In this document: piece after piece, positions 1-64,000 of the stretch
Layout of the letters: each line of letters begins with the position of its first letter
How positions within the stretch are numbered: the stretch's first letter is position 1
From: Candidatus Borrarchaeota archaeon
GTDB taxonomy: Archaea; Asgardarchaeota; Sifarchaeia; Borrarchaeales; Borrarchaeaceae
Direction of reading: 5' to 3'
DNA length: 64,000 bases
Assembly: GCA_016840645.1 (NCBI GenBank)
Contig: JAEORY010000001.1
Span: 33,963 to 97,962 of the forward strand
Notes under the pieces: model-generated
Databases searched by the model: none
Told to the model about the DNA's origin: nothing
Seen by the model: only the letters and a program-made list of their open reading frames with translations
Program-made: the position numbers and the translations under genes

Positions 1-86
1 AAGTATTAAAAGCCTGTCTGAAAATAAAGCCGGATTTTAAGCAGGCAAAAGAAAACTTGCAAGTATTAAAGCGGCGTGGAATATAG
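1..86 (+). CDS. C-terminal end of a TPR-repeat protein (partial)
   Basis: The reading frame starting at base 3 is open from the window edge to a TAG at 84-86, giving 27 codons. The residues form a typical tetratricopeptide second helix and the start of the next one (ACLKIKPDFKQAKENL). TPR repeats form protein-binding scaffolds. In phages they often accompany glycosyltransferases, but the rest of this gene is outside the window, so no specific role can be given. It lies on the same strand as the array and Nop-domain locus that follows, and a copy of the dispersed intergenic repeat begins directly after its stop codon. Confidence 0.55.
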   Translation, partial: VLKACLKIKPDFKQAKENLQVLKRRGI

Positions 87-146
87 CTTAAAACGCTGTC
101 ATTTAGCCGAGATTAGGTTTTCTTTTTAAATTAATACCTAAGTATA
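87..146 (+). repeat. Dispersed intergenic repeat, copy 1
   Basis: This is one of five related 60-65 bp elements (others at 6820, 13293, 34201 and 44962). The shared core is ATTTAGCC followed by KAKATTARR, a T-rich stretch, and a short inverted repeat around TAATACCTAAGTAT. Copy 1 starts one base after a stop codon and precedes the first spacer array. The function is unknown. A promoter, a processing site or a small non-autonomous mobile repeat are all possible. Confidence 0.6.
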
Positions 147-185
147 TTCTTAATAAAAAAATCGCGTGATCGCTTATAATATAAT

Positions 186-478
186 AAAAAAGTCACTCGA
201 TATAAGAAACCCACAAAGTGGAAGCGAGCCATGGGTTTTAAGAAACCCACCATCATCAAGCGAGCCACCAGCCGCAAGAAATCCAAGAAGTAAAAGCGAG
301 CCATGAGGTCGAAGAAACCCAGAACCGTAAAGCGAGCCAATCCAAAAAAGAAAACCAGAAAAGTTAAGCGAGCCAACGGTTTAAAGAAACCCATATCCGC
401 CAAGCGAGCCATGATGCGTAAGAAACCCACAGGTAAAAAGCGAGTCAAAAAGCCGAAGAAACCCAAGAAAGCTAAGCG
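186..478 (+). repeat. TIGR-like array 1 (36-nt period, dual 8-nt spacers)
   Basis: Two constant 10-nt motifs alternate: AAGAAACCCA (at 204, 240, 276, 312, 348, 384, 420, 456) and AAGCGAGCCA (at 222, 258, 294, 330, 366, 402, 438). Each is separated by exactly 8 variable bases. Degenerate copies of the second motif sit at 186 and 474. One full unit is 36 nt: motif, spacer A, motif, spacer B. This matches the published tandem interspaced guide RNA arrays, whose transcripts are cut to 36-nt dual-spacer tigRNAs. The motifs decay at the downstream end (AAGCGAGTCA at 438, AAGCGTTAAC at 474), as CRISPR arrays do, which favours transcription on the + strand towards the adjacent gene. No spacer target was identified. 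Confidence 0.82.
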
Positions 479-508
479 TTAACTAACTACAAAAAAGGAA
501 TGTAACCA

Positions 509-1435
509 ATGAAAAAAGAAATCAAAAGAATGGCAAGAAAAAGAACAGATGAGGTATTCCCTGAAAACGATTCACTATTTGATACTCATAGGTTAATACC
601 GAAAAGAAAAAATGGCACATACACGGATGAAAATACGGTAATCAAAATGCCGATTGATCATCAAATTGAGCATGGGACATTTAAGCAGAGAGAAAGTGAA
701 TTTGAAAAATTAAAAAGCCTATTTGATGATAGACAAAGTTTAATGAAGTCACGGATGAAAATAGATAATGCACTACTGGCATATAAAAGGGGAACAGATG
801 TTCCTACGATTGAAATGATAAAATTTTATGAAGAGAAAATCAAAGAATTTGTGAAGTTTGAAAATAAGAGAAAAGGGGAAATCGAAAAGCAGCTAGAAAA
901 AATAAACCATCCTGTCGCAAACGCCATGAGGGAGGTCGATCAGGTTGGTCCGGTTATCGCAGCAGGTTGTATTATTTATTTAGACATTAAAAAAGCACGC
1001 CATCCGAGTAGTTTTTGGAAATATTGTGGATTGGATAAACCATTTTTTAGTAGGTATGAAAAAGGCAAGTCCAGCGGGGGCAATAAAAAATTAAGAACTG
1101 TTTTATATAATATGGCAAAATGTCAGGAAATGTGTTTAACGGCACCTTATAGACCAGTATACGATAATAAAAAACAAAAACTTGCGCAAAGTGAAAAAAT
1201 CTGCGAGCAGACAAGAGGTACGGATGGGAAGATTAAAAAAAATGTAAAGTGGAAAGATGTAAAGCCATGTCATCGTCGAGGTGCAGCATTACGAGAAGTT
1301 ATGAAACATTTCTTAGCGGATTTACACTATGTATGGTGCTGTATTGAGGGGATTGAGCCTTCGAAGCCATATGCCGAAGCACAACTTGGAAAACATAAAA
1401 CTATTATGCCAGAAGAAAGAGGGTGGATTTTTTAA
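509..1435 (+). CDS. tasA: Nop-domain Tas protein of a TIGR-Tas system (nuclease-less, TasA type)
   Basis: The 308-residue basic protein has a charged helical, probably coiled-coil region at residues 55-135. A helix-hairpin-helix-like segment follows (VGPVIAAGCI, 146-155; SSFWKYCGLDKP, 167-178), then KSSGGNKKLRTVLYNMA at 187-203. The last two segments are the hallmark of the IS110 transposase C-terminal domain (Tnp_20), which is structurally related to the Nop domain of Tas and box C/D proteins. The N-terminal DEDD RuvC-like nuclease of IS110 transposases is absent, and no HNH or RuvC domain is visible. The protein would therefore bind guide RNA and DNA rather than cut or transpose. It has a good ribosome site (AAAGGAATG) and lies between two arrays, 31 nt after one and 3 nt before the other. 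Automatic pipelines would probably call it an IS110 transposase fragment. Family assignment is by motif and context only. Confidence 0.78.
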   Translation: MKKEIKRMARKRTDEVFPENDSLFDTHRLIPKRKNGTYTDENTVIKMPIDHQIEHGTFKQRESEFEKLKSLFDDRQSLMKSRMKIDNALLAYKRGTDVPTIEMIKFYEEKIKEFVKFENKRKGEIEKQLEKINHPVANAMREVDQVGPVIAAGCIIYLDIKKARHPSSFWKYCGLDKPFFSRYEKGKSSGGNKKLRTVLYNMAKCQEMCLTAPYRPVYDNKKQKLAQSEKICEQTRGTDGKIKKNVKWKDVKPCHRRGAALREVMKHFLADLHYVWCCIEGIEPSKPYAEAQLGKHKTIMPEERGWIF

Positions 1436-1438
1436 TTA

Positions 1439-1664
1439 AAGCGAGCCATCCTATCTAAGAAATCCAAAAGCATAAAGCGAGCCACCAGCATCAAGAAACC
1501 CATGATGCAGAAGCGAGCCATTGACCGCAAGAAACCCAGGAAGTAAAAGCGAGCCATGTTTATCAAGAAACCCAGTATCGAGAAGCGAGCCATCTGATTG
1601 AAGAAACCCATTAAGTTTAAGCGAGCCAGCGCTGTTAAGAAACCCAGAAGGTAAAAGCGAGTTA
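1439..1664 (+). repeat. TIGR-like array 2 (36-nt period, dual 8-nt spacers)
   Basis: The same two motifs as in array 1 continue after the tas gene: AAGCGAGCCA at 1439, 1475, 1511, 1547, 1583 and 1619, and AAGAAACCCA (once AAGAAATCCA) at 1457, 1493, 1529, 1565, 1601 and 1637. All are separated by 8-nt spacers, making six full 36-nt units. The array ends with a degenerate AAGCGAGTTA at 1655. It begins 3 nt after the tas stop codon, so it is probably co-transcribed with that gene. Several spacers nearly match ones in array 1 (tgatgcag and tgatgcgt; ggaagtaa and agaagtaa; ccagcatc and ccagccgc), suggesting duplication followed by spacer divergence. Confidence 0.82.
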
Positions 1665-1673
1665 TCAAATATT

Positions 1674-2162
1674 TTAAGCACCACCTGAGTTATCAACACT
1701 CGCATCAACAAAACCAATTAAACGCCAATTGGTTCCACCGTCACAGACCCATTGTGTTACATCTCCCGAAGCGGTAGTAATATCAACCGAGCTACCATAG
1801 AGATTAGTACCTGTCGTATCAAAGACAATCGCCGCCTTTGATATGACAGTTATTATCTTCCCATCCTCTCCATCATCAAAGTCTGTAATTGTAAGCCCTG
1901 AGGTCCCAGTTCTGAAAACATTATAACCTGCAACACTTGGGGTTGCATCTGTAGCTCCAAAGGTGGCCACACCAGGCTTTAAAGCACTCAGCAGTTGATC
2001 CTGGCTGTCGGTGGCAGCAGTCTTCAGTGTTATCCCGGCATCCTCTATTACATTGGCTATTTCCTCTTGAATAGCATTAAGCCAATTCTGCTCTATCGTT
2101 GTCCCAGGTGGACCGTCCGTAAACGAATTTGATGAGTGATTCTCACCTTCTGTTCTATGCAT
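1674..2162 (-). CDS. Short tail-fibre-like structural protein
   Basis: The 162-residue protein opens with the segment MHRTEG ... GPPGTT ... WLNAIQEEI, a common N-terminal anchor of phage tail fibres. The next gene upstream in transcription has the same opening, so the two are paralogues or modules of one fibre. The C-terminal half ends in a small beta-rich region (VCDGGTNWRLIGFV) of the kind found at the ends of particle-exposed fibre proteins. It is the last gene of the Mu-like tail operon and converges on array 2 with only 9 bp between them. No terminator is obvious there. It probably acts as a minor or truncated fibre. Confidence 0.6.
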   Translation of the reverse strand: MHRTEGENHSSNSFTDGPPGTTIEQNWLNAIQEEIANVIEDAGITLKTAATDSQDQLLSALKPGVATFGATDATPSVAGYNVFRTGTSGLTITDFDDGEDGKIITVISKAAIVFDTTGTNLYGSSVDITTASGDVTQWVCDGGTNWRLIGFVDASVDNSGGA

Positions 2163-2164
2163 TT

Positions 2165-4285
2165 TTAACCCTCAAGATTGCTATTTGTATCATCATAATT
2201 ATTGGAAGCAGCCTGCAGCACAACCCCTGTATTAGACATACTTTCACAGGTATTGCCTATCGCTGAAGTATAACTACAATAGGAACCGTTGATGCCATAG
2301 GTGCCATTTTTTAACGTATTTCCGACAAGGCTGAAAAAGCTCAACCCACCTGCATCAATTGATTGCAGCAGGATATTATCTGAAAGATCATCATCCCTTT
2401 CACACATATTTCCTGACACCGTACCATGCTTTATCGTTACACCAGTCAAGCAATAGATCCATATACATCTTGTATTTGCCGCTGATACTCCCTTTATAGT
2501 ATTATTATCAACTTTAACCATACTCATATTCGCCCTTGGTGCATAGACGAATATCCCATGAGTACCAGGATCTTCAATATAATTACCAGTTATCTGAATC
2601 CCTTCAAACGGTGTATCATTATTATATATGGTTTCTTGTGATACATAGATAGCCGCATTCCCAGCCGTACCACATCTGATAACTTTATTATCTTTTATAT
2701 GAGAAAAAGATGGAAGATCGCCATTATAGACAATAGGCCTATGATCTATACCTTCCAATTCAGTCCCAATTACAGTATTGCCAGTTATGGTTGCATTGAC
2801 GCCACTATACCTTATCCCTCTTTGTATAGTTCCATCACTATTGCCTGACTGAATAAAGTTATCAGTGATGCTTATATGATCCGCCATTGCATGAGTTTCC
2901 ATTCCATAATCTCTACAGGCACGAATTGTATTCTTATGAAATGTAATAAACCTACTCGGCATCAAGCTAGATCCAGCATCAGTTCCAGTCCTATAATATT
3001 CAACATGATTATGGGCTACCAATCCATTTGCACAGCCGCCGACTTGAATCCCATAACCATTAGCTGCCGGGGAATTACCAGTGAAGGTATTGCTTTCAAT
3101 CTTAAAATTAATTGTTCGATAGAGACCAATTCCATTTGTTTCAAAATCGTTAAATACACAATCTTTTATTCTAACATTCTTCGCCCATTGGGTTATAATA
3201 CCATATTGGCTACCACCACTACCCGAACCAGTCGCCGTCACACCTCTGATGAATATATTTTCTTTCAGAGACATAACATCTATCTTAGCACTATCAACGG
3301 TATAGTAGGCATAGAGCAAAGTATCGCCAAGATCGACACTCGCTGCGTTGACGTTTCTAATATAAACCCACTCGCCATTATAGGTACTATTCTGCTGATC
3401 CCATATCTCATCATCTCTAACAACTGTCCAATCTCCAGCGGTGAAGAAGCCCGCCGCCCCTGCGACTGGAATATTATCAGCTCCAGCTAAGACATTTGAT
3501 GTTAGTGCCTGTGCAGCACCTTGTGATCCTAAGACATGAAATAGATAATCACCATTTGGTGCATTGGAGAAATCTATCGTCCCGCCATACCCTTCAAATG
3601 TAATATTATTATTAAGGGTAAGGGTGGCATCAGCTCTAAAGTCTCTATGATTAGCATCTAAAATTCCACCACCAACCATCGATGTGAGAGCATTATTAAT
3701 GGCGGTCTCACTGTCGGTTGCTGCTGATGGGTCAGCACCAAACCATTCAGGGAATAGCCTCCCTTTATTAGTAAAGGTAATGCTATCAGCGATAGTGCTG
3801 CCGAATACTTGCTGATTCGTTGGAGCTAAAATCTGAGCAGGATTATCAAATGTAAGCGTTCCAGTTCCTCCGAATACAGCTCCCCTTTGAGGTTTAATCG
3901 AAACATTACTTGGAACCACTGCAGCAGTATTGACAGTGTAGGTTGTACCAGCCCCTGAGTTGACCAATACAATAGTCGCCTTATCAACACCTGCCTCATC
4001 TATGCAATCCTTCAGTGTTTTCAAGCTACCTGTTGCAACTACCCCTTGATCTCCTTCAGATGCATCGGCATACAAATACTTACCAACCAGGACCGATGAT
4101 ATAAGCTGATCTCTTGATTCGGTTGCTTCAGTCTTAAGAGCCTGACCGGAATTCAATATGAGAGATACAATTTCTTCTTGGATTGCATTCAACCACTCAT
4201 GAGTTACAACGGTCCCAGGTGGGCCTGTTTGAAATAGCTTTACACCATCGACCTCATTATAATCTGCGCCTTCAATTCTATGCAT
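2165..4285 (-). CDS. Tail spike or fibre with parallel beta-helix
   Basis: The 706-residue protein has the fibre anchor segment at residues 1-45 (GPPGTVVTHEWLNAIQEEI). A linker follows, then a pectate-lyase-like right-handed beta-helix from about residue 180 to 690. The helix shows as repeated short strands with N/G/T turns (ITGNTV, IKDNKV, ITGNYIEDPG, VKDNN-like segments, LVGNTLKNGTYG). Such spikes bind and often degrade host surface polysaccharide. The catalytic residues cannot be assigned by eye. It follows the baseplate gene set and is the best receptor-binding protein candidate in the window. The start is the ATG at 4285, directly downstream of the 4301-4903 gene. Confidence 0.8.
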   Translation of the reverse strand: MHRIEGADYNEVDGVKLFQTGPPGTVVTHEWLNAIQEEIVSLILNSGQALKTEATESRDQLISSVLVGKYLYADASEGDQGVVATGSLKTLKDCIDEAGVDKATIVLVNSGAGTTYTVNTAAVVPSNVSIKPQRGAVFGGTGTLTFDNPAQILAPTNQQVFGSTIADSITFTNKGRLFPEWFGADPSAATDSETAINNALTSMVGGGILDANHRDFRADATLTLNNNITFEGYGGTIDFSNAPNGDYLFHVLGSQGAAQALTSNVLAGADNIPVAGAAGFFTAGDWTVVRDDEIWDQQNSTYNGEWVYIRNVNAASVDLGDTLLYAYYTVDSAKIDVMSLKENIFIRGVTATGSGSGGSQYGIITQWAKNVRIKDCVFNDFETNGIGLYRTINFKIESNTFTGNSPAANGYGIQVGGCANGLVAHNHVEYYRTGTDAGSSLMPSRFITFHKNTIRACRDYGMETHAMADHISITDNFIQSGNSDGTIQRGIRYSGVNATITGNTVIGTELEGIDHRPIVYNGDLPSFSHIKDNKVIRCGTAGNAAIYVSQETIYNNDTPFEGIQITGNYIEDPGTHGIFVYAPRANMSMVKVDNNTIKGVSAANTRCIWIYCLTGVTIKHGTVSGNMCERDDDLSDNILLQSIDAGGLSFFSLVGNTLKNGTYGINGSYCSYTSAIGNTCESMSNTGVVLQAASNNYDDTNSNLEG

Positions 4286-4300
4286 AATAAATTATCCTTC

Positions 4301-4903
4301 TTATACACCAGTGACTGCCCAGTTACCGGTACCATCAAATCTCCATTTATAAACGCTATCAGCTGTAACTGTGCTACCTTCAACATAGCCAATAATGCCA
4401 AGGGTGCTATCACTAGTCCCAGGAGTCGTATCAATGCTCCCTGAATTAACCGTCGCGGCCGACTGTAAAAAGACCGGCTTTCCAACATACCCACTCAATC
4501 TTGAAAGCCCGCTGTCGTATATTAGGCCTTTTCTCAATACGATTATGCTGGTATTATTTGATGCGTAACTATCTGCCGCGATTCCTCTTGCCGGGTTTGC
4601 AGCAGAGTTTGACAGATCTGCCGGAAACCAGCATCCTGACTGAGCATCATAGGCAAGCGGCATCCCAAAGCTTGCACTATAATCGGAATGCAGGACTTGA
4701 CTATAATCATGCCAGCCTCTTGTAGTCTTATCAGTCGTGATATTTCCAACCGTAGGGCCACGCCAAAAATCACCGGAATTAACGAACTCACTCTGCATCA
4801 CTGTTACAACAAAATCTCTTAGATCTTGAGCACTGATCTGACCTGTCACATTATCTGCGAATAAGGCCAGAATCGCTGCCCTTGTTCTCTGGGTATCTGC
4901 CAT
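4301..4903 (-). CDS. Tail collar or fibre-associated structural protein
   Basis: The 200-residue protein begins TRAAILALFADNVTGQIS-AQDLRDFV, a segment common to phage tail-fibre or virion proteins encoded next to fibre genes. The rest is a Gly/Ser/Thr-rich beta protein ending in a trimer-like tip (YKWRFDGTGNWAVTGV). It lies between the gp48-like baseplate gene and the beta-helix spike gene, so a fibre base or attachment role is likely. The exact function is unknown. Confidence 0.6.
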   Translation of the reverse strand: MADTQRTRAAILALFADNVTGQISAQDLRDFVVTVMQSEFVNSGDFWRGPTVGNITTDKTTRGWHDYSQVLHSDYSASFGMPLAYDAQSGCWFPADLSNSAANPARGIAADSYASNNTSIIVLRKGLIYDSGLSRLSGYVGKPVFLQSAATVNSGSIDTTPGTSDSTLGIIGYVEGSTVTADSVYKWRFDGTGNWAVTGV

Positions 4904-4928
4904 CTTTAAACTCCTCTCTCTTCTTTAT

Positions 4929-5699
4929 TTAGATTTGTTTATCAAAGCTGCTATCAAAAGCAGTAAAATCAAAAGCTCCGCCACCATAATAGACATAAAA
5001 AGCAGTCGAGAATGCCTTAGTAAATGCACCATTATAATAGGCTGCATCACTATAGATACTATCGAAAGCGCTACTAAATGAACGATCAAAAGCATATAAA
5101 TAATAGTTATATATTATCCTTGTGTGAGCCGGTTTCAGTCTATCAAGGATGCATCTTATAATACTACTACCAGCTATCCTAAGCAGCCTATCACCGGCCA
5201 CGCTAACATCAGCTCTAAAATAGATCCAGTCATCAGGAGCTATATTGATTGAAACTTGCCAATAAAATATATTATTCTGGTCACCACATGCTTCTCCGCT
5301 CACGCCATTTCCAGACCAGAATGGTTTAAACTCAGTTATATCAATCGTGCCCCATCCAAGCTCTTCAACTAAATCAAGATAGTACTGCTTATTCAAACCG
5401 CCAATCTCAATAAGTTTGCCATGCGCCATATTACGACGCTCTTGAATCGTCATTCCTTCTTCAAAGCATTCATCGGGCAAACCGAGATCGTTCTCATGAT
5501 CTGTTAAAAGCTCAAGTGTCGCCCTTGTATCTCTTTCTACTCTCAGATCATAGGTACGAACATCTATCCTTGACAGCTCCTCTGATTCAGAATGGAGAAG
5601 TTGATCGAGAATAGAGCCTTCATCTCTATTCCATGCCTTCCCTTTCGGTAGCAGACCTAATAGGAGATTTTTGTAATCAGACGAGCTTCTTTTTTTCAT
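4929..5699 (-). CDS. Baseplate protein, Mu gp48 / YmfQ family (DUF2313)
   Basis: The 256-residue protein starts SSDYKNLLLGLLPKGKAWNR, the standard N terminus of Mu gp48/YmfQ tail proteins, followed by the expected helical segment with the LELLTDHENDLGLPDECF motif. Members sit at the edge of the baseplate wedge and connect it to fibres. It directly follows the gp47-like gene (3-nt spacing), as in Mu. The C-terminal 60 residues are rich in Phe, Ala and Tyr (FDRSFSSAFDSIYSDAAYYN) and may form a fibre-docking tail. Confidence 0.85.
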   Translation of the reverse strand: MKKRSSSDYKNLLLGLLPKGKAWNRDEGSILDQLLHSESEELSRIDVRTYDLRVERDTRATLELLTDHENDLGLPDECFEEGMTIQERRNMAHGKLIEIGGLNKQYYLDLVEELGWGTIDITEFKPFWSGNGVSGEACGDQNNIFYWQVSINIAPDDWIYFRADVSVAGDRLLRIAGSSIIRCILDRLKPAHTRIIYNYYLYAFDRSFSSAFDSIYSDAAYYNGAFTKAFSTAFYVYYGGGAFDFTAFDSSFDKQI

Positions 5700-5702
5700 C
5701 GA

Positions 5703-6797
5703 TTAATAATCATTAAAGGTTATCGCCCCAAGAGTATATATCTGATTCTCAGGCACTGTGATATCAGCCGCAGGAGTAGTAAGGCTGTGATACTGTTCAC
5801 CACTTGCAAGGCTGATGGCTTCACTCAATTTTGATATTCTAATGGTCTCCCCTGGCCCACCATTTCTTAGGAAGAAATCAGTTAACTCAGCCGTAACTGC
5901 GTTTTGAACTGTGACTGTATTTGGATAAATATTAATCTCAAAATTCTGAGTAATCTCGGTGATCTCGAAAACAAATAAACCAGGCTCGGCAGTTATCGGA
6001 CAACCTATCGTCAAGCCAGTAGCAGGGTCTTCATGCTCTACCAAATAAGCACGCACAAGCGCCCTCGTGGCTGCTGATGGAATATAAGGAGTACTATCAT
6101 CCATCACAAAAGTAACCCCTATAGTGCCTATGCCTTGATACTCAGGAAAAGTCCAAACCCTTGTGACACCAGGATACTCAAGTGCCCATGCCTCATAATC
6201 GTACTCGCAACCGCCATGTGGAGGGTTGCGCTTTCTTAAAAGTACTCTATCTCTTAATTCAGCATCAGTCTCTTCATCAGCCCCACCTGTTATACCACCG
6301 CTTGCCACAGTCGCCTCAGTATCAATACCAACAATAGGAGATACGAAGATAAGAGTACCTCCAGAATCTTCATTGCCATCTTCGCCAGCGGTTGAAGCGG
6401 TTACGGTTAATGTTGCTGTACCACCAGCAACTGTCACATCCTCATCAACCGTATATCTCTGTCCTGTCGATGATTGCAGCTCAGTTCCCGCTGGAATAAC
6501 TGTACCAGTTGTCCCAGTGGCATCTACTTCACCGGTTGCCGCCACTGCTGCCGTTCTTGATAAACCATATTCGTCAGCTATTGCTTCAAGTCCCTCAGCA
6601 TCAGCATGGGCGGCGAATAATTGCTCTGATTGATAGTCGAGGTATTCATATAGAAGATGTACCGCGCCAGAATAAACCCTTGCCATAACTCTTAGAACAG
6701 ATCTTCTCAGGAGAGAGGTTGCATCCTCAATCCTTGTTTCGAAATCTGATTCAATCCTATCGACAATCTCTTGTAATGTGGGCCTTTCAAAGGGCAT
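5703..6797 (-). CDS. Baseplate J-like protein, Mu gp47
   Basis: The 364-residue protein has the full layout of the baseplate_J family. Its N terminus is RPTLQEIVDRIESDFETRI, the middle carries GTVIPAGTELQS and the GADEETDAELRDRVLLRKRNPP signature, and the C-terminal part has the PTLxxIxxEI-type wedge fold. It forms the baseplate wedge ring that holds the tail fibres. It lies between the gp46-like and gp48-like genes in Mu order. The 87-bp gap upstream of its start contains copy 2 of the dispersed repeat, which may supply its own promoter or a processing site. Confidence 0.9.
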   Translation of the reverse strand: MPFERPTLQEIVDRIESDFETRIEDATSLLRRSVLRVMARVYSGAVHLLYEYLDYQSEQLFAAHADAEGLEAIADEYGLSRTAAVAATGEVDATGTTGTVIPAGTELQSSTGQRYTVDEDVTVAGGTATLTVTASTAGEDGNEDSGGTLIFVSPIVGIDTEATVASGGITGGADEETDAELRDRVLLRKRNPPHGGCEYDYEAWALEYPGVTRVWTFPEYQGIGTIGVTFVMDDSTPYIPSAATRALVRAYLVEHEDPATGLTIGCPITAEPGLFVFEITEITQNFEINIYPNTVTVQNAVTAELTDFFLRNGGPGETIRISKLSEAISLASGEQYHSLTTPAADITVPENQIYTLGAITFNDY

Positions 6798-6819
6798 AAT
6801 ATGAACCTTTAAATTTTAA

Positions 6820-6884
6820 TTTTAACAGCTCTCATTTAGCCTATATTAAACGATCTCTATCTAAGTAATACCTTAGTATTACCC
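6820..6884 (+). repeat. Dispersed intergenic repeat, copy 2
   Basis: It shares TTTAACAGCTCTCATTTAGCC and the following TATATTAAACGATCT segment with the other four copies. It ends in a perfect 7-bp inverted repeat with a 4-nt loop (GTAATAC CTTA GTATTAC) next to the stop codon of the gp46-like gene. Relative to transcription of the tail operon it is in the opposite orientation to copies 1, 4 and 5. Confidence 0.6.
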
Positions 6885-7370
6885 CTAGTTTAAGAACTGA
6901 GCAGTCCATTGATCAGTAAAATTAAATGTTTCCTCTTCACCATCTGACTTATAGATCTTAACACTGAAAGCTAACACATCAGAACCAACTACTCCCTGTC
7001 GTTCAACTTCAACCTCAACCTTGACTGCAACTCCATCATTTATCAACCATTGCAGTGATTCCTCAATATACAGTTTAGCCCTTGCCAGAGTTTCAGGGGT
7101 AGTTTTTGAACGCTCCAAAAGCCAAAGTTTTGAACCAATTTGATCCTGTCCCATGCTGGTAGATTCTGTCGTCAAATCACCCCACCAACCTCTTCGATCT
7201 GGATTTTGTGAATCAGGAAGATCGTCCTCACTGCTTGCTCTACGGTCTGAAAAAATACTGATTATTATTGCGGTCTCTAAACCAGCATCACCAGTCAGAT
7301 CACCTTCTGCATAGAGAAGATCACCTTCAAGAAGTTGCTCATCCCAGCTTATCTGAATATCTTTTGGCAT
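6885..7370 (-). CDS. Baseplate protein, Mu gp46 family
   Basis: The 161-residue protein matches phage GP46. It has an acidic N terminus (LLEGDLLYAEGDLTGDAGLETAIIISIFSDRRA, where the Asp-Leu repeats are typical), then the RRGWWGDL motif, SKLWLLERSKTTPETL, and a C-terminal beta sheet. The family is a T4 gp25-like component that nucleates sheath assembly on the baseplate. It starts 3 nt after the gp45-like gene stops. Confidence 0.88.
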   Translation of the reverse strand: MPKDIQISWDEQLLEGDLLYAEGDLTGDAGLETAIIISIFSDRRASSEDDLPDSQNPDRRGWWGDLTTESTSMGQDQIGSKLWLLERSKTTPETLARAKLYIEESLQWLINDGVAVKVEVEVERQGVVGSDVLAFSVKIYKSDGEEETFNFTDQWTAQFLN

Positions 7371-7373
7371 AAT

Positions 7374-8072
7374 TCAGATCCCTCTAACCTTATCAGTACA
7401 ATGAGAACCAGTTGACATTGTAGAAGTAGGTACGCCTGTATTGCTCGGGCCACTGTCGACCCCGCTATGAACATGGTTATTAAATAATGTAACAAATCTA
7501 TCATCAACAAATCGTCTCAGGGCAGCTATAGATGTACTGCCAAGAAGGATGTTTGATCCTGCCGTTACCATAAAATCAGTTCCGCAATCAGTTATCTTAT
7601 CGCCACCAACTGAAATATCACTATCTCCTCCTATATCAACATCCTCATCACCAGATACATCGACATCCAGGTCAGCACATTTTATATTTAATATCCTGCT
7701 TCTTTTCAAATGGACTCTAAAAGGAGTCGTATGATCCTCCTCAGTATAAAGAACGACTTCGCCTTGGGTTAAATAATCTGGCCTGTAACGGCGATCATGC
7801 ACCACTATTACTATCCCATGATCACGATTGCCATTAATGAACCCGGCCAACGCCTCGGCGTTCTCCCAAGGGTAGGTAGAGAAGCCATATTCCTCAAATC
7901 TTTCTAAATCAGTTACTATCTCATCAGCCAATAATTTTAGCTGGAGCTTTTGTGTTGTTTCACTATCATTAATGGCTGCAACAATAGCCCTGCCAATCAG
8001 TAGAAAAATTTTCCTCTGAATTGGTGCTAAAAATCTTTTTATATCTTGTAATCCAACCAAAATTACTCCCAA
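7374..8072 (-). CDS. Baseplate assembly protein V, Mu gp45 (tail spike tip)
   Basis: The 232-residue protein has the Mu gp45 N-terminal domain. It carries the VLYTEEDHTTPFRVH element of the OB-fold and then a run of short beta repeats (DLDVDVSGDEDVDIGGDSDISVGG) that forms the needle. The C terminus (NNHVHSGVDSG) carries the HxH pattern that binds the iron ion at the tip of gpV-like spikes. The protein pierces the host outer membrane. Its start overlaps the gpP-like gene by 10 bp. Confidence 0.88.
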   Translation of the reverse strand: MGVILVGLQDIKRFLAPIQRKIFLLIGRAIVAAINDSETTQKLQLKLLADEIVTDLERFEEYGFSTYPWENAEALAGFINGNRDHGIVIVVHDRRYRPDYLTQGEVVLYTEEDHTTPFRVHLKRSRILNIKCADLDVDVSGDEDVDIGGDSDISVGGDKITDCGTDFMVTAGSNILLGSTSIAALRRFVDDRFVTLFNNHVHSGVDSGPSNTGVPTSTMSTGSHCTDKVRGI

Positions 8073-9217
8073 TCATATTCGCCAAGATTTTCAACCGTGA
8101 CAGAATCAGGTCCATATAACCTCTTCGGTCCTTCGTAATCAAAACTGCTCTTTTTATCAGCCTCTATCGACGCATCCAACAATTCATAGGTAGTGGGATC
8201 AACGACGGTAAGGGTCACCTTCCTTCCTTCATCAGATGACAACCTGTAATCAATATCGCTTATTAGATACTCGCTATCTATTCCAAAATAACTATCCCTA
8301 ATCCTAACCTTTCCATTCAAAGGCCATGGTTTACCATTGCTTTGTAACCAGCCTTGTAATTCATATCGATAGGCTCGCGATTTACCAAAACGAAGTCTTG
8401 ATTCCCACCTGGCTCTATTCTCACATTCCTTATTGGTAGTCATTGATTCACTTAGCAGAACCAATGGACGATGGCGGAGAATTATATTATCCTCGGCCGT
8501 CCCTTTCGACTGAACTATTGAAGCCAGATCCTTATCATCATTTCCCTTCCCTTGTCCTTTAACAATATATTGATCGTATCTTTCAAGATTAGATAGAACA
8601 GCCTCACCTGAAAGGACATTCCAACCTATCTCAATATCATCACTTGCTCGCTCTGCACCACCCGCCCTTGTTAAAGTAAGATGACCATCTCCATAACTGA
8701 CAGGCAATATGGCTTTCTTAAGACATACTTTTACAATCAGATCAATAACCCTATCGCCTTCATTGCTTTTAAAGGTTGGAACAACATATGCAGCATCGCT
8801 TTCAACGTCTTCATCAACGTTGACTATAATATCAAAGTGATCGCAAAGTGACTGAACGATGGAAAGGATTGTCTGCTTTATCCACTCATTTTTATAACCA
8901 TCATAATAATGGCAGCAGTCAATCAAATCACCCGTTGCATCTCTACCGGCGAAATTCAATGAATGTGATATCGCATCATATCTGACATTCATCTCATCAA
9001 TATATCCTTTGGCAATCAAAGCTTGATTAACCTCTATACTGCAAGGTTGGCCCAGCTTTATCGGCCAACGATTTGCATCGCCCGGATACTTATCAGATAT
9101 AAGAAAACCAAATGTAGTCGTCAAATTATTAAGGCTCTTAACAACCTCAATCTCTTTCCAACCTTCATATCTAAGGCCTTCAACAACCAGTACTATTTCA
9201 CTATCTCTATTAGGCAT
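8063..9217 (-). CDS. Baseplate hub protein, Mu gpP (gp44)
   Basis: The 384-residue protein fits the Mu gp44 / late-control D family. The N-terminal half is the hub domain with LNFAGRDATGDLIDCC (the GRD...DLxD motif is characteristic). The C-terminal part ends in the GWLQSNGKPWPLNGKVRIRD and YLISDIDYRLS segments. It forms the trimeric hub on which the tail tube and spike are built. It overlaps both neighbours by a few bases, so translation is coupled. Confidence 0.88.
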   Translation of the reverse strand: MPNRDSEIVLVVEGLRYEGWKEIEVVKSLNNLTTTFGFLISDKYPGDANRWPIKLGQPCSIEVNQALIAKGYIDEMNVRYDAISHSLNFAGRDATGDLIDCCHYYDGYKNEWIKQTILSIVQSLCDHFDIIVNVDEDVESDAAYVVPTFKSNEGDRVIDLIVKVCLKKAILPVSYGDGHLTLTRAGGAERASDDIEIGWNVLSGEAVLSNLERYDQYIVKGQGKGNDDKDLASIVQSKGTAEDNIILRHRPLVLLSESMTTNKECENRARWESRLRFGKSRAYRYELQGWLQSNGKPWPLNGKVRIRDSYFGIDSEYLISDIDYRLSSDEGRKVTLTVVDPTTYELLDASIEADKKSSFDYEGPKRLYGPDSVTVENLGEYDWE

Positions 9218-10664
9218 TCAATATATCTATCGTCTCATTACCTGGGAGAAATCCTGGATGATCCACTTTTGATATTTGATTTCTCTTATATATTTCTGAA
9301 CCACGATCAAGATCACCATACTTATCATATGCTACTGAGAGTGCGTTTTCGCCATATGAGGAAACATAGTAATCGAGGGCCTGAGCTAAAGTAGCGCCAA
9401 TCTCAATCATTGACTTAACAAAATCTCTTCTTAACTGCTCAAGAGCATGATAGCTACTATTATCTCCAATCCTTACACCATAATCTTTATAAGGTTCACT
9501 CGCCGCCTCATTACCAAGCTTCAACAATTGGCTATCCATTGCATCTGTTATCTTCTCCATGATAGCCTTTAGATCCCTGTAACCTTTATAATCTATTCTA
9601 ATAGCTATTCTGGTCGCGATGGATATAGCTTGATTACGTGCAAGATTAATAAGGAATATTCTATTAGCAGCCTGGCGAGCTCTGGTTGGAGTCGTAACAG
9701 TGATAGGAACTAATGTTCCGCCATAGGGGCTGGTTGAAGTTGTCTGCCCACTATCATCACCAAAAGCATTGCCTGCGATATGCATAAGGGCCTCAACCGC
9801 GGAGCTGCCAAGAGCAAGAGGCACAACCTTTGAATCAGGATTAATTCCAGTCGCCCTGATCACATCACTACACTCACCATATATCTTTCCTATAACCCTG
9901 CTGCCTTCAAGATTAACTATTCTGATGAACGAACGGACGGCGGTTACGATGGAGCTACCAACTCGGCAGGGATAAAGGAGGTTATCAAGTATCTCATCAT
10001 CCTGTTCATCAACAATTGCCTTCGCCTCATTCACGCCTGCATCAAGAGTATCCTGAATTGAATTTAAAGTTGATTTGACCATCTTGAAGAGTGATTTTGT
10101 ATCATTCTCCATACTATCTTTAACCCAATTTGGCTGGTCATCAACTGTATAATCACTCCCAAATGAATCCAAAAAGTAGTTATCAGCATAATCCGCTGCC
10201 TCATCCATATTATCTTGAGGCGCGACTTGAGGCCTTGGGTATAGATTCTCCCCTGCGATAACAAAAGACATAGTGAATCGAACCATGCCACCTTCACTGA
10301 AGTCTTCTCTTATCGATGACTTACCTACTACATTGACATTTTGAGTGCCAAGAAAGGGATGAATAAGTAGCCCTGGGCCTTTTTCTTTCAGGGCTTTTAT
10401 AAGATTATTTCTTTCAACAAAATAATTGTAGAGATTCTCTTTCCTCTGAACTATGTAGCCCTCAATGGTGAACCCATCAGCATCCAGACCCATATCCTCA
10501 ACATATGGCATCTCCCTCAGTGGATATTGGTGCACGACATTCCTGCGGCCAATTGAATATTCATGGCCTGTGACAAAGAATTTAATACCTCTGAAGCTGG
10601 CATCAAATAACTGAGTTCTCCATCCGCTTAAAGGTATACTATTAAAGAATTGTTTGAGTGCCAT
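9210..10664 (-). CDS. DNA circularisation / tail protein, Mu gpN
   Basis: The 484-residue protein begins SIPLSGWRTQLFDASFRG with HEYSIGRRNVVHQYP, the conserved start of the Mu gpN (DNA_circ_N) family. Despite the family name, gpN is a baseplate component next to the tape measure. It follows the tape measure gene with a 1-bp ATG overlap and precedes gpP, as in Mu. The C terminus (PGFLPGNETIDIL) is the usual DNA-circulation family tail with the LPGG-like bend. Confidence 0.85.
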   Translation of the reverse strand: MALKQFFNSIPLSGWRTQLFDASFRGIKFFVTGHEYSIGRRNVVHQYPLREMPYVEDMGLDADGFTIEGYIVQRKENLYNYFVERNNLIKALKEKGPGLLIHPFLGTQNVNVVGKSSIREDFSEGGMVRFTMSFVIAGENLYPRPQVAPQDNMDEAADYADNYFLDSFGSDYTVDDQPNWVKDSMENDTKSLFKMVKSTLNSIQDTLDAGVNEAKAIVDEQDDEILDNLLYPCRVGSSIVTAVRSFIRIVNLEGSRVIGKIYGECSDVIRATGINPDSKVVPLALGSSAVEALMHIAGNAFGDDSGQTTSTSPYGGTLVPITVTTPTRARQAANRIFLINLARNQAISIATRIAIRIDYKGYRDLKAIMEKITDAMDSQLLKLGNEAASEPYKDYGVRIGDNSSYHALEQLRRDFVKSMIEIGATLAQALDYYVSSYGENALSVAYDKYGDLDRGSEIYKRNQISKVDHPGFLPGNETIDILNA

Positions 10665-12331
10665 TATGCTCCAGCCCCTGCTAGTACTGTTCTTCCAATA
10701 TAACCTTCACTCACAACCTTTACTTTCGAATCACCTTTTTTATTCTGAACTTTTTCAATCGTCGCTGTTGATCCTTCCTCCGCCATCACCTTAATTGCTA
10801 CTTCGGTTTGGTTTAAGCCGCCAGCAGCACCTCGCCCAAATGCCCCCATATCTCTCCCGCCGACAACAGGTGAACCAAAGCCAAGAAATCTTCCAACCTT
10901 GCCTGCTGCCCCACTCACAAATCCACCTATATTTTTAAACATATCTTTTAAATCATCCCAATAAGCAATCAATCCAATTACAACGGCAGTCAAGGCAGCT
11001 ATTCCAGCAGCTATGGCCCCTATGGTTGCAATAACTGGTGCACCTAAACCAGCGATGGCTCCAATTGCAGTAGCAAGAAAACCAAACAATATGATCAGAG
11101 GTGGCAATATCGCAGCTAATCCTGCAATGACAGTTATCAAAGTTTTAACCCAAGGAGGAGCCTCGGCAAACTTCCTGAGCAGTTTCGTTATAAGTTTTAG
11201 AATTGATTGAACCCATCCACCAAATTCACCTTCAACAAAAGAAATTTGAACAGCTTCCCAAGCTGCTGCTAACTCAGCAAGTGTACCAGGCATACCCTTC
11301 ATAGCAGCATCAGCAACCCTTGCCGCCGTCCCTGTTTTCTCCATCCTTTTGATAAGATCAGCAAGAGCCACAGCGCCTTGCCCTACCAAGTTACCAATCG
11401 CCTCGCCAGCTCGTGGACCAAGTAGAGCAATCATATCCATTGTATCGATTCCTGCTTTTTCTAATTCCGCAATAATCTCAACGATACTTTTTAATTCTCT
11501 TCTGCCATCTTTGAAATTCCATATCTGGGGATCACCCAATTTCTTGAGCCCTTTTACGATTTTATTGGTTGGCGCACCTAACTTTACAAGTGAATTTCTT
11601 AACCCTGCACCAGCTCTTGATGCCTGGACACCTGCATTACCCAGAAGCCCAAAAGCACCCGCCGCCTCCTCGATACTTAACTTTGTATCAACTAAAATTC
11701 GACCAGCATATGAAAACGACTGCCCGATCTGCTCAACACTTACATTTGATGATGTGGCGGCATTAGCAAGGACATCAGTTGCTCTTGACAATTCATCAGT
11801 AGCAAGGTTTTGAGATTTCATTATATTGGTAACAATATCGGCGGAAGTCGCTAGCTCTAATTGACCAGCGGCAGCAAGTTTTAAAACTTGCTCAATACCA
11901 CCTATTATTTCTTCAAACTCCATGCCAGACATAGCCATGAAGTGCATACCTTCTGCTACCTGCTTAGCGGTAAAGACCGTCGTTGCACCAAGTTCTTTTG
12001 CCTTATTAGTTAAATCTTCAAAATTCTTTCCTTGTATATTAAGTATAGCGCCAACCACATTCATTGACTTCTGAAAAGCAGCAGCAGTTCTTACCGCCAA
12101 ACCACCGAATAGAGCAAGAGGAGCAGTAAGACGAAATGACATCATACCACCAACTTGCCGCATCTTTCTACCAGCCACATCCATTGATCGACTAAGGCGC
12201 TTTAATCTTGTATCAGTTTTCTCAATAGGGCCAGCAAGATTATCAAAAGCACGGCCAACACGACGAATTGGGCCAGTAGCTTTATCAATCGCTCTAAATA
12301 CTACACTCAGATCATAGGTTTTTGCGACCAT
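10664..12331 (-). CDS. Tail tape measure protein
   Basis: The 555-residue protein has the TP901-type tape-measure core at about residues 70-340 (VFTAKQVAEGMHFMAMSGM, SYAGRILVDTKLSIEEAAGA, ASRAGAGLRNSLVKLG). Strongly hydrophobic segments follow at about 395-455, consistent with channel formation during DNA entry, then a Gly-rich tail. It sets tail length and is expelled on infection. At 555 residues it implies a rather short tail. Its ATG lies inside the end of the frameshifted chaperone product. Confidence 0.88.
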   Translation of the reverse strand: MVAKTYDLSVVFRAIDKATGPIRRVGRAFDNLAGPIEKTDTRLKRLSRSMDVAGRKMRQVGGMMSFRLTAPLALFGGLAVRTAAAFQKSMNVVGAILNIQGKNFEDLTNKAKELGATTVFTAKQVAEGMHFMAMSGMEFEEIIGGIEQVLKLAAAGQLELATSADIVTNIMKSQNLATDELSRATDVLANAATSSNVSVEQIGQSFSYAGRILVDTKLSIEEAAGAFGLLGNAGVQASRAGAGLRNSLVKLGAPTNKIVKGLKKLGDPQIWNFKDGRRELKSIVEIIAELEKAGIDTMDMIALLGPRAGEAIGNLVGQGAVALADLIKRMEKTGTAARVADAAMKGMPGTLAELAAAWEAVQISFVEGEFGGWVQSILKLITKLLRKFAEAPPWVKTLITVIAGLAAILPPLIILFGFLATAIGAIAGLGAPVIATIGAIAAGIAALTAVVIGLIAYWDDLKDMFKNIGGFVSGAAGKVGRFLGFGSPVVGGRDMGAFGRGAAGGLNQTEVAIKVMAEEGSTATIEKVQNKKGDSKVKVVSEGYIGRTVLAGAGA

Positions 12332-12772
12332 ATTCTCGCTCTATTTCTTTTGTGATTTCTTTCGCCCCTTCAACCCAAAAAAGAAGTTCGTCCATATCCA
12401 TCTCCCATAATTCAGATGGTTGGAAATGATAAAAATGAGCTATCGACCAGACGACTCGGGGCCAGTCTCCTGGTACTGTTCGAAAAAATCAGCTATAACC
12501 TCGGATATGTTCGGTAGGTCTTCGAGATCAATTTCATCTGCCTGCTGCTCTGTCAAATTAGAAAGGGCGGCGACAATAGGGATCATCTCAGTAGCAGTCA
12601 GCCTAATTTCTTCACCTTGTGATGCAGCGGTCATCACATGCTTAGGCATAGCTCGGAGATGCTTTGCTTTCAGCCTTCCAAAAACAAGCTCGGTAATTTT
12701 GAGTCCATCTGGTTTATCCACATTCAAAGGAATAGGATACTTTAATTTAACTATTACTTTTTCTTTTGACAT
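12312..12772 (-). CDS. Tail assembly chaperone, long form made by -1 frameshift
   Basis: The minus strand reads GAT TTT TTC GAA at 12490-12479, a canonical X XXY YYZ slippery site (heptamer 12488-12482). Slipping back one base opens a frame with no stop down to TGA at 12314-12312. The extra residues include HFYHFQPSELWEMDMDELLF and GAKEITKEIEREYGRKNL, clearly the P2 GpE family (W/H-x-P-x-S-E-L ... M-x-x-x-E-L). A frameshifted chaperone pair upstream of the tape measure is conserved in long-tailed phages. The long form ends inside the start of the tape measure gene. Confidence 0.85.
12440..12772 (-). CDS. Tail assembly chaperone, short form (Mu gp41 / GpE-like)
   Basis: The 110-residue acidic protein begins with KEKVIVKLKYPIPLNVD and carries ITELVFGRLKAKHLRAMP, both typical of the Mu gp41 tail chaperone family (Phage_TAC). 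The chaperone coats the tape measure before the tube polymerises around it. The gene lies between the tube and tape-measure genes, as expected. Near its 3' end it contains a slippery heptamer, T TTT TTC, that gives the longer product described separately. Confidence 0.82.
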   Translation of the reverse strand: MSKEKVIVKLKYPIPLNVDKPDGLKITELVFGRLKAKHLRAMPKHVMTAASQGEEIRLTATEMIPIVAALSNLTEQQADEIDLEDLPNISEVIADFFEQYQETGPESSGR

Positions 12773-12800
12773 TTTTTACTCTCCCATTTTTATTTATTAA

Positions 12801-13190
12801 TTATTCTTCTACATGCTCTGTCCAATACGGGCCTTGAAACATAACGGAAGTTTCACCATCACCTGCCGTCAATGAAAAGTTTCTCAAGCAAGTAGCACCT
12901 TCCATAATATAGACTTTGCCGCCACCTGCGGCTCTAAAGATAACAGTCCCATCTTCTCTGATTTTTGCAAGATCACTCAGTTTAACATCACTTCTATCTG
13001 TGATCGTAACCTCGCATTGTGCCATAATTGGACGCTCAACAAATCCATGTGGGCCGGAGTCACCCTGAATTGCCTCAAGCTCAAAGTTTGGTTCACCGGA
13101 AATACCGATGCCACTTGCCACCGCACCAGCTTTATTCAGCAAAGACTCACCATTAACTAAAACCTCAACTCTTCCTGTTATTCTTGCCAT
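12801..13190 (-). CDS. Tail tube protein, Mu gpM-like
   Basis: The 129-residue protein fits the phage tail tube family. It begins ARITGRVEVLVNGE and has GEPNFELEAIQGDSGPHGF followed by a beta-sandwich. The family forms the hexameric rings through which DNA passes. It lies between the sheath gene and the chaperone gene, as in Mu. The 165-bp gap upstream holds a terminator-like hairpin and a dispersed repeat, which could set tube and sheath levels apart. Confidence 0.88.
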   Translation of the reverse strand: MARITGRVEVLVNGESLLNKAGAVASGIGISGEPNFELEAIQGDSGPHGFVERPIMAQCEVTITDRSDVKLSDLAKIREDGTVIFRAAGGGKVYIMEGATCLRNFSLTAGDGETSVMFQGPYWTEHVEE

Positions 13191-13210
13191 CTTTTTATTC
13201 TCCTTGTTGC

Positions 13211-13260
13211 AAAATTAAAAAGGTCTACCGTTACAATTCTCATTGTAAGCAGTAGACCTT
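13211..13260 (-). terminator. Rho-independent terminator between sheath and tube genes
   Basis: The minus-strand RNA would form a long hairpin with outer 9-bp arms AAGGTCTAC (13260-13252) and GTAGACCTT (13228-13220) and an inner TTACAAT/ATTGTAA stem. TTTTTAATTTT follows directly. This is a strong intrinsic terminator in the direction of the tail operon. It probably acts partially, lowering expression downstream of the highly expressed sheath gene. Confidence 0.75.
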
Positions 13261-13292
13261 CTTCGCGTTGTCTCACTCTGCTTTAAAAATCG

Positions 13293-13356
13293 ATTTTAAC
13301 GGCTCTCATTTAGCCGAGATTAAACGATCTTTTTGAATTAATACTAAGATATTACC
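13293..13356 (+). repeat. Dispersed intergenic repeat, copy 3
   Basis: It matches copies 1 and 2 through TTTTAACGGCTCTCATTTAG and CCGAGATTAAACGATCT, and ends in the weak hairpin TAATA CTAAGA TATTA beside the sheath stop codon. The orientation is antisense to the operon, like copy 2. Confidence 0.6.
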
Positions 13357-14861
13357 TATAGAATAAATTGCACGACACCAGCCAATACCCTAAACTGGTT
13401 AATCAAGTCGGCCGGCAGCAATACGTTAACTCTATTTCTATCTGCAATATCTCTCTCGACAACTATATTCTCAATGAAGTTATCAAGATTTTCAATCAAG
13501 CCCTGATCCCTCAATAGAGCGAATAATGCAATAGTCTCTTCTTTGACTGTTCTGGGGGTCGCCACCTTGCTGCCAGGTTGAACAGGGAAGGAATCATCAG
13601 CTAATTTAAACCTTGGAATAATGAACCGATTTGTCATCCTGGTCTTATACTGATATCTGATTTCACTCAGAGTAGCTAAGGTCTGAATATCAAGATAGCT
13701 TGGGTCAGGAAGACCAAGTGCATTTGATTGATAAGTAGTAATGCATCGCTCGATCAGGACGTTGCCTGAAGCATCAGTCACCCAGGTTGCAATACCATCA
13801 TAAAGCAGGGTATCTCTCTCTGCCCTTGTAAATCTATTTTCTGATGGAGGAGCGAGAATTCCCTTAAGCTTCAAGTAATGGAGAGGCCTGGCAGGATCGT
13901 TATTTAGGTTCCACGCTGCGACTGCCCCTAAAGCCGCAGCCCACTCTTCGGGACACGTGGGAGAGTCGTTAAACCCGATTATCGTATTATGAGGGCTGTT
14001 GCGTGCATTGCCAAGGGTCGTCAATCCTGCCAGACTGTTCCTTGCCGCCGTAAATCCATGACCTTGCAGATCTTCGAGTGGTTCAAATCTATCTTCCAGC
14101 TCATTCTCTATCTCAACCAAGTTGGCTGTCTGTGTGAACGGCTGAATGATATAATGAAACTGATCATTATCAATCACTGCCCACACATCTCCAAGATCGG
14201 GGTCGGTGGCTCCGCCTGCAAAAGAAGTATAATAGCTTAGAATCGGATTACCAGAGAAACAGCTTGGGGTTGATTCTCCGGCATAGTAATTATGCCTCAC
14301 ATTGATATAATTACCAACCGTGCCGCTGTTGACTGCACTCAATCCAAGATCACCTTGACTTACCGTAGCAACCACAGGAAGGTTAGAATAGCTGACATTA
14401 ATCATTGATGCAAGGGCGGAGGCCATCGCTTGCCCGGACATCCCTGAAGTAAAAGTGATCTCAAGTTTGGTACCATTTATCATCAGATACCAGGGAGTAG
14501 CGGCGGAGATAATATCAGAATAGATTGCATCTGAAAACTGTATCTCGGCTGATGCTGCGGTGCCAGCCACCCCGCTTCCAATTGCCATTGCATAGAGCTC
14601 AGTATTCGGATTGTTATCTTTAAATACATTACACATACGAGCTAGATTGGAACCTGGGCCAAAATAGCCATCAGCGAGATCATCCCTTGATATCGCCATC
14701 AGGGTATCGTAAGCGGCCGTTCCTGCGGCGATCTTTTGGCCTATGATCAAAACCTTATGAGGGTTCTGAATAAGCCCCTGCAATGCCCTCGAATTGTCAA
14801 TTTCGATGTATGCGCCAGGCGTCCGCAGGGAGTCTGGGATATTATTGAATGATATTGCCAT
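13356..14861 (-). CDS. Contractile tail sheath protein, Mu gpL
   Basis: The 501-residue protein begins ISFNNIPDSLRTPGAYIEID, a typical sheath start (the 'R-x-PG-x-Y-x-E' motif). It ends with the conserved C-terminal assembly domain (TPRTVKEETIALFALLRDQG; RDIADRNRVNVLLPADLINQ). Its presence shows the tail is contractile. The size matches Mu gpL. The gene follows the gp38-like gene with a 3-nt gap. Confidence 0.92.
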   Translation of the reverse strand: MAISFNNIPDSLRTPGAYIEIDNSRALQGLIQNPHKVLIIGQKIAAGTAAYDTLMAISRDDLADGYFGPGSNLARMCNVFKDNNPNTELYAMAIGSGVAGTAASAEIQFSDAIYSDIISAATPWYLMINGTKLEITFTSGMSGQAMASALASMINVSYSNLPVVATVSQGDLGLSAVNSGTVGNYINVRHNYYAGESTPSCFSGNPILSYYTSFAGGATDPDLGDVWAVIDNDQFHYIIQPFTQTANLVEIENELEDRFEPLEDLQGHGFTAARNSLAGLTTLGNARNSPHNTIIGFNDSPTCPEEWAAALGAVAAWNLNNDPARPLHYLKLKGILAPPSENRFTRAERDTLLYDGIATWVTDASGNVLIERCITTYQSNALGLPDPSYLDIQTLATLSEIRYQYKTRMTNRFIIPRFKLADDSFPVQPGSKVATPRTVKEETIALFALLRDQGLIENLDNFIENIVVERDIADRNRVNVLLPADLINQFRVLAGVVQFIL

Positions 14862-14864
14862 TGG

Positions 14865-15080
14865 TTAATCCTCCACTTTTTTTCTTTTACTGGCGATTGA
14901 TTTCTGAGATGGTGGCTCGCCAATCTTAACACCGCCATCCTTGATTCTCCTCCGCCAATATCTTCCTTCTCTTCCAATCAGAGGTTTTAATTCTCCTTCT
15001 TTTAAGAGAGGGTTCTTTGTCAGCGGATCTCTGACAAGCAATCCTTCATCAGGAATTAGGTATGCAACTTTTACTTTCAT
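14865..15080 (-). CDS. Small tail protein, Mu gp38 family (DUF2635)
   Basis: From the ATG at 15080 the protein has 71 residues. It contains the LLVRDPLTKNPLLKEGELKP and RYWRRRIKDGGVK segments of the DUF2635 family. The longer upstream reading overlaps the gp37-like gene, whereas 15080 has an AAGGAT ribosome site and no overlap, so it is chosen. The Lys-rich end (SKRKKVED) is variable in the family. The function in tail assembly is not known. Confidence 0.82.
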   Translation of the reverse strand: MKVKVAYLIPDEGLLVRDPLTKNPLLKEGELKPLIGREGRYWRRRIKDGGVKIGEPPSQKSIASKRKKVED

Positions 15081-15096
15081 ATCCTTTAGCCCTTTG

Positions 15097-15732
15097 TCAT
15101 TGTGTATATGTATCGAATATTGGAGAGAACCCTTTACCAAATTCACCAGCATTTGGATTCTCGGTAAAATCAATCAATTGTTCCATATCAGGAGCAAAGG
15201 CATTTACAGGTAGATTGCCAACTGGAAGGTTAGCGCTCGGCGATAAGACATACTGGGCAAAGATCGTATTAAACCAATCCAAATCCTCAGTATTATCTGC
15301 AATACTTTCACCAAGTCTCATCGTAAATTCAAATTCAAATTGATACCAAAGCCAAGCCCTGTTTATTTCTATCACCCTCCCACCACGGTAATAAATTAGG
15401 CTCTCTGCTTGGTCCATCTTCCAGCCAAGTATAGCGTTAAATAATTCCTGCCTAAATGAGTACAAGGAATCATAAGCGGTAAGCCCTGTCTTATCTTTCT
15501 GAGAGGCGTCATTTTTAATGGCAGCGATGATAGCAAACCGCTCTGTCACAACCTGATTAATATGGTTATCGTATTCATTCGGCGAGCAAGTCTCTCCCAA
15601 TTGTATTACGAAAGCAACCTCTTCCCTTAGAGTGCCATCAAGAGCCATAGCCAGCTCAGCAGCACCAGCAATCTTATTGCTGAATCTTGTATCTGCCAAT
15701 CTAAGTTTAAGGACTACTGGGGCAATTTGCAT
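15097..15732 (-). CDS. Tail terminator-like protein, Mu gp37 family (DUF1834)
   Basis: The 211-residue protein has LADTRFSNKIAGAAELAMAL, an ERFAIIAAI strand and a GRVIEINRAWLWYQFEFEF C-terminal strand pair. These fit the Mu gp37 / DUF1834 family, which occupies the tail-terminator position. Residues 180-211 (LPVGNLPVNAFAPDMEQLID) are an extended tail. It lies between the HK97 gp10-like gene and the gp38-like gene. Confidence 0.72.
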   Translation of the reverse strand: MQIAPVVLKLRLADTRFSNKIAGAAELAMALDGTLREEVAFVIQLGETCSPNEYDNHINQVVTERFAIIAAIKNDASQKDKTGLTAYDSLYSFRQELFNAILGWKMDQAESLIYYRGGRVIEINRAWLWYQFEFEFTMRLGESIADNTEDLDWFNTIFAQYVLSPSANLPVGNLPVNAFAPDMEQLIDFTENPNAGEFGKGFSPIFDTYTQ

Positions 15733-15734
15733 AA

Positions 15735-16208
15735 TTATAAATTTCTATCAAAGGGCTCAGTTACTGCATTAAATCCAACTATTCCTATCCGCTTTATAAT
15801 ATCATCCTGGTGCTCCTCAACCGCAGGCTGCAACCAGGGTCGCGGCTTCATTCTCTTCGTCCCTGTCTCAAGATATTTACCGTATGGTGCGCCACCATAT
15901 GTACCAATCTCAACCTGCATATATTCAGTGTCATACATTATACTTCTGGCTAATTCGCCGGTGTCTATAGCAGGTGGATTATAAGGGAGGGAAGGACGAT
16001 GGCGAACTTTCGTCTTACCACTCGTATAATAATAGGATGCCCGTTTGGTATTTCTCATGGATCTAAGAATTGTATTCCTAATGTCATTAGCTCCAATAGT
16101 TAATGTCTTTGTTATAGCATCAGGAAATTCATCAACTTGCTTTGCTAAATCTCTCCCTATCTTTGCAAGCTTCTTATTCAGACCTCTAAGCGCCTTGGAA
16201 TCAATCAT
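15735..16208 (-). CDS. Tail completion / neck protein, HK97 gp10 family
   Basis: The 157-residue protein has a basic helical N terminus, the PPAIDTGELARSI motif, and APYGKYLETGTKRMKPRPWL near the C terminus. The last, with the G(T)-x-R-x-x-PRPF/W-L pattern, is the signature of the HK97 gp10 / neck protein family. It probably joins head and tail. It overlaps the head-tail adaptor gene by 4 bp. Confidence 0.85.
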   Translation of the reverse strand: MIDSKALRGLNKKLAKIGRDLAKQVDEFPDAITKTLTIGANDIRNTILRSMRNTKRASYYYTSGKTKVRHRPSLPYNPPAIDTGELARSIMYDTEYMQVEIGTYGGAPYGKYLETGTKRMKPRPWLQPAVEEHQDDIIKRIGIVGFNAVTEPFDRNL

Positions 16209-16654
16209 AGTGAAAACCCTGTACCACGCTGTTCAATCTCCTCCGCTGATATCTCAAAATACTCCCTTTGCTCTTTATGATCAACAATATCATGAATACG
16301 GAAAAGACGACCTTTCACCGTTGTACTCTGCTGCATGAATAAAAAGTAATTAGATTTGATCATTATTAGATCTTCCATCGAATCAAATCCATCACCAAAT
16401 GAATTCTTAAATTGTTTTCCAAGAGAGGCAATTGCCATCCGCCTTACAATAAACTTATGAGTTGTACCTATCTCTGTCTGAACTCCTCTTACGTATTGGG
16501 CATACATTGACTCGCCAGCGGTTACTGGTTTTACACCCATCCAGACAGTTAAAAGGGTATTAAAGCTGAAATCAAACCCACCATCATCATTCGCTTCCTG
16601 AACTGGCATACCAACTTGAACTCGCCATTTTAATTTTGGTATCAACCAGGTCAT
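16205..16654 (-). CDS. Head-tail adaptor, SPP1 gp16-like
   Basis: The 149-residue protein is a beta-barrel-type head closure protein. It has LTVWMGVKPVTAGESMYAQY, a THKFIVRR strand and FRIHDIVDHKEQREYFEISA, matching the 'W...v.pl.g.E...a' and 'RI..v.d..e...yl.i.c.E' pattern of head-tail joining proteins. It lies between the gp6-like connector and the neck protein genes, where a stopper protein is expected. Confidence 0.8.
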   Translation of the reverse strand: MTWLIPKLKWRVQVGMPVQEANDDGGFDFSFNTLLTVWMGVKPVTAGESMYAQYVRGVQTEIGTTHKFIVRRMAIASLGKQFKNSFGDGFDSMEDLIMIKSNYFLFMQQSTTVKGRLFRIHDIVDHKEQREYFEISAEEIEQRGTGFSL

Positions 16655-16657
16655 ACA

Positions 16658-17281
16658 TCAGTATCTCAACACTCTAAAGAGATCAAGAGCTTTTCTTGCT
16701 TCAGGTGGTGGATTGCTGGTATCAATCTGTCTATTCTCATAGACAGAAGCGACCCATAACTTCAGCCCCATCCTTATAGGGCTTGGGACCTTTTGATCAA
16801 ATGTCCCATATCCTGCATAATACTCAATTAAATAACCACCATGATAACGGGTGGTATTGGTAGGAGCAGTGACACCGTTTTTTATAACAAGCTTACCTGG
16901 GACTGATTCAGTAATAGCATAATAGTTGTTTGAGCTATATTCAGTCTCAGTATCATCTTCATCAAGAGTTGCAACTTTGATAATTGACAACAATGGAGGA
17001 CGCGGAAGATTAATAACCTCATCTGGCCAAAAGTCCATTACCAGTCTGATTTTCTGCTTAATAAAAGCTCGACCAAGATAACTTTCAGCACTCTTCCTGA
17101 CAACCTCTATAAAATCCTCGATAAGGCTATCTTCATCATTACCATCTATTCTTGCAAACTCTTTGACATCAGCAACAGAGATAGGCTCTATGGAAGGCTC
17201 CTCAACAACCTTCCATAGCCTATTGCCATCATCAGGTTCGGGAGCTTTTAAAATGCTCCCACTCTTCAGCAAATCACCCAT
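16658..17281 (-). CDS. Head-tail connector, gp6-like
   Basis: The 207-residue protein carries EPISVADVKEFARIDGNDED followed by an all-helical stretch and FIKQKIRLVMDFWPDEVINLPRPPL. This is the HK97 gp6 / phage connector family, in which the 'P(I/V)sL.e.K.hLrid...D' motif starts the helical domain. A ring of this protein binds under the portal. It lies immediately downstream of the IF-2-like gene with no gap. Confidence 0.85.
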   Translation of the reverse strand: MGDLLKSGSILKAPEPDDGNRLWKVVEEPSIEPISVADVKEFARIDGNDEDSLIEDFIEVVRKSAESYLGRAFIKQKIRLVMDFWPDEVINLPRPPLLSIIKVATLDEDDTETEYSSNNYYAITESVPGKLVIKNGVTAPTNTTRYHGGYLIEYYAGYGTFDQKVPSPIRMGLKLWVASVYENRQIDTSNPPPEARKALDLFRVLRY

Positions 17282-17704
17282 TTACTTCCTCTTTTTCTTC
17301 AGTTCTTTCTTAATGCGGGTGATTTCCTCATCCGAAAGTCCTGAAGCAGGTGCCCTGGCATAGATGCCAATCTTCTTTGCAGTTTCGATGATATCTTTTG
17401 ACGATACATCCAGTTCCTCTGCCAATTGATATACACGAACAACAAAGGTCTTCTCATCCTCATCTTTATCAACTACTGGCTTTGGTACTGAGGCATTCTC
17501 TGGAGCTACATCAACCGCAGCATTCTGTGGGGCGGCTGATACCGCCTTCCTTTTCCTTACCTCGACATGTTCAGCAGCCTTAATATTGATGAAGACATCT
17601 GCGAGTTTATCAGGGAGGTCGTATTCATAACCTCCCTGATAGATACAAACACGCATACCGTCTGGGGAGCCTTCTATCGAATAATTCATTTTGACTTTTT
17701 TCAA
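17282..17704 (-). CDS. Small virion-operon protein with an IF-2 N-terminal-like domain
   Basis: The 140-residue protein has two parts. Residues 1-55 hold a short beta unit (GMRVCIYQGGYEYDLPDKLA). Residues 78-140 (VRVYQLAEELDVSSKDIIET followed by AKKIGIYA and a Lys-rich end) closely resemble the small N-terminal domain of bacterial translation initiation factor IF-2 (IF2_N). In IF-2 that domain is a dispensable three-helix module. Its use between capsid and connector genes is unexplained. It may be a nucleic-acid or protein-binding module. No GTPase domain is present. Confidence 0.65.
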   Translation of the reverse strand: MKKVKMNYSIEGSPDGMRVCIYQGGYEYDLPDKLADVFINIKAAEHVEVRKRKAVSAAPQNAAVDVAPENASVPKPVVDKDEDEKTFVVRVYQLAEELDVSSKDIIETAKKIGIYARAPASGLSDEEITRIKKELKKKRK

Positions 17705-17717
17705 AACGCCTCCTTGA

Positions 17718-18227
17718 TTATTCGTCTATATCGCCAAATTCACCAACGATGGCCCAAACATTATCAAGAGGAGCCACAAGATGGATACCACAATCAGAGG
17801 CGACTGACGCATGCATCTCAAATCCACTAATCGCCGTCCCATCAGAGCCAAGCAGAATACAACCAGAACAAGATACATCTATCTGAGTACTGGCTTCTGT
17901 AAATGTCCCTAACGAGTCGCCTCTAAGAAAGATCCAGACATCTCGACCTGCCGAGCAGGATGTCAACCAAAATGACGCACTCACAACTGTTGAGTTTGCG
18001 TATATGGTTACCATCTTAACATTCTTTGGAAGGTTCTTTGTTGGTAAAACAGTGGCGGCTGCGGCAGGGGTAATTTCAACGGCTGTCTGATTACTGACAA
18101 GTAACTGCCTTGCATCTAAGCCAGTAACATCAGCGCCTGCGAATTCTAATACACCAGCCGATTGAACGACAAGTGCATTACCACCCCTCTCGTTATAAAC
18201 TAAAGTCTGATACGTTTCATCAGGCAT
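17718..18227 (-). CDS. Predicted head-associated structural protein
   Basis: I do not recognise this 169-residue protein as a named family. It is beta-rich, with several Cys residues (SCSAG, VSCSGC, SDCG) and a C-terminal APLDNVWAIVGEF segment like those of phage decoration or fibre-tip domains. Two other proteins in the window end similarly (DNLWALIVTGW at 49501-49890; TNWRLIGF at 1674-2162). Its place between capsid and connector genes and its clear AGGAGG site suggest a highly expressed virion protein. Confidence 0.5.
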   Translation of the reverse strand: MPDETYQTLVYNERGGNALVVQSAGVLEFAGADVTGLDARQLLVSNQTAVEITPAAAATVLPTKNLPKNVKMVTIYANSTVVSASFWLTSCSAGRDVWIFLRGDSLGTFTEASTQIDVSCSGCILLGSDGTAISGFEMHASVASDCGIHLVAPLDNVWAIVGEFGDIDE

Positions 18228-18307
18228 TTTATAAATCCTCCTAGCTTTTTATAGGCTTAATGGAGAGCATAATATATCAGCCCTCCATAGCCTACTTCTT
18301 TGGCTCA

Positions 18308-18886
18308 TTAAACAAGAACGCTTGCTGGCCAGTTGGCAGGTAAGCCAAGTACTGCAAGAGCATTCAGAGGCACATACGATATATTCGTCGATGCACTGAT
18401 GACAATCCTGACGTATCTTTCCATCCCCTTGTAGCCAATGACATGAGGATAACTATCGGTTACCATCTGCGCCTGGCTCGTTACCGAGATAGCAATATTG
18501 AGGATTTCACCGGAAGCCCCACCTGTCAAGGCGGGAATGCTCAGCGGAAAGCTCGCTCTTGTCAAAGCATCCAGGGCCAACCAGCTTGCCATTGTATAGA
18601 CTGAATACAAGCGCGGCAAATCAATACCAAACACATCACTTGCAACACAGTCTTGCCATGCATCGATACCAGCCGCTGACTGACTTGCCTTCTCGATATA
18701 TACATCCATCGGGTCCACGAAACTGGCAAGAGATATGATACTATGCTGAATAACGATAGCACATGTCTCATATCCTTGAGTGTCGATTGTGGCGCTGGTA
18801 ACAGCCGCAACACTGGGATCTGCATAATGTGGTTCGATAATTTCAAAGAACTTGAAATTACTTCTACCGTCTCTACGTCCACCCAT
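18308..18886 (-). CDS. Predicted capsid-associated structural protein
   Basis: The 192-residue protein follows the major capsid gene and has a hydrophobic, beta-strand-rich sequence with no catalytic motif. It starts GGRRDGRSNFKFFEIIEP. The segments YETCAIVIQHSI and GMERYVRIVISAS have the alternating pattern of jelly-roll or decoration proteins. It has a strong ribosome site (AAGGAGGAATAA). A capsid decoration or stabilising role is the likeliest guess from position. Confidence 0.5.
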   Translation of the reverse strand: MGGRRDGRSNFKFFEIIEPHYADPSVAAVTSATIDTQGYETCAIVIQHSIISLASFVDPMDVYIEKASQSAAGIDAWQDCVASDVFGIDLPRLYSVYTMASWLALDALTRASFPLSIPALTGGASGEILNIAISVTSQAQMVTDSYPHVIGYKGMERYVRIVISASTNISYVPLNALAVLGLPANWPASVLV

Positions 18887-18926
18887 GATTTATTCCTCCT
18901 TGGTGTGGTTTATTTTTTATTCAATA

Positions 18927-18957
18927 ATGAGAAGCATCATTTAAAAATGCTTCTCAT
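18927..18957. terminator. Perfect 11-bp hairpin after the capsid gene
   Basis: ATGAGAAGCAT and ATGCTTCTCAT are perfect inverted arms around a 9-nt AT-rich loop, just downstream of the capsid gene on the minus strand. The stretch after the stem is AT-rich but has no clean U run. It may therefore stabilise the capsid mRNA or stop transcription only partly. Confidence 0.55.
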
Positions 18958-18972
18958 CAAAGTTTTAATCTA

Positions 18973-20421
18973 TTAGACTGAGATTATACCAAGTTTAATT
19001 GCCTGAAAGTTAACGACATCGCCGCCAACTCTCTTCCTGGTATAAAACTCAACAAAGGGCTTCGCGGTATAAGGATCTCTTTGAACCGTGACACCCATAC
19101 GATCAACGATAACATAAGCCTCTCGCCAATCAGCAAGAGCTACTGAAAGAGCACTTGCAGCGACGGTCGGCATTGTCGTTGACATTCTCACGGGTAGACC
19201 CAGAATGGTACTTCCTGCGGGGTCATCGGCCAATCCTGGTTTCCAAATATACTGCCCGTTGCCGTCTTTCAGATACATGGCATCGGCAACGGTCAATCTA
19301 TTCATCAGCCAGGTTCCTCTGGTCAGAAAGTCTTCAATCAAGCTATACTTGACCGCGATGAAACCATCGGCAGTTAAAGCGGTTGCATTTTGCATCGCCA
19401 CCTGCTCAACCTGACCATAATTGACACCATCGCCATAAGACTCAAAACCTCTCGGTTGATTGACGCCATCGCCGGTTACAAAAGCAGCCCCTTCCCCTCG
19501 CAAGAATCTCGTAGAAACTTTATCAGCCAACCAATTTTCGACGTTGATCCCACTATCTTCCAGTAGGGTCATCGTTGCCCTCGGTTTAGCATAAAGGGTG
19601 TGAACTGGAATTCTCTTTTTAAACCATTGGGGAGTAGCGGTTTCACTGGTTGTCTCAGTTTCACCTTCCCAACCGTAACCTGCTTGATCCCAGTCAACCA
19701 TCCATTCCAATGCTCCGGTTGTGATTGTTTCAAGAGAAGCAAGTTGACGGATTGGATCGGACTCAAACAACCTGGTGATAATACGGTTGCTGGTTGCAGG
19801 GGTGACGGTATAGCCACCATCTGGATCGATGCCAACTGAAAGGGCTTTCATGTCTTCGGGACTGAGAAATTTCTCATCCTTGCGGAAGAAGGTTTCAAAA
19901 GCCTCCTTATATGCAGAATAAGCATCAACATCAACCTCCATAGATTTCGCCCGGTTCCACGTGGCACCTTTGCCGCTTTTATCACGGACTGCCATCGCAT
20001 GGATCATAAAAGACTTGGCCTCATTATAGAAGGTAGCGGAAGCTTTTTCTTCATCTCTCTGCTCAGCACCTTTCCTTCTCTTAATGGTGGTCTCGAAGGC
20101 ATCCAGTCGCTCATTGAATTTCTCAACATCAGACTTCATCTGAGCTTCAGCTTGATCAAAAGCAGCCTGTCTTGTGGTGATATCCTCTGTAAGCTTCGTC
20201 AGCTTTTCTTTTGTCAGAGCATCGGCTTCGGTAATATCCTTCCCTTTTACCTGCAAACCGTCAATGATCTTCTTCAGCTCTTCATGACCTTTGCGCAATT
20301 CGTCATAGCTATTCTTATGATTCTCACCGAGCTTTTTAATCTCATCTTGAACAGCCTTTACGACTTCTGGCTCCGGTGTTTGCTGACTGCGTCCATCAGA
20401 TTCTTTGACTTCGTAAGCCAT
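18973..20421 (-). CDS. Major capsid protein, HK97 fold
   Basis: The 482-residue protein has a long charged coiled-coil N-terminal region (about residues 20-120) that acts as the delta scaffolding domain and is cut off by the prohead protease. The HK97-fold shell domain follows (GGYTVTPATSNRII; GYGWEGETETTSETATPQW; GEGAAFVTGDGVNQPRGF). The AFVTGDGxxQPRGF segment is the family signature. It lies directly downstream of the protease gene, as in HK97-like phages. Confidence 0.93.
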   Translation of the reverse strand: MAYEVKESDGRSQQTPEPEVVKAVQDEIKKLGENHKNSYDELRKGHEELKKIIDGLQVKGKDITEADALTKEKLTKLTEDITTRQAAFDQAEAQMKSDVEKFNERLDAFETTIKRRKGAEQRDEEKASATFYNEAKSFMIHAMAVRDKSGKGATWNRAKSMEVDVDAYSAYKEAFETFFRKDEKFLSPEDMKALSVGIDPDGGYTVTPATSNRIITRLFESDPIRQLASLETITTGALEWMVDWDQAGYGWEGETETTSETATPQWFKKRIPVHTLYAKPRATMTLLEDSGINVENWLADKVSTRFLRGEGAAFVTGDGVNQPRGFESYGDGVNYGQVEQVAMQNATALTADGFIAVKYSLIEDFLTRGTWLMNRLTVADAMYLKDGNGQYIWKPGLADDPAGSTILGLPVRMSTTMPTVAASALSVALADWREAYVIVDRMGVTVQRDPYTAKPFVEFYTRKRVGGDVVNFQAIKLGIISV

Positions 20422-20444
20422 ATCAAATTCTCCTTTGTAAAGTA

Positions 20445-21233
20445 TTAACTATTGACTTGTTTCAAAGTTTTTAGAATCTCAAGCATCCCACTTGAATCTT
20501 CCTCATCTAAGTGGCTACTTTGATAGCCTGCATTTGCCTGATTTAGAATACGCAGCACCTCTGATAAGCCAGTAGCACCGCTCATCCTTCCCTCATCTGC
20601 CTCCCGCAGATAGGGTTTGTAGAGTTTAACCAGAAATTGAGCGAAGCTTCGTGAACAACCAGCATCCCGCAGGCTTCTTTCAAGCTCTCTCTCGGTTCCA
20701 GCTTCTTCAAATAGTTTCGGGTTTAATGTTTTCACTGTTTCAATTCTTGCATTTATATTAGCTGGGAATGTTACGATACTTAATTCCCATAAATCAATTT
20801 CTTTTAATAGTCGCGTACCTTTTTCTTTGCCGGGCTCGTGATCAACTACATCATAACCAATCGATAGACCAAAGCCAAATGACTTTGATTCAAACCCAAG
20901 CTTCATCGTCTCATAGACATCCTTCCCAAGTGATGTCCGCATAGCCAGTTTACCGACAGATCGCAGCCCTCTTGAATCTTCAGCCAGCTCAGTCCATACG
21001 CCTGGGATCTGATCTGACTTATGTTGCCATAGCATTGGGATTCCGTTGCCATTCCTGCCACCCTTTGCAAGCGATTTGACATAAGCGCCCTTTGCGACAA
21101 TATCACCATGAGCATCAGGAAGGCCACCAAATGTCGAACCATATCCTCGAAATATACCATCTTCCTCGATTTCCTTTACTTCGAATGGAAATGCGAGAAA
21201 GCTTTTATTCTGCCGGCTATCTTTTTTATTCAT
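20445..21233 (-). CDS. Prohead protease, HK97 gp4 family
   Basis: The protein begins at the ATG at 21233 (GGAGA site), giving 262 residues. The protease core includes FRGYGSTFGGLPDAHGDIV, the catalytic His in MLWQHK and the catalytic Ser in LWELSIVTFPAN. These match the S78 serine protease family that trims the capsid protein N terminus during head maturation. A helical C-terminal extension (about residues 170-262, GCSRSFAQFLVK) is typical. Confidence 0.9.
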   Translation of the reverse strand: MNKKDSRQNKSFLAFPFEVKEIEEDGIFRGYGSTFGGLPDAHGDIVAKGAYVKSLAKGGRNGNGIPMLWQHKSDQIPGVWTELAEDSRGLRSVGKLAMRTSLGKDVYETMKLGFESKSFGFGLSIGYDVVDHEPGKEKGTRLLKEIDLWELSIVTFPANINARIETVKTLNPKLFEEAGTERELERSLRDAGCSRSFAQFLVKLYKPYLREADEGRMSGATGLSEVLRILNQANAGYQSSHLDEEDSSGMLEILKTLKQVNS

Positions 21234-21323
21234 ATTTGATTCTCCATCACGATTGCCTCTCCCATAAAACAATATCCTTATATAAAATTATAATTTATTT
21301 TTTCCAGAAAAAAAAGTAAAAAA

Positions 21324-21455
21324 TTATTCTCTATCTCCCTCAGGATCTTCTGAGTCATCATCTTCTAAAGTAAATTGGATTATTTTCCCATCCTTATCAA
21401 CAAATTCAATGGAATCTATCCAATTATTGAACTCATCCTCATTATCTAATATCAT
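21324..21455 (-). CDS. Small acidic protein (43 aa)
   Basis: The ATG at 21455 overlaps the TGA of the MuF-topoisomerase gene (ATGA), and the frame runs 43 codons to a TAA at 21324. The peptide is strongly acidic (DNEDEFNNWIDSIEF at the start, EDDDSEDPEGDRE at the end). Tight coupling to its neighbour supports it as a real gene. An acidic partner of a DNA-binding or topoisomerase protein is one possibility, but there is no family match by eye. Confidence 0.55.
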   Translation of the reverse strand: MILDNEDEFNNWIDSIEFVDKDGKIIQFTLEDDDSEDPEGDRE

Positions 21456-23260
21456 TTTAAACCGCCTATAAAATCCCACACCATTGGATCAATGTAAGAA
21501 TTACGTGCCATTGTTGGTGTATTATGAAGAAATCCACTTACTCTTTCAGAGACCTCTTTAATTATTCTTTTCTTCATTCTTTTATCTATTTTCTGTCCAG
21601 CATACTTTTTTAATTCATCATAAGCAATCCTTGTGCCATGATACGTTCTAAAATCTTTAATCGTATATTTCTTACCATCTGCTAATTCTTTCAAATATTT
21701 ATTCAGCTTACTTGCCGTTATATCAGGAAATAATTTTTCCCCAGGTTTAGTATTTATTTTTCTTTCTTTGAGCCATTTTGATAATATATTATCTTTCAAT
21801 CTATAACTCACAGGGATACCTTCTTTCGCAATAAAATTTAATTTAATTAAGTCGCCTTTTATTTCAATATGCTCATGTCGTAGAGTAGTTAGTCCATATG
21901 CTTTTTTCTTAGCTCTAAAATCTCTAGATGATCCTGCTCGAATAGCTGTCTTATTTTCAAGTTCTAATAAATAAGCCCTACCATCACCAGCTTTCATACC
22001 CTCTTTAATTTTATCTCTAATACCAACAAGATCATTTTTAAAAGATTTAATACGATTAAATTTTTTCCTTGCAGCCTCTTCAATATGTTCCGCTGAATAT
22101 CTATATTGCCACCTGCCTGCTTTATCCAAACCTATGGCTTGTATCTTAGATTTTAAATCAGTTGATACTACTACATTTCGCCATGCGGGAGGCAAGCGCA
22201 TTTTATTTAATCTTTCAAACTCTTCAGTAGATACTTCCTTCCCTTTTAAAAACCATTTTCCTTCATCATTCCTTACATAATCTTCACATGATTGTGGAAC
22301 CTTCTTAAACTCAATTATAAATACTCCCTTCCATTCTACTAAACAATTATCCATCTTCCCAATTATATTCATCGGTGCATTAGAAGAAGTAATAGGCGGC
22401 TCATAAGGCTTAACAGGCTGAGTACTTCTTACGGTATGATAAAGCACAACACAACGGCAATTTACAATATTCCCAGGGCTACCAGAGGGATCACCGGGAT
22501 AATCCAAAGCCTCTCCAGTCCTTGTAAACTTAGCATCCATCGCAACCCGCTCACCATCTGCCGCCCTGTGCGCTATTCTTGTTCTATCATCAAGAGCTGA
22601 CATCCACTCCTTTTCCATCTCTATTCTTGTGCTTCTAACGGCTGCTTGAACTGATTTAACACCAGCGGTGTGAGTCTCTGTCCTTGCTATCCTAAGAGCT
22701 CTAACAGGATTCGTAACCCTACTATTACTCCTAATCTCTTTCGCTATCTCTTTATGGGATATCCCCTCTCCCATCCCTTTTTGAATAATACCGATAATAT
22801 TCTTTTTTGTTGTCTTATGAAGACGGCGGATCTTTGAATGCTCTGCTTGATACACCATCCACCGATCCATCTCTCCCCAGAATTCATCCTTTGGGGTTTT
22901 AGTGGCGGAAGGCGAAACATCAGCTTCATTAAACCATAAACTTCTCCCTTTTTCTTCTGCAAGTCTATTAAATGTTGACTTCAGGGATATATCCACCGCA
23001 TCATATACCTTTTTAAGGAATACTTTCGCCACCCGTCGATAGTGATTTTTAAGAGTCTCTACCATCCTTCTATACTCACTATCAACCGCGAGATCGATAC
23101 CAGTTAGTAAACCCTGCTCAACAAACTTTGCTGCATTAAGATACTGACGACCAAGGATAGGCCTAAGCTCTCTTGCATAGGTATTCTCAAGTGGCTGCAT
23201 TATTCGAGTCATTTCAAACAGGAAAGCCCTGCGAGCTCTTCTATTTGTAATATTAATCAT
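21452..23260 (-). CDS. MuF-like head protein fused to a type IB DNA topoisomerase
   Basis: The 602-residue protein has two parts. Residues 1-280 are a phage head morphogenesis (SPP1 gp7 / Mu gpF) domain, with ARTETHTAGVKSVQAA at 192-207, ALDDRTRIAHRAADGERV at 222-239 and the Cys-rich NIVNCRCVV. Residues about 350-600 are a complete bacterial-type topoisomerase IB: LPPAWRNVVV, AGRWQYRYSAEH, TTLRHEHIEIKGD, and KDFRTYHGT. Catalytic residues are visible as R441 (TAIRAG), K479 (FIAKEG), R538 (KDFRTYHG), H579/N580 (LHNTP) and the nucleophile Y589 (ARNSYIDP). Such enzymes relax supercoils by a 3'-phosphotyrosine nick. Since gpF/gp7 proteins are in the head and some are ejected with DNA, the fusion probably places a topoisomerase in the virion. 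It overlaps the portal gene by 4 bp. Confidence 0.88.
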   Translation of the reverse strand: MINITNRRARRAFLFEMTRIMQPLENTYARELRPILGRQYLNAAKFVEQGLLTGIDLAVDSEYRRMVETLKNHYRRVAKVFLKKVYDAVDISLKSTFNRLAEEKGRSLWFNEADVSPSATKTPKDEFWGEMDRWMVYQAEHSKIRRLHKTTKKNIIGIIQKGMGEGISHKEIAKEIRSNSRVTNPVRALRIARTETHTAGVKSVQAAVRSTRIEMEKEWMSALDDRTRIAHRAADGERVAMDAKFTRTGEALDYPGDPSGSPGNIVNCRCVVLYHTVRSTQPVKPYEPPITSSNAPMNIIGKMDNCLVEWKGVFIIEFKKVPQSCEDYVRNDEGKWFLKGKEVSTEEFERLNKMRLPPAWRNVVVSTDLKSKIQAIGLDKAGRWQYRYSAEHIEEAARKKFNRIKSFKNDLVGIRDKIKEGMKAGDGRAYLLELENKTAIRAGSSRDFRAKKKAYGLTTLRHEHIEIKGDLIKLNFIAKEGIPVSYRLKDNILSKWLKERKINTKPGEKLFPDITASKLNKYLKELADGKKYTIKDFRTYHGTRIAYDELKKYAGQKIDKRMKKRIIKEVSERVSGFLHNTPTMARNSYIDPMVWDFIGGLK

Positions 23261-24909
23261 TCTTCACCAGCCGCCTCAAATGTGCCGCCTCTACTATTAC
23301 AATGGGATCTTGCTGACGCAGCCGTCCATGAGCCCTTTTTATATCTTAAAGCCTGTACCGACGCCTTACCATCTTTTATTCCGAATATGTAATCTACACA
23401 TTTATTATCACTTCTTCTATAACAGTTAACTCTATTAAAACTATCAAATTGATCAGGGGGTTTTAAACGACAAGCATGCTCATTCGGATATGGTTTGCCT
23501 TCATCTGGCATAGCATCTGGTGGTAATTCTTTAACATCAAACGATTCATCCTTTTTATTACCACCATATGTAAAGCCAAGCATATCATCTATTTCATCAT
23601 CAGAATATCCCTGCTCAATCAGATTCATTCTAATATTGTCTTCTTCTTCAACTTCCTCTTCTTCACTTTCTTCATCCTCAGCAACTCCAAGAGGGATCAT
23701 CGTGGCTGGAACCAGGATGACATCACCAGGCTTATCTGTTGGCTCATACTGCTCTAATCCAACCATCTCGCGCTTTTCATTTATAGTCAGAAAGTCACTC
23801 CCTTGTGCTCTCTCCCACAGCTTATCCCTCTTATATGAAAGTGCTGGGACGTTATCGAGGATATAATCTGCAAATACATTCTCTTCTTTTTGGAAAAGCC
23901 AATTATTCAGCTCACCTTTAAAATAATTCAAATAAAAGAATATAGTAGTTTCCCAAAAATCAGCCCTCGCTTCGCGATAGTTAGCATAGGTACTATCACC
24001 AGGGATACCAAGAAGCTGAGGTGGTACTCCATAACCAAGCGCGATCCTTCTTGCCAATTCCCTACCACCCTCTGTGAAATCGAGATCTTTTGGTGCCCAG
24101 GCGTACGGTTCAGCCTTTGTCCCGGATTCACCAGTTATAATAATATTCTTCCCAGCATTCTTCGCACCCGTATGCTGTTCACGAAGGTGACGTTCGAGGG
24201 CATCAAATCCCTCCTCCCCGAGTGCACCAACAAGGGTAAACACCATCCCAGGACGGCCCTCATTATCAAGTATTGATTTGTTCCATTCAGTAGCTTGATT
24301 TGATGAATCTATCTCTCTGGCGGTGGGCTCTGTCACCGATGCTCCCCACCAATCATCAGTCGGGTGGAATGATTTTAATTGCAATACATCACATTGACCT
24401 GTAATGTCATCAACCTCCCAATTAGTTTCATTCGAGCCAACCCGATAGGTAAAGCCGGATAGCTTTCCTTCAGATGTATTTATCTTCATCCTATCAGGTC
24501 TTAATACATAGAGTTCCTTTGGGATACCTTTATTTTTTCCTGACGATGGGGATACTCTCTCAATAAATGAATTACCACAAATCAACAAATATGAGGTCAA
24601 CGATAGCATCAGAAATTCAAAACTATCACTTGGATTTGCTCTATGGAATAGATCATTTACAGGATGTTCTAAGAAATATTCTCTGTTATCATCATCGATA
24701 TTCTTGAATACTTTCCAAGGGACGGAACAGACTGATTTAGCTATCTTATCTATACACTTGAAAGCGATGACATTCTTGAGATAGGATTCCTTTGCAAAGT
24801 TTTCATAATCGTTAGGTGTCCATACTGCCCCACCCATACCAACAGAAACCATCCCGGCTGTTCTGCTTTCTTTCCTCTCGCCTCTTTTAAACCAATTAAA
24901 AAATCTCAT
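23257..24909 (-). CDS. Portal protein, HK97 family, with extra C-terminal domain
   Basis: The start is taken at the ATG at 24909 (550 residues), which is preceded by GAGGGG and avoids overlap with the upstream gene. The core shows phage portal features: NDYENFAKESYLKNVIAFKC, FHPTDDWWGASVTEPTARE and LGYGVPPQLLGIPGDSTYAN. An acidic stretch at about 420-440 is followed by a roughly 70-residue module (NEHACRLKPPDQF to TAASARSHCNSRGGTFE). That module also occurs at the ends of some phage proteases. It has conserved Cys and His and may be a protein-binding tail. Confidence 0.9.
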   Translation of the reverse strand: MRFFNWFKRGERKESRTAGMVSVGMGGAVWTPNDYENFAKESYLKNVIAFKCIDKIAKSVCSVPWKVFKNIDDDNREYFLEHPVNDLFHRANPSDSFEFLMLSLTSYLLICGNSFIERVSPSSGKNKGIPKELYVLRPDRMKINTSEGKLSGFTYRVGSNETNWEVDDITGQCDVLQLKSFHPTDDWWGASVTEPTAREIDSSNQATEWNKSILDNEGRPGMVFTLVGALGEEGFDALERHLREQHTGAKNAGKNIIITGESGTKAEPYAWAPKDLDFTEGGRELARRIALGYGVPPQLLGIPGDSTYANYREARADFWETTIFFYLNYFKGELNNWLFQKEENVFADYILDNVPALSYKRDKLWERAQGSDFLTINEKREMVGLEQYEPTDKPGDVILVPATMIPLGVAEDEESEEEEVEEEDNIRMNLIEQGYSDDEIDDMLGFTYGGNKKDESFDVKELPPDAMPDEGKPYPNEHACRLKPPDQFDSFNRVNCYRRSDNKCVDYIFGIKDGKASVQALRYKKGSWTAASARSHCNSRGGTFEAAGEE

Positions 24910-24913
24910 TTTT

Positions 24914-25204
24914 CTATGACCCCTCATCATATATCATCAGGGAATAGGGTTCGCCTGGCGCAGTCCTTGAATCATTAAATGTAACATGAGCCCAAAAGGT
25001 CCACATACCCGATGTTCCAAGAGTTTGTCCTGCTGAAAAATCCTTATAAACGATCCCATTTAGTTCATCACTAACTGTGGCGGCCCATGAACCCTCGACC
25101 CCATTTGGATCTTTATATTTTATCACAACCGACTGGGCACCCGAAAGTGTTTGCCCAATATGTGCGATTATTCTCAAATAATCCTGGTTTTTATATACTT
25201 TCAT
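24914..25204 (-). CDS. Small beta-sandwich protein upstream of portal
   Basis: The 96-residue protein reads KVYKNQDYLRIIAHIGQTL, SVVIKYKDPNGVEGSWAA and GMWTFWAHVTFNDSRTAPGE. It looks like a single Ig-like or BppU-type domain of phage structural proteins, with no signal peptide. It lies between the portal and the Ser/Glu-rich protein genes. A role in a head fibre or in attachment of the repeat proteins is possible but not shown. Confidence 0.5.
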   Translation of the reverse strand: MKVYKNQDYLRIIAHIGQTLSGAQSVVIKYKDPNGVEGSWAATVSDELNGIVYKDFSAGQTLGTSGMWTFWAHVTFNDSRTAPGEPYSLMIYDEGS

Positions 25205-25214
25205 AATCCATTCT

Positions 25215-27332
25215 CTATTTTAACGGTGAACTAAACTCTATATATCTTAAAGTAGTGACTTCAGCACTACTGCTGCTTGAACTACTACTACTTGATTCCG
25301 ATGATGAGCTTGAACTTGACGACTCAGACGATGAGCTGCTTGATTCAGACGAACTTGATGAACTGCTACTTGATGATTCAGAAGACGATGACGATGATGA
25401 TGAACTTGAACTTGATGACTCAGACGAACTTGATGAACTACTGCTGCTTGATTCAGACGATGAACTTGACGAACTTGAGGATTCAGATGAGCTTGAACTG
25501 CTGCTAGAAGATTCTGAAGACGACGATGATGATTCAGACGAGCTTGAACTACTGCTTGATGATTCTGACGACGAGCTTGACGACCGAGAAGAGGAGCTTG
25601 ACGACCGAGAAGAGGAGCTTGATGATTCAGACGATGATGATGAATGAGAAGAACTAAGACTTGATGAACTCGATGATTCAGATGAAGATGAAGACGATTC
25701 AGATGAAGATGAAGACGATTCAGATGAAGATGAGGATGATTCTGATGACGATGACGAACTACTGCTGCTTGACATTGATGAAGATGAACTTGAACTACTA
25801 CTACTTGATTCTGATGATGATGATGATCCAGACGATTCAGATGAACTTGATGATTCAGAAGATGATGAACTCGAACTTGATGATTCAGAAGATGATGAAC
25901 TCGAACTTGATGATTCAGAAGAGGATGAAGAACTTGATGAACTTGATGATTCAGAAGATGATGAACTCGAACTTGATGATTCAGAGGAACTTGAAGAACT
26001 TGAGCTTGATGATTCTGATGAACTACTACTCGATGATTCTGAAGAACTTGAGCTGCTACTCGATGATTCAGATGACGATGATGAACTGCTTGATTCTGAC
26101 GATGATGATAAGCTACTACTTGACGATTTAGATGAAGAAGATGAACTTGATGATGAGGATGAGCTTGTACTTGATGAACTCGATGATTCAGAGGATGAAC
26201 TCGATGATTCTGATGATGAGCTTGATGATTCCGAAGATGAGCTACTGCTACTACTCGATCCAGATGATTCCGATGAACTACTGCTTGAAGATTGTGACGA
26301 TGAACTTGATGACAGAGACGAAGATGACGATGAAACAGAGCTCGATGACTCAGATGAGCTTGAGGAATCAGAAGAACTTGAAACACCAGATGATGAGCTT
26401 GACTCAGACGAAGAAGATGAACTACTGCTACTTGACTCAGAAGATGACGATGAACTGGATGACTCTGATGAACTCGATGAGCTACTACTACTTGATTCTG
26501 ATGATGACGATGAACTACTACTTGATGATTCAGACGATGAGCTTGAAGATGAACTACTTGACTCTGATGATGAGCTTGAAGATGAACTGCTTGATTCTGA
26601 TGAGGATGATGACATCTTTGATGATGCCGAAGACGAACTTGAACTACTGCTACTTGACTGAGAAGAGGAGCTTGAAGAAAGAGAAGATGAACTTGATGAC
26701 TCTGATGAACTCGATGAGCTACTACTACTTGATTCCGATGAACTTGACGATTCCGATGAAGATGATGAGCTACTGCTTGATGATTCAGATGATGATGATG
26801 AACTCGAACTGGATGATTCAGATGAGGAAGACAAACTGCTACTGGACGATTCAGATGAAGAGCTTGAAGACGAACTTGAAGATTCAGACGAACTTGATGA
26901 ACTACTGCTGCTTGATTCAGACGAACTTGAAGAACTACTGCTTGATGATTCCGAAGATGAAGATGAGCTCGAACTTGATGATTCCGATGAACTTGATGAA
27001 CTACTACTGGACGATTCTGATGATGATGATGATTCAGAAGATGAGCTACTGTTGGATGATTCGGATGAGCTTGAGCTGCTACTGCTACTTGATTCTGAAG
27101 ATGACGAAGAACTGCTTGATTCAGACGAACTTGATGATTCTGACAGCGATGATGAGCTTGAAGATTCAGACGATGAGCTTGATGATTCTGACGATGAACT
27201 TGATGACTGAGAAGACGAGCTTGACGACCGAGATGAAGAGCTTGAAGCTCTTTCCAATAATAGAGCATCACTATTTGTCTCTAATAGTAAAGAGCCGCTT
27301 TCATCCTCTAATAAAAGTTCATCAAGTGCCAT
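25215..27332 (-). CDS. Giant Ser/Glu-repeat low-complexity protein 1
   Basis: The 705-residue protein has a short ordered start (ALDELLLEDESGSLLLETNS), then about 650 residues of serine runs broken by single Glu, Gln, Leu or Arg. It closes with a short tail (AEVTTLRYIEFSSPLK). The start resembles small Leu/Glu repeats found at the N termini of phage fibre proteins. Such a stalk is likely extended, acidic and possibly heavily modified on Ser. It has a GGAG site and is coupled to the next repeat protein. The codons used for Ser vary (TCA, AGC, AGT, TCG, TCT), so the low complexity is kept at the protein level. Confidence 0.6.
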   Translation of the reverse strand: MALDELLLEDESGSLLLETNSDALLLERASSSSSRSSSSSSQSSSSSSESSSSSSESSSSSSLSESSSSSESSSSSSSSESSSSSSSSSSESSNSSSSSESSSSSESSSSSSSSSSESSSSSSSSSSESSSSSSSSSSESSSSSSSSSSESSSSSSSSSSESSSSSLSSSSESSSSSSSSSSESSSSSSSSSSESSSSSESSSSSSSSSSESSSSSSLSSSSSSQSSSSSSSSSSASSKMSSSSSESSSSSSSSSSESSSSSSSSSSESSSSSSSSSSESSSSSSSSSSESSSSSSSSESSSSSSSSSSESSSSSGVSSSSDSSSSSESSSSVSSSSSSLSSSSSSQSSSSSSSESSGSSSSSSSSSESSSSSSESSSSSSESSSSSSTSSSSSSSSSSSSKSSSSSLSSSSESSSSSSSSESSSSSSSSSESSSSSSSESSSSSSSSSSESSSSSSSSSESSSSSSSSSSSESSSSSSSSSESSSSSSSSSESSSSSESSGSSSSSESSSSSSSSSSSMSSSSSSSSSSESSSSSSESSSSSSESSSSSSESSSSSSLSSSHSSSSSESSSSSSRSSSSSSRSSSSSSESSSSSSSSSESSSSSSESSSSSSSSSESSSSSSSSSESSSSSSSSSSESSSSSSSSSSSSSESSSSSSSSSSESSSSSSESSSSSSSSESSSSSSSSSSAEVTTLRYIEFSSPLK

Positions 27333-27335
27333 CTA

Positions 27336-29357
27336 TTAAAACTCCACAATATATTTAAAGGTAGAAGGAAATTCAATTATCTCCCAATCATCAAAAACTG
27401 CTGTCAGACTGCTTGAGCTTGAACTTGCTGAGCTTGAACTGCTACTGCTTGATTCAGACGACTCAGATGAAGATGATGATGAACTACTTGATGATTCAGA
27501 TGAAGAAGAAGAACTGCTGCTACTACTGGATTCAGAGGATGAACTTGAACTTGAACTTGATGACTCCGACGATGAAGATGATGATGATGAACTACTGCTT
27601 GATGATTCAGATGATGAAGATGAAGACGAGCTGCTTGATTCTGACGAAGATGATGATGAACTACTTGATGATTCAGATGAACTTGACGAGCTTGAACTAC
27701 TCGATTCAGATGATGATGAAGATGAACTACTGCTTGATTCTGACGAAGATGATGATAAACTACTGCTTGATTCAGAGGAAGATGAAGATGAACTACTGCT
27801 TGAACCGCTTGATTCAGATGAAGAACTCGAACTTGAACTGGATGACTCAGATGAAGATGATGAACTGGATGATTCCGATGACGAACTAGATGATAAAACA
27901 GATGATCTAGATGAAGATGAACTACTGCTTGAACCGCTTGATTCGGATGAAGAACTCGAACTTGAACTGGATGATTCAGATGAAGATGATGAACTGGATG
28001 ATTCCGATGACGAACTAGATGATAAAACAGATGATCTAGATGATGATGAACTTGAACTTGAACCGCTTGATTCGGATGAAGAACTCGAACTTGAACTGCT
28101 TGATTCAGATGAAGATGATGAACTTGAACTAGATGACTCTGATGAAGATGAAGATGAGCTACTACTCGATGATTCTGATGAGCTTGATGAACTCGAACTG
28201 GATGATTCAGATGAAGATGATGAACTACTACTTGACGATTCAGATGAAGATGAAGATGAAGAGCTACTCGACGATTCAGACGAAGATGATGAACTACTAC
28301 TGCTGCTTGATTCAGAAGATGATGACGATTCTGATGAAGATGAAGAACTACTACTGGATGATTCAGATGAACTTGAACTTGAACTACTACTCGACTCAGA
28401 CGAAGATGATGAACTCGAACTTGATGACTCAGACGATGATGATGAAGATGAGCTTGCCGCCGCATACTCATCAAAGCCAATATCCCAAGCACTGCGGGTA
28501 TCGCCATCTATGTCATCATCAAATGCGAAATTCCCATCAGCCGAAAGATCGGTGCCGTTACCACGGCAAACCGTATCATCACTATCTAGATGATAATCGT
28601 CATTATCTGAATCTACATAGGTTGGATTTCCCTCTCCTTCGTCTATGTTGGTCGTATCGGTTACTGTTCCGCTGATCCCAACTGTTGCTTTTAATACATT
28701 ATTTGTTGCATAAATAGTTCCAGTGGTTGTACCTGATTCGTTTATCCCTTTGTCTATAGTATGAATTGTATTGTTAAAAATATAAATATCGCCAGCTGGT
28801 TCTTGGCAACGTACACCCTCATTACTATCTAATAATAAATTATTGACAAAATATACTTCACCGGAATCAGGTCGGCCATATATACATCTATTGTCCACTC
28901 CTGCATTCGTACTTTCGTAAACCAGGCAACCAACAACAGCCGAATAACCAGAGTTAGAATCAAATTGTATGGTATTAATATAATTATTACCCGAAGTTGT
29001 TTTTGCTACAAGGTCTTGAATATACTGATATTCTTCGTCACAATTAATGACATAATTTTCTGGTGCCGATCTATGAAATTCGGCGCAACTGCCATCACTT
29101 TTCGGAATACCGGAGTGTTTTGCCCCAGATGCAGGGCGGACAATACGGCAATAAGCAGCAGAATAAGTACCGCCACCCAGGATGACTCTATCATCATGCG
29201 CCCCGGCATAAACCTCTAAAACCTCTGAAACCTCAGAAGAAGTTAAATCATTATCAGTAGCCGCCTCCCATGTAGCAACAGACGAGTAGTCCTTACCACC
29301 ACCAGAATCATAGCTACTGACATTTTCGTTTGTACCGGTTCTGCGACTGCTTGCCAT
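27336..29357 (-). CDS. Beta-helix protein with long Ser/Glu-repeat tail
   Basis: Residues 1-300 of the 673-residue protein form a likely parallel beta-helix (VYFVNNLLLDSNEGV, IYIFNNTIHTIDKGI, IYATNNVLKATVG) that closes with WDIGFDEYA. About 330 residues of Ser runs with single Glu follow, then a hydrophobic C-terminal tail (FDDWEIIEFPSTFKYIVEF). The layout suggests a folded head on a flexible stalk. Internal near-identical blocks at about 27791-27925 and 27935-28044 show recent duplication within the stalk. No signal peptide is seen, so it is more likely a virion fibre than a secreted protein. Confidence 0.6.
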   Translation of the reverse strand: MASSRRTGTNENVSSYDSGGGKDYSSVATWEAATDNDLTSSEVSEVLEVYAGAHDDRVILGGGTYSAAYCRIVRPASGAKHSGIPKSDGSCAEFHRSAPENYVINCDEEYQYIQDLVAKTTSGNNYINTIQFDSNSGYSAVVGCLVYESTNAGVDNRCIYGRPDSGEVYFVNNLLLDSNEGVRCQEPAGDIYIFNNTIHTIDKGINESGTTTGTIYATNNVLKATVGISGTVTDTTNIDEGEGNPTYVDSDNDDYHLDSDDTVCRGNGTDLSADGNFAFDDDIDGDTRSAWDIGFDEYAAASSSSSSSSESSSSSSSSSSESSSSSSSSSSESSSSSSSSSSESSSSSESSSSSSSSSSSESSSSSSSSSSSESSSSSSSSSSESSSSSSSSSSESSSSSSSSSSSESSSSSSSSSSESSSSSSSSSSESSGSSSSSSSSRSSVLSSSSSSESSSSSSSSESSSSSSSSSSESSGSSSSSSSSRSSVLSSSSSSESSSSSSSSESSSSSSSSSSESSGSSSSSSSSSSESSSSLSSSSSESSSSSSSSSSESSSSSSSSSSESSSSSSSSSSESSSSSSSSSSESSSSSSSSSSSSSESSSSSSSSSSESSSSSSSSSSSESSSSSSSSSSESSESSSSSSSSASSSSSSLTAVFDDWEIIEFPSTFKYIVEF

Positions 29358-29827
29358 TACAGGTAATTTCCAGTGACCTTATCAAACACAAGCCCTTCAA
29401 CTCGAAAAGGCTTTCGAGGTGCAAGATAAGTTAGATTATCTTCATCCAAAATCATAAATGGTTGATAGATATCATTCGGGTTTTTTGCTCGATCAATATC
29501 AAAATCAGGAAAGTATTCTTTTAAGGTTCTTAACGGAATACAATAACGGCGCTTTTCATATCTTTTCCGCTTTTCCTCAAACCATCCTAAATATAGAGTT
29601 TTATCGTCAAATGCAGGCCCATCAAGTTTCCACAAATCTGTTTCTTCAAGCCCCTCAATTCTTAACCATATATAATCTTTTGTTTCCTTTGTACCGATCA
29701 CATAATGAGGGTTGCGGACCGCAATAATATCTCCCACACAAGCCCTTTCGCTCGCTGGTATGTCGGGGCGATTAACAGTCAACACCGCCACTTCTACAAC
29801 CGGCCATTTTCTCCAACGATAACCCAT
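29357..29827 (-). CDS. Conserved hypothetical protein next to repeat proteins
   Basis: The ATG at 29827 gives 156 residues (GYRWRKWPVVEVAVLTV ... FRVEGLVFDKVTGNYL). The sequence is a compact mixed alpha/beta protein rich in Trp, Tyr and basic residues, with a FEEKRKRYEKRRYCIPL segment. I do not recognise the family. Its stop overlaps the start of the beta-helix repeat protein (TAATG), so the two are translationally coupled and probably work together. Confidence 0.5.
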   Translation of the reverse strand: MGYRWRKWPVVEVAVLTVNRPDIPASERACVGDIIAVRNPHYVIGTKETKDYIWLRIEGLEETDLWKLDGPAFDDKTLYLGWFEEKRKRYEKRRYCIPLRTLKEYFPDFDIDRAKNPNDIYQPFMILDEDNLTYLAPRKPFRVEGLVFDKVTGNYL

Positions 29828-29829
29828 GA

Positions 29830-30354
29830 TCAATCATCCTTTGATATTCGATTAACTACCGCATCCTTTAAATCCTGCAATGTTTTATTCGGCAGATTTG
29901 GCAAGGCCGCAACACCCGTTTTTACATCAGCGAGATTGTTCGCATTTGCTATGACCGTCTTATAGTCCATCAGCCATTCACGGACTGCGTTAAACTGATG
30001 CTCGATTAAAACATCAAATGTAGCTACCAGCAATCGCCGCATCGCAGGGTTTATATTGATCATATTACGAGCGCTATCAGCCTCTTGCTCTTTTTCATCA
30101 TCATCTTCATACGCCTGATAGCCGTCTATTTCCTGCTGAGTAGAGTTGCGCACCGTGGTATCGTCCCATTTTTTAGATATGCCGAGTATGCGACGTTCAC
30201 CAGTTTCAATATCAATGTAATTTGTTCCGTCAGTAAATGTAGGGTCAGTCAGCACTCCCCAGTATTTTGGGTCTGAATCAGCAAAGGTCTGCCCTTTTGT
30301 GGATATTTTGATTACTTCTCCAGATGACTTTCTATATAATACGGTTGTTGCCAT
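29830..30354 (-). CDS. Phage protein, paralogue of the secreted protein at 32315
   Basis: The 174-residue protein begins ATTVLYRKSSGEVIKIS and contains GVLTDPTFTDG and STQQEIDGYQAYEDDDE. The gene at 32315-32812 shares these blocks in the same order (TTVLYRISSGEV, GVLTDPPFPDG, ATQQEIDGFDLY) and the same C-terminal NRIS(K/A)DD. This copy lacks a signal peptide, while the other has one. The family is probably structural, as similar proteins often accompany tail-fibre genes. The function is unknown. Confidence 0.5.
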   Translation of the reverse strand: MATTVLYRKSSGEVIKISTKGQTFADSDPKYWGVLTDPTFTDGTNYIDIETGERRILGISKKWDDTTVRNSTQQEIDGYQAYEDDDEKEQEADSARNMININPAMRRLLVATFDVLIEHQFNAVREWLMDYKTVIANANNLADVKTGVAALPNLPNKTLQDLKDAVVNRISKDD

Positions 30355-30396
30355 TTTACTTTCCTTCTGTTACAAATTTATATACAATTTTAGTGC

Positions 30397-30738
30397 TCAT
30401 GGAACCGCGTGCATATTTTTCGGTCCTAATGGTTTCACGAGCAATAGACAAGGGTCCGAATGCTCGCTTGTCCTCCCGTATTTATCCGTATATGTCGCAG
30501 TATAGACATGTTCCTCATTTGGTAGACCTGATATATCATACCTGATTGACAAATCGTTTTCCAGTGCAATGTTATCAGCCACGATGATACCATCAGCGTA
30601 TATGGTTGCCGATACGGGGCATTCAGTCAATTCCTCATCCCCACAAGGTCCATAAGGATCACTAATTAGATACGGTCCAGCCTGGCATATACTTACCATC
30701 ACCAATACTGCCAAAATTGCTAAGAATAGTTTTTTCAT
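30397..30738 (-). CDS. Small secreted protein with Ig-like domain
   Basis: The 113-residue protein starts with a clear Sec signal peptide (KKLFLAILAVLVMVSICQA, cut after CQA). The mature part is short, with three Cys (GPCGDEELTECP, SDPCLLL) and an Ig-like strand pattern (YDISGLPNEEHVYTATYTD). It is the first of four neighbouring genes whose products carry export signals, which is unusual for a phage. It may act in the periplasm or at the host surface. Confidence 0.6.
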   Translation of the reverse strand: MKKLFLAILAVLVMVSICQAGPYLISDPYGPCGDEELTECPVSATIYADGIIVADNIALENDLSIRYDISGLPNEEHVYTATYTDKYGRTSEHSDPCLLLVKPLGPKNMHAVP

Positions 30739-30747
30739 TTCTTCTCC

Positions 30748-32322
30748 TTAGTTTATCGAAACTCCCTGAAAAGATACGCCTTGGATGTTTGCATTTGTGC
30801 CATCTCCTTCCAACCCATAAGCCCCGATAATCCAAGTTGGATGCTGGTCTTCTTGAGCTTCGATTGTTACTGACGGTGGCGATGCTGTGTGATTTGTAAT
30901 GTCGGGGTCAAGTAAATCATCGTAAGAATCTCCAAGGTCGTAGCCAGCATTAGCCACTACCCCATCAGCCGTACTTGTCGGCCAAAACTCGTCCGAAGCT
31001 GGATTTTTAAAGTCGGGATTATCGTCATAATTGTCGCCAGCATAGGACTGGCTGTTTAATTGAGTCGCAGTATAGTTTGATCCCTCAATTTCTGCAAAAG
31101 TATGTCCATCTGCATCTTGATTGTAGTCATCACAAATATTATTATAAAACTCATAGCCAGACACAAGACCCTCAGTATCTACTACAAATATACATTCTCC
31201 ACCGACCTTTTTGATAGCGTTATTATATATCTTATTTCCTATTACATCCCCAAGTCCACCGTCTATAGCACTAAGTTTTATGCCATGATTGTTTGAGTTG
31301 TTATCGTTATCATAGATAGTATTATTATAGATCAAATTATTTGAGCTGTCATACGATGCATCTGTATACGATAGTATATCTATGCAGCCTTGATCTGATC
31401 TTGGGTGTTTAGCATTATTGCAAGACAAAACATTACCATAAATTTCGTTACTGTCGCCGCCGTATATTTCGATACCTTGCCCGTGATTTTTGCAGTAGTT
31501 AAATCTTATAATATTGCTATCAGAATTATAGTTAAACCCAATGCAAAAATCCTCATGAGTAGATGACTCGTAAAAATAATTGTATTGTGTTGTATTATTC
31601 GTTCCATTTTGGTGCTGAACGCCCCCGTGGTCACTACCTGTACAATGGTTATATTGAAAAGTGTTGCTATCACCACATACCTGAAAACAATCACCACCAG
31701 AGGGAGCGGTTTCATCATCTTGGTCATCCAAATCAATTAAATTATATTCTATTAAATTGCTGTCTCCCCCATTGTCGCCATAACAACCGGCCTCTATACC
31801 TTCGCTGACATAGAAAATATAGTTATACCTTGCCTTGTTATTATTAGACCTAAACCGTATCCCATATTCTGCTGTATCCAATTTTAGAGAATTTATCTCT
31901 ATATAAGTTGAAGTAGCACTATCGGGAGTTACAATAAGGTCGGTCGAATCATAAGTCCCATAGAATCGGGGCTTTGTTAGTCCCCCCGAACAGTTTTGCC
32001 CAAAAGTTTCGTTTCCGCCATCCTCGTGACTGCCGTCTGCGTTATAAGCGCCAATTATTATATAATCCCCGGAAGTACCGCTGTTCGAAATGGAGATGTT
32101 TCCGTTATAAGCCGTTCCGCATAATTGGCGGTAATCGTTACCAGTAGTGATAGTTAGGTCGGACCACTCATCAACAGGACCATCAGCCCCACCATCACAT
32201 ACATGAGTAGTGCCATCACCAGGAGTACCGCAATCAGGATTGATATAGTAATCCGCTCCCCACCCAGGCAAAGCGAAAGCTAAAATAAGAAGTATATATA
32301 TGTAAAGAAGTCTTTTAATCAT
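30748..32322 (-). CDS. Secreted parallel beta-helix protein
   Basis: The 524-residue protein begins with a signal peptide (IKRLLYIYILLILAFALPGWG, cut near GWGA). The mature part is a right-handed beta-helix with many short repeats (IEYNLIDLDD, FQYNHCTGSD, IRFNYCKNHGQG, IYGNVLSCNN, IYNNTIYDND, NKIYNNAIKK). It closes with the WIIGAYGLEG segment common to such folds. The fold is that of polysaccharide-active or adhesive proteins. An export signal on a phage beta-helix points to a product acting outside the host cytoplasm rather than in the particle. Confidence 0.65.
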   Translation of the reverse strand: MIKRLLYIYILLILAFALPGWGADYYINPDCGTPGDGTTHVCDGGADGPVDEWSDLTITTGNDYRQLCGTAYNGNISISNSGTSGDYIIIGAYNADGSHEDGGNETFGQNCSGGLTKPRFYGTYDSTDLIVTPDSATSTYIEINSLKLDTAEYGIRFRSNNNKARYNYIFYVSEGIEAGCYGDNGGDSNLIEYNLIDLDDQDDETAPSGGDCFQVCGDSNTFQYNHCTGSDHGGVQHQNGTNNTTQYNYFYESSTHEDFCIGFNYNSDSNIIRFNYCKNHGQGIEIYGGDSNEIYGNVLSCNNAKHPRSDQGCIDILSYTDASYDSSNNLIYNNTIYDNDNNSNNHGIKLSAIDGGLGDVIGNKIYNNAIKKVGGECIFVVDTEGLVSGYEFYNNICDDYNQDADGHTFAEIEGSNYTATQLNSQSYAGDNYDDNPDFKNPASDEFWPTSTADGVVANAGYDLGDSYDDLLDPDITNHTASPPSVTIEAQEDQHPTWIIGAYGLEGDGTNANIQGVSFQGVSIN

Positions 32323-32812
32323 CCGCGCTTATCCTGTTTCTAATTGCATTAAAAGCCTGTGAATAGTCTATTTGCGGCAGACCATGTTGCGCTCGTAAAA
32401 CGTTTAGTTGATCGACAAGCTCTTTTATTAAAGCGATAAAAATTCTTCTATACTTCGGGTCGTTTTGCATTAAGCTTTTTGCATTTTCAGCTATTCGCGC
32501 GTTTTCATCGCTTTCAACATATAAATCGAATCCATCAATCTCTTGCTGAGTTGCGTTTCTAACTGTTCCATTGTCATTTATTTTAGTATACCCAAGCCCT
32601 CTCGTTCCCTGTGGTGTTCTCCATTCATTTCCATCAGGGAAAGGAGGATCGGTTAGCACCCCAAAATAAGTAGCATCGAACTCTAAAAATTGACTATCGG
32701 ACACACTTATATCACAAACCTCCCCGCTTGAAATGCGATATAAGACAGTCGTTGCACTTGCGAAGTTAAACGATAAGAAAATAAAGATTGCAGCTAAAAT
32801 TGTTTTTTTCAT
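32315..32812 (-). CDS. Secreted paralogue of the 29830 protein
   Basis: The start at 32812 is chosen because it gives a signal peptide (KKTILAAIFIFLSFNFASA) and has an AAGGAT site. The protein is then 165 residues long. The mature part shares TTVLYRISSGEV, GVLTDPPFPDG and ATQQEIDGFDLY with the unsignalled protein at 29830-30354. The pair shows a family being used both inside and outside the cytoplasm. It overlaps the beta-helix gene by 8 bp. Confidence 0.55.
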   Translation of the reverse strand: MKKTILAAIFIFLSFNFASATTVLYRISSGEVCDISVSDSQFLEFDATYFGVLTDPPFPDGNEWRTPQGTRGLGYTKINDNGTVRNATQQEIDGFDLYVESDENARIAENAKSLMQNDPKYRRIFIALIKELVDQLNVLRAQHGLPQIDYSQAFNAIRNRISADD

Positions 32813-32823
32813 AGTATAAATCC

Positions 32824-33780
32824 TTATGGAGTATAACAAGTCCAGGTTCCCTGGTTTTCCCACACTACCCATGTGCCATCAGTACGGCCGCGTAGTACAA
32901 CAAAATCCCCAGCGGCTTTAGCGCTGTTATTTGTGATACCTTGCCCCTGTGTACAAGTAGTTCCATTAGGCAAAATAATGTAATCCGTTGCATTTGGCTT
33001 TATCTGTAATGCATAGGTATTATTTCTATCCATTGCTCGTAATGTGCTTCCAACATCTGTATCACATAAACCAGAATCAGGGGCGGTTATAGTCTGGACT
33101 GCTCCCGATCCAGTTGCATAAACCTCCTCATAGCAAACAGTGGACGAAGACAGATCATAATCGCCTGTTTGTGCTGTGCTCTTTATACCTGCATCGATAT
33201 ACATTGCCTCAATCCCGGCAGAAGAGTCGATCTTTCTATCTGTCTCCCAGGCATTATCACTTGCATCAAAACGAATTACTTCGGTATGAGTACCATTGAT
33301 AACACATTCTATCCAAAAGTCACCGTACTCGGCATCCTCGGTAGTGGTAGTAAGATTAGAATATAGAGTGCAGGAAACCTCATCCGCATCATCGGCTCCT
33401 GCAGCATCACTATCTCGAAATGGTAATTGAGGATCAGTATTACCCTCTGAATCTATACTTCCAACATTATTCAAATCATAGGTATTAACATCAAGATCCT
33501 GCCCAAGGGTGTGGAGAGCTTTAACGAGATTAGATACCTGGATCTTCTTAGATACCCCACCATCATTAATATAGATCTCATCCGAATCAGCAGGGATAGC
33601 AGCTAATTCCGTAAGATCAGAAAGCTTAGAGCTTGCTCCTACTCCAGCCGCAGCATCCAAATCCTCCTCAAGTTTGCTATCTTCTAAAGCCTCAATCCTG
33701 CGGTCAAGATCAACAATCATCTTAGGAGTAGCACAACCTGCCAATAACAAAATTAAAAATAATAAAAATAGTCTTTTCAT
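32824..33780 (-). CDS. Lipoprotein-like phage protein
   Basis: The 318-residue protein begins KRLFLLFLILLLAGCATPK, a textbook lipoprotein signal with lipobox LAGC. A short coiled coil follows (MIVDLDRRIEALEDSKLEED) and then a phage-type structural body: DEIYINDGGVSKKIQVSNLV, LPFRDSDAAGADDADEVSC, a TEVIRFDASDNAWE strand and GRTDGTWVVWENQGTWTC. This domain pattern is normally found in virion fibre proteins. A lipid-anchored version would sit in the host envelope and may block receptor or adsorption steps. Its ATG overlaps the stop of the gene upstream. Confidence 0.6.
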   Translation of the reverse strand: MKRLFLLFLILLLAGCATPKMIVDLDRRIEALEDSKLEEDLDAAAGVGASSKLSDLTELAAIPADSDEIYINDGGVSKKIQVSNLVKALHTLGQDLDVNTYDLNNVGSIDSEGNTDPQLPFRDSDAAGADDADEVSCTLYSNLTTTTEDAEYGDFWIECVINGTHTEVIRFDASDNAWETDRKIDSSAGIEAMYIDAGIKSTAQTGDYDLSSSTVCYEEVYATGSGAVQTITAPDSGLCDTDVGSTLRAMDRNNTYALQIKPNATDYIILPNGTTCTQGQGITNNSAKAAGDFVVLRGRTDGTWVVWENQGTWTCYTP

Positions 33781-34199
33781 GCTGGTATCCCCACAAAGAA
33801 TATTTTATCGACTACACCGTCCGCTTCCCTGATAAGGTCAGTCTGTGGCTCAATGATCAGAATCTTCTCCTCCAATAAACAAATATTGCAGACATGAGCC
33901 CCTTGTTGATGTTTGAATGAATGCCCTTTCACCTGCCCGAAAGGAATAGGATTATTAAATTTTAGCTTTACATTCTGCCCTACTTCTCTACTCACAGAGG
34001 CGCATAGCTGAAGTGCGAAATCATCACAATCAAATCTATAGCCCCTGAATTTAATTCTTTCTGTTTTATCATGCTTAACCAACCATCGCACATCATCCTC
34101 AGTCGGATATTCATATTCGTAATCATTCAGCCAGATATTCTTGCAGTCTGGCCAAAGTTTCCTTATCCTATTTCTAATCTCTTTATACGATATTCCCAT
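33777..34199 (-). CDS. Transglutaminase-like cysteine peptidase, putative
   Basis: The 140-residue protein has RFDCDDFALQLCASVSREVG at about residues 52-71, where the C-D-D-F/Y-A block is typical of bacterial transglutaminase-like peptidases. HVCNICLLEEKILIIEPQTD follows at about 102-121, offering a His and an acidic residue for the catalytic triad. The role is unknown. Wall or protein cross-link editing is possible. It is the first gene after a copy of the dispersed repeat and precedes the lipoprotein gene. Confidence 0.5.
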   Translation of the reverse strand: MGISYKEIRNRIRKLWPDCKNIWLNDYEYEYPTEDDVRWLVKHDKTERIKFRGYRFDCDDFALQLCASVSREVGQNVKLKFNNPIPFGQVKGHSFKHQQGAHVCNICLLEEKILIIEPQTDLIREADGVVDKIFFVGIPA

Positions 34200-34200
34200 A

Positions 34201-34275
34201 TTATAATATACCTTAGTACTAATTTAAAAAGAAAGTTTAATATAGGCTAAATGAGGCTGTTTAAAGCTATGTTCT
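34201..34275 (-). repeat. Dispersed intergenic repeat, copy 4
   Basis: Read on the minus strand it gives CATAGCTTTAAACAGCCTC, ATTTAGCCTATATTAAAC and then TACTAAGGTATATTATAA. It begins 12 nt after the phosphoesterase stop and ends 1 nt before the next start codon. It is in the sense orientation, like copies 1 and 5, and shares the extra GCTTTAAACAGCCT block only with copy 5. Confidence 0.6.
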
Positions 34276-34286
34276 AAAGCTTTCTA

Positions 34287-35351
34287 TTACCTCACATATA
34301 TCCTATTTACAGATGTGATCCCTCTCTTACTGTCAATCAGTAGAAGGGATTGCTGAGGGCGTTCAAACCCGACCTTAGATGCAATCGAGTAAGCACTATA
34401 ACCGATCACTGACCCATTCGCTAAGAATAGATCAGGGTTCATAAATTTATGCCAATGCCCCATTACATCCAAATCTGCTTTACGTCCTTTATTCCATTCC
34501 AAGATGGCTTTATTAGCAGGAATCGTCACACCACCTATACCTCCATAATAACGGATTTTATCACCATGATGGAATCGCAACATCACATCATAAATCTGTT
34601 TATAAAGGTGGTAGCCCTGCGCGATATCAAAACTAACATTATCATCACCGGCATACCATAGCTCAAGGAATTTATACATTAGCCACTCATAGCTATGCTT
34701 CACCCTAGTAGATGCCCGGCTATAACCTTCCTTGCTGTCCCTGCCATGGTTACCATCACAGCCGATAATTATAATTTTATCAAACATCCCTTCTTCTTTC
34801 AAAAGACGGATACCTGATATAATCCTATCCAGGCAAAACAGGATCTCTTCCTGAGGACTGCCTTCATTAGTCTCCTTCGCATCATCATAAAACATATTAG
34901 TAATTAGATCTCCAAGGAAAGCTAACACGAATGTATTTATTTCAATTCTTGATCGAAGGACATCCACCCATGCTAAACATCCCTGAAAAAATCTCTCTAT
35001 ACTCTCCCTTGCAATCTTACTGTTATAAACATTCAAGCCGCTGACTGTGGCAGGATCAACCACCTCCAGTGAATGCCAATCAGATGCAATCCCAATAATA
35101 GTTCCTTCTGCCGTACCAGTCTTCTTAGATCTTGTAATAGGTTTTGGCTCGACATATGATCTTGCCAGTAAATCAAGCCACGAGCTTGACTGCTTAAACT
35201 GTTCAAAATCATCCCTTAGCAAATTGTAATCATTATCCTTACGTCTTAATTGGCGCCTAAGGTTTTCAATCGCGGCATCTACCTCATGTTGTTTTGCGGC
35301 ATCTACCTCTTCTTTAAATTTCTCAATAGGAGTCTTTTTTTCATCAGTCAT
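34287..35351 (-). CDS. Calcineurin-like metallophosphoesterase
   Basis: The start at 35351 has a GGAGG site 8 nt upstream and gives 354 residues. Metal-binding motifs are present in order: ASDWHS (D-x-H), FLGDLI (GD), IGCDGNHGR (GNH) and MGHWHKF (GHxH). The N-terminal 80 residues are helical and charged. Phages often pair this enzyme with a small HTH protein, as here (35357-35818). Nuclease or phosphodiesterase activity is likely, but the substrate is unknown. Confidence 0.82.
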   Translation of the reverse strand: MTDEKKTPIEKFKEEVDAAKQHEVDAAIENLRRQLRRKDNDYNLLRDDFEQFKQSSSWLDLLARSYVEPKPITRSKKTGTAEGTIIGIASDWHSLEVVDPATVSGLNVYNSKIARESIERFFQGCLAWVDVLRSRIEINTFVLAFLGDLITNMFYDDAKETNEGSPQEEILFCLDRIISGIRLLKEEGMFDKIIIIGCDGNHGRDSKEGYSRASTRVKHSYEWLMYKFLELWYAGDDNVSFDIAQGYHLYKQIYDVMLRFHHGDKIRYYGGIGGVTIPANKAILEWNKGRKADLDVMGHWHKFMNPDLFLANGSVIGYSAYSIASKVGFERPQQSLLLIDSKRGITSVNRIYVR

Positions 35352-35356
35352 ATGGA

Positions 35357-35818
35357 TTACCTCCACCCATTAATTATTTCTCTCATTTTATCAATTATAT
35401 CAGGATGGCCCCATATAATAACTCCATCCTTGCGGACTTGAAGATGCTTATACTCCTCGGCATATCGCCTCCACTTACCAATCGAGACACCGCATTTAAT
35501 CCTGAAATCTTTATCCTCCATGTAGCCAGGTTCATCATTGATTACCAAGCACTTATCAATTCCTTCCTCTATCTTTTTAGGTATAATGTAGCCATCATCA
35601 TACTTGCTTCTAAACTCATTTAGGGTTCCAGCTGAAATATCTCCCTTCTTAATAGTAGATTGAATAATTGATCCTTTCCTGAATTTATTGATCACTTTTC
35701 TAATTGTTGCCCTATGGACACCTAATCTTTTAGCTAATTCGGTTTTATTGAGTGTTGGCCCATATTCATCATACTCGTCTAATATTTGATCTTTAATCTC
35801 ATCCGGCAATGGTTTCAT
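35357..35818 (-). CDS. Helix-turn-helix DNA-binding protein
   Basis: The 153-residue protein has a clear HTH near its start (LNKTELAKRLGVHRATIRKV, residues 23-42). The C-terminal half has a second winged-helix-like unit (FRIKCGVSIGKWRRYAEEYK) ending in HPDIIDKMREIINGW. It lies directly upstream of the phosphoesterase gene, a common phage pair. It may be a regulator or may direct the phosphoesterase to DNA. Confidence 0.65.
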   Translation of the reverse strand: MKPLPDEIKDQILDEYDEYGPTLNKTELAKRLGVHRATIRKVINKFRKGSIIQSTIKKGDISAGTLNEFRSKYDDGYIIPKKIEEGIDKCLVINDEPGYMEDKDFRIKCGVSIGKWRRYAEEYKHLQVRKDGVIIWGHPDIIDKMREIINGWR

Positions 35819-36072
35819 TCTTCAGCCTCCATGAATTCTATCAGGTAATCCATGATGTCTCTCTTACTAAGCTCAAGCAAGAAAAATAAATCACTGATTT
35901 TTATTTCTCTATCTCGAGAGCCCATCTTTATTACTCTATGAGATTCACCTTGAGCCATCAGTACAAAGTCATCAAACTTGTCATCGGAAATTATATCTTC
36001 AACCTCGGATAGGAACTCCTTGGCATTGTACATTCTGTGGTAATTTCTATAATCCGATAATTTTTCTACCAT
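35815..36072 (-). CDS. Hypothetical acidic protein
   Basis: The 85-residue protein is acidic and mostly helical (KEFLSEVEDIISDDKFDDFV ... DIMDYLIEFMEAEE). No family is recognised. It overlaps the HTH gene by 4 bp (ATGA), so it is part of the same translation unit, and may be a partner or regulator of the HTH/phosphoesterase pair. Confidence 0.5.
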   Translation of the reverse strand: MVEKLSDYRNYHRMYNAKEFLSEVEDIISDDKFDDFVLMAQGESHRVIKMGSRDREIKISDLFFLLELSKRDIMDYLIEFMEAEE

Positions 36073-36075
36073 TAT

Positions 36076-36312
36076 TTAATCACATGGAAACTGGAGCTTG
36101 GAGCTATATAAATCATCAATTACATACTCTGTATCATAATCATAATCAATTTTATGTGATACAGAGATATTACCATAAAACCAATCTAACCAATCAGCAA
36201 AAGCCTCACTCTGTTTACAATCCTCGCAGGGTGGATACCTTTTATCAAGATCCTTGTGCTGGCAGGTCTTGCACGGGCACCGTATCTCTTCCACAACTCG
36301 AAACAACTTCAC
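36076..36312 (-). CDS. Small Cys-rich protein, likely zinc-binding
   Basis: The 78-residue protein has CPCKTCQHKD and PPCEDC in its first 33 residues, a four-to-five Cys cluster that likely binds one zinc ion. The rest is acidic with Tyr-rich stretches (HKIDYDYDTEYVIDDLY). Its start lies inside the preceding gene (68-bp overlap). This kind of small zinc protein is common in phage accessory regions. No function can be named. Confidence 0.5.
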   Translation of the reverse strand: MKLFRVVEEIRCPCKTCQHKDLDKRYPPCEDCKQSEAFADWLDWFYGNISVSHKIDYDYDTEYVIDDLYSSKLQFPCD

Positions 36313-37042
36313 TCGATAGCTCCTTTGCCAGATTCGGATAATACTTTCTAAGGAGATTCTCCAGCCTTTCAGAAACCGCTATCTCACCCAGTCGATTTCT
36401 ATCTAGCCCATGCGTTTCCCAACTGATTTTATTCATTGGATTGAAATGTAGGACCTTGACCGGTTTCTCAGATCGATTATATCTCTTGACGAACCCACTG
36501 CAACCGACATTATACGTATTATCGACTACGGTAACCCTATCCCTAAATTTCTTCGATTTTAAAACTCTATTAATCGTTGGTTCTTCTTTCTCTTCCCCTT
36601 CCGATAATAAAAATTCTATTACATTAACTATATCCCTTGCCGAATACCTCCAAAAAATACTCCCTCCGTTAAACTTAGAGGTTGAGTATGTTGTAATACC
36701 AACATCCTTAATATCAGGTGGGCAATCGATTTGGTTATTCTCCCAACAATCCAAATCATGTGACCATATGATTTCTCCCGCTAATCGGAACTCATTCTTA
36801 TTAGAGAATATATGATCGACGCCAAACATCTTACTCCCAGTCCAGCAATGCTTGTTTGGTTGCCATTTTACAGTCTTTACACCCATAAATTCAAAATCAA
36901 AATTAGCGAGAATAAGGATAGAATCTGGATTCCATTCAAGGTCAAGACTATTTTCTATTTGAGCTTTCAGGATAGTTTCAACACTTTCCTGCCCGTACTT
37001 GTGGTGTCCTTTGCGGGCATTGGCAACCATGAAATTAATCAT
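36245..37042 (-). CDS. Hypothetical protein, possibly glycosyltransferase-like
   Basis: The 265-residue protein has DSILILANFDFEFMG near residue 40, an internal HDLDCWENN (a DxD-like pattern) and a SRDIVNVIEFL-like helical region. The layout loosely resembles phage proteins with a nucleotide-sugar transferase fold, but no full motif set is present. It starts 1 nt after the holin-like gene stops. The family assignment is tentative. Confidence 0.45.
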   Translation of the reverse strand: MINFMVANARKGHHKYGQESVETILKAQIENSLDLEWNPDSILILANFDFEFMGVKTVKWQPNKHCWTGSKMFGVDHIFSNKNEFRLAGEIIWSHDLDCWENNQIDCPPDIKDVGITTYSTSKFNGGSIFWRYSARDIVNVIEFLLSEGEEKEEPTINRVLKSKKFRDRVTVVDNTYNVGCSGFVKRYNRSEKPVKVLHFNPMNKISWETHGLDRNRLGEIAVSERLENLLRKYYPNLAKELSSEVVSSCGRDTVPVQDLPAQGS

Positions 37043-37043
37043 A

Positions 37044-37274
37044 TTATTTATTACCCATCCCTTTAATTATTTTATCACCGACTACTCTCACACCTGCATA
37101 AAGGCCAAGCATTGTCACTATATCAGATAGCAAGGTTATGGCAGCTTCTGGAATATCTTTAACCCATATCGTAAGGCCACCTATAATAATCAATCCAGAT
37201 ATCGCCAATGTTCTATCAAGCTTAAATAGAGACATTTGAACTGGCTTTAATTTTTCCATCTTTTCTTTTTCCAT
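37044..37274 (-). CDS. Small two-helix membrane protein, possible holin
   Basis: The 76-residue protein has a Lys-rich start, a first membrane segment (TLAISGLIIIGGLTIWV), a short loop, a second hydrophobic segment (AITLLSDIVTMLGLYAGVRV) and a basic tail (GDKIIKGMGNK). Size and layout fit class II holins. No endolysin was recognised in the window, so the lysis role rests on shape alone. Confidence 0.5.
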   Translation of the reverse strand: MEKEKMEKLKPVQMSLFKLDRTLAISGLIIIGGLTIWVKDIPEAAITLLSDIVTMLGLYAGVRVVGDKIIKGMGNK

Positions 37275-37280
37275 TTTATG

Positions 37281-37586
37281 TTAACCTAACCCTGTTAAAT
37301 ATATCTGAGGTAAATCAAGGAAGCCAATGAATTCTGGCTCCGTTGTTAGCGCTTTCCACCATGCATCATTCTTAGCGAATGGATGGCGACAGAAGTTCCC
37401 TTTCTTATCTTTTATTATTAGCCAATATCTACAATCGTGGTCAAGGCATACAACAAAACCAATGACGTTACATTTTATCAGTCGATATATTGGTATCATG
37501 CCAATGCTCATCTGAAAAAATCTCTCAGGTGATATTGTATACGAGCTGCCTTTCATCTTAATTAAACCGAGTGAATTATTATCCAT
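37281..37586 (-). CDS. Hypothetical protein
   Basis: The 101-residue protein has no recognised family. It includes a possible beta hairpin (VIGFVVCLDHDCRYWLIIKD), followed by NFCRHPFAKNDAWWKALTTE, so a compact fold with several Cys and aromatic residues. It lies in a cluster of small genes between the holin-like gene and the glycosyltransferase cluster, with an AGGAG site 8 nt before its ATG. Confidence 0.45.
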   Translation of the reverse strand: MDNNSLGLIKMKGSSYTISPERFFQMSIGMIPIYRLIKCNVIGFVVCLDHDCRYWLIIKDKKGNFCRHPFAKNDAWWKALTTEPEFIGFLDLPQIYLTGLG

Positions 37587-37589
37587 ACA

Positions 37590-37751
37590 TTACTTCTCCT
37601 CTATGTCAAAAACAACCATCCAGACTGGGATGTATCTCTTGCAAAAACAATTCTTACTATCACTTAGACACTTACGGCAATCACCTGAATCATCAAACGG
37701 CTCCCTTGGCGGCCTTAATTGATGTATACAAACTTTCCTTGGCGCTTTCAT
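37590..37751 (-). CDS. Small Cys-rich protein (53 aa)
   Basis: The ATG at 37751 overlaps the stop of the glycosyltransferase gene (ATGA), and the frame runs to a TAA at 37590. The next gene starts 4 nt later. The peptide has five Cys (VCIHQ, GDCRKCLSDSKNCFCKRY), enough for a zinc site, and a hydrophobic end (IPVWMVVFDI). The coupling on both sides makes it a likely real gene. Confidence 0.55.
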   Translation of the reverse strand: MKAPRKVCIHQLRPPREPFDDSGDCRKCLSDSKNCFCKRYIPVWMVVFDIEEK

Positions 37752-38578
37752 ATCTCAATGTGCTCTGTGAAGTTTTTAATTAATTTCGCCTTGCCCCAAT
37801 GCTTACCTTTGTTAGCTTGATATCGCTTATATTTAAGATTCAGTAGGCTAATAAGAGTATTTTTCCTCTGCTGATATCTCCAATCCGTATGGGGGTAATT
37901 ATCAGTAGGGTGTCTTTTATGATCATCAACATGAGAGAAGAATTTACCACCAAAGAATAAACAGGTAAAACCAGAGCAAAGGGCTCGATGGAGTAGATCA
38001 ACGTCATCAAATCCATATCCTTCTATATCCTCATCATAACCGCCAAGCCACATAAAATCCTTCTTGAAAAATCCCAGCCTTCCTCTGTTCTTCTGTTTGC
38101 TTTTTAAAAAAACAGGTTTCTTTATCCCTTGGTTAGCTAAGAAATTAATATATGATACGAAATCTTTTTTCACAAAATGATCAGCATCAACACTGTTAAC
38201 GATATCCCCTTGTGCAAGCTTGAAGGCAATATTACGGCTATGAGTCATACTATAATATTTTGGTTCCGTAGTATGGTAGTAATTAACGATGCCAGCATTG
38301 ATAAGCATCATCAACTCATCTTTAACCCATTCATCCATATCATCCTGGCTGTTATAATTAAGGAGGACGAACTCAGTCTTGCATTTGAAGCTATAGGAAT
38401 CAGTAATGTTCTTCAGATAGGTCTTCTTCAGATTTTCGGTGCGACCCATACAGGTCGTACAGATAGATATCCGATAATACTTTTTAACTGGCTTATTATA
38501 TGGACCGCGATCAAAACGCCTTGGTACAAAATCCCAAACATCATCCCTTAATATTTCCTGCATCAAATTATCAGGCAT
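37748..38578 (-). CDS. Glycosyltransferase, family 2 / GT7-like
   Basis: From the ATG at 38578 (AGGAG site) the protein has 276 residues. The N-terminal half has YRISICTTCMGRTENLKKTY and the acceptor-side NSVDADHFVKKDF, a DxD sugar-nucleotide site. The C-terminal half has MWLGGYDEDIEGYGFDDVDL, the galactosyltransferase-type acceptor motif (W-GG-x-x-x-x-x-x-GWGxED). It probably adds a sugar to a surface glycan or to phage DNA or protein. It is coupled by TAATG to the methyltransferase gene. Confidence 0.75.
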   Translation of the reverse strand: MPDNLMQEILRDDVWDFVPRRFDRGPYNKPVKKYYRISICTTCMGRTENLKKTYLKNITDSYSFKCKTEFVLLNYNSQDDMDEWVKDELMMLINAGIVNYYHTTEPKYYSMTHSRNIAFKLAQGDIVNSVDADHFVKKDFVSYINFLANQGIKKPVFLKSKQKNRGRLGFFKKDFMWLGGYDEDIEGYGFDDVDLLHRALCSGFTCLFFGGKFFSHVDDHKRHPTDNYPHTDWRYQQRKNTLISLLNLKYKRYQANKGKHWGKAKLIKNFTEHIEI

Positions 38579-39141
38579 TATCTCCTCACAAAACACATCA
38601 ATGTATTTCTAAACCAATCAAAGTCAGCCGACAAACGAAACATTCTCGTCCTCATAACATCATGCTCATAACATCTCTTCCGAAACTCATCAATGACATA
38701 GTCATTAGGCTGGCAATTGACATGCCCTGATGCACTATATTGCCCCGGCACTGCCCAGCTTAAAACAAGATATTTACGAGATAATTTGCATACATTCTCA
38801 ATAAACTGCTGCTCGTGCTTCTTAGGGATATGTTCACCCACCTCAAGACACAACGAGAAATCAAAATAATAGATATCATGAATTGGTTTAGATAAATCTA
38901 CCTGGACTATATCCTCATAAATGCCAAGCATGGTGACATCAGCGGTGCCTTCCAGCCCAACAATATCCCATCCCTTATCTGCAAAGTACCTGCAATACAT
39001 TCCAGAGCCACATCCAATATCCACCGCCTTCATTGGCAGCGAATACAAATTATGGATTGCAGCGGCAAGTGACTCATCAAACTTATGCCGCTTCTTAGCT
39101 ATTTTCAGGGACCATATCCCGGTTTCAGGATCTACATTCAT
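38578..39141 (-). CDS. SAM-dependent methyltransferase
   Basis: The 187-residue protein has motif I AVDIGCGSGMYCRYFADKGW near residue 41 and the expected acidic strand IVGLEGTADVT. The SAM-binding fold continues with YYFDFSLCLEVGEHIPKKH (motif IV region). It is a class I methyltransferase acting on a small molecule, sugar or protein. It lies in the sugar-modification cluster, so O-methylation of a glycan is the best guess. Confidence 0.75.
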   Translation of the reverse strand: MNVDPETGIWSLKIAKKRHKFDESLAAAIHNLYSLPMKAVDIGCGSGMYCRYFADKGWDIVGLEGTADVTMLGIYEDIVQVDLSKPIHDIYYFDFSLCLEVGEHIPKKHEQQFIENVCKLSRKYLVLSWAVPGQYSASGHVNCQPNDYVIDEFRKRCYEHDVMRTRMFRLSADFDWFRNTLMCFVRR

Positions 39142-39658
39142 TTTTTACCAACCAAACATGCTCCTCAAATGTTTCTATATTTTCTTCGCCGAATACTTCA
39201 TCAACCGCTTGCTTCACCCCACTCCAATGATTTCCATAGTCATGCCCTGTAAACAAACCGTTCTTTTTAACCTTCGAAAGCCAGGCTTTTATATCAGCCA
39301 TTACATGGCGGTAATAGTGATTGGCATCGAGAAAAGAGAGATCAAAGTAGGCATCAGGAAATATATTAGCAGATATAACCGAATTCATCCTTAGGACGTG
39401 CAACTGAGGATAATATCTCATCAAACGGCAGCAGTAGAAATACATCTCTTCCCAGTGCTCGCTTGAACGGTTGGATTGTTTGCCATGCCCATCACTCATA
39501 ACTTTCCATTCATCCACCGCCCAGTATTCTTTTATACTCGGGCAGGTCTTAAGCAGGCGTTTAGTCGTATCGCTTTTCCAAATGCCTATCTCGATTACAT
39601 TTTCACATTTATGCTTATTTATAAGCTCTATGAGTGCATCTGAATGCCTAACTTTCAT
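39125..39658 (-). CDS. Class I methyltransferase-like protein (copy 1 of a tandem pair)
   Basis: The 177-residue protein has NVIEIGIWKSDTTKRLLK (motif I-like), YWAVDEWKVMSDGHGKQSNR and SFLDANHYYRHVMADIKAWL, followed by GLFTGHDYGN. This fits the small 'Methyltransf_24' or class I SAM-fold proteins of sugar clusters. It is a tandem duplicate of the next gene, with a 65-nt stretch (39264-39328) identical to 39787-39851, which implies recent duplication or gene conversion. Confidence 0.65.
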   Translation of the reverse strand: MKVRHSDALIELINKHKCENVIEIGIWKSDTTKRLLKTCPSIKEYWAVDEWKVMSDGHGKQSNRSSEHWEEMYFYCCRLMRYYPQLHVLRMNSVISANIFPDAYFDLSFLDANHYYRHVMADIKAWLSKVKKNGLFTGHDYGNHWSGVKQAVDEVFGEENIETFEEHVWLVKNECRS

Positions 39659-40217
39659 TCTTCTTTATCCATATACTTGATGGTCTCAGAAAGGTAATGC
39701 CATCTTCACTAAACATTTCATCCACCGCCTGCTTAACCCCTGTATGATTTGGTTCATTATAATCGTGGCCCATAAATAAACCGTTATTTTTAACCTTCGA
39801 AAGCCAGGCTTTTATATCAGCCATTACATGGCGGTAATAGTGATTGGCATCAATATAGATCAAATCAGCGTATCGGTCAGGAAAGATAGAGGCTGCTTTA
39901 GCTGAATCACTCCTTATAACTCGTAGTTGAGGAAACCACTTAACCATCATCTCACAAGCATAAAGATGAATAAGATCCCAATTATCTTGGGATCTCTCGC
40001 CCATCCTACCGTGACCGTCTCCAAGATACCGCCATTGATCCACTGCATAATATTCCTTAATAATATTATAGCATACAGGATGCTTGCTCATAATATGCTT
40101 TATCAAACCACTTTTCCAGATGCCTACCTCGATTATCTTCTCACATTTATGATGTTTGATTATATTTGCGATCACAGAATGGTGGTGTTCGTTTGGCTTC
40201 CTAACTCTTGTACTCAT
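39648..40217 (-). CDS. Class I methyltransferase-like protein (copy 2 of a tandem pair)
   Basis: The 189-residue protein shares the layout of its neighbour: KIIEVGIWKSGLIKHIMSKH, YAVDQWRYLGDGHGRMGERS, LIYIDANHYYRHVMADIKAW and GLFMGHDYNE. The 65-nt identity with copy 1 covers the DANHYYRHVMADIKAWLSKV codons, while the flanks have diverged. It may modify a different acceptor from copy 1. The two genes overlap by 11 bp. Confidence 0.65.
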   Translation of the reverse strand: MSTRVRKPNEHHHSVIANIIKHHKCEKIIEVGIWKSGLIKHIMSKHPVCYNIIKEYYAVDQWRYLGDGHGRMGERSQDNWDLIHLYACEMMVKWFPQLRVIRSDSAKAASIFPDRYADLIYIDANHYYRHVMADIKAWLSKVKNNGLFMGHDYNEPNHTGVKQAVDEMFSEDGITFLRPSSIWIKKNES

Positions 40218-40237
40218 AACTTATACCTTATACCTTA

Positions 40238-41182
40238 TTATAAATTCTCTTCAACTAACTCTATAAATTTCTCTACCCGTTTCGTCATCGAGAACCTTTC
40301 TCTGACAAATCTCATGCCCTCACTAGCAATTCTTTTTCTTTCGTCAGGATGGTTTAAATAAAAATTAATCTTATCTACAAAGTCATCAATATTATCAAAA
40401 TCAACAAAGTGTTTCCCTGGCTCATATCCAAGGAATGAGTAATCTGGTGCAGTACTATCAGAAATTAATAATGTGCCACAAGCCATTACCTCATTTACAC
40501 GATTATTCAGAATACCTAATTTAATAGATTCATTTATACAAATTTTAGATTGGTTAATCTTGACTACATAATCATCCCAACCCACCTTACTGGTAAAGGT
40601 CGTTATATTCGGGAGGTCTTTAATAGCACATATCATACTTTTTCTATATCTATAAAAAGATTTTCGACTTGCATACATTGCAGAAACATCGAAAATCTTT
40701 TCAACATCTAACTTTCTAAATCTCTTTATCTCAACACCCGCTGGTAGTAAGAAAACCTTCTCTGATATACCTCGCTTTTTTAAATAGTCAACAGTAGGAA
40801 TTACCTGTCCAAAAGCAATATCAAATTTATGGCTACTAAAAAAATACTCATGCTTTCGCCCATAACTACACTCAGGGTTAGCCTCAAAAAAGCCAGCGGA
40901 GATACATACCTTAGGAATTTTCACCTCATTAAATCCTGGAACTATTATCTCAGAATACGACCATAAAATAATGTCTGGTTTAGGCCACATCATATCAATG
41001 ATATCTTGTAATAGCATTTTTTTATTATAAAATGCTGTATATCCCTTGCCCCAAAAAGTTACATTATGATGGCGAGCTAATTCCTCACGAAATAATTCCT
41101 CATGCCAATCAATTCTCCGACCCTTCCTCATTCGATCATAGACATCATATATACGTTTCGGGCCAATCAATAAAATATTCAC
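40238..41182 (-). CDS. Glycosyltransferase, CgeB-like / GT-B
   Basis: The 314-residue protein has a GT-B layout, with the N-terminal MNILLIGPKRIYD strand and C-terminal nucleotide-sugar half (KICINESIKLGILNNRVNEV, ACGTLLISD, FLGYEPGKHFVDFD, HPDERKRIASEGMRFVRERF). This matches spore-maturation CgeB-type glycosyltransferases. It overlaps the epimerase gene (ATGA). It probably transfers a sugar made with help of that epimerase. Confidence 0.8.
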   Translation of the reverse strand: MNILLIGPKRIYDVYDRMRKGRRIDWHEELFREELARHHNVTFWGKGYTAFYNKKMLLQDIIDMMWPKPDIILWSYSEIIVPGFNEVKIPKVCISAGFFEANPECSYGRKHEYFFSSHKFDIAFGQVIPTVDYLKKRGISEKVFLLPAGVEIKRFRKLDVEKIFDVSAMYASRKSFYRYRKSMICAIKDLPNITTFTSKVGWDDYVVKINQSKICINESIKLGILNNRVNEVMACGTLLISDSTAPDYSFLGYEPGKHFVDFDNIDDFVDKINFYLNHPDERKRIASEGMRFVRERFSMTKRVEKFIELVEENL

Positions 41183-42084
41183 TGATACATCTCTTTTTTA
41201 ATTCTTTTAATAACTCTATTAATACCAGACCAAACATCAATAGATGGAGTAAATTTTAAAATATTCTCTTGGAAAAACAAATCAGGTATTTTAGTAAGTG
41301 TCATCCTATCTGGCAACTTCTTAAATTTTATCAGATCATTATCAATACCCAATCCATGGGCTATAAATTTTGCTACTGTACTCATTTTAACAACTTTTGG
41401 ATGCCCTATATTAATGACATTATATTTTATCAAAGAAAAATCAGTATTAAGTAAACGGCTAAATGCAACCATCGCATCATCAATATGCATCCAACTTCTT
41501 CTTGATCCACTATGAACTTTTATATCTCTTCCTGCATATAAATCTGAAACAAATCTAATAATAGCGCTTCTATGATTACCAATAACTTCATTTCCCCCAT
41601 AAATCATAAATGGTCTAACCGTAACACAACTCAAACCATAATTCTTAATTTCATAATCTACTAACTGTTCAGCAAGATATTTGCTAATACCATAACGATT
41701 ATTAGGATTAGGAGTTAATTTTTCTGACATAATTTCATTAGTATTACCATAAACTTCAGATGTAGAAAAATTAATTAAAGAAGCACCATACTTTTTACAG
41801 ATTTGAATAACATTATTTGTACCAGTAACATTAGTATCAATGGCTAACTGAGCCTCTTTTTCACACGTAACCCTGCTAACAAATCCAGCCATATGATAAA
41901 CGAATTCAGGTTTAAAACTATCAATAATAGAACTAGAACAAGGATATTTAATATCCCATTGAATATAATCATCTTCATGCAAAGATACGATATCTACCCT
42001 CAATACATCATGTGAAAGAGATCTTAAATAAGGAACAAGTTCGCAACCAATATTACCCTCACTGCCAGTTACTAATATCCTCAT
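41179..42084 (-). CDS. NAD-dependent sugar epimerase/dehydratase
   Basis: The 301-residue protein starts MRILVTGSEGNIGCELVPYL with the GxxGxxG NAD motif. It has NFSTSEVYG and, further on, YGISKYLAE, the catalytic S-Y-K set of extended short-chain dehydrogenases. These convert nucleotide sugars (UDP-Glc, GDP-Man or dTDP-Glc derivatives). The exact sugar cannot be told. It forms an operon with the glycosyltransferases on either side. Confidence 0.85.
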   Translation of the reverse strand: MRILVTGSEGNIGCELVPYLRSLSHDVLRVDIVSLHEDDYIQWDIKYPCSSSIIDSFKPEFVYHMAGFVSRVTCEKEAQLAIDTNVTGTNNVIQICKKYGASLINFSTSEVYGNTNEIMSEKLTPNPNNRYGISKYLAEQLVDYEIKNYGLSCVTVRPFMIYGGNEVIGNHRSAIIRFVSDLYAGRDIKVHSGSRRSWMHIDDAMVAFSRLLNTDFSLIKYNVINIGHPKVVKMSTVAKFIAHGLGIDNDLIKFKKLPDRMTLTKIPDLFFQENILKFTPSIDVWSGINRVIKRIKKEMYQ

Positions 42085-42087
42085 TGC

Positions 42088-42186
42088 CTACAAAATTATC
42101 CAAATCTTATACAGTATATATCCACCAATTCCGAATATAACCATAAGCAACAAAACGATTATCAAAAGGGTAAATTCAACACTCAT
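42088..42186 (-). CDS. Small single-helix membrane protein (32 aa)
   Basis: The ATG at 42186 overlaps the stop of the membrane protein gene upstream (ATGA), and the frame ends at TAG 42088. The peptide is nearly all one hydrophobic helix (TLLIIVLLLMVIFGIGGYIL) with a short KIWIIL end. It may be a subunit or modulator of a membrane protein encoded nearby, or a small lysis factor. Coupled translation supports its reality. Confidence 0.5.
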   Translation of the reverse strand: MSVEFTLLIIVLLLMVIFGIGGYILYKIWIIL

Positions 42187-42344
42187 ATCATCCAACATAG
42201 CCAAATAAAGAAGGCGACTGCCATCAGGCAAGCCGCTACCCTGCAAAACCCTGCCATCCACTTAATAAAGTATTCTAACCCTCCACCTTTCCCATAATAG
42301 TCAGACAGATCAGGATCAGGTTCTGGCAAATTAGTAATCAACAT
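42183..42344 (-). CDS. Small membrane protein
   Basis: From the ATG at 42344, which has an AGGAG site, the protein has 53 residues. It starts acidic and Pro-rich (LITNLPEPDPDLSDYYG) and ends with a single hydrophobic segment (VAACLMAVAFFIWLCWMI). The C terminus would be in the membrane. It overlaps both neighbours, so it belongs to the sugar operon unit. No function is known. Confidence 0.5.
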   Translation of the reverse strand: MLITNLPEPDPDLSDYYGKGGGLEYFIKWMAGFCRVAACLMAVAFFIWLCWMI

Positions 42345-44956
42345 AATAACTCCTCTAATATTGATACCCACCTGGTGGGATCGAGGTTATCCTTTGCCCA
42401 CTGCTTAGCGTTCATCCCCATTGCCAAGCGGTATGTTTCTTTCCTTTCCATCAGCTTCAAAGCATACTGAAAACCGTCATAATCTATGCATTGGAATCCG
42501 GTATCACCATGAACCACGCGATCGGCTGTTCCATCCCTTGGCTCAGTAAGTACTGGTAATCCGGCGGCCAGAGCCTCCGCCACAACTCTTGGATATTGAT
42601 CTCTCCACCGGTTGCTAGTTCGATAGAGATACACATGGCCTCTTGAAAGGAAATCTGTGATGGGCATTGCGTTCCATTCGTAAAACTGCATCCTTTTATT
42701 TCCTCGGAAATGATTAACCAGTTCAGATGGTGCGGCCATAAATTCAAATCTTGCTGACTTGACATTCTTCAATAACCTCTCATAGAATTTCGTATCAAGA
42801 TCTTTATCAAGGCATTTCTGCCATACATGGATTTTATCGCCCCCTGTGGATTCTGTGGTGACAAACTTTCGCTTATCGGGTTTACAGTGCTTAAGGACTA
42901 CAAGCTCATCATCCTTACTTCTCTTCGACGGTTCAATATCAAGGAATTTATTCAGATCTATTGCGCCGAAAAGGACAATCTGCTTTGTACTGTCAAATCC
43001 AATCTGATCCCTTGCCCATTCCTGCTGCTTCTCTTTATTCTGAAAGATGACGGCTTTCAACTTTCCAGACTCACTCAACCAATCACATTTTGGTAATGGA
43101 CCGTTGACATAATTTATACCAACTATCAGCGAGCGACATCTATCAACTAGTTGCCTCGATATCGGGTTCTTGACGAAATCCCATACTCTATCATTGGCAT
43201 AAAATAGGATAGGCGAATTATCGATATGATTGATCATTCCTTCTTTAAAACTGCATGGCTCAGGTTTAAATAACGAGGCATTACGTTCATTCACTTTTCC
43301 CCAAGGGTATAGCTTAACTTGCCACCCAGCTTGCCTCAGCAAATTTGCAATCATACAAAAGGACTGCTCCCCACCACCATCAGTATTCATATTGCCAAGT
43401 AGATTAATCCTTTTATCTGTATAACTATTTATCTGCCTAGCTTTATCTCGGTCATAAATATAATCCTGCTTATCCTTGTCATATCCAACTGCATCATATT
43501 TATCACGATTATAAACATATGGTTCATTTGGACGACGTTGCCCAGGTTTAAGACTAATATCATTCTTTTGAGAAGTAGGAAGATATTCCGTATCTTCTTT
43601 ATATAAATCTTCCGTCATAAAATCATGGTCTTTAGTCTCAGGCAGTGGAGTTATAGGGGCATCTTTTAATTCTTCCATCTCATCTTTTAATTCTACGACG
43701 GATTCCTTGACTTCTTTCATTTTATTTTTCAGCTCACTAGTGCCACTCCCAAGTGCACCATATCTATAAATCATCTTTAGTCTCCCACTTGTTCCATCTT
43801 GATATCGATACATATCTCCCTCATAGTATCGTTCTATAGCACGGATGACGTCATCCGCTTTTATTGTGTCCATACATGCCTGCACCTTTTTACCATCAAC
43901 ATCATGGGTTCTATAGCATAGACTCTTATTATGTTTCTCGTCCTTTTCAACTGGCTCAATCCTTGCTCTCCAGCACGCAGGCTGGCAGCAGCTATGAGCT
44001 CCATTCGTATGAAGGATCTGGTGATTGCAATACCAAGACCATGTCGTAGGCTCCCGACCACCAAATATTGATACACAAGGCTTACGGCCCTTACCTATCT
44101 TGGAGGGAATGGCGGCGGTAAGATGCATGAGAAATGATGGCACGCAAACGGTGCCAGTAGCATGATAAACAAGGGGTATCAGCCCTCGAATATCATCGTT
44201 GAAATAATCAATAAGGTTAATTGTATTCTTAAGATCAAATTGAATGTGTTCACTCTTGCCAATTACGACGAATTTTATTTTCCCTTCAAAATAATCAATA
44301 ACATCTTGAAACCGCCGCCAATCCCACAGCTTAGCCGTAAAGTCCCACTTACCTCCTGGCGCGATGACCCAGTATTCCTTCACTCCATAATCACGTTCAA
44401 TAAGATTGTTTTCTTTCTCTTCTGATGTTAGATGAATATCACCTCTCTGCCTGGCAAACTCTTTACAATGTTTTTTATATCTCTCCCTCAGAGAGATGAA
44501 TGGCTCTCTGGCGTTTTGGTTCTTCCCGGGGTTCCCCAAAGACGGATCACCTACTGACCCGTTGGCAAAGGACGCGCAAAACTCTCCGAGGGAGATTGGA
44601 AGAGGCTGGTGTAAGTCAGCGACGGCAATCATATCAAGCAAAAACATAGTAGTAAAATGAATAGCAGCATTATTCGCATTACCTACCGCTGGGTAACCAA
44701 CCTCGTAAAACTCAACTCCTGGCTGATTCTTGTTTAATCCACGTTCAAGATATGGATTGTTTTCCCATAAGAAATTATGATTCGATTCAGCATTAATCAA
44801 GATATCGGGGAAGAGTAATTTAAAATCCCTGATACCTGCTGTGAACATCAACGCATCGCCAATACAACGATCATGTTTGAAGACGATCCTACGTTTCTTA
44901 GTATCGATATCTGACTGCTTAATATTGGCTGTTTTTGGTACGATTTCTATCTGCAT
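42338..44956 (-). CDS. Two-domain glycosyltransferase (GT9-like plus GT4-like)
   Basis: The ATG at 44956 is preferred over an upstream TTG because the longer form would run into the dispersed repeat. It gives 872 residues. The N-terminal part (RIVFKHDRCIGDALMFTAGI; VIAPGGKWDFTAKLWDWRR) is heptosyltransferase-like (GT9). A charged coiled-coil linker follows (about 410-450). The C-terminal part has MNTDGGGEQSFCMIANLLRQ and QYPRVVAEALAAGLPVLTEP, the signature of GT4 enzymes. Such double enzymes build glycan chains. It is the first gene of the glycan operon. Confidence 0.78.
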   Translation of the reverse strand: MQIEIVPKTANIKQSDIDTKKRRIVFKHDRCIGDALMFTAGIRDFKLLFPDILINAESNHNFLWENNPYLERGLNKNQPGVEFYEVGYPAVGNANNAAIHFTTMFLLDMIAVADLHQPLPISLGEFCASFANGSVGDPSLGNPGKNQNAREPFISLRERYKKHCKEFARQRGDIHLTSEEKENNLIERDYGVKEYWVIAPGGKWDFTAKLWDWRRFQDVIDYFEGKIKFVVIGKSEHIQFDLKNTINLIDYFNDDIRGLIPLVYHATGTVCVPSFLMHLTAAIPSKIGKGRKPCVSIFGGREPTTWSWYCNHQILHTNGAHSCCQPACWRARIEPVEKDEKHNKSLCYRTHDVDGKKVQACMDTIKADDVIRAIERYYEGDMYRYQDGTSGRLKMIYRYGALGSGTSELKNKMKEVKESVVELKDEMEELKDAPITPLPETKDHDFMTEDLYKEDTEYLPTSQKNDISLKPGQRRPNEPYVYNRDKYDAVGYDKDKQDYIYDRDKARQINSYTDKRINLLGNMNTDGGGEQSFCMIANLLRQAGWQVKLYPWGKVNERNASLFKPEPCSFKEGMINHIDNSPILFYANDRVWDFVKNPISRQLVDRCRSLIVGINYVNGPLPKCDWLSESGKLKAVIFQNKEKQQEWARDQIGFDSTKQIVLFGAIDLNKFLDIEPSKRSKDDELVVLKHCKPDKRKFVTTESTGGDKIHVWQKCLDKDLDTKFYERLLKNVKSARFEFMAAPSELVNHFRGNKRMQFYEWNAMPITDFLSRGHVYLYRTSNRWRDQYPRVVAEALAAGLPVLTEPRDGTADRVVHGDTGFQCIDYDGFQYALKLMERKETYRLAMGMNAKQWAKDNLDPTRWVSILEELLC

Positions 44957-44961
44957 ATACT

Positions 44962-45023
44962 TCTTAATATTACCCAATAGGAGAACGTTTAATATAGGCT
45001 AAATCAGGCTGTTTAAAGCTATG
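44962..45023 (-). repeat. Dispersed intergenic repeat, copy 5
   Basis: Minus-strand sequence CATAGCTTTAAACAGCCTG then ATTTAGCCTATATTAAACG and TAATATTAAG aligns with copy 4 almost base for base in its first half. It fills the gap between the lipoprotein gene stop and the large glycosyltransferase start, in the sense orientation. Confidence 0.6.
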
Positions 45024-45032
45024 TTTTAACCA

Positions 45033-45497
45033 TTAATAAAGACTTAATTCACTAACCTCTTCTTGCAAATAATCAATCAATGCTAAGACCAGCTCGACAT
45101 CTTTTGGCAAAAATAATCCTTGTTCATCAAATAGAAAAATATCGCTGCTGATGATTAGGAATACTCCACCCACTCTTCTATTCAGTTTAGCAACCTCAAC
45201 AAGTATGAGGTCTTGAAAATCAGAATAGGTTACATTGCCTTGAACGAATTCCTCCACTTTTGTCGACCACTCATTAAATTTTTCAACATAATCATCGTCA
45301 AACAAAGCTGGGCTTTTAGCCGCCACAGTTATAAGTCTTAATGCACGACATGGATTCTCGATCTTTTCAGCAATCAATGAATTCCAAGGATTAGCATCAT
45401 ACTTGTCATAAAGATCACAATCACGATCATTATATATAAACGATGATCCACATGATGATAGCAACAATATACTCAAAATAACAGCTAGTGTTTTCAT
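45033..45497 (-). CDS. Lipoprotein of the envelope module
   Basis: The ATG at 45497 with an AAGGAT site yields a 154-residue protein beginning KTLAVILSILLLSSCGSS, with lipobox LSSC. The mature part is acidic and helical (NDRDCDLYDKYDANPWN ... ELVLALIDYLQEEVSELSLY). It is the last gene of an operon with ExbD-like, ExbB-like and ClpP-like proteins, so it probably anchors or senses at the outer membrane. A spanin-type lysis role is possible but there is no clear partner. Confidence 0.6.
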   Translation of the reverse strand: MKTLAVILSILLLSSCGSSFIYNDRDCDLYDKYDANPWNSLIAEKIENPCRALRLITVAAKSPALFDDDYVEKFNEWSTKVEEFVQGNVTYSDFQDLILVEVAKLNRRVGGVFLIISSDIFLFDEQGLFLPKDVELVLALIDYLQEEVSELSLY

Positions 45498-45507
45498 ATC
45501 CTTCGCC

Positions 45508-45666
45508 TTATCCTTTAATATTATCAATCCTTCCATCTACAAAACATCCTAATATTCTTCTACCAACTTTGGTGAATATAATAAATCCAAATAAGAATCC
45601 GCCGACCGGAACAGCAAAGCAGACCAAAAAATTCCACCAACTTCTTCTTATCCATTCTTTAATCAT
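45508..45666 (-). CDS. Small membrane protein of the envelope module (52 aa)
   Basis: The ATG at 45666 overlaps the stop of the 188-residue membrane protein gene (ATGA), and the frame ends at TAA 45508. The peptide is basic at the start (IKEWIRRSWWN), then has one membrane helix (FLVCFAVPVGGFLFGFIIF) and a basic tail (TKVGRRILGC). Position and coupling make it a likely component of the same complex. Confidence 0.55.
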   Translation of the reverse strand: MIKEWIRRSWWNFLVCFAVPVGGFLFGFIIFTKVGRRILGCFVDGRIDNIKG

Positions 45667-46229
45667 TTTGGTTTAGGCAGCATCTCATGAGGCGTTAATA
45701 TTTTAAAAGGTGGCAACTTATCATCCATATCTGTACCATCACCTCTTCTGGATGATTTTTTAATACCCTCTTTGCCTGTCATCATAGCGGAGCCACCGCG
45801 TTCTCCTTTTTTCTTCATAGCCTCAATTATTTTCCTATGCATCTCCTCCGAATATTCTATCTCGTACGCACGTGGTCGTCTGGAACCAGAATAGACGAAA
45901 GCCTTTTTAGGATTCATTAAATTGGACAGATCCTGCCAGTGATTGGGCTCCGTATTAATCCAAAAGTAAATCGCACCGTCATTGCTTGGAGAAGGTTCAA
46001 CGATAAGAGGAGGACTGATGACTTTCGCATTCGGTGGGATATCTTCTTTAACTGGCCAACCCATCATATTCGGCAGGGCAAGGAACAATATGAGGCTATA
46101 ATAGATCATCATCAAAATAATTGGTACTCGAATTATATAGCTCCCTTTTGTTTTAATAAGATCCCAAATCAACACCGTAGCAAGCAGTATATATCCAACT
46201 ATTAAACTCCAAGTTATATCAAACATCAA
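45663..46229 (-). CDS. Two-helix membrane protein of the envelope module
   Basis: The 188-residue protein has two membrane segments at residues about 5-24 (ITWSLIVGYILLATVLIW) and 33-54 (IRVPIILMMIYYSLILFLAL). A long Pro-rich soluble part follows, ending basic and Lys-rich. The conserved AIYFWINTEPNHWQDLSNLM may be a small folded unit. It is translated from the stop of the ExbD-like gene and probably belongs to that complex. Confidence 0.55.
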   Translation of the reverse strand: MMFDITWSLIVGYILLATVLIWDLIKTKGSYIIRVPIILMMIYYSLILFLALPNMMGWPVKEDIPPNAKVISPPLIVEPSPSNDGAIYFWINTEPNHWQDLSNLMNPKKAFVYSGSRRPRAYEIEYSEEMHRKIIEAMKKKGERGGSAMMTGKEGIKKSSRRGDGTDMDDKLPPFKILTPHEMLPKPK

Positions 46230-46813
46230 TTCACCAACCCTTTCGGAAGATCACTGATAGACATAATCTTACCTTGAGCAGTCATCTCCAATCGAGCAAC
46301 GGTCGCCTCTTCCCATGATTCACTAAGAATGATCTTCTTGTTAAATATTGGTGTGAGTTTAGGATTCAGCTTATCCATCACCACACTCACCTCTGTCGGC
46401 TTATTGGTATTATCCATATAGCGGTGAATATTGATAATCCATTCACCTTTGATAAATCCCCTTATTGTCACAATCTCTTGATTATATGGATATACCACCG
46501 TGTCACCACTTGGCAGAAAGACGATATCGTTTATATGCCCTTTATCATCACGATCAATATGGATCAACCCCTTCTCTTTATTTCTGAATGATGCCACATT
46601 ACCTGCGGGATCGCTTATCCATATATCAATGTCGTCTGACTTCTCATCACTCTCAGGCCAAGTCATCTTGATAACAAACTCAGCTTTTGTTGACAAATCA
46701 TGCTGTTTTTCTATGATAGGCCGGATCAAAAGAAATGAAATAATAAATAGAAAACCAAACCCCAGTAGAAGGTTGAAAAGAAGATCTGTGAATGCGACAT
46801 TATCGGTTTTCAT
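46226..46813 (-). CDS. ExbD/TolR/MotB-like membrane protein with periplasmic beta domain
   Basis: The start at 46813 gives 195 residues. The single N-terminal helix reads VAFTDLLFNLLLGFGFLF, fitting the ExbD/TolR/MotB pattern P-x-x-D-x-x-x-x-L-L, with Asp10 in the position of the proton-carrying Asp. The periplasmic part is a beta domain (DDIDIWISDPAGNVASFRN; GEWIINIHRYMDNTNK) similar to YfaP/DUF2135-type domains, not a peptidoglycan-binding OmpA fold. Paired with the ExbB-like gene just upstream (14-bp overlap), it should form an ion-driven stator. Confidence 0.65.
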   Translation of the reverse strand: MKTDNVAFTDLLFNLLLGFGFLFIISFLLIRPIIEKQHDLSTKAEFVIKMTWPESDEKSDDIDIWISDPAGNVASFRNKEKGLIHIDRDDKGHINDIVFLPSGDTVVYPYNQEIVTIRGFIKGEWIINIHRYMDNTNKPTEVSVVMDKLNPKLTPIFNKKIILSESWEEATVARLEMTAQGKIMSISDLPKGLVN

Positions 46814-47228
46814 TGTTATAAACCTGTATCTGTAATAGAATACTTGCAATCAAGCCAGCAGCCGTGGTGACCAATGCTGTTGACATACCGTGGCTCATTT
46901 GACTCAATACAGACTGCATACATTTGACATCCTGGACGTTCACATCCGATAAAGCCACCGATAACATTTTCATAAAACCAAGCACTGTTCCAGTCATACC
47001 AAGTTTAGTCATCAACCCGGTACAAAACTTAGGAAAGGTATCATCACCATATTTACGATAGGTAATCGCTCCCATCTGTATCGAGCAGTAAATAAATATG
47101 CCAAGGATTAGGAACGATATCTTTGTGAAGTCAGCTTGGTTGACATATTTAAACCCACCATTGATTGCAAAGAATGTCAATCCAACACTTGTCAGAACAA
47201 CGATTAACCACCATCTTAAAAATTTCAT
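46800..47228 (-). CDS. ExbB/TolQ/MotA-like proton channel protein
   Basis: From the ATG at 47228 (AAAGGAAG site) the protein has 142 residues with four hydrophobic segments. The last two hold the family signature, LGMTGTVLGFMKMLSVAL and MSTALVTTAAGLIASILLQI, ending in YNNENR. This aligns to ExbB/TolQ (LGLxGTVxGI ... ALxTTAxGLxxAIP). It lacks the large cytoplasmic domain of MotA. A proton-driven channel is likely, and phage copies are uncommon. Confidence 0.75.
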   Translation of the reverse strand: MKFLRWWLIVVLTSVGLTFFAINGGFKYVNQADFTKISFLILGIFIYCSIQMGAITYRKYGDDTFPKFCTGLMTKLGMTGTVLGFMKMLSVALSDVNVQDVKCMQSVLSQMSHGMSTALVTTAAGLIASILLQIQVYNNENR

Positions 47229-47887
47229 TTTTCTTCCTTTATCAGGCCCCACTCAATCGCTTCATGGGTCCAAAAGTAAGTTGTATCCTCAATCATATCG
47301 CTCCATTTCTGCCGTGGTAGATTTGAGTTTCTGCAAAGGACATCAAGGTAGCGTTCTGTCATTAGATCAAACATTCGATCCAAACTCTTAACATCGCCTG
47401 CTGACAACTTCGAAGATTCAGAGGATGGGTTGAGCCCAATCTCATGTACCATGAACATTGTATTAGGCAGGGCTGATCTTTTTTCCACTGATAGGAAGAT
47501 CATCATAGCTGCCGACGCCACAATCCCCGACGCCTCAACCTCCACATTATATTCCTTCTGTAATGCTGCCAGCATATCCCCTACCGCAAACCCACTCTTT
47601 GCCACCCCACCGTAGCAGTCAAGGTATATTTTGTAGTCTGTCACATTAGGGTAAAGCTCTCGAATTAATTGGATATCTGACCAAAGGTATACTTCATCCG
47701 TTCCTGCTAATGTATAGATTATCTTCACATATGCCGTATTGTTGATGACCTTTGTAATCGAAGAAAGGGTGGGCTCATTGTAAGGAACTTCCATTGTTTT
47801 TGTCACTATTTCATCGGCTTTTATTACTGATGGAAAGCTGACAAAAAGAATAATTAATAATGATGGAATAATATTTTTTAATTTCAT
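47225..47887 (-). CDS. Secreted ClpP/SppA-like serine protease
   Basis: The 220-residue protein starts with a signal peptide (KLKNIIPSLLIILFVSFP, cut near IKA). The mature part is a ClpP-fold protease: IYLDCYGGVAKSGFAVGDML, the catalytic Ser in ASGIVASAAMMIFL, the catalytic His in MVHEIG and the WTHEAIEWGLI ending. The triad Asp is probably in the ERYLDVL helix. ClpP-type enzymes are normally cytosolic, so an exported form next to an ExbB/ExbD-like pair is unusual. It may process envelope proteins or a phage signal. Confidence 0.75.
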   Translation of the reverse strand: MKLKNIIPSLLIILFVSFPSVIKADEIVTKTMEVPYNEPTLSSITKVINNTAYVKIIYTLAGTDEVYLWSDIQLIRELYPNVTDYKIYLDCYGGVAKSGFAVGDMLAALQKEYNVEVEASGIVASAAMMIFLSVEKRSALPNTMFMVHEIGLNPSSESSKLSAGDVKSLDRMFDLMTERYLDVLCRNSNLPRQKWSDMIEDTTYFWTHEAIEWGLIKEEK

Positions 47888-47939
47888 TTTATTTACCTTT
47901 ATCTATCTTTATGGTTTAGGTATTATTTGCTTGATTCAA

Positions 47940-48314
47940 TTAATACAAACCTATCCCTGGATAATAACCACCAGGGCCTTTTTTCTTTTTCTTATTACAT
48001 TTTGTATCATCTTCTGAATCGCTTGATTTAACTTCTGGATTCATACTCCCTTGATCCTTTTGGGCTTCCATATCATTCCCTTTTTCGTCTTTGAAGGACA
48101 GCCCGATATCAGTCTCTGAACAGATCGCGCGGAGCATCTCTATTATAATTGGTTCATTCTTAATGGGACCGTGGACGTGGATATGCCCATCGGCTCTTTT
48201 GAATACAGTCATATGATCCATGATCCCACGGCTACTGAGGAACTCCTTGCCTTCCTCTGAACAGTACCAGCAGTCACCAAATGGTTTAACGTTTAGATTT
48301 AATTTCTCTCCCAT
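47940..48314 (-). CDS. Small Cys/His-rich protein
   Basis: The ATG at 48314 has the strong site GGGAGAGAAG and gives 124 residues. It contains PFGDCWYCSEEGKEFLSSRG, GHIHVHGPIK and a CNKKKKKGPGGYYPGIGLY end. Two Cys and several His could bind a metal ion. The function is unknown. It precedes the secreted ClpP-like gene by 53 bp. Confidence 0.5.
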   Translation of the reverse strand: MGEKLNLNVKPFGDCWYCSEEGKEFLSSRGIMDHMTVFKRADGHIHVHGPIKNEPIIIEMLRAICSETDIGLSFKDEKGNDMEAQKDQGSMNPEVKSSDSEDDTKCNKKKKKGPGGYYPGIGLY

Positions 48315-48333
48315 TTTCTTCTCTCCCATTTCT

Positions 48334-48669
48334 TTAGTTATGGTTTTTGATATACTGATCAAATGAGCCGATCAGGTTACTGAGCCTTGAATTGGTTATG
48401 GATAAGGAGTTGACGGCGGAATCAAGCCTTATCCTCACCGCCTCTTGCTCTTTCCTTAGCTGTTCTATCTTGTCCCTGTTTGTTCTATCCATCGATTCTA
48501 TCTTACCACAGATCATTTTATTACAGGCGGTTTGGGTAGCTTTACAGTGCTCTTTAAAATCATCCTTTCTGACGAAGACATTACCAGACCAGACCTTCAA
48601 TATACCGCCTACGGCAAGGGCGACCGCTCCGAGTGTCCAGCCCCACAAATTCAATATCTTCTCTGGCAT
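48334..48669 (-). CDS. Membrane-anchored coiled-coil protein (i-spanin-like)
   Basis: The ATG at 48669 overlaps the TAA of the previous gene and has a GGAGAG site. The 111-residue protein has an N-terminal hydrophobic segment (LNLWGWTLGAVALAVGGIL) and a long charged helix (MDRTNRDKIEQLRKEQEAVR ... LSNLIGSFDQYI). This single-anchor, coiled-coil layout is typical of Rz-like inner-membrane spanins or phage holin-like accessory proteins. No Rz1 partner was identified. Confidence 0.5.
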   Translation of the reverse strand: MPEKILNLWGWTLGAVALAVGGILKVWSGNVFVRKDDFKEHCKATQTACNKMICGKIESMDRTNRDKIEQLRKEQEAVRIRLDSAVNSLSITNSRLSNLIGSFDQYIKNHN

Positions 48670-48884
48670 TATTTCTCTCCTTCCAATTTCAACTTGTGTT
48701 TCCAAACATTATTTCGCTCACCGGGATAGTCACAGCGGTCACCATATTGACGACAGAAATAAAGACAACAATCACCATGCAGCGATTTAACGGCAGCAGG
48801 GCAGGTCTTTTGCCCATCTTCCCAATTCTTCTTATTGCATCTCCATATGCCATCGTAATGACATATCAGCTCTCTATCGTCCAT
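48669..48884 (-). CDS. Small Cys-rich protein
   Basis: The 71-residue protein has seven Cys (ICHYD, WRCNK, KTCPA, GDCCLYFCRQYGDRC) and several His, suggesting a zinc-ribbon or disulfide-rich fold. It starts at ATG 48884 and its stop overlaps the next start (TAATG). The function is unknown. Confidence 0.5.
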   Translation of the reverse strand: MDDRELICHYDGIWRCNKKNWEDGQKTCPAAVKSLHGDCCLYFCRQYGDRCDYPGERNNVWKHKLKLEGEK

Positions 48885-48899
48885 TATTTTTGTTGAATC

Positions 48900-49421
48900 C
48901 TAAACATCAATGACTTCCTGTTCTTGATTCTTTCTCTCGATAATTGACTTCTGACTCAAGTAAGTAGTCCGCTTAAGCCCCAATCGCCTTGCTTTTTCAG
49001 CATTGGAACGCCCCCGTCTCTCCACGATCTCAAAACACTTCCGATGGACTAATTCATCGATTTCTTTTAACTCCAATAACCGCCTGAATAAAAGCTGTTC
49101 AAGCGCCTTTTCAAGCATATCCTCATCACCAGTAAGCCTCGACTGTTCACTATTATGCCGCATCTCAATGTCATTGAGGTACTTCAGGGCTTTGGCTGAA
49201 TTTCTTACAACTTGATTGTTAATCTGGGCTGCTTGGACGAGAACCACATTCCCTGAAATGCTGTTAGAGAGTTTAGATAGGACATCAGCCCCTTCTTGGT
49301 CGACGATCATGCTTTGGGTAATATTGCTGTTACGAGAATGGCAAGGGTTATCAAGGATATTATTCAGACATGCCCTCAGGCAATCGATGCTATCCTTGAC
49401 CGGAACTAATTGTTTTGTCAT
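48900..49421 (-). CDS. Fis-like HTH DNA-binding protein
   Basis: The start at 49421 is chosen for its perfect AGGAGG site and gives 173 residues. The N-terminal half is helical with several Cys. The C-terminal end (GRSNAEKARRLGLKRTTYLS) has the pattern of the Fis/NtrC-type HTH, a compact DNA-binding unit. A regulator of late or packaging genes is a fair guess, since it follows the terminase genes. Confidence 0.5.
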   Translation of the reverse strand: MTKQLVPVKDSIDCLRACLNNILDNPCHSRNSNITQSMIVDQEGADVLSKLSNSISGNVVLVQAAQINNQVVRNSAKALKYLNDIEMRHNSEQSRLTGDEDMLEKALEQLLFRRLLELKEIDELVHRKCFEIVERRGRSNAEKARRLGLKRTTYLSQKSIIERKNQEQEVIDV

Positions 49422-49500
49422 TTTCTTCCTCCTCATAATAAATTATTTTGCTCCTAACTTATTATAAGGATTTATAACAATATTTCTTTGATGCATAGGA

Positions 49501-49890
49501 TTACCTCGCCGCTGTCGCAGCCCACCCCGTAACAATCAGCGCCCATAGATTATCCGTGATGCAGGAAATCTGAATCTGATCACCACTTGTGAAAATCATC
49601 TTACAAGCTGACGGCGACCAGCGATACCAAACAGAATTACTCAAAGCATAACTCAAAAACTGCATATCAAACGTGGTTGCAGTTGAGCCACTTTCAATCG
49701 CATCCAAAGTGGCCCGTAGATAGATATCCGCAGAGCATACCCCAGAAAAATTAACCATTATAGTCCCAAGTTCAAATGGTCCATCTATATCAACGGTCTC
49801 ATCCATATTGCCAACCGCACCGTCACCATTAGCAAAAAAAGCAAACTGTTTATAGGTCCTATTGTCCAGCCATCGTTCTGTAAATGTCAT
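49501..49890 (-). CDS. Small structural protein after terminase
   Basis: The 129-residue beta-rich protein (GDGAVGNMDETVDIDGPFEL; WYRWSPSACKMIFTSGDQIQ; DNLWALIVTGWAATAA) has a fibre-tip-like end seen in two other virion proteins in this window. It starts just after the terminase gene on the minus strand. A head decoration or fibre role is likely. Confidence 0.5.
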   Translation of the reverse strand: MTFTERWLDNRTYKQFAFFANGDGAVGNMDETVDIDGPFELGTIMVNFSGVCSADIYLRATLDAIESGSTATTFDMQFLSYALSNSVWYRWSPSACKMIFTSGDQIQISCITDNLWALIVTGWAATAAR

Positions 49891-49911
49891 TTTTTATTGT
49901 CCTTTCATGAT

Positions 49912-51300
49912 TTATACTGAAACTATCCTCACCGTAGCGCCTGTCCCTATCCCTGACAGCTTCTCTAATGCACCACTCGCCGCATCAGCTTGATCAACAA
50001 AAGGACCATCAGGGGCTATATCAATCTCATCTAAGAATGCTTCATTCCAAGGACCGCGGACAAGTAAGACATTTCCCGCCTCTGCCTGACTTGCCAACGG
50101 CCCCCATCGCTGTGTTTTAGCAATATGCACAGCATTCCCTCGAAATTCAAATCCTCTTAAAATATTCCTGCGGTAATAATCAATGACTGTCTTTCCAGAT
50201 GACCCTGGCTCCTGCTCCATCCATATCGGTACCCCGGGGCCATCCATATCCGCCACTTGCCGCACGAGAGTTTCAACTCTCCTTGGGGTCAAACGGTCTC
50301 TTACCATTGATGTTATAAAAAATAAACCATCTGATGTCATTGTCATCTTACAGCCAACGGTATAAGCAGGCTGATCACCTTCATCATCTGCTTTTTTGGG
50401 GTCTGCTTCAGTCGCTGCCATATCCCAATATCTAATAGTTTTAACTGACCTCTTTGGAGCTTCATCAACAATCGGAAACCAACTGCGGCTGAACATCCGC
50501 CCTTGTGCTCGTATTTCCCAGTCGCCTTTTTCAAGCTGCTGCCTTGTTATAGGATCAATACCACTTTCAGAAAACGTCGTTTTATATTCGTCAGTATCAA
50601 GATACGGATTATCATCCATATTAGCAGGGATGAATACACGACTCCCTCTTGTGTATGGATTAACATATCTATCCTTTACCCATGCCCCTCTTGCCACTTG
50701 TTCTCTTAAAGGAGGATTAGAGGCGCAACGGAATCTAATCGGAACCGGGCTATTCTCCAACCTCCTCATACGAGAAAACATATATAGAGCTTGATTCTCC
50801 CGTATGCCGACGACCTCATCGATGCCGACATACTGGAAAGCTGATGACATATAATTAAAATGATCTTGGGGGCCGCTGAGATAACCGAATGTTAAGGTGG
50901 CTGGAAATGAATTGGTAGGAAATTCCCAGTAAGAACCATCCCTCCATCTGGCATCAGTGCCTTGAAGCCATTCATGTGATCTGGGGATTAGCCCTTCTGG
51001 CTTACTTAAATTGGTATAGGTATCTCTAATTAGGATAGCATTGTAGCCTGGAATATCAACATACTGGAGGGCTGCCATTAATAAGGCATCACTTTTGCCA
51101 CCACCTACCGCTCCGCCGTAGAATGCATCACGACAATTGAGTAACAAAAAGGCCTGCTGCTTTGGAGTAGGTGCGTGTGCAATGTACTTAGTGAATCGAG
51201 GTATTAGCAGGCTTTTGAGCTTCGGCTGAGAGGACACCAGATTCAACCAGTATTCGGATGACCTCTGCGGTATGTTCTGAGCTACTCCTTGCAATCTCAT
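49912..51300 (-). CDS. terL: Terminase large subunit
   Basis: The 462-residue protein has the ATPase Walker A FYGGAVGGGKSDALLMAAL at about residue 60, the Walker B region YVGIDEVVGI and the C-terminal RNase H-like nuclease (RYWDMAATEADPKK; DGPFVDQADAASGAL). It cuts and packages phage DNA. Its open frame overlaps the small-subunit gene by 113 bp, so the true start may lie further in, at a GTG near 51240. No better ATG is seen. Confidence 0.9.
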   Translation of the reverse strand: MRLQGVAQNIPQRSSEYWLNLVSSQPKLKSLLIPRFTKYIAHAPTPKQQAFLLLNCRDAFYGGAVGGGKSDALLMAALQYVDIPGYNAILIRDTYTNLSKPEGLIPRSHEWLQGTDARWRDGSYWEFPTNSFPATLTFGYLSGPQDHFNYMSSAFQYVGIDEVVGIRENQALYMFSRMRRLENSPVPIRFRCASNPPLREQVARGAWVKDRYVNPYTRGSRVFIPANMDDNPYLDTDEYKTTFSESGIDPITRQQLEKGDWEIRAQGRMFSRSWFPIVDEAPKRSVKTIRYWDMAATEADPKKADDEGDQPAYTVGCKMTMTSDGLFFITSMVRDRLTPRRVETLVRQVADMDGPGVPIWMEQEPGSSGKTVIDYYRRNILRGFEFRGNAVHIAKTQRWGPLASQAEAGNVLLVRGPWNEAFLDEIDIAPDGPFVDQADAASGALEKLSGIGTGATVRIVSV

Positions 51301-51931
51301 CCACCACGTGTGTATGGGTATGCTCTTTTGTACCCTTTACGGTCTCAGTCCGCTCATCTTTCCTAACCCAATTAAAGCGGTTAGTCATATTCATCATCCA
51401 CTGGACTGAATTAAAATTATTTTTTCCAAGACCTAGTGCATTTCTCCCCATATCCAACCACCATGTCTCAGAGAGGGTCTGCCCTATCTGAACAGCCACC
51501 GCGAACTCTGGATGCTTATTCATCCAGGCTTCCATCGTGTCTTTAACAACACCTATTTCACCAGCTACCTCAGTCAACCCTCTGCCAGTTGACATCAACT
51601 GGATAACTTGAATGCAGGTCTGATCGCCTTTATATTTCGTAGGGGCGCCATAATTGTTTCTACGGCGTCTTGGCGGTGGTGAAGTTCCATTAGCTGCGGC
51701 AGCGGTAACTTCTTTTTGATACTTTTCTTCTTCTATTGTATCGAATTCTCTTCTTTTTTCTTCTATCTCTCGTTGATGGGATTCGAATAGAAAACGAGCT
51801 TTATGAGCCGACATAAATTCAAAAGGATTACCGTTACCGTCACCGTTCTTTTTATTCTTTGAACCAGGTGGACGGCCTCGACCTCTTTTTTGCCCATTTA
51901 TTGGAGCTTTACGCTGTCTTTTAAAAGCCAT
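51188..51931 (-). CDS. terS: Terminase small subunit
   Basis: The 247-residue protein has a basic, AT-hook-like start (GRGRPPGSKNKK), a charged helical region, then an HTH (LTEVAGEIGVVKDTMEAW) typical of DNA-binding small terminases. It continues with KHPEFAVAVQIGQTLSETWW and NFNSVQWMMNMTNRF. It recognises the packaging site and is the first gene of the late minus-strand operon. A divergent control region follows. Confidence 0.85.
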   Translation of the reverse strand: MAFKRQRKAPINGQKRGRGRPPGSKNKKNGDGNGNPFEFMSAHKARFLFESHQREIEEKRREFDTIEEEKYQKEVTAAAANGTSPPPRRRRNNYGAPTKYKGDQTCIQVIQLMSTGRGLTEVAGEIGVVKDTMEAWMNKHPEFAVAVQIGQTLSETWWLDMGRNALGLGKNNFNSVQWMMNMTNRFNWVRKDERTETVKGTKEHTHTHVVDEIARSSSEHTAEVIRILVESGVLSAEAQKPANTSIH

Positions 51932-52159
51932 TTTCTAAGAATTTCCAATCAGGTTACTTTAAATTATAATATAGTACCTAAAATAATTAAATAAATTTCT
52001 ATAAAAAAATTAAAAATCAAAGGAAATCGTAGAAAATAGCTAAAAATATATAAAAAAAATTAATTTGGGGCAATATATCCTGATAATTATTTATAATCTA
52101 ATCTAATTAGATCGTACAAGATTAGGAAATTTTTATTTTATATATTATATTAAGGGCAA
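51932..52159. promoter_or_regulatory. AT-rich divergent control region, left part
   Basis: No gene is seen in this stretch, which separates the minus-strand late operon from the plus-strand early genes. It is very AT-rich, with a perfect 12-bp palindrome ATCTAATTAGAT at 52101-52112 (possible operator) and several TATAAT-like boxes (TTTATAATCT at 52090-52099). Both strands probably have promoters here, but -35 boxes are not clear enough to place start sites. Confidence 0.5.
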
Positions 52160-52279
52160 ATGAAAACAAAACCAAATAAAAAACGGCAGGGGGCGAAACA
52201 AGGACCCATTAAAAACGATCAGATCACCGGCTGTTTTTTAGACTGCGCAAATAGCGCGGTATCCGTCATCGAAAGATAA
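52160..52279 (+). CDS. Possible small basic protein (39 aa)
   Basis: An ATG at 52160 preceded by AAGGGC opens a 39-codon frame to TAA at 52277-52279. The product starts basic (KTKPNKKRQGAKQG) and ends with a Cys pair (GCFLDCANSAV). It would be the first gene of the rightward operon. Support is only a weak ribosome site and composition, so this is tentative. Confidence 0.35.
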   Translation: MKTKPNKKRQGAKQGPIKNDQITGCFLDCANSAVSVIER

Positions 52280-52489
52280 GTGAACGGAATCAAGACACTT
52301 TAGGGCGGAAATTGAGGACAATCCCTTAATTGGCTGAATCGAATCAACGATCAGGGTTCAGTAAGCCAGTTTAAATTGCTAATTGATTAACCGAGCGAAA
52401 AATACGTGGTTGATATGGATGAGCTATCCTTTTATATATAAAGGATGTCTGATCGATATTAACCATAATAAATAGATAGGAGGTAAAAA
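52280..52489 (+). promoter_or_regulatory. Leader region before the first early genes
   Basis: No gene is visible. The perfect inverted repeat ATCCTTT ... AAAGGAT with a 7-nt AT loop lies at 52428-52448, about 25 nt before the ribosome site GATAGGAGGT of the next gene. It could be an operator, an attenuator or an mRNA leader hairpin. Confidence 0.45.
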
Positions 52490-52906
52490 ATGAAGCACTC
52501 TACGGATATCTATTCATTCTTTCAAATATGGAAGGATGGAAAGATAAAACCAACTCCCTATGAGGGCGGTGATTCAACCCTTCCTAAAGGCGAAAGCGTT
52601 ATTTTCGCCTTTAGGGATAGAAGGGTTTTAGGAGCAGAGGTCGTGATTACTATACCAGATAATATCCCCCATGAGGTTGGGGGTTATTATGCGTATGGTT
52701 ACGATAATGCTCTTCACATCAAAGAGGAGCTTTATATCAGGCAAGAAGTTCCTCTGTCAATCTGCGATGTAGAAATAGATGAAATCCCAGAAATAGATGA
52801 TTTCGTCTACGATTGCCCTGAAAAAATTACAGGCAATCCTTTTACGGTTAGTTTTCGTAAAAAATCGCTTGCCTTTTTATCAACATATCAAAGGAGGGAA
52901 AAATGA
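52490..52906 (+). CDS. Hypothetical early protein
   Basis: The 138-residue protein (KHSTDIYSFFQIWKDGKIKP ... FVYDCPEKITGNPFTVSFRK) has no recognised family. It is a mixed alpha/beta protein with an acidic middle (VEIDEIPEIDDF). A strong AGGAGG site and its place at the head of the early operon suggest high early expression. It overlaps the next gene by 4 bp (ATGA). Confidence 0.55.
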   Translation: MKHSTDIYSFFQIWKDGKIKPTPYEGGDSTLPKGESVIFAFRDRRVLGAEVVITIPDNIPHEVGGYYAYGYDNALHIKEELYIRQEVPLSICDVEIDEIPEIDDFVYDCPEKITGNPFTVSFRKKSLAFLSTYQRREK

Positions 52907-53604
52907 AAACTATTAGTAGCATCAAATTAGAAGGGCTAACGACCGAGGTAGGGTGCCATGACGACGTTCCCCTACCGTGGGGAACTGTAAACGTCGAAAC
53001 CTGCCGAATTAGCGGTAGGTTGCATTCTACTCGTGGAGGCGCGTGGTATTGGCGTCTTCCGGAAGATGCCATAATCGGCTATGGAGAATTTTGCCCGTAT
53101 GTCGATTTCTATTTCTCCGGACGGGTAGAGAGGACCTCTCGCCGAGATGACATCCCCGAAGATGGATGGGGGATGCGAATCGGCGACAGGTGCTGGCTTT
53201 ATTTGGAAGGCGAGATCTCGCCGTGCTGGTTGAAAAGGTTAGAGAACCTGCTCGTGTGCGATCAATTCGGAGTAAATTCCGAAAAAGCTCAACGGCAAGG
53301 GCATCTAACAGTGGAGGATATTAGCATGACACCTGCCCGGTTGGTAGCCCAGAACTTTCCGCTATGGAAAGACACCGGTCATCAAATGGACCTGCTAACC
53401 AGGCGAAAAATATACAATCACCAGTTTTTCGGGGATTGTAGGATTTTCTTCGTCGATGATCGCAGATACAGAGTTGAACCGTGGGTTTGGCTCGTCTATT
53501 GCGTGGATTCGACATGGGTGGTTAGCCCGGACCACCCTGATGATCCAATCTTATTGTCACCGGGATGGTACAGAGCAGAGCATCCGGTTAAATCTTACAG
53601 ATAA
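52903..53604 (+). CDS. Hypothetical early protein
   Basis: The 233-residue protein has many Trp, Arg and Cys (RGGAWYWRLPEDAIIGYGEF; GDRCWLYLEGEISPCWLKRL) and a composition that is more GC-rich than its neighbours by eye. This suggests separate origin. No family is recognised. Its start overlaps the previous stop, so the two genes form a unit. The first structured RNA leader begins 20 nt after its stop. Confidence 0.5.
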   Translation: MKTISSIKLEGLTTEVGCHDDVPLPWGTVNVETCRISGRLHSTRGGAWYWRLPEDAIIGYGEFCPYVDFYFSGRVERTSRRDDIPEDGWGMRIGDRCWLYLEGEISPCWLKRLENLLVCDQFGVNSEKAQRQGHLTVEDISMTPARLVAQNFPLWKDTGHQMDLLTRRKIYNHQFFGDCRIFFVDDRRYRVEPWVWLVYCVDSTWVVSPDHPDDPILLSPGWYRAEHPVKSYR

Positions 53605-53623
53605 TGATGGAATCCTTTTGGAC

Positions 53624-53689
53624 CAGCAAGATAGCCATTAAGACTTGTGCGTTGCTGGTCGGCTTGGAGGACCGATCAGCAGGTTGGCT
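53624..53689 (+). ncRNA. Structured leader RNA, family A, copy 1
   Basis: The element has an outer stem AGCCA (53633-53637) / TGGCT (53685-53689), a conserved 16-nt single strand TTAAGACTTGTGCGTT, and a 9-bp hairpin GCTGGTCGG / CCGATCAGC with loop CTTGGAGGA. The loop contains a Shine-Dalgarno-like GGAGGA. Copy 3 at 56079 keeps the stem with different bases, which is real covariation. It lies 12-14 nt before the ribosome site of the next gene. Confidence 0.7.
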
Positions 53690-53716
53690 TTTAACTTTTA
53701 ACAAGGGAGGTACAAA

Positions 53717-53974
53717 ATGGCATGGACACCAACAAAGTGGGCATGTGGTCACGAGGGCCACATGCAATTATACGGAAAACATTCAGCTCGGGAATCGAAG
53801 GTGGCATATGAAGCCGGCAGGGTTTGCATGGTATGCTGGCTGATTGACGAGTGGGCCGAATCAAATGACCCGCGTTCGAAACGAGATGACCGCATGCAAC
53901 TAGCGGAGAAGATAGCTGGAGGAAAAGGTATTCGGATTGATATCACAAAAGATTGCTCATATATGAGCACCTAA
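53717..53974 (+). CDS. Small zinc-ribbon-like protein
   Basis: The 85-residue protein has WACGHEGHMQLYG and RVCMVCWLIDEW, giving a C-x-H-x-x-H ... C-x-x-C layout that would bind zinc. The C-terminal part is a charged helix (DDRMQLAEKIAGG). It is preceded by structured leader RNA A and the site AAGGGAGG. It may be a host-takeover or transcription-modifying protein. Confidence 0.55.
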   Translation: MAWTPTKWACGHEGHMQLYGKHSARESKVAYEAGRVCMVCWLIDEWAESNDPRSKRDDRMQLAEKIAGGKGIRIDITKDCSYMST

Positions 53975-53981
53975 AGGTTAA

Positions 53982-54037
53982 CCTCAGTTTAAGCCCTATG
54001 GAAACATAGGGCTTATGCGGATGTTAACTCAAAACAA
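53982..54037 (+). ncRNA. Structured leader RNA, family B, copy 1
   Basis: The element starts CCTCAGTTT, has a perfect 10-bp hairpin AAGCCCTATG-GAAA-CATAGGGCTT (53991-54014) with a GNRA tetraloop, and ends ATGCGGATGTTAACTC then AAAACAA. Copy 2 at 54687 keeps the flanks and the stem but with different stem bases (AAGCGCCAT / ATGGCGCTT). It ends at the ribosome site of the next gene. Confidence 0.7.
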
Positions 54038-54052
54038 GGGGAGGTAGGAAAA

Positions 54053-54319
54053 ATGAAATACAAATCAAAATGCTTACAACATTTAAATGCAACGCCAAAA
54101 CCTTTAGTTGAAGGATTAATTACAATTAATGCAAAATTTGAAGTAAATACAAAACAAAAACAGAGAATCATATTATTCGAAACAAAAAAAGGCGGGTACG
54201 TTCTCCCTAATGAATTTTCTGTCGTAATTTACTACCATACAAACACAATTGGATTCAATAATCTTACATATGCTAAGGCATCGGCAATTTTCTGGGCATT
54301 GGCTTCTAATTTAGATTAA
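54053..54319 (+). CDS. Hypothetical small early protein
   Basis: The 88-residue basic protein (KYKSKCLQHLNATPKPLVEG ... ASAIFWALASNLD) has no recognised family. It is more AT-rich than its neighbours. It has a GGGGAGG site and is preceded by leader RNA B, then followed by leader RNA A, so it lies in the alternating RNA series. Confidence 0.5.
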   Translation: MKYKSKCLQHLNATPKPLVEGLITINAKFEVNTKQKQRIILFETKKGGYVLPNEFSVVIYYHTNTIGFNNLTYAKASAIFWALASNLD

Positions 54320-54332
54320 TCTGAATCTCTAA

Positions 54333-54398
54333 CAGCAAGATAGCCATTAAGACTTGTGCGTTGCTGGTCGGCTTGGAGGACCGATCAGCGGGTTGGCT
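54333..54398 (+). ncRNA. Structured leader RNA, family A, copy 2
   Basis: It is nearly identical to copy 1 from CAGCAAGATAGCC to GTTGGCT, with only one base change (GCGGG for GCAGG). The outer stem AGCCA/TGGCT and the hairpin are unchanged. It ends about 18 nt before the ATAGGAGG site of the next gene. Confidence 0.7.
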
Positions 54399-54428
54399 AA
54401 AACATTTAAATAGATAGGAGGTAGGAAA

Positions 54429-54686
54429 ATGACAAATTTGCATGAATTACAAAAATCTGGAATTAACATAGAATTTGGCAGGTGGTCCGGACAACACCCA
54501 GGCCTAAACAAATCATTTCTGGTTCATAATTCCACTGCAAAAAAAATAATGGAATATCATAATTCTGGCTACAAAATTATAGTCGGTAACTCGCCATATG
54601 GACCTGGAATTATGATATCTCAATTCAATTCCCGATATCATGGGCATTCAATCAGAACTATCAGAGCAGTCAAAAAATCAAGCTAG
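54429..54686 (+). CDS. Hypothetical small early protein
   Basis: The 85-residue protein (TNLHELQKSGINIEFGRWSG ... IRTIRAVKKSS) is basic with several Asn and Gly and ends in a Lys/Ser tail. No family is recognised. It has an AGGAGG site preceded by leader RNA A and is directly followed by leader RNA B. Confidence 0.5.
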   Translation: MTNLHELQKSGINIEFGRWSGQHPGLNKSFLVHNSTAKKIMEYHNSGYKIIVGNSPYGPGIMISQFNSRYHGHSIRTIRAVKKSS

Positions 54687-54744
54687 CCTCAGTTTAAGCG
54701 CCATGCTCAGGTATGGCGCTTATGCGGATGTTAACTCAAAACAA
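54687..54744 (+). ncRNA. Structured leader RNA, family B, copy 2
   Basis: CCTCAGTTT is followed by the hairpin AAGCGCCAT-GCTCAGGT-ATGGCGCTT (54696-54721) and then ATGCGGATGTTAACTC and AAAACAA. Against copy 1, several pairs in the stem changed on both sides (for example CCTATG/CATAGG to GCCAT/ATGGC), while the flanks are identical. It lies immediately before the GGGAGG site of the next gene. Confidence 0.7.
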
Positions 54745-54758
54745 AGGGAGGTAGGAAA

Positions 54759-54980
54759 ATGACAAATTCAGAAAGACTCGAACTGGCAGAAAGAGTCAGA
54801 AAAGCAATTGAATCAAAAAGCCTCGATCATGCCCTATTAAAAGAACGAGATGAAATCGAGCGATTCTTGAACGTTAAAGCTGATGAATTACCCATTAATG
54901 TTTTGGTTGATTGCCATGTGGCAGTAGCAAGTGACGATATGATGGAATTACATCATATCGGATATGGGGTGAGAAGATGA
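54759..54980 (+). CDS. Hypothetical small early protein
   Basis: The 73-residue protein is charged and helical (TNSERLELAERVRKAIESKS; ERDEIERFLNVKADELPINV). No family is recognised. It is preceded by leader RNA B and a GGGAGG site, and its stop overlaps the next start (ATGA). Confidence 0.5.
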   Translation: MTNSERLELAERVRKAIESKSLDHALLKERDEIERFLNVKADELPINVLVDCHVAVASDDMMELHHIGYGVRR

Positions 54981-55096
54981 AAGGGGCGATCACAAAAAAG
55001 AACTTTTTCGGGATTTGGAGGGCTTTTGGATTGAAGAAAGCCATTAAGGTTCTTTTTTCCAGAAGCCCAGTGGCATTGAATTTACTGATGTTATAA
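54977..55096 (+). CDS. Small basic protein (39 aa)
   Basis: The ATG at 54977 overlaps the previous stop, and the frame ends at TAA 55094-55096, just before the AGGAGG of the next gene. The product is basic and amphipathic (KKNFFGIWRAFGLKKAIKVL). Coupling to both neighbours supports it. It may bind membranes or nucleic acid. Confidence 0.5.
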   Translation: MKGAITKKNFFGIWRAFGLKKAIKVLFSRSPVALNLLML

Positions 55097-55110
55097 GGAG
55101 GTAAAAGAAG

Positions 55111-55350
55111 ATGAAAAAAGGTCAAATGGTAAGAATTATAAGTGTACCAACCTCAACCGACGAATACTTAATAGGTCAGGCCGGTAAGATTATGAAGGTC
55201 GAAAAAGGCAAATGCACGCTTTTTCATGTCAGCATCCCAGGGCAGCATCGTAACCTGAGAATGTTTGAGGATGAAATCGAACCGGTCAGAGAAGATAGAT
55301 ATTTGCCACCAAATATGCTATCAGCAATAGCTGAAATAAACGGAGGTTAA
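55111..55350 (+). CDS. Small protein with KOW/SH3-like opening
   Basis: The 79-residue protein opens KKGQMVRIISVPTSTDEYLI and continues GQAGKIMKVEKGKCTLFHVS, the pattern of a small SH3-like barrel (KOW-type) as in NusG and ribosomal proteins. The C terminus is acidic. It may bind nucleic acid or ribosomes. It has an AAGGAGG site. Confidence 0.5.
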   Translation: MKKGQMVRIISVPTSTDEYLIGQAGKIMKVEKGKCTLFHVSIPGQHRNLRMFEDEIEPVREDRYLPPNMLSAIAEINGG

Positions 55351-55352
55351 AA

Positions 55353-55490
55353 ATGCGATCCTTTTTGTATGCGTTACTTAGGATTTTAAATGATCTGAAT
55401 GCAGTCAAAAAAAACAAGGTAGGTCGGCGGATCGGTAGACGAGCCGCTGGCAAGGTTACACAGAAAATGATGAATAAAATTTTTAAATGA
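55353..55490 (+). CDS. Small basic phage protein (45 aa)
   Basis: The ATG at 55353 follows GGAGGTTAAAA, and the frame ends at TGA 55488-55490. The product reads RSFLYALLRILNDLNAVKKN then KVGRRIGRRAAGKVTQKMMN, a layout typical of short phage proteins with a hydrophobic head and a Lys/Arg-rich body. The function is unknown. A strong ribosome site supports it. Confidence 0.6.
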   Translation: MRSFLYALLRILNDLNAVKKNKVGRRIGRRAAGKVTQKMMNKIFK

Positions 55491-55502
55491 AGGGAGGTAA
55501 AT

Positions 55503-55775
55503 ATGAAATCTGACCTACAAAGAGTATTAGAAAGCGAAGGATGGGTTGATGAATCATGGAAAACCGAGTTCATCTGTGACTACCTCGAAGAAAGAGGCCA
55601 CTATGTTAATTATTCTGATCTGTCAGAACCCGTCATCGAATTCCTGATGGGTGAAATCGGGCTTGAAAGCTATATGTATGTATCGGTCCGATATGGTTTA
55701 GAACCACTGACAGCAAAGGCAATGATCAGAGATATGCTGAAAGCCGAAAAACTAATGGAGGATAAAAATGTCTAA
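55503..55775 (+). CDS. Hypothetical small acidic protein
   Basis: The 90-residue protein (KSDLQRVLESEGWVDESWKT ... AMIRDMLKAEKLMEDKNV) is acidic and helical. No family is recognised. It has a GGGAGGT site and overlaps the next gene by 8 bp. Confidence 0.5.
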   Translation: MKSDLQRVLESEGWVDESWKTEFICDYLEERGHYVNYSDLSEPVIEFLMGEIGLESYMYVSVRYGLEPLTAKAMIRDMLKAEKLMEDKNV

Positions 55776-56070
55776 ACCTACTTTCACCTTTAAAAAAATG
55801 ATTCATACCGGCAGGTACAAAGGCTTCGAAAAAGACTTTACCGATATAAAACTTAAAAGAAAAATCGTCGGCTACATTCGTGAAGTTGAATTTCGTAAAT
55901 ATAAAATTAGTTTTGCTGTTAAAAAAGAACCAACAAAAGAAGATCCTGCACCTTTCAGATGGGTCAGATTAGTTATTCAGTTTAAAACAGAAAAAGAAGC
56001 AAGAGAATTCCTAAAAGAAAGAGCAGAAGATATCATCAATAAATATGATCTTTATTCTTTTGATGACTAA
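55768..56070 (+). CDS. Hypothetical basic protein
   Basis: The 100-residue protein is Lys-rich with beta-strand character (KIVGYIREVEFRKYKISFAV; FRWVRLVIQFKTEKEAREFL). The pattern suggests a nucleic-acid-binding fold, but no family is recognised. It is followed by the third copy of leader RNA A. Confidence 0.5.
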   Translation: MSKPTFTFKKMIHTGRYKGFEKDFTDIKLKRKIVGYIREVEFRKYKISFAVKKEPTKEDPAPFRWVRLVIQFKTEKEAREFLKERAEDIINKYDLYSFDD

Positions 56071-56078
56071 AAATCAAA

Positions 56079-56145
56079 CAGCAAGATAGCCATTAAGACT
56101 TGTGCGTTGCCAGTGAGCTTAGGAGGACTTACTGGCGGGTTGGCT
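56079..56145 (+). ncRNA. Structured leader RNA, family A, copy 3
   Basis: It has the same frame as copies 1 and 2 (CAGCAAGATAGCCATTAAG, then TTGTGCGTT), but the hairpin is now GCCAGTGAG-CTTAGGAGGA-CTTACTGGC (56109-56136). The stem bases changed together while the SD-like loop GGAGGA stayed. This is strong evidence for selection on structure. It lies upstream of the sigma-like gene. Confidence 0.75.
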
Positions 56146-56186
56146 GTTAAACTTTTAATTATTAAATAATAGGAGGTTGCACAACT

Positions 56187-56717
56187 ATGGATATGAATAA
56201 GTTATGGGAAGAAAACGAAAAAACAATCAATTACCTATCAGGTTCTTTTTGGAACAGCTACCCAAAGATAGATAAAGAAGAGTATCGGGATAATGCTATT
56301 GACTGCTTCATCAGATGCTGTGAAAGATATCAAGAAGAAAGCAATAATGGAGCCTGTTTCAATACCTACCTACACACCAGCATTAAGCAGTATTTCAAAG
56401 GGATGATCGTCAACCACAGCCAGCAGCAGCATGATATAACAGAGTACAGTGAAGAACAGGCAATAAACAAGCTATCGCCAGAAAAAATGGTAGCTTTTAA
56501 GAATCAACTTGAATGCCTGAGCCAAGATGCTATCAACGTCATTAACCACATCCTTTTCGCCGCAGATGAAGTGAATAATACCGGCCGCTATGCAGCGACT
56601 CATGCCAGCATAACGAAAGGAGAGCTTAGAAAGAAGCTTCAAAAGAAGTGGTTCGGCAGAGGTGGGCAAAAAAGGGTAAATAAAGCATTTAAGGAAATCA
56701 AATCAGCAATGGCTTAA
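56187..56717 (+). CDS. Sigma-factor-like phage protein
   Basis: The 176-residue protein begins with a helical region like sigma region 2 (IDKEEYRDNAIDCFIRCCER then FNTYLHTSIKQYFKGM). It ends in a basic helical tail (GQKRVNKAFKEIKSAM) that could be a DNA-binding unit. A phage sigma-like transcription factor is plausible, perhaps directing RNA polymerase to later genes. No -10 or -35 recognition motif is proven. It is preceded by leader RNA A and a GGAGG site. Confidence 0.45.
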   Translation: MDMNKLWEENEKTINYLSGSFWNSYPKIDKEEYRDNAIDCFIRCCERYQEESNNGACFNTYLHTSIKQYFKGMIVNHSQQQHDITEYSEEQAINKLSPEKMVAFKNQLECLSQDAINVINHILFAADEVNNTGRYAATHASITKGELRKKLQKKWFGRGGQKRVNKAFKEIKSAMA

Positions 56718-56765
56718 TAATTTTTCCTATTAGATAGTTATAATATTTAAAGGAGGTTTAAAAAA

Positions 56766-58799
56766 ATGTCTGATAAAAGACAAATATATCAGATGATCGA
56801 TGAAAGTGATGAATTCACCATTGGCTGTCTTCTTGAGCTTCATTCAAGGCAGACATGGGATGAGCAGTACAGTCGATCAACCGATGAAGCAAACAGTGTA
56901 GGATTTAATAAAATCGATGCTTCCCCAATGTCTAACATCGCAGAATTCTATATTCAAAAAGAATTCATAACTCCAAAACAGATCGCCTTTGTAAAGAAGA
57001 TAATCAAGAAGTATCATGGGCAATTAAGCACTAACATCACACCAAGACCAATCAAAAGATTACCGCAGCAGCCCCAAGCAGACGAGGAATACAAAAAAGT
57101 CGAAAAGATGAATGGAAATAAATTGGCCATCATCTTCCGTTTCCCTCGTGGTGATAAGAGATTCAGGGAAACGGTTGCAGATATCAAAAGCAAGGTTGCA
57201 GGTCGACGGTGGGAGCCGGAGCTACCAGGCAAACCCTGGACTTGCCCTCTATCTATTGAAAATATTGAGGCTCTTAATAATCTGGGATTTGAGATCCCAA
57301 ATGACCTTAAAGAATGGCAGCAGCAGATGACCGCACCAATCGATGATATCCCAGAGGTCGATATCCCAGGTTTAAAAGGAGAGTTATATCCCTTTCAGAA
57401 GAAGGGGGTTGAGTGGATTGAAAGCAGAAACGGCCGGGCACTAATTGCAGACGAGATGGGTCTGGGGAAAACAGTTCAAGCTCTGGCTTGGCTACAACTC
57501 CACCCTGAAGCTCGCCCTGCCCTTATTATCTGCCCTGCATCAGTAAAGCTGAATTGGCATAGGGAGGCACATCGTTGGCTTGATAAACCAAATGTCACCG
57601 TCTTATACGGTAGATATGATAAAGATAAACCTCTCAAAATAGATGATGATTCAATCATCATCTGCAATTACGATATACTACCTAACCAAACAATCCGCGA
57701 AAAAAGAACCGGTATGAAAGATAGAATCGTTGAGCTGCCAAACACAGGCTGGGCTGATGCGCTAAAGAAAGTAGGTTTAAAAGTAATCGTGACGGATGAA
57801 TCTCACTATACCAAAAACAGCAAAGCCCTAAGAACAAAGGCGGTAAAAAAGCTTGCTAAATATGCAGACAATATGATCGCCTTATCAGGGACGCCAATCA
57901 CGAATCGACCAGTTGAATTCTTCAATACGATCAATATGGTCAACCCTAGGATATTCCCTAAATTCTGGGATTACGCTAAGCGATATTGCGATGCAAAGAA
58001 TAATGGATTCGGTTGGGATTTTAGCGGAGCAACTAATACAAAGGAGCTACATGATAAACTAACAAAAACTTGCATGATCCGCCGCAAAAAGGCTGAGGTC
58101 TTGCCTGATCTACCAAAAAAGGTTAGATCAGTAGTGCCGCTTGAGATTGATAACAGAGAGGAATATAACAGAGCAGCTGCAAATATTATCAGATGGATCG
58201 AAGAAAATGAAGGCTTGGAGCAAGCAAAAAAGGCGAAGCAAGCCGAGGTATTGGTTGAATTTGAAAAACTGAAACAGCTTGCTGTGAAAGGCAAACTTGA
58301 TCAGGCCATCAAGTGGATTGAGGACTTTATTGACATAGATGGTAAATTAGTTGTATTCGCCGATCACCAATTCACAATCAATGCCCTGATGAAAAAGTTC
58401 GGCAAAAAGGCAGTGAAGATTGATGGCTCCACCCCTCAGAAAGAAAGGCAAAATGTAGTTGATCGATTTCAGAATGATGACAGCATCCGCCTATTTATTG
58501 GAAGTAAGGCCGCGAAGGAAGGGATCACATTAACTGCATCGAGCAATACTTGTTTTCTTGAACTTTGGTGGGTCCCCGGCGATCACAGCCAAGCTGAAGA
58601 CAGAGTCCATAGAATCGGCCAGGAAGCTGATTCCGTTAATGCATGGTACCTAATCGCAGAGAGAACAATCGAGGAAGGGCTTGCCACTATCCTCGATGAA
58701 AAGCAAAAGGTATTATCGTCGGTTCTTGACGGAGAAGATACTGACGATTCATCAGTTTTAATCGAACTTTTAAATCATTACAAGAAAGGAGGTTATTAA
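56766..58799 (+). CDS. SNF2-family DNA helicase
   Basis: The 677-residue protein has all seven helicase motifs: Q-motif region YPFQKKGVEW; Walker A ADEMGLGKTVQALAW; DEAH-box form TDESHYTKN; ALSGTPITNRPVEFF; IVGFADHQ-type motif IV region (KLVVFADHQFT); DGSTPQKERQ; QAEDRVHRIGQ. This matches SMARCAL1/HARP-like annealing helicases, which rewind or remodel DNA at forks. An N-terminal extension (about 1-160) is unassigned. It lies in the replication operon. Confidence 0.9.
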   Translation: MSDKRQIYQMIDESDEFTIGCLLELHSRQTWDEQYSRSTDEANSVGFNKIDASPMSNIAEFYIQKEFITPKQIAFVKKIIKKYHGQLSTNITPRPIKRLPQQPQADEEYKKVEKMNGNKLAIIFRFPRGDKRFRETVADIKSKVAGRRWEPELPGKPWTCPLSIENIEALNNLGFEIPNDLKEWQQQMTAPIDDIPEVDIPGLKGELYPFQKKGVEWIESRNGRALIADEMGLGKTVQALAWLQLHPEARPALIICPASVKLNWHREAHRWLDKPNVTVLYGRYDKDKPLKIDDDSIIICNYDILPNQTIREKRTGMKDRIVELPNTGWADALKKVGLKVIVTDESHYTKNSKALRTKAVKKLAKYADNMIALSGTPITNRPVEFFNTINMVNPRIFPKFWDYAKRYCDAKNNGFGWDFSGATNTKELHDKLTKTCMIRRKKAEVLPDLPKKVRSVVPLEIDNREEYNRAAANIIRWIEENEGLEQAKKAKQAEVLVEFEKLKQLAVKGKLDQAIKWIEDFIDIDGKLVVFADHQFTINALMKKFGKKAVKIDGSTPQKERQNVVDRFQNDDSIRLFIGSKAAKEGITLTASSNTCFLELWWVPGDHSQAEDRVHRIGQEADSVNAWYLIAERTIEEGLATILDEKQKVLSSVLDGEDTDDSSVLIELLNHYKKGGY

Positions 58800-59020
58800 T
58801 GGCCAAAAAGCAGATGGTAATAACATTAATGAAAGAAAAGGGTTTGGTGCAGATCGAAGGATTCAAAACACCCATAGAAATCAAAAAGCCAGAAGGTTGC
58901 ATTGGCATCATGTACGCATGGGAATCAAAAGCAGCTGCATATCATTGGTATGGGAAAAAGGTACCAACAGTTAGGATTGAATATGATAAGAGTAAGAAAG
59001 GCAGCAATAAAGAGAATTAG
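58799..59020 (+). CDS. Hypothetical small basic protein
   Basis: The 73-residue protein (AKKQMVITLMKEKGLVQIEG ... TVRIEYDKSKKGSNKEN) is basic with two beta strands and a Lys-rich tail. Its ATG overlaps the helicase stop (TAATG), so the two are coupled. No family is recognised. Confidence 0.45.
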   Translation: MAKKQMVITLMKEKGLVQIEGFKTPIEIKKPEGCIGIMYAWESKAAAYHWYGKKVPTVRIEYDKSKKGSNKEN

Positions 59021-59189
59021 AAAAGCACCAGTTAAGCAAAAAATAAACCGCTGGTGGCATTATAATCTAACAAGAGACAATCTATTAGAGTTCGGGATAT
59101 ATAGGGATTGGATGATACCCTATATATCCTTTGATAAAGCGATGAAGTTAGCTGGAGAAAAATTTACAGACAAAAGGAGCAACCAATGA
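58983..59189 (+). CDS. Hypothetical basic protein
   Basis: The start at ATG 58983 gives 68 residues (IRVRKAAIKRIRKAPVKQKI ... SFDKAMKLAGEKF). The N-terminal half is extremely basic. It overlaps both neighbours. It may bind nucleic acid. No family is recognised. Confidence 0.45.
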   Translation: MIRVRKAAIKRIRKAPVKQKINRWWHYNLTRDNLLEFGIYRDWMIPYISFDKAMKLAGEKFTDKRSNQ

Positions 59190-60373
59190 AAATATTCAGT
59201 GTAAAAAATGATCTTATTTTTATTTATCAAGATAATGAACCAACCCTGAAAAGGACAATTGAAAATGCTGTCAAATCTGGCATTAGCTTAAATTATGCCG
59301 AGCTGAATAATGCCGAGCTGAATGGTGCCAAGCTGAATGGTGCCAAGCTGAATAATGCCGAGCTGAGTAATGCCAAGCTGAATGGTGCCAAGCTGAATAA
59401 TGCCAAGCTGAATGATGCCGATCTGAATGATGCCGAGCTGAATTATGCCGATCTGAATGATGCCGAGCTGAATGATGCCGATCTGAATGATGCCGATCTG
59501 AATGGTGCCGATCTGAATGGTGCCGAGCTGAATGGTGCCAATCTGAATTATGCCAAGCTGAATTATGCCAAGATGAATGGTGCCAAGCTGAATTATGCCA
59601 ATCTGAATTATGCCAAGCTGAATGATGCCAAGCTGAATGATGCCAAGCTGAACGGTGCCAAGCTGAATGGTGCCAAGATGAATAATGCCAAGCTGAATGA
59701 TGCCGAGCTGAATGATGCCGAGCTGAATGATGCCAAGCTGAATGGTGCCTGGATGAATGATGCCAAGATGAATAATGCCAAGCTGAATGATGCCGAGCTG
59801 AATGGTGCCGAGCTGAATTATGCCAAGCTGAATGGTGCCAAGATGAATGATGCCAAGATGAATGATGCCGAGCTGAATTATGCCGAGCTGAATGGTGCCG
59901 AGCTGAATGATGCCAAGCTGAATTATGCCAAGCTGAATGATGCCAAGCTGAATTATGCCAAGCTGAATTATGCCAAGATGAATGATGCCGAGCTGAATGG
60001 TGCCGAGCTGAATGGTGCCAATCTGAATGGTGCCGAGGGGTTATTAGATCCATCTAAATGGCTGGAAGAAAACTTCAGATATATTTCAGATGGATTAATC
60101 ACCTACAAAGATGTTCAATCCACTTTTCACAAAAAACCTGAATCATGGAAGATTGAACCTGGAAGCTATTTAGCAGAAATATGCAATCCAAACAGAACAA
60201 CTGATTGTGGCAGTGGCGTTAATTTTGCAACATTGGATTGGCTGAGGAAATACTCACACCATGAAATATGGGAATGCATTATCGAATGGAAAGACCTCCC
60301 TGGAATCATTGTACCGTATAATACAGATGGAAAGGCAAGATGTCATCGCCTTAGATTAATTAGAAAAATATAA
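59186..60373 (+). CDS. Pentapeptide-repeat protein with C-terminal domain
   Basis: The 395-residue protein has about 50 tandem five-residue repeats at residues 37-285 (A-x-L-N/M-N/D/G/Y type, such as NAELNDAKLNGAKLN), forming a square beta-helix. Some family members mimic DNA and protect or inhibit gyrase (MfpA, Qnr), but many are of unknown function. The C-terminal 110 residues (GLITYKDVQSTFHKKPESW; NRTTDCGSGVNFATLDWLRK) form a domain also seen in other phage pentapeptide proteins. At the DNA level the region is a 15-bp minisatellite. Confidence 0.75.
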   Translation: MKIFSVKNDLIFIYQDNEPTLKRTIENAVKSGISLNYAELNNAELNGAKLNGAKLNNAELSNAKLNGAKLNNAKLNDADLNDAELNYADLNDAELNDADLNDADLNGADLNGAELNGANLNYAKLNYAKMNGAKLNYANLNYAKLNDAKLNDAKLNGAKLNGAKMNNAKLNDAELNDAELNDAKLNGAWMNDAKMNNAKLNDAELNGAELNYAKLNGAKMNDAKMNDAELNYAELNGAELNDAKLNYAKLNDAKLNYAKLNYAKMNDAELNGAELNGANLNGAEGLLDPSKWLEENFRYISDGLITYKDVQSTFHKKPESWKIEPGSYLAEICNPNRTTDCGSGVNFATLDWLRKYSHHEIWECIIEWKDLPGIIVPYNTDGKARCHRLRLIRKI

Positions 60374-61278
60374 TGCTATTTAACGCTAAAAAATTCTGTC
60401 AAGATCATCATATCGAGATGAGCCCTCCAGGGCATAAACATACCCGCCCTGGCTGGGTTCATATTCGATGCCCTTTTTGCAGTGGAAACCCAGGGTGGCA
60501 TGGCGGGTTCAATATTAAAGAGGGATACTACAACTGCTGGCGTTGTGGGTATCACTGGATTGTTAAGGTAGTAGTAAATCTACTTAGTATATCCTATCAA
60601 GAGGCAAAATTAATCATCTATAATAAGGGGTATTCATCCGAGCAATTCAGATTTCAAAAAAGTAAAACATCAACCAGAATAAATTTTAAAAAAGAAATAT
60701 CCCTCCCACCGATGACCCAATACAATCTCACAAAACAGCATATCGATTATCTACTATCACGCCGCTTTGATCCAATAGAATTAAAAACCAAATGGAATCT
60801 AATGTCAACAGGTAACATAGGTGCATATAGTCATAGGATACTTGCGCCTATTTATTTTAGAGGCCATATGGTTAGCTATCAATGCAGGGCTACAAAAATA
60901 GGCCAGAACCCACCTTATTTAGCCTGTGCTGGTCATGATGAGCTTATAAAGCATAAAGATATTATATATGGGTTTGACGCCGCTATAAGGCTAAATCAGT
61001 GCATTGTGGTTGAAGGGATAACAGATGTATGGAGATTAGGATATGGAGCGGTGGCTACATTCGGGAAGTCTTTCACTAAAGCACAACTGCTGCTGATTGC
61101 AAACAATTTTAAACATATTTTTATTTTACCAGATAGCGATGTTAAAGAAGAAGAAACAATGACAGAACCCTTAGCCGGGCTTGGAAAGGAGGTTGAAGAA
61201 ATAAGATTGGATAAAGGTGACCCTGGTGATATGCGCCAGGGTGATGCAGACTATTTAATGAAGACATTAGGATTTTAA
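60373..61278 (+). CDS. DNA primase, DnaG-like (CHC2 zinc finger plus TOPRIM)
   Basis: The 301-residue protein has a zinc finger (RCPFCSGNPGWHGGFNIK; YYNCWRCGYHW) near its start. A TOPRIM domain follows (CIVVEGITDVWRLGYGAVAT with acidic metal residues; IFILPDSDVKEEETM). It makes primers for lagging-strand synthesis. It is shorter than cellular DnaG, lacking a helicase-binding tail, as usual in phages. Its start overlaps the pentapeptide gene stop. Confidence 0.88.
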   Translation: MLFNAKKFCQDHHIEMSPPGHKHTRPGWVHIRCPFCSGNPGWHGGFNIKEGYYNCWRCGYHWIVKVVVNLLSISYQEAKLIIYNKGYSSEQFRFQKSKTSTRINFKKEISLPPMTQYNLTKQHIDYLLSRRFDPIELKTKWNLMSTGNIGAYSHRILAPIYFRGHMVSYQCRATKIGQNPPYLACAGHDELIKHKDIIYGFDAAIRLNQCIVVEGITDVWRLGYGAVATFGKSFTKAQLLLIANNFKHIFILPDSDVKEEETMTEPLAGLGKEVEEIRLDKGDPGDMRQGDADYLMKTLGF

Positions 61279-61292
61279 GAGAGGAAACAATT

Positions 61293-61919
61293 ATGGAAGA
61301 AATAAATTTAAATTGGTTTAAAAAAAATAGAAAGGGGCTCGATAACTATATCAAATCTACAATTCAAGAATGTGATCTCGATCAACTTACATTCAGTGAT
61401 ATCCACGATGCGGTTCTTAATAACATAGGAGTGATAAATTACAATAATCAAGGCCCCGGCTTTCCGAAGTGGATTACAAGAAGAGTCAAGAAGCATGCTG
61501 CCGATCTTGGCATAGCTGTCCCGTATTACAGTGGGGAGAAAGGGACAAGAGCGGTCGGGATAAAGTTTATCAAACCGCCACCACCTTCCGAACAGACGCT
61601 ACCTGAGAAAGAAACAACAGAACCCATTCACCAAGAACCAACGAATGATGAGCTCGATCTGCTGACAATCGGGAAAGCGATTGACCGTTATATCGATGAG
61701 CTAAAGACAAGAATCAAATTAGTAGAAGAGGAAGCAGAAATATCAAGGAATAAATTCAATCGCACTGTTAATGATCTCACTCAGGCCAATAAAGATAAAG
61801 ATAGAACGATTGAAAAGCTAAACCAAAGGATCGCTAATCTTAATAATCTTGTTAAGAGTGATTCTCAAAAAAATAGATCGGCAACTTTTAAGTTTTCTGA
61901 GCTGGCAAATTTTAAATAG
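61293..61919 (+). CDS. Hypothetical protein of the replication operon
   Basis: The 208-residue protein has a compact N-terminal domain (LNWFKKNRKGLDNYIKSTIQ ... PGFPKWITRRVKKHAADLGI), a Pro-rich linker, then a long coiled coil (ELKTRIKLVEEEAEISRNKF ... KDRTIEKLNQRIANLNNLVK). The basic N-terminal part could bind DNA. It lies between the primase and initiator genes, and a replication accessory or scaffold role is plausible. Confidence 0.45.
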   Translation: MEEINLNWFKKNRKGLDNYIKSTIQECDLDQLTFSDIHDAVLNNIGVINYNNQGPGFPKWITRRVKKHAADLGIAVPYYSGEKGTRAVGIKFIKPPPPSEQTLPEKETTEPIHQEPTNDELDLLTIGKAIDRYIDELKTRIKLVEEEAEISRNKFNRTVNDLTQANKDKDRTIEKLNQRIANLNNLVKSDSQKNRSATFKFSELANFK

Positions 61920-61968
61920 TAAAAAATTTTCTTTAAAATTAAAATTAAATAATATATAATTCTTTTAC

Positions 61969-62050
61969 CTGATTGAGCTTGGCCTCTCGATCAGCTTCCA
62001 CCAGGGCGATTCCACGGTAGGGTGCCGTTAACACCCTACCAAGCCCAATC
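61969..62050 (+). ncRNA. Structured leader RNA upstream of the initiator gene
   Basis: Two mutually exclusive folds are visible. A local hairpin CTGATTGAG-CTTGGCCT-CTCGATCAG (61969-61994) competes with a long-range stem GATTGAGCTTGG (61971-61982) / CCAAGCCCAATC (62039-62050). A further perfect hairpin GGTAGGGTG-CCGTTAA-CACCCTACC lies at 62016-62040. The local hairpin's loop resembles the SD-like loop of leader family A. The design is switch-like. It ends 18 nt before a ribosome-site sequence GGGAGG. Confidence 0.6.
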
Positions 62051-62135
62051 TAATTGATACCTTTTAACGGGAGGTTAAAAATCACAATTCAAAAAGCCAA
62101 CCAGAACGTATTCAATTCAAGGAGAGGTCTCTCTT

Positions 62136-63272
62136 ATGGAAACAGAAAAGCATGGATTGTACATCCCACCAGAAGCATGGCATTCCCAAATCCCAAACTC
62201 TGCAAAAATCCTATACGGACGATTATGCACATTACCTTCTTTTAGCGTTGATGGCTCCTTTGCATCCCGAGAATGGATGGCAAGTGAGATCGGAGTCAGC
62301 AAACAGCGGATCACACAATTAATCCGAGTATTAATTGATGCAGAATTGATACTGGATAATGGTTGGCATATCGGAAAAAATAGACAGAAAACGAGAATCT
62401 TGAAGCGGAATTCATTAGAGATAACCAATAGAAAATTGATGGATAACGACACAGCGACAGGTAATAATAAATTATTAGGTGTCATGACAGGTAATAAAAA
62501 ATTATTAGGGGGGTGTAATAATAAATTATTAGGTGTCAAGGAAGAAAATGATAAGAAAGTAGAAGAAAATCAAGAAGTTATAGGCGAAAGCGGGCGATCT
62601 AATAATAAGAGTATTAATAATAAGAGTATATATTCCTTTGCCTCGCCTGACGGCGAGGGACAAAGGGACATAAATCCTTCCCTTCCTTCCTATTATCAGA
62701 ACAGGAATGGAGTCCGTCCTCATATCATCCGATTCACGAAATCTATCCAAAAAGAAATCATAAAAAACCATCCTGATAAATTTAGGCAATATTCCTCAGA
62801 ACAAATTGATAATAAGATCAAGGATGGCTCCTCCGTAATCGATAAACTCATTCGTATAAACAACTTCGATTTTCAGACAGAAATAAAACCATGCCTACAC
62901 TGGGCAATCAATGATGATTTTTGGACAGATCAGATCCGTTCCTTGGTTCCATTAAGAAATAAATCATCAAATGGGGAGATGAAGTTTACAAATATATTTG
63001 ACTCCTGGAAATCAGATCTAAAGAAGAAAAAGAAAAAACGGAATGATGATAATCAACCTCCGACCATAGGTAAACCTTGGACGGTTGAAGAAATCAACAG
63101 ATACAATGAAGAGCAAGACAAAATACTCAAGATTGAACGTGAAGAAAAACTTAAAAAGATTGCCAAGATGTCCTATGGTGAAATAGTTAGGCATAATCAG
63201 TCATGCAGGAGAGGGCATAAGATAACTGAATATGAAATGAAGGAAGCGGAAAAATATGGATATAGCGGATAA
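62136..63272 (+). CDS. Replication initiation protein with winged-helix domain
   Basis: The 378-residue protein begins with a winged-helix unit (SQIPNSAKILYGRLCTLPSF; ASREWMASEIGVSKQRITQL) like those of phage replisome organisers. The middle has Asn/Lys-rich repeats (NNKLLG) encoded by the iteron-like DNA. The C-terminal part is helical and basic. Initiators that carry the origin inside their own gene are known (lambda O). The gene is followed by a helicase gene. The ATG at 62136 has the site AAGGAGAGG. Confidence 0.7.
   Translation: METEKHGLYIPPEAWHSQIPNSAKILYGRLCTLPSFSVDGSFASREWMASEIGVSKQRITQLIRVLIDAELILDNGWHIGKNRQKTRILKRNSLEITNRKLMDNDTATGNNKLLGVMTGNKKLLGGCNNKLLGVKEENDKKVEENQEVIGESGRSNNKSINNKSIYSFASPDGEGQRDINPSLPSYYQNRNGVRPHIIRFTKSIQKEIIKNHPDKFRQYSSEQIDNKIKDGSSVIDKLIRINNFDFQTEIKPCLHWAINDDFWTDQIRSLVPLRNKSSNGEMKFTNIFDSWKSDLKKKKKKRNDDNQPPTIGKPWTVEEINRYNEEQDKILKIEREEKLKKIAKMSYGEIVRHNQSCRRGHKITEYEMKEAEKYGYSG
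62459..62640 (+). other. Candidate replication origin with iteron-like repeats
   Basis: Three direct repeats of the near-palindrome GTAATAATAAATTATTAGG lie within the initiator gene (starting at about 62459, 62489 and 62513, 30 and 24 nt apart). An AT-rich stretch follows (AATAATAAGAGTATTAATAA at 62600-62619 and onward). This is the layout of lambdoid-type origins: initiator-binding repeats then an unwinding element. The exact repeat unit should be measured by alignment. Confidence 0.5.
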
Positions 63273-64000
63273 AGTATGGCGTCGTAGGAAGAGGGTCAAT
63301 CTTACTCCATTAAAACGAATAGTCATCTTGATGGCAATCAATGACGAATTCCTTCTTTCCATTACCCCTCTATTTCAAGATACCTCATTTTTCCCCAATA
63401 CTCCATATCTCCTAACAGTAGCAAAATGGATTATAAAGCATGGCAAAGAATACGGTCGAGCTCCAAGAGAATACCTTGATACCAAATTCAATGATTATCA
63501 GGCGGAGATTGGCAGTGATGAACCAGATGTAGAGCTGATTGCAAAGTTCCTAAAACAACTGAATGATGAATACCATAGAGGTGATTTCAACGATGTTAAT
63601 GTTAAGTATGAATTGGAAGTGGCTGAGGAGCTTCTCCAATCCTACGCATTGATGAAGAATTCAAATGATGTTATTGAAGCCATTAAAGCTAACGCAATCA
63701 AAGAGGCGATTGAAATTAGAAAAACGTTCACCCTTCCCGCTATTAAAATAATCGAACGTCCTCCATCTGAAATAATCGAAAAGAAAGCCATCACATCCAC
63801 CGACCTCATTAAAGCTGACATCAGTGAGCCAAGTCCAATCATAACCCCATGGCTGCATGATGGCAGCATTACGATGATATACGGTAAGAGAGGGGTTGGG
63901 AAGACATGGATATCCTCAATCATCGCCGTATGTGTTACAAGAGATAATAATGTCGATGTGCCAAAGATAGGAAATTGGAATGTAAAGAGGCAAGCGGGGG
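63256..64000 (+). CDS. Replicative helicase, RecA-like ATPase (partial)
   Basis: The frame opens at ATG 63256, overlaps the initiator gene by 17 bp and is still open at the window edge (248 residues seen). Residues 1-180 are a helical N-terminal domain. Residues about 195-230 begin the ATPase: ITMIYGKRGVGKTWISSI (Walker A GKRGVGKTW). The layout fits RepA/DnaB-type phage helicases loaded by the initiator. The rest lies outside the window. Confidence 0.7.
   Translation, partial: MDIADKVWRRRKRVNLTPLKRIVILMAINDEFLLSITPLFQDTSFFPNTPYLLTVAKWIIKHGKEYGRAPREYLDTKFNDYQAEIGSDEPDVELIAKFLKQLNDEYHRGDFNDVNVKYELEVAEELLQSYALMKNSNDVIEAIKANAIKEAIEIRKTFTLPAIKIIERPPSEIIEKKAITSTDLIKADISEPSPIITPWLHDGSITMIYGKRGVGKTWISSIIAVCVTRDNNVDVPKIGNWNVKRQAG

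Follow-up and report, generated by a model that had tools for sequence, protein, structure and literature searches.

A phage TIGR-TasH locus encoding a Nop-domain protein with an HNH domain, most likely an RNA-guided DNA endonuclease

Introduction

The window, a 64-kb stretch of DNA, contains a gene flanked on both sides by arrays of short alternating repeats, and this locus raises the question of which kind of system it encodes and whether its protein cuts DNA. TIGR-Tas arrays are built of two alternating, distinct 8-12-nt repeats with spacers of ~9 nt (8 nt in SpTIGR), and lie upstream and/or downstream of the gene for a Nop-domain Tas protein (PMC12045711). Each unit comprises an edge repeat, spacer A, a loop repeat and spacer B, and the resulting tigRNAs are 36 nt long, with both ends in mid-edge (PMC12045711). 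A typical array starts with a 5′-truncated edge and ends with a 3′-truncated one, after which a rho-independent terminator follows (PMC12045711). The initial annotation placed the locus in this family, but in its nuclease-less subtype. We find here that it is a genuine TIGR-Tas system of the TasH subtype, an expected member of the published family, and that its product is very probably an RNA-guided DNA endonuclease, a function that we transfer from the characterized relative.

Results

The arrays have the anatomy of TIGR arrays

A lattice scan of the locus (Table 1) places all repeats between 204 and 456 and between 1439 and 1655 on an exact 18-nt lattice, which gives a unit of exactly 36 nt and spacers of exactly 8 nt. 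This confirms the initial description of two arrays of alternating 10-nt motifs, with 8-nt spacers and an exact 36-nt unit, around a single gene. The predicted tigRNA of array 1 runs from the half edge AGCCA through the 8-nt spacer A, the loop AAGAAACCCA and the 8-nt spacer B to the half edge AAGCG, the mid-edge processing point being taken from PMC12045711. As in a typical array, array 1 begins with a 5′-truncated edge (AGTCA, 191-195) and ends with a 3′-truncated one (AAGCG, 474-478). Array 2 opens with a full edge repeat (1439-1448), 3 nt past the tasH stop codon, and closes in a degenerate edge, AAGCGAGTTA (1655-1664), partly departing from that pattern. With at most one mismatch, the edge motif has 14 occurrences in the 64-kb window, all on the + strand, and the arrays account for 13 of them; the loop motif is found 19 times on the + strand (14 within the arrays) and once on the − strand. 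Tandem Repeats Finder scored the arrays at 193 and 200 (72-nt period rows).

Table 1. Features of the TIGR-TasH locus (window coordinates)
Feature	Position	Strand	Details and evidence
~70-bp dispersed intergenic element, copy directly upstream of array 1	79..148	+	BLAST match
TATAAT, −10-like hexamer	175..180	+	sequence; candidate
TIGR array 1	191..478	+	8 predicted 36-nt tigRNAs; sequence, lattice scan, IMG/VR comparison
tasH gene, 308 aa	509..1435	+	ORF, sequence search, family models, fold
HNH nuclease core of TasH (residues 25-55)	581..673	+	alignment, column counts, model
Nop / Transposase_20-like RNA-binding part, long helices (residues 61-306)	689..1426	+	Pfam, model
TIGR array 2	1444..1659	+	6 predicted 36-nt tigRNAs; sequence, lattice scan, IMG/VR comparison

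Both repeats start with AAG and end with CCA, in keeping with the box C/D motifs that edge and loop have in common in TIGR-Tas systems (PMC12045711). We compared 36 array consensuses, each built from at least three parsed units. The edge 4-7 pair is C-G in 22, T-A in 13 and T-T in 1, and the edge 3-8 pair is G-C in 23, G-T in 8, A-T in 4 and A-C in 1, counts that do not represent independent events because the arrays are related by descent; the loop 3-8 pair is G-C in all 36. Edge covariation of this kind was reported for TasR (PMC12045711). A CRISPR-Cas array, which has one repeat of ~25-36 nt and spacers of similar size, was considered and rejected, given the two 10-nt repeats and 8-nt spacers found here. 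Rfam gave no match in the window at its gathering threshold.

TasH carries an HNH domain at its N terminus

The gene between the arrays encodes a protein with a Tas family model and fold, and structure prediction of its 308 residues returned a Tas-like model. Family models, fold and array anatomy therefore agree with the initial view of a phage TIGR-Tas system related to IS110. In contrast, the claim that the protein holds “only” the Nop/Tnp_20-like part proved wrong: the first ~60 residues are, as judged from alignment, residues and predicted fold, an HNH domain. This region aligns through the HNH of the solved Salicola phage TasH; it contains the HNH residues of the family, defined by column counts over 121 sequences (D25, H27, R28, N42, H51 and H55), and it is predicted to fold into a strand-strand-helix arrangement. 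An N-terminal HNH fused to a Nop domain is the composition of TasH, and differs from the solo Nop domain, devoid of nuclease, of TasA. In our own alignment, the position that corresponds to the Cas9 general-base histidine is occupied by R28. Because this arginine replaces a Cas9-type histidine and is shared by the enzyme of phage CGphi29, the catalytic chemistry of the window TasH is borrowed from that enzyme. The literature matches listed included no TasH structure paper.

The TIGR-TasH of Salicola phage CGphi29 (SpTIGR; HQ634153.1; PMC12045711) is likewise a Nop protein with an N-terminal HNH, of almost equal length and 40.8% identical to the window TasH. Both systems share an identical consensus edge repeat (AAGCGAGCCA), 36-nt units, 8-nt spacers, giving 16 nt of spacer per unit in SpTIGR (PMC12045711), and an array downstream of the gene. 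They differ in the loop repeat (AAGACAACCA in CGphi29), in the HNH motif (DVDR in CGphi29, DTHR in the window), in the presence of two flanking arrays in the window and in the carrier, a 40.7-kb phage in one case and a contractile-tailed phage of ~95 kb in the other. TIGR-TasR (PDB 9mty; TaTIGR) has a RuvC instead of an HNH domain, 9-nt spacers and repeats that start with “UG” (PMC12045711) instead of AAG. As to TasA, a likely example is a 241-aa protein of Microcystis phage Mvi-JY20 (3950-4675, annotated as a hypothetical protein), which is 29.5% identical over residues 68-306 and, unlike the window TasH, lacks the HNH motif. It adjoins an array related to that of the window, with consensus edge ATGCGAGCCA, and we consider this locus as likely to be a TasA in a phage of a named host. 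Finally, IS110-family transposases (IS621, ISCro4) have a DEDD nuclease domain, use a bridge RNA and transpose (in part PMC12045711), and they lack the TIGR arrays present here.

Related loci

A profile scan of viral contigs retrieved 43 loci, including the window phage and several near-identical sisters. A 36-nt periodicity adjoins the gene in 42 of them, the exception being a broken copy (L065) in which two units were found by pattern. Three peptide patterns run against contigs of 84,980 prokaryote species, each represented by one genome, matched 50 stretches, none of which encoded a relative. We also looked for an associated adaptation gene by comparing 44 loci. With tas itself set aside, the most widespread gene family occurs in 13 of them and corresponds to an open frame that reads through the arrays; the next, present in 12, has a start that resembles, presumably, the bacterial DNA polymerase III alpha subunit.

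A full-length TasH relative (L037; IMGVR 3300032163_000079, tas at 3046-3924) lies alongside a 36-nt array and has a decayed HNH, with DANR in place of the motif, the Asn retained and both late His missing; its sequence probably reflects a natural loss of cutting. A second TasH phage (L058; IMGVR 3300017963_006299) comes from the same metagenome as the window phage contig, and has its own arrays and a 41% identical TasH; spacers identical to those of L058 occur at another locus (L060, 3300017991_005544). Between two related phages (L030/G010 and L034/G014), array units are partly exact, partly changed by one base and partly wholly different, which on comparison of the sequences is natural array turnover.

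Proposed mechanism and rival explanations

In the mechanism that we propose, both arrays and tasH would be transcribed together on the + strand, and mid-edge processing of the transcript would release fourteen 36-nt tigRNAs. A TasH dimer would take up one tigRNA, its two protomers holding the edge and loop repeats. The two spacers would pair with opposite DNA strands, so that a target site consists of A and then the reverse complement of B, and the two HNH domains would then cleave both strands. The most likely role, which we infer, would be cutting competing mobile-element or host DNA during infection, rather than regulating the phage's own genome.

An alternative is that the protein acts like TasA, binding DNA under RNA guidance without cutting it, e.g., for silencing or marking. 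Several observations could be read in this way. Transposase_20 is the only Pfam family above cutoff, and the N-terminal 78 residues searched alone match no Pfam HNH family; however, this absence is uninformative, because the equivalent piece of the CGphi29 TasH also gives no match above cutoff. Moreover, the decayed HNH of L037 suggests that loss of cutting probably happens in the family. Against this, the window protein retains an intact set of HNH residues and an intact HNH fold, and a motif test finds the HNH intact in 39 of the 43 related loci, the four failures being L037 and three truncated or disrupted copies (L061, L064 and L065). Binding without cutting is thus unlikely, and both the “nuclease-less” assignment and the suggestion, drawn from it, that the system binds DNA to silence or mark it lose their support. 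We consider an IS110-type transposase with a bridge RNA to be highly improbable, as the NCBIfam IS110 model reaches 22.6 bits where its cutoff is 140, the N-terminal domain is an HNH, the alignment to IS621 begins at model residue 49 and 36-nt dual-repeat arrays occupy both flanks.

The arrays might also code for a lysine/arginine-rich or antisense repeat protein instead of guides, which the initial annotation had named as an outcome that would overturn its reading. The unit length of 36 is divisible by 3, and both arrays are traversed by an antisense ORF (131-466 and 1432-1668), with no stop in the 91 spacer codons of that frame. Yet stops in the sense frames of the window spacers number 4, 7 and 10, compared with 3.0, 6.4 and 9.6 expected from shuffled spacers, and the openness of the antisense frame is unremarkable, 1000 shuffles being equally stop-free at a fraction of 0.121. 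Over 377 spacer pairs, stops are weakly depleted in two antisense frames (60 vs. 79.1 and 73 vs. 88.9) and enriched in the third (169 vs. 141.0), suggesting a base bias rather than a single coding frame. With stops at chance in sense and not unusually rare in antisense, we give a coding role of the arrays hardly any weight.

The carrier phage and expression signals around the locus

The first 7,432 bases of the window are identical to IMG/VR contig 3300017963_003892, and two IMG/VR records that overlap the window with 99.99-100% identity extend it to a joined sequence of 94,690 bp. In the protein database, the window TasH is found on three contigs, the longest of 97,962 bases. The start of the window lies inside the phage genome, which encodes a tail sheath, a baseplate wedge protein, a major head protein, a portal, a protease, a terminase, a helicase and a primase; this gene set indicates a contractile-tailed phage. 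Comparison of the capsid and terminase with annotated phage records (357 and 1,200 records) gave no match of at least 60% identity. The locus sits between an upstream + strand gene of 970 aa and downstream − strand genes that lead to the tail cluster. Elsewhere in the window, a 15-bp tandem repeat (AATGATGCCAAGCTG) is present in 49.6 copies at 59291-60034, within an ORF (59186-60373); two neighboring − strand ORFs, of which the first starts serine-rich, contain long low-complexity tandem repeats (25215-29357); and a block at 37748-44977 encodes glycosyltransferases, methyltransferase-like proteins and a sugar epimerase.

From the position of the TATAAT hexamer, transcription would start near the first tigRNA; a good −35 is absent, and the promoter scan makes no call there. 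A simple consensus scan found no terminator-like site on the + strand of positions 1-2200. The copy of the dispersed element upstream of array 1 matches by BLAST a copy at 34205-34274, and its part from 95 to 148 matches a copy at 13302-13353. In all, copies of this ~70-bp element lie at 79-148, 6804-6881, 13281-13356, 34205-34280 and 44981-45029 of the window, with further ones ~600 nt beyond its end and 16.5 kb upstream. The element is intergenic, occurs in both orientations and is partly palindromic, with the core CTCATTTAGCCgAGATTAAACGATCT ... TAATAC..TAGTATTA. For each of the other four window copies, a predicted gene start follows within about 90 nt downstream, and the element may be a phage promoter or operator.

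Search for natural targets

Target sites were taken to read as spacer A and then the reverse complement of spacer B (A.rcB), a layout that we derived from the 8-nt 3′ overhangs (PMC12045711) and tested at gaps of 0-2 against the reverse layout, same-strand layouts and permuted pairs. In total, 443 units were collapsed to 377 distinct pairs; clusters of fewer than three units were dropped, with three contig exceptions in the TasH-phage contig search, and some contigs were taken without their last stretch. Thirteen of the 14 window units, the first being edge-truncated, entered the TasH-phage contig search with its L058/G038 comparison, the shared-target test, the own-genome test over several contigs, the consensuses, the comparison of arrays between related phages, the stop counts and the all-pairs capsid-relative search. 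All 14 were used in the own-genome search, the capsid-relative search with window pairs, the IMG/VR re-search and the spacer re-use statistics.

The spacer-pair search proposed in the initial annotation, run here against phage sequences, yielded no target, and no set showed a convincing excess. In the phage's own genome (94,690 bp, arrays unmasked), the 14 window pairs gave, as A.rcB, no exact match, one match at one mismatch (0.15 expected from permuted pairs) and three at two mismatches (4.0 expected); the opposite layout gave two at one mismatch, one of them inside an array (1.2 expected). Over 24 contigs of at least 30 kb with at least four non-duplicate units, own-genome matches with up to two mismatches showed a mild deficit (36 real vs. 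52.6 permuted), and one contig, G010, the opposite trend (7 vs. 1.67). The TasH-phage contigs amount to 1.76 Mb and were searched with masked arrays. All 377 pairs together gave, as exact and one-mismatch matches, 2 and 79 for A.rcB, 1 and 77 for rcA.B, 5 and 92 for A.B, and 3 and 84 for B.A, so that the published layout shows no excess. In L058/G038, which is among these contigs and shares its metagenome of origin with the window phage, the window pairs had no A.rcB match with up to one mismatch, and one pair of that phage matched the window phage with one mismatch and a 2-nt gap.

The capsid relatives comprised 79 loci (the best 80 of 218, minus this phage; 0.93 Mb). Here, the window pairs gave no A.rcB match with up to one mismatch (0.85 permuted) and 35 at two mismatches (26.0 permuted; other layouts 29, 29 and 35), and all 377 pairs gave exact and one-mismatch counts of 1 and 39 (A.rcB), 0 and 23 (rcA.B), 2 and 22 (A.B), and 0 and 39 (B.A). 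Exact IMG/VR scans with five of the 14 pairs at gaps of 0-2 returned 25, 46, 57, 49 and 21 stretches. No two of the five patterns had any of these 198 stretches in common, and a re-search with all 14 pairs added one match at one mismatch (2.75 expected from permutation of the nine unscanned units). One stretch, L403, bears an IMG number near that of the phage's contig and is supported by no other pair. By our own estimate, tens of IMG/VR matches per pair at 16-nt specificity are roughly what chance would give. Comparison of 16-mers between unrelated contigs revealed no excess of similar ones over shuffles: pairs alike at 14-15 of 16 letters came from sister phages or from a single array, and two pairs were alike at 13 of 16, one of them within an array and the other between unrelated contigs, a level also reached in one of three shuffles. 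Since 16-nt pairs give tens of chance-level matches, and since the search covered phage sequences, this negative result does not argue against the existence of a target.

Spacers are re-used in their own slot

We then analyzed spacer re-use, defined as agreement at 7-8 of 8 letters, in 36 contigs with 364 units, drawn from the related loci and CGphi29 after removal by hand of eight sister contigs. Within the arrays of a contig, A-A matches amounted to 14 of 2,035 pairs and B-B matches to 13 of 2,035, compared with 35 and 36 of 64,031 between contigs; A-B matches amounted to 5 of 4,070 within and 72 of 128,062 between contigs. Re-use in the same slot is thus ~12 times as frequent as matching between contigs and five times as frequent as re-use across slots (Fisher P = 1e-4). 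Because cross-slot re-use in turn occurs about twice as often as matching between contigs, part of the effect is due to composition or relatedness. The 27 same-slot matches, found in 20 of the 36 contigs, exceed the slot-randomized value of 16.0 ± 2.9 (maximum of 26 in 500). In 21 of 25 re-use unit pairs the partner spacer agrees at no more than 5 of 8 letters, and 14 of 18 pairs lie one or two units apart, compared with 530 of 1,322 among all pairs (one lattice, up to 20 units; P = 0.0025). In the window, unit 3 of each array carries near-identical B spacers (AGAAGTAA and GGAAGTAA), and the corresponding A spacers agree at 4 of 8 letters.

The simplest reading of this pattern is that half-units are copied locally when like repeats recombine, and then drift; alternatively, the same half-site could have been selected recurrently. 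We tentatively propose, at somewhat less than even confidence, that the arrays form new guide pairs without an adaptation machinery, half-units, each a spacer plus the repeats beside it, being copied locally without leaving their A or B slot and combined with different partners into new 16-nt specificities, the two unit 3s of the window being one example.

Discussion

This analysis corrects a misreading, in that the locus does have a nuclease. It also adds, from a phage recovered at ~95 kb, a close relative of a TIGR system that belongs to the few studied biochemically. Natural targets and array growth are questions called open in PMC12045711, and both can be tested on a homogeneous collection, 364 spacer pairs that follow one repeat grammar and come from 36 contigs. 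Here, the target search is negative at its present depth, and growth gave a measurable pattern, the same-slot re-use of half-units. If true, such half-unit shuffling would explain how TIGR arrays grow.
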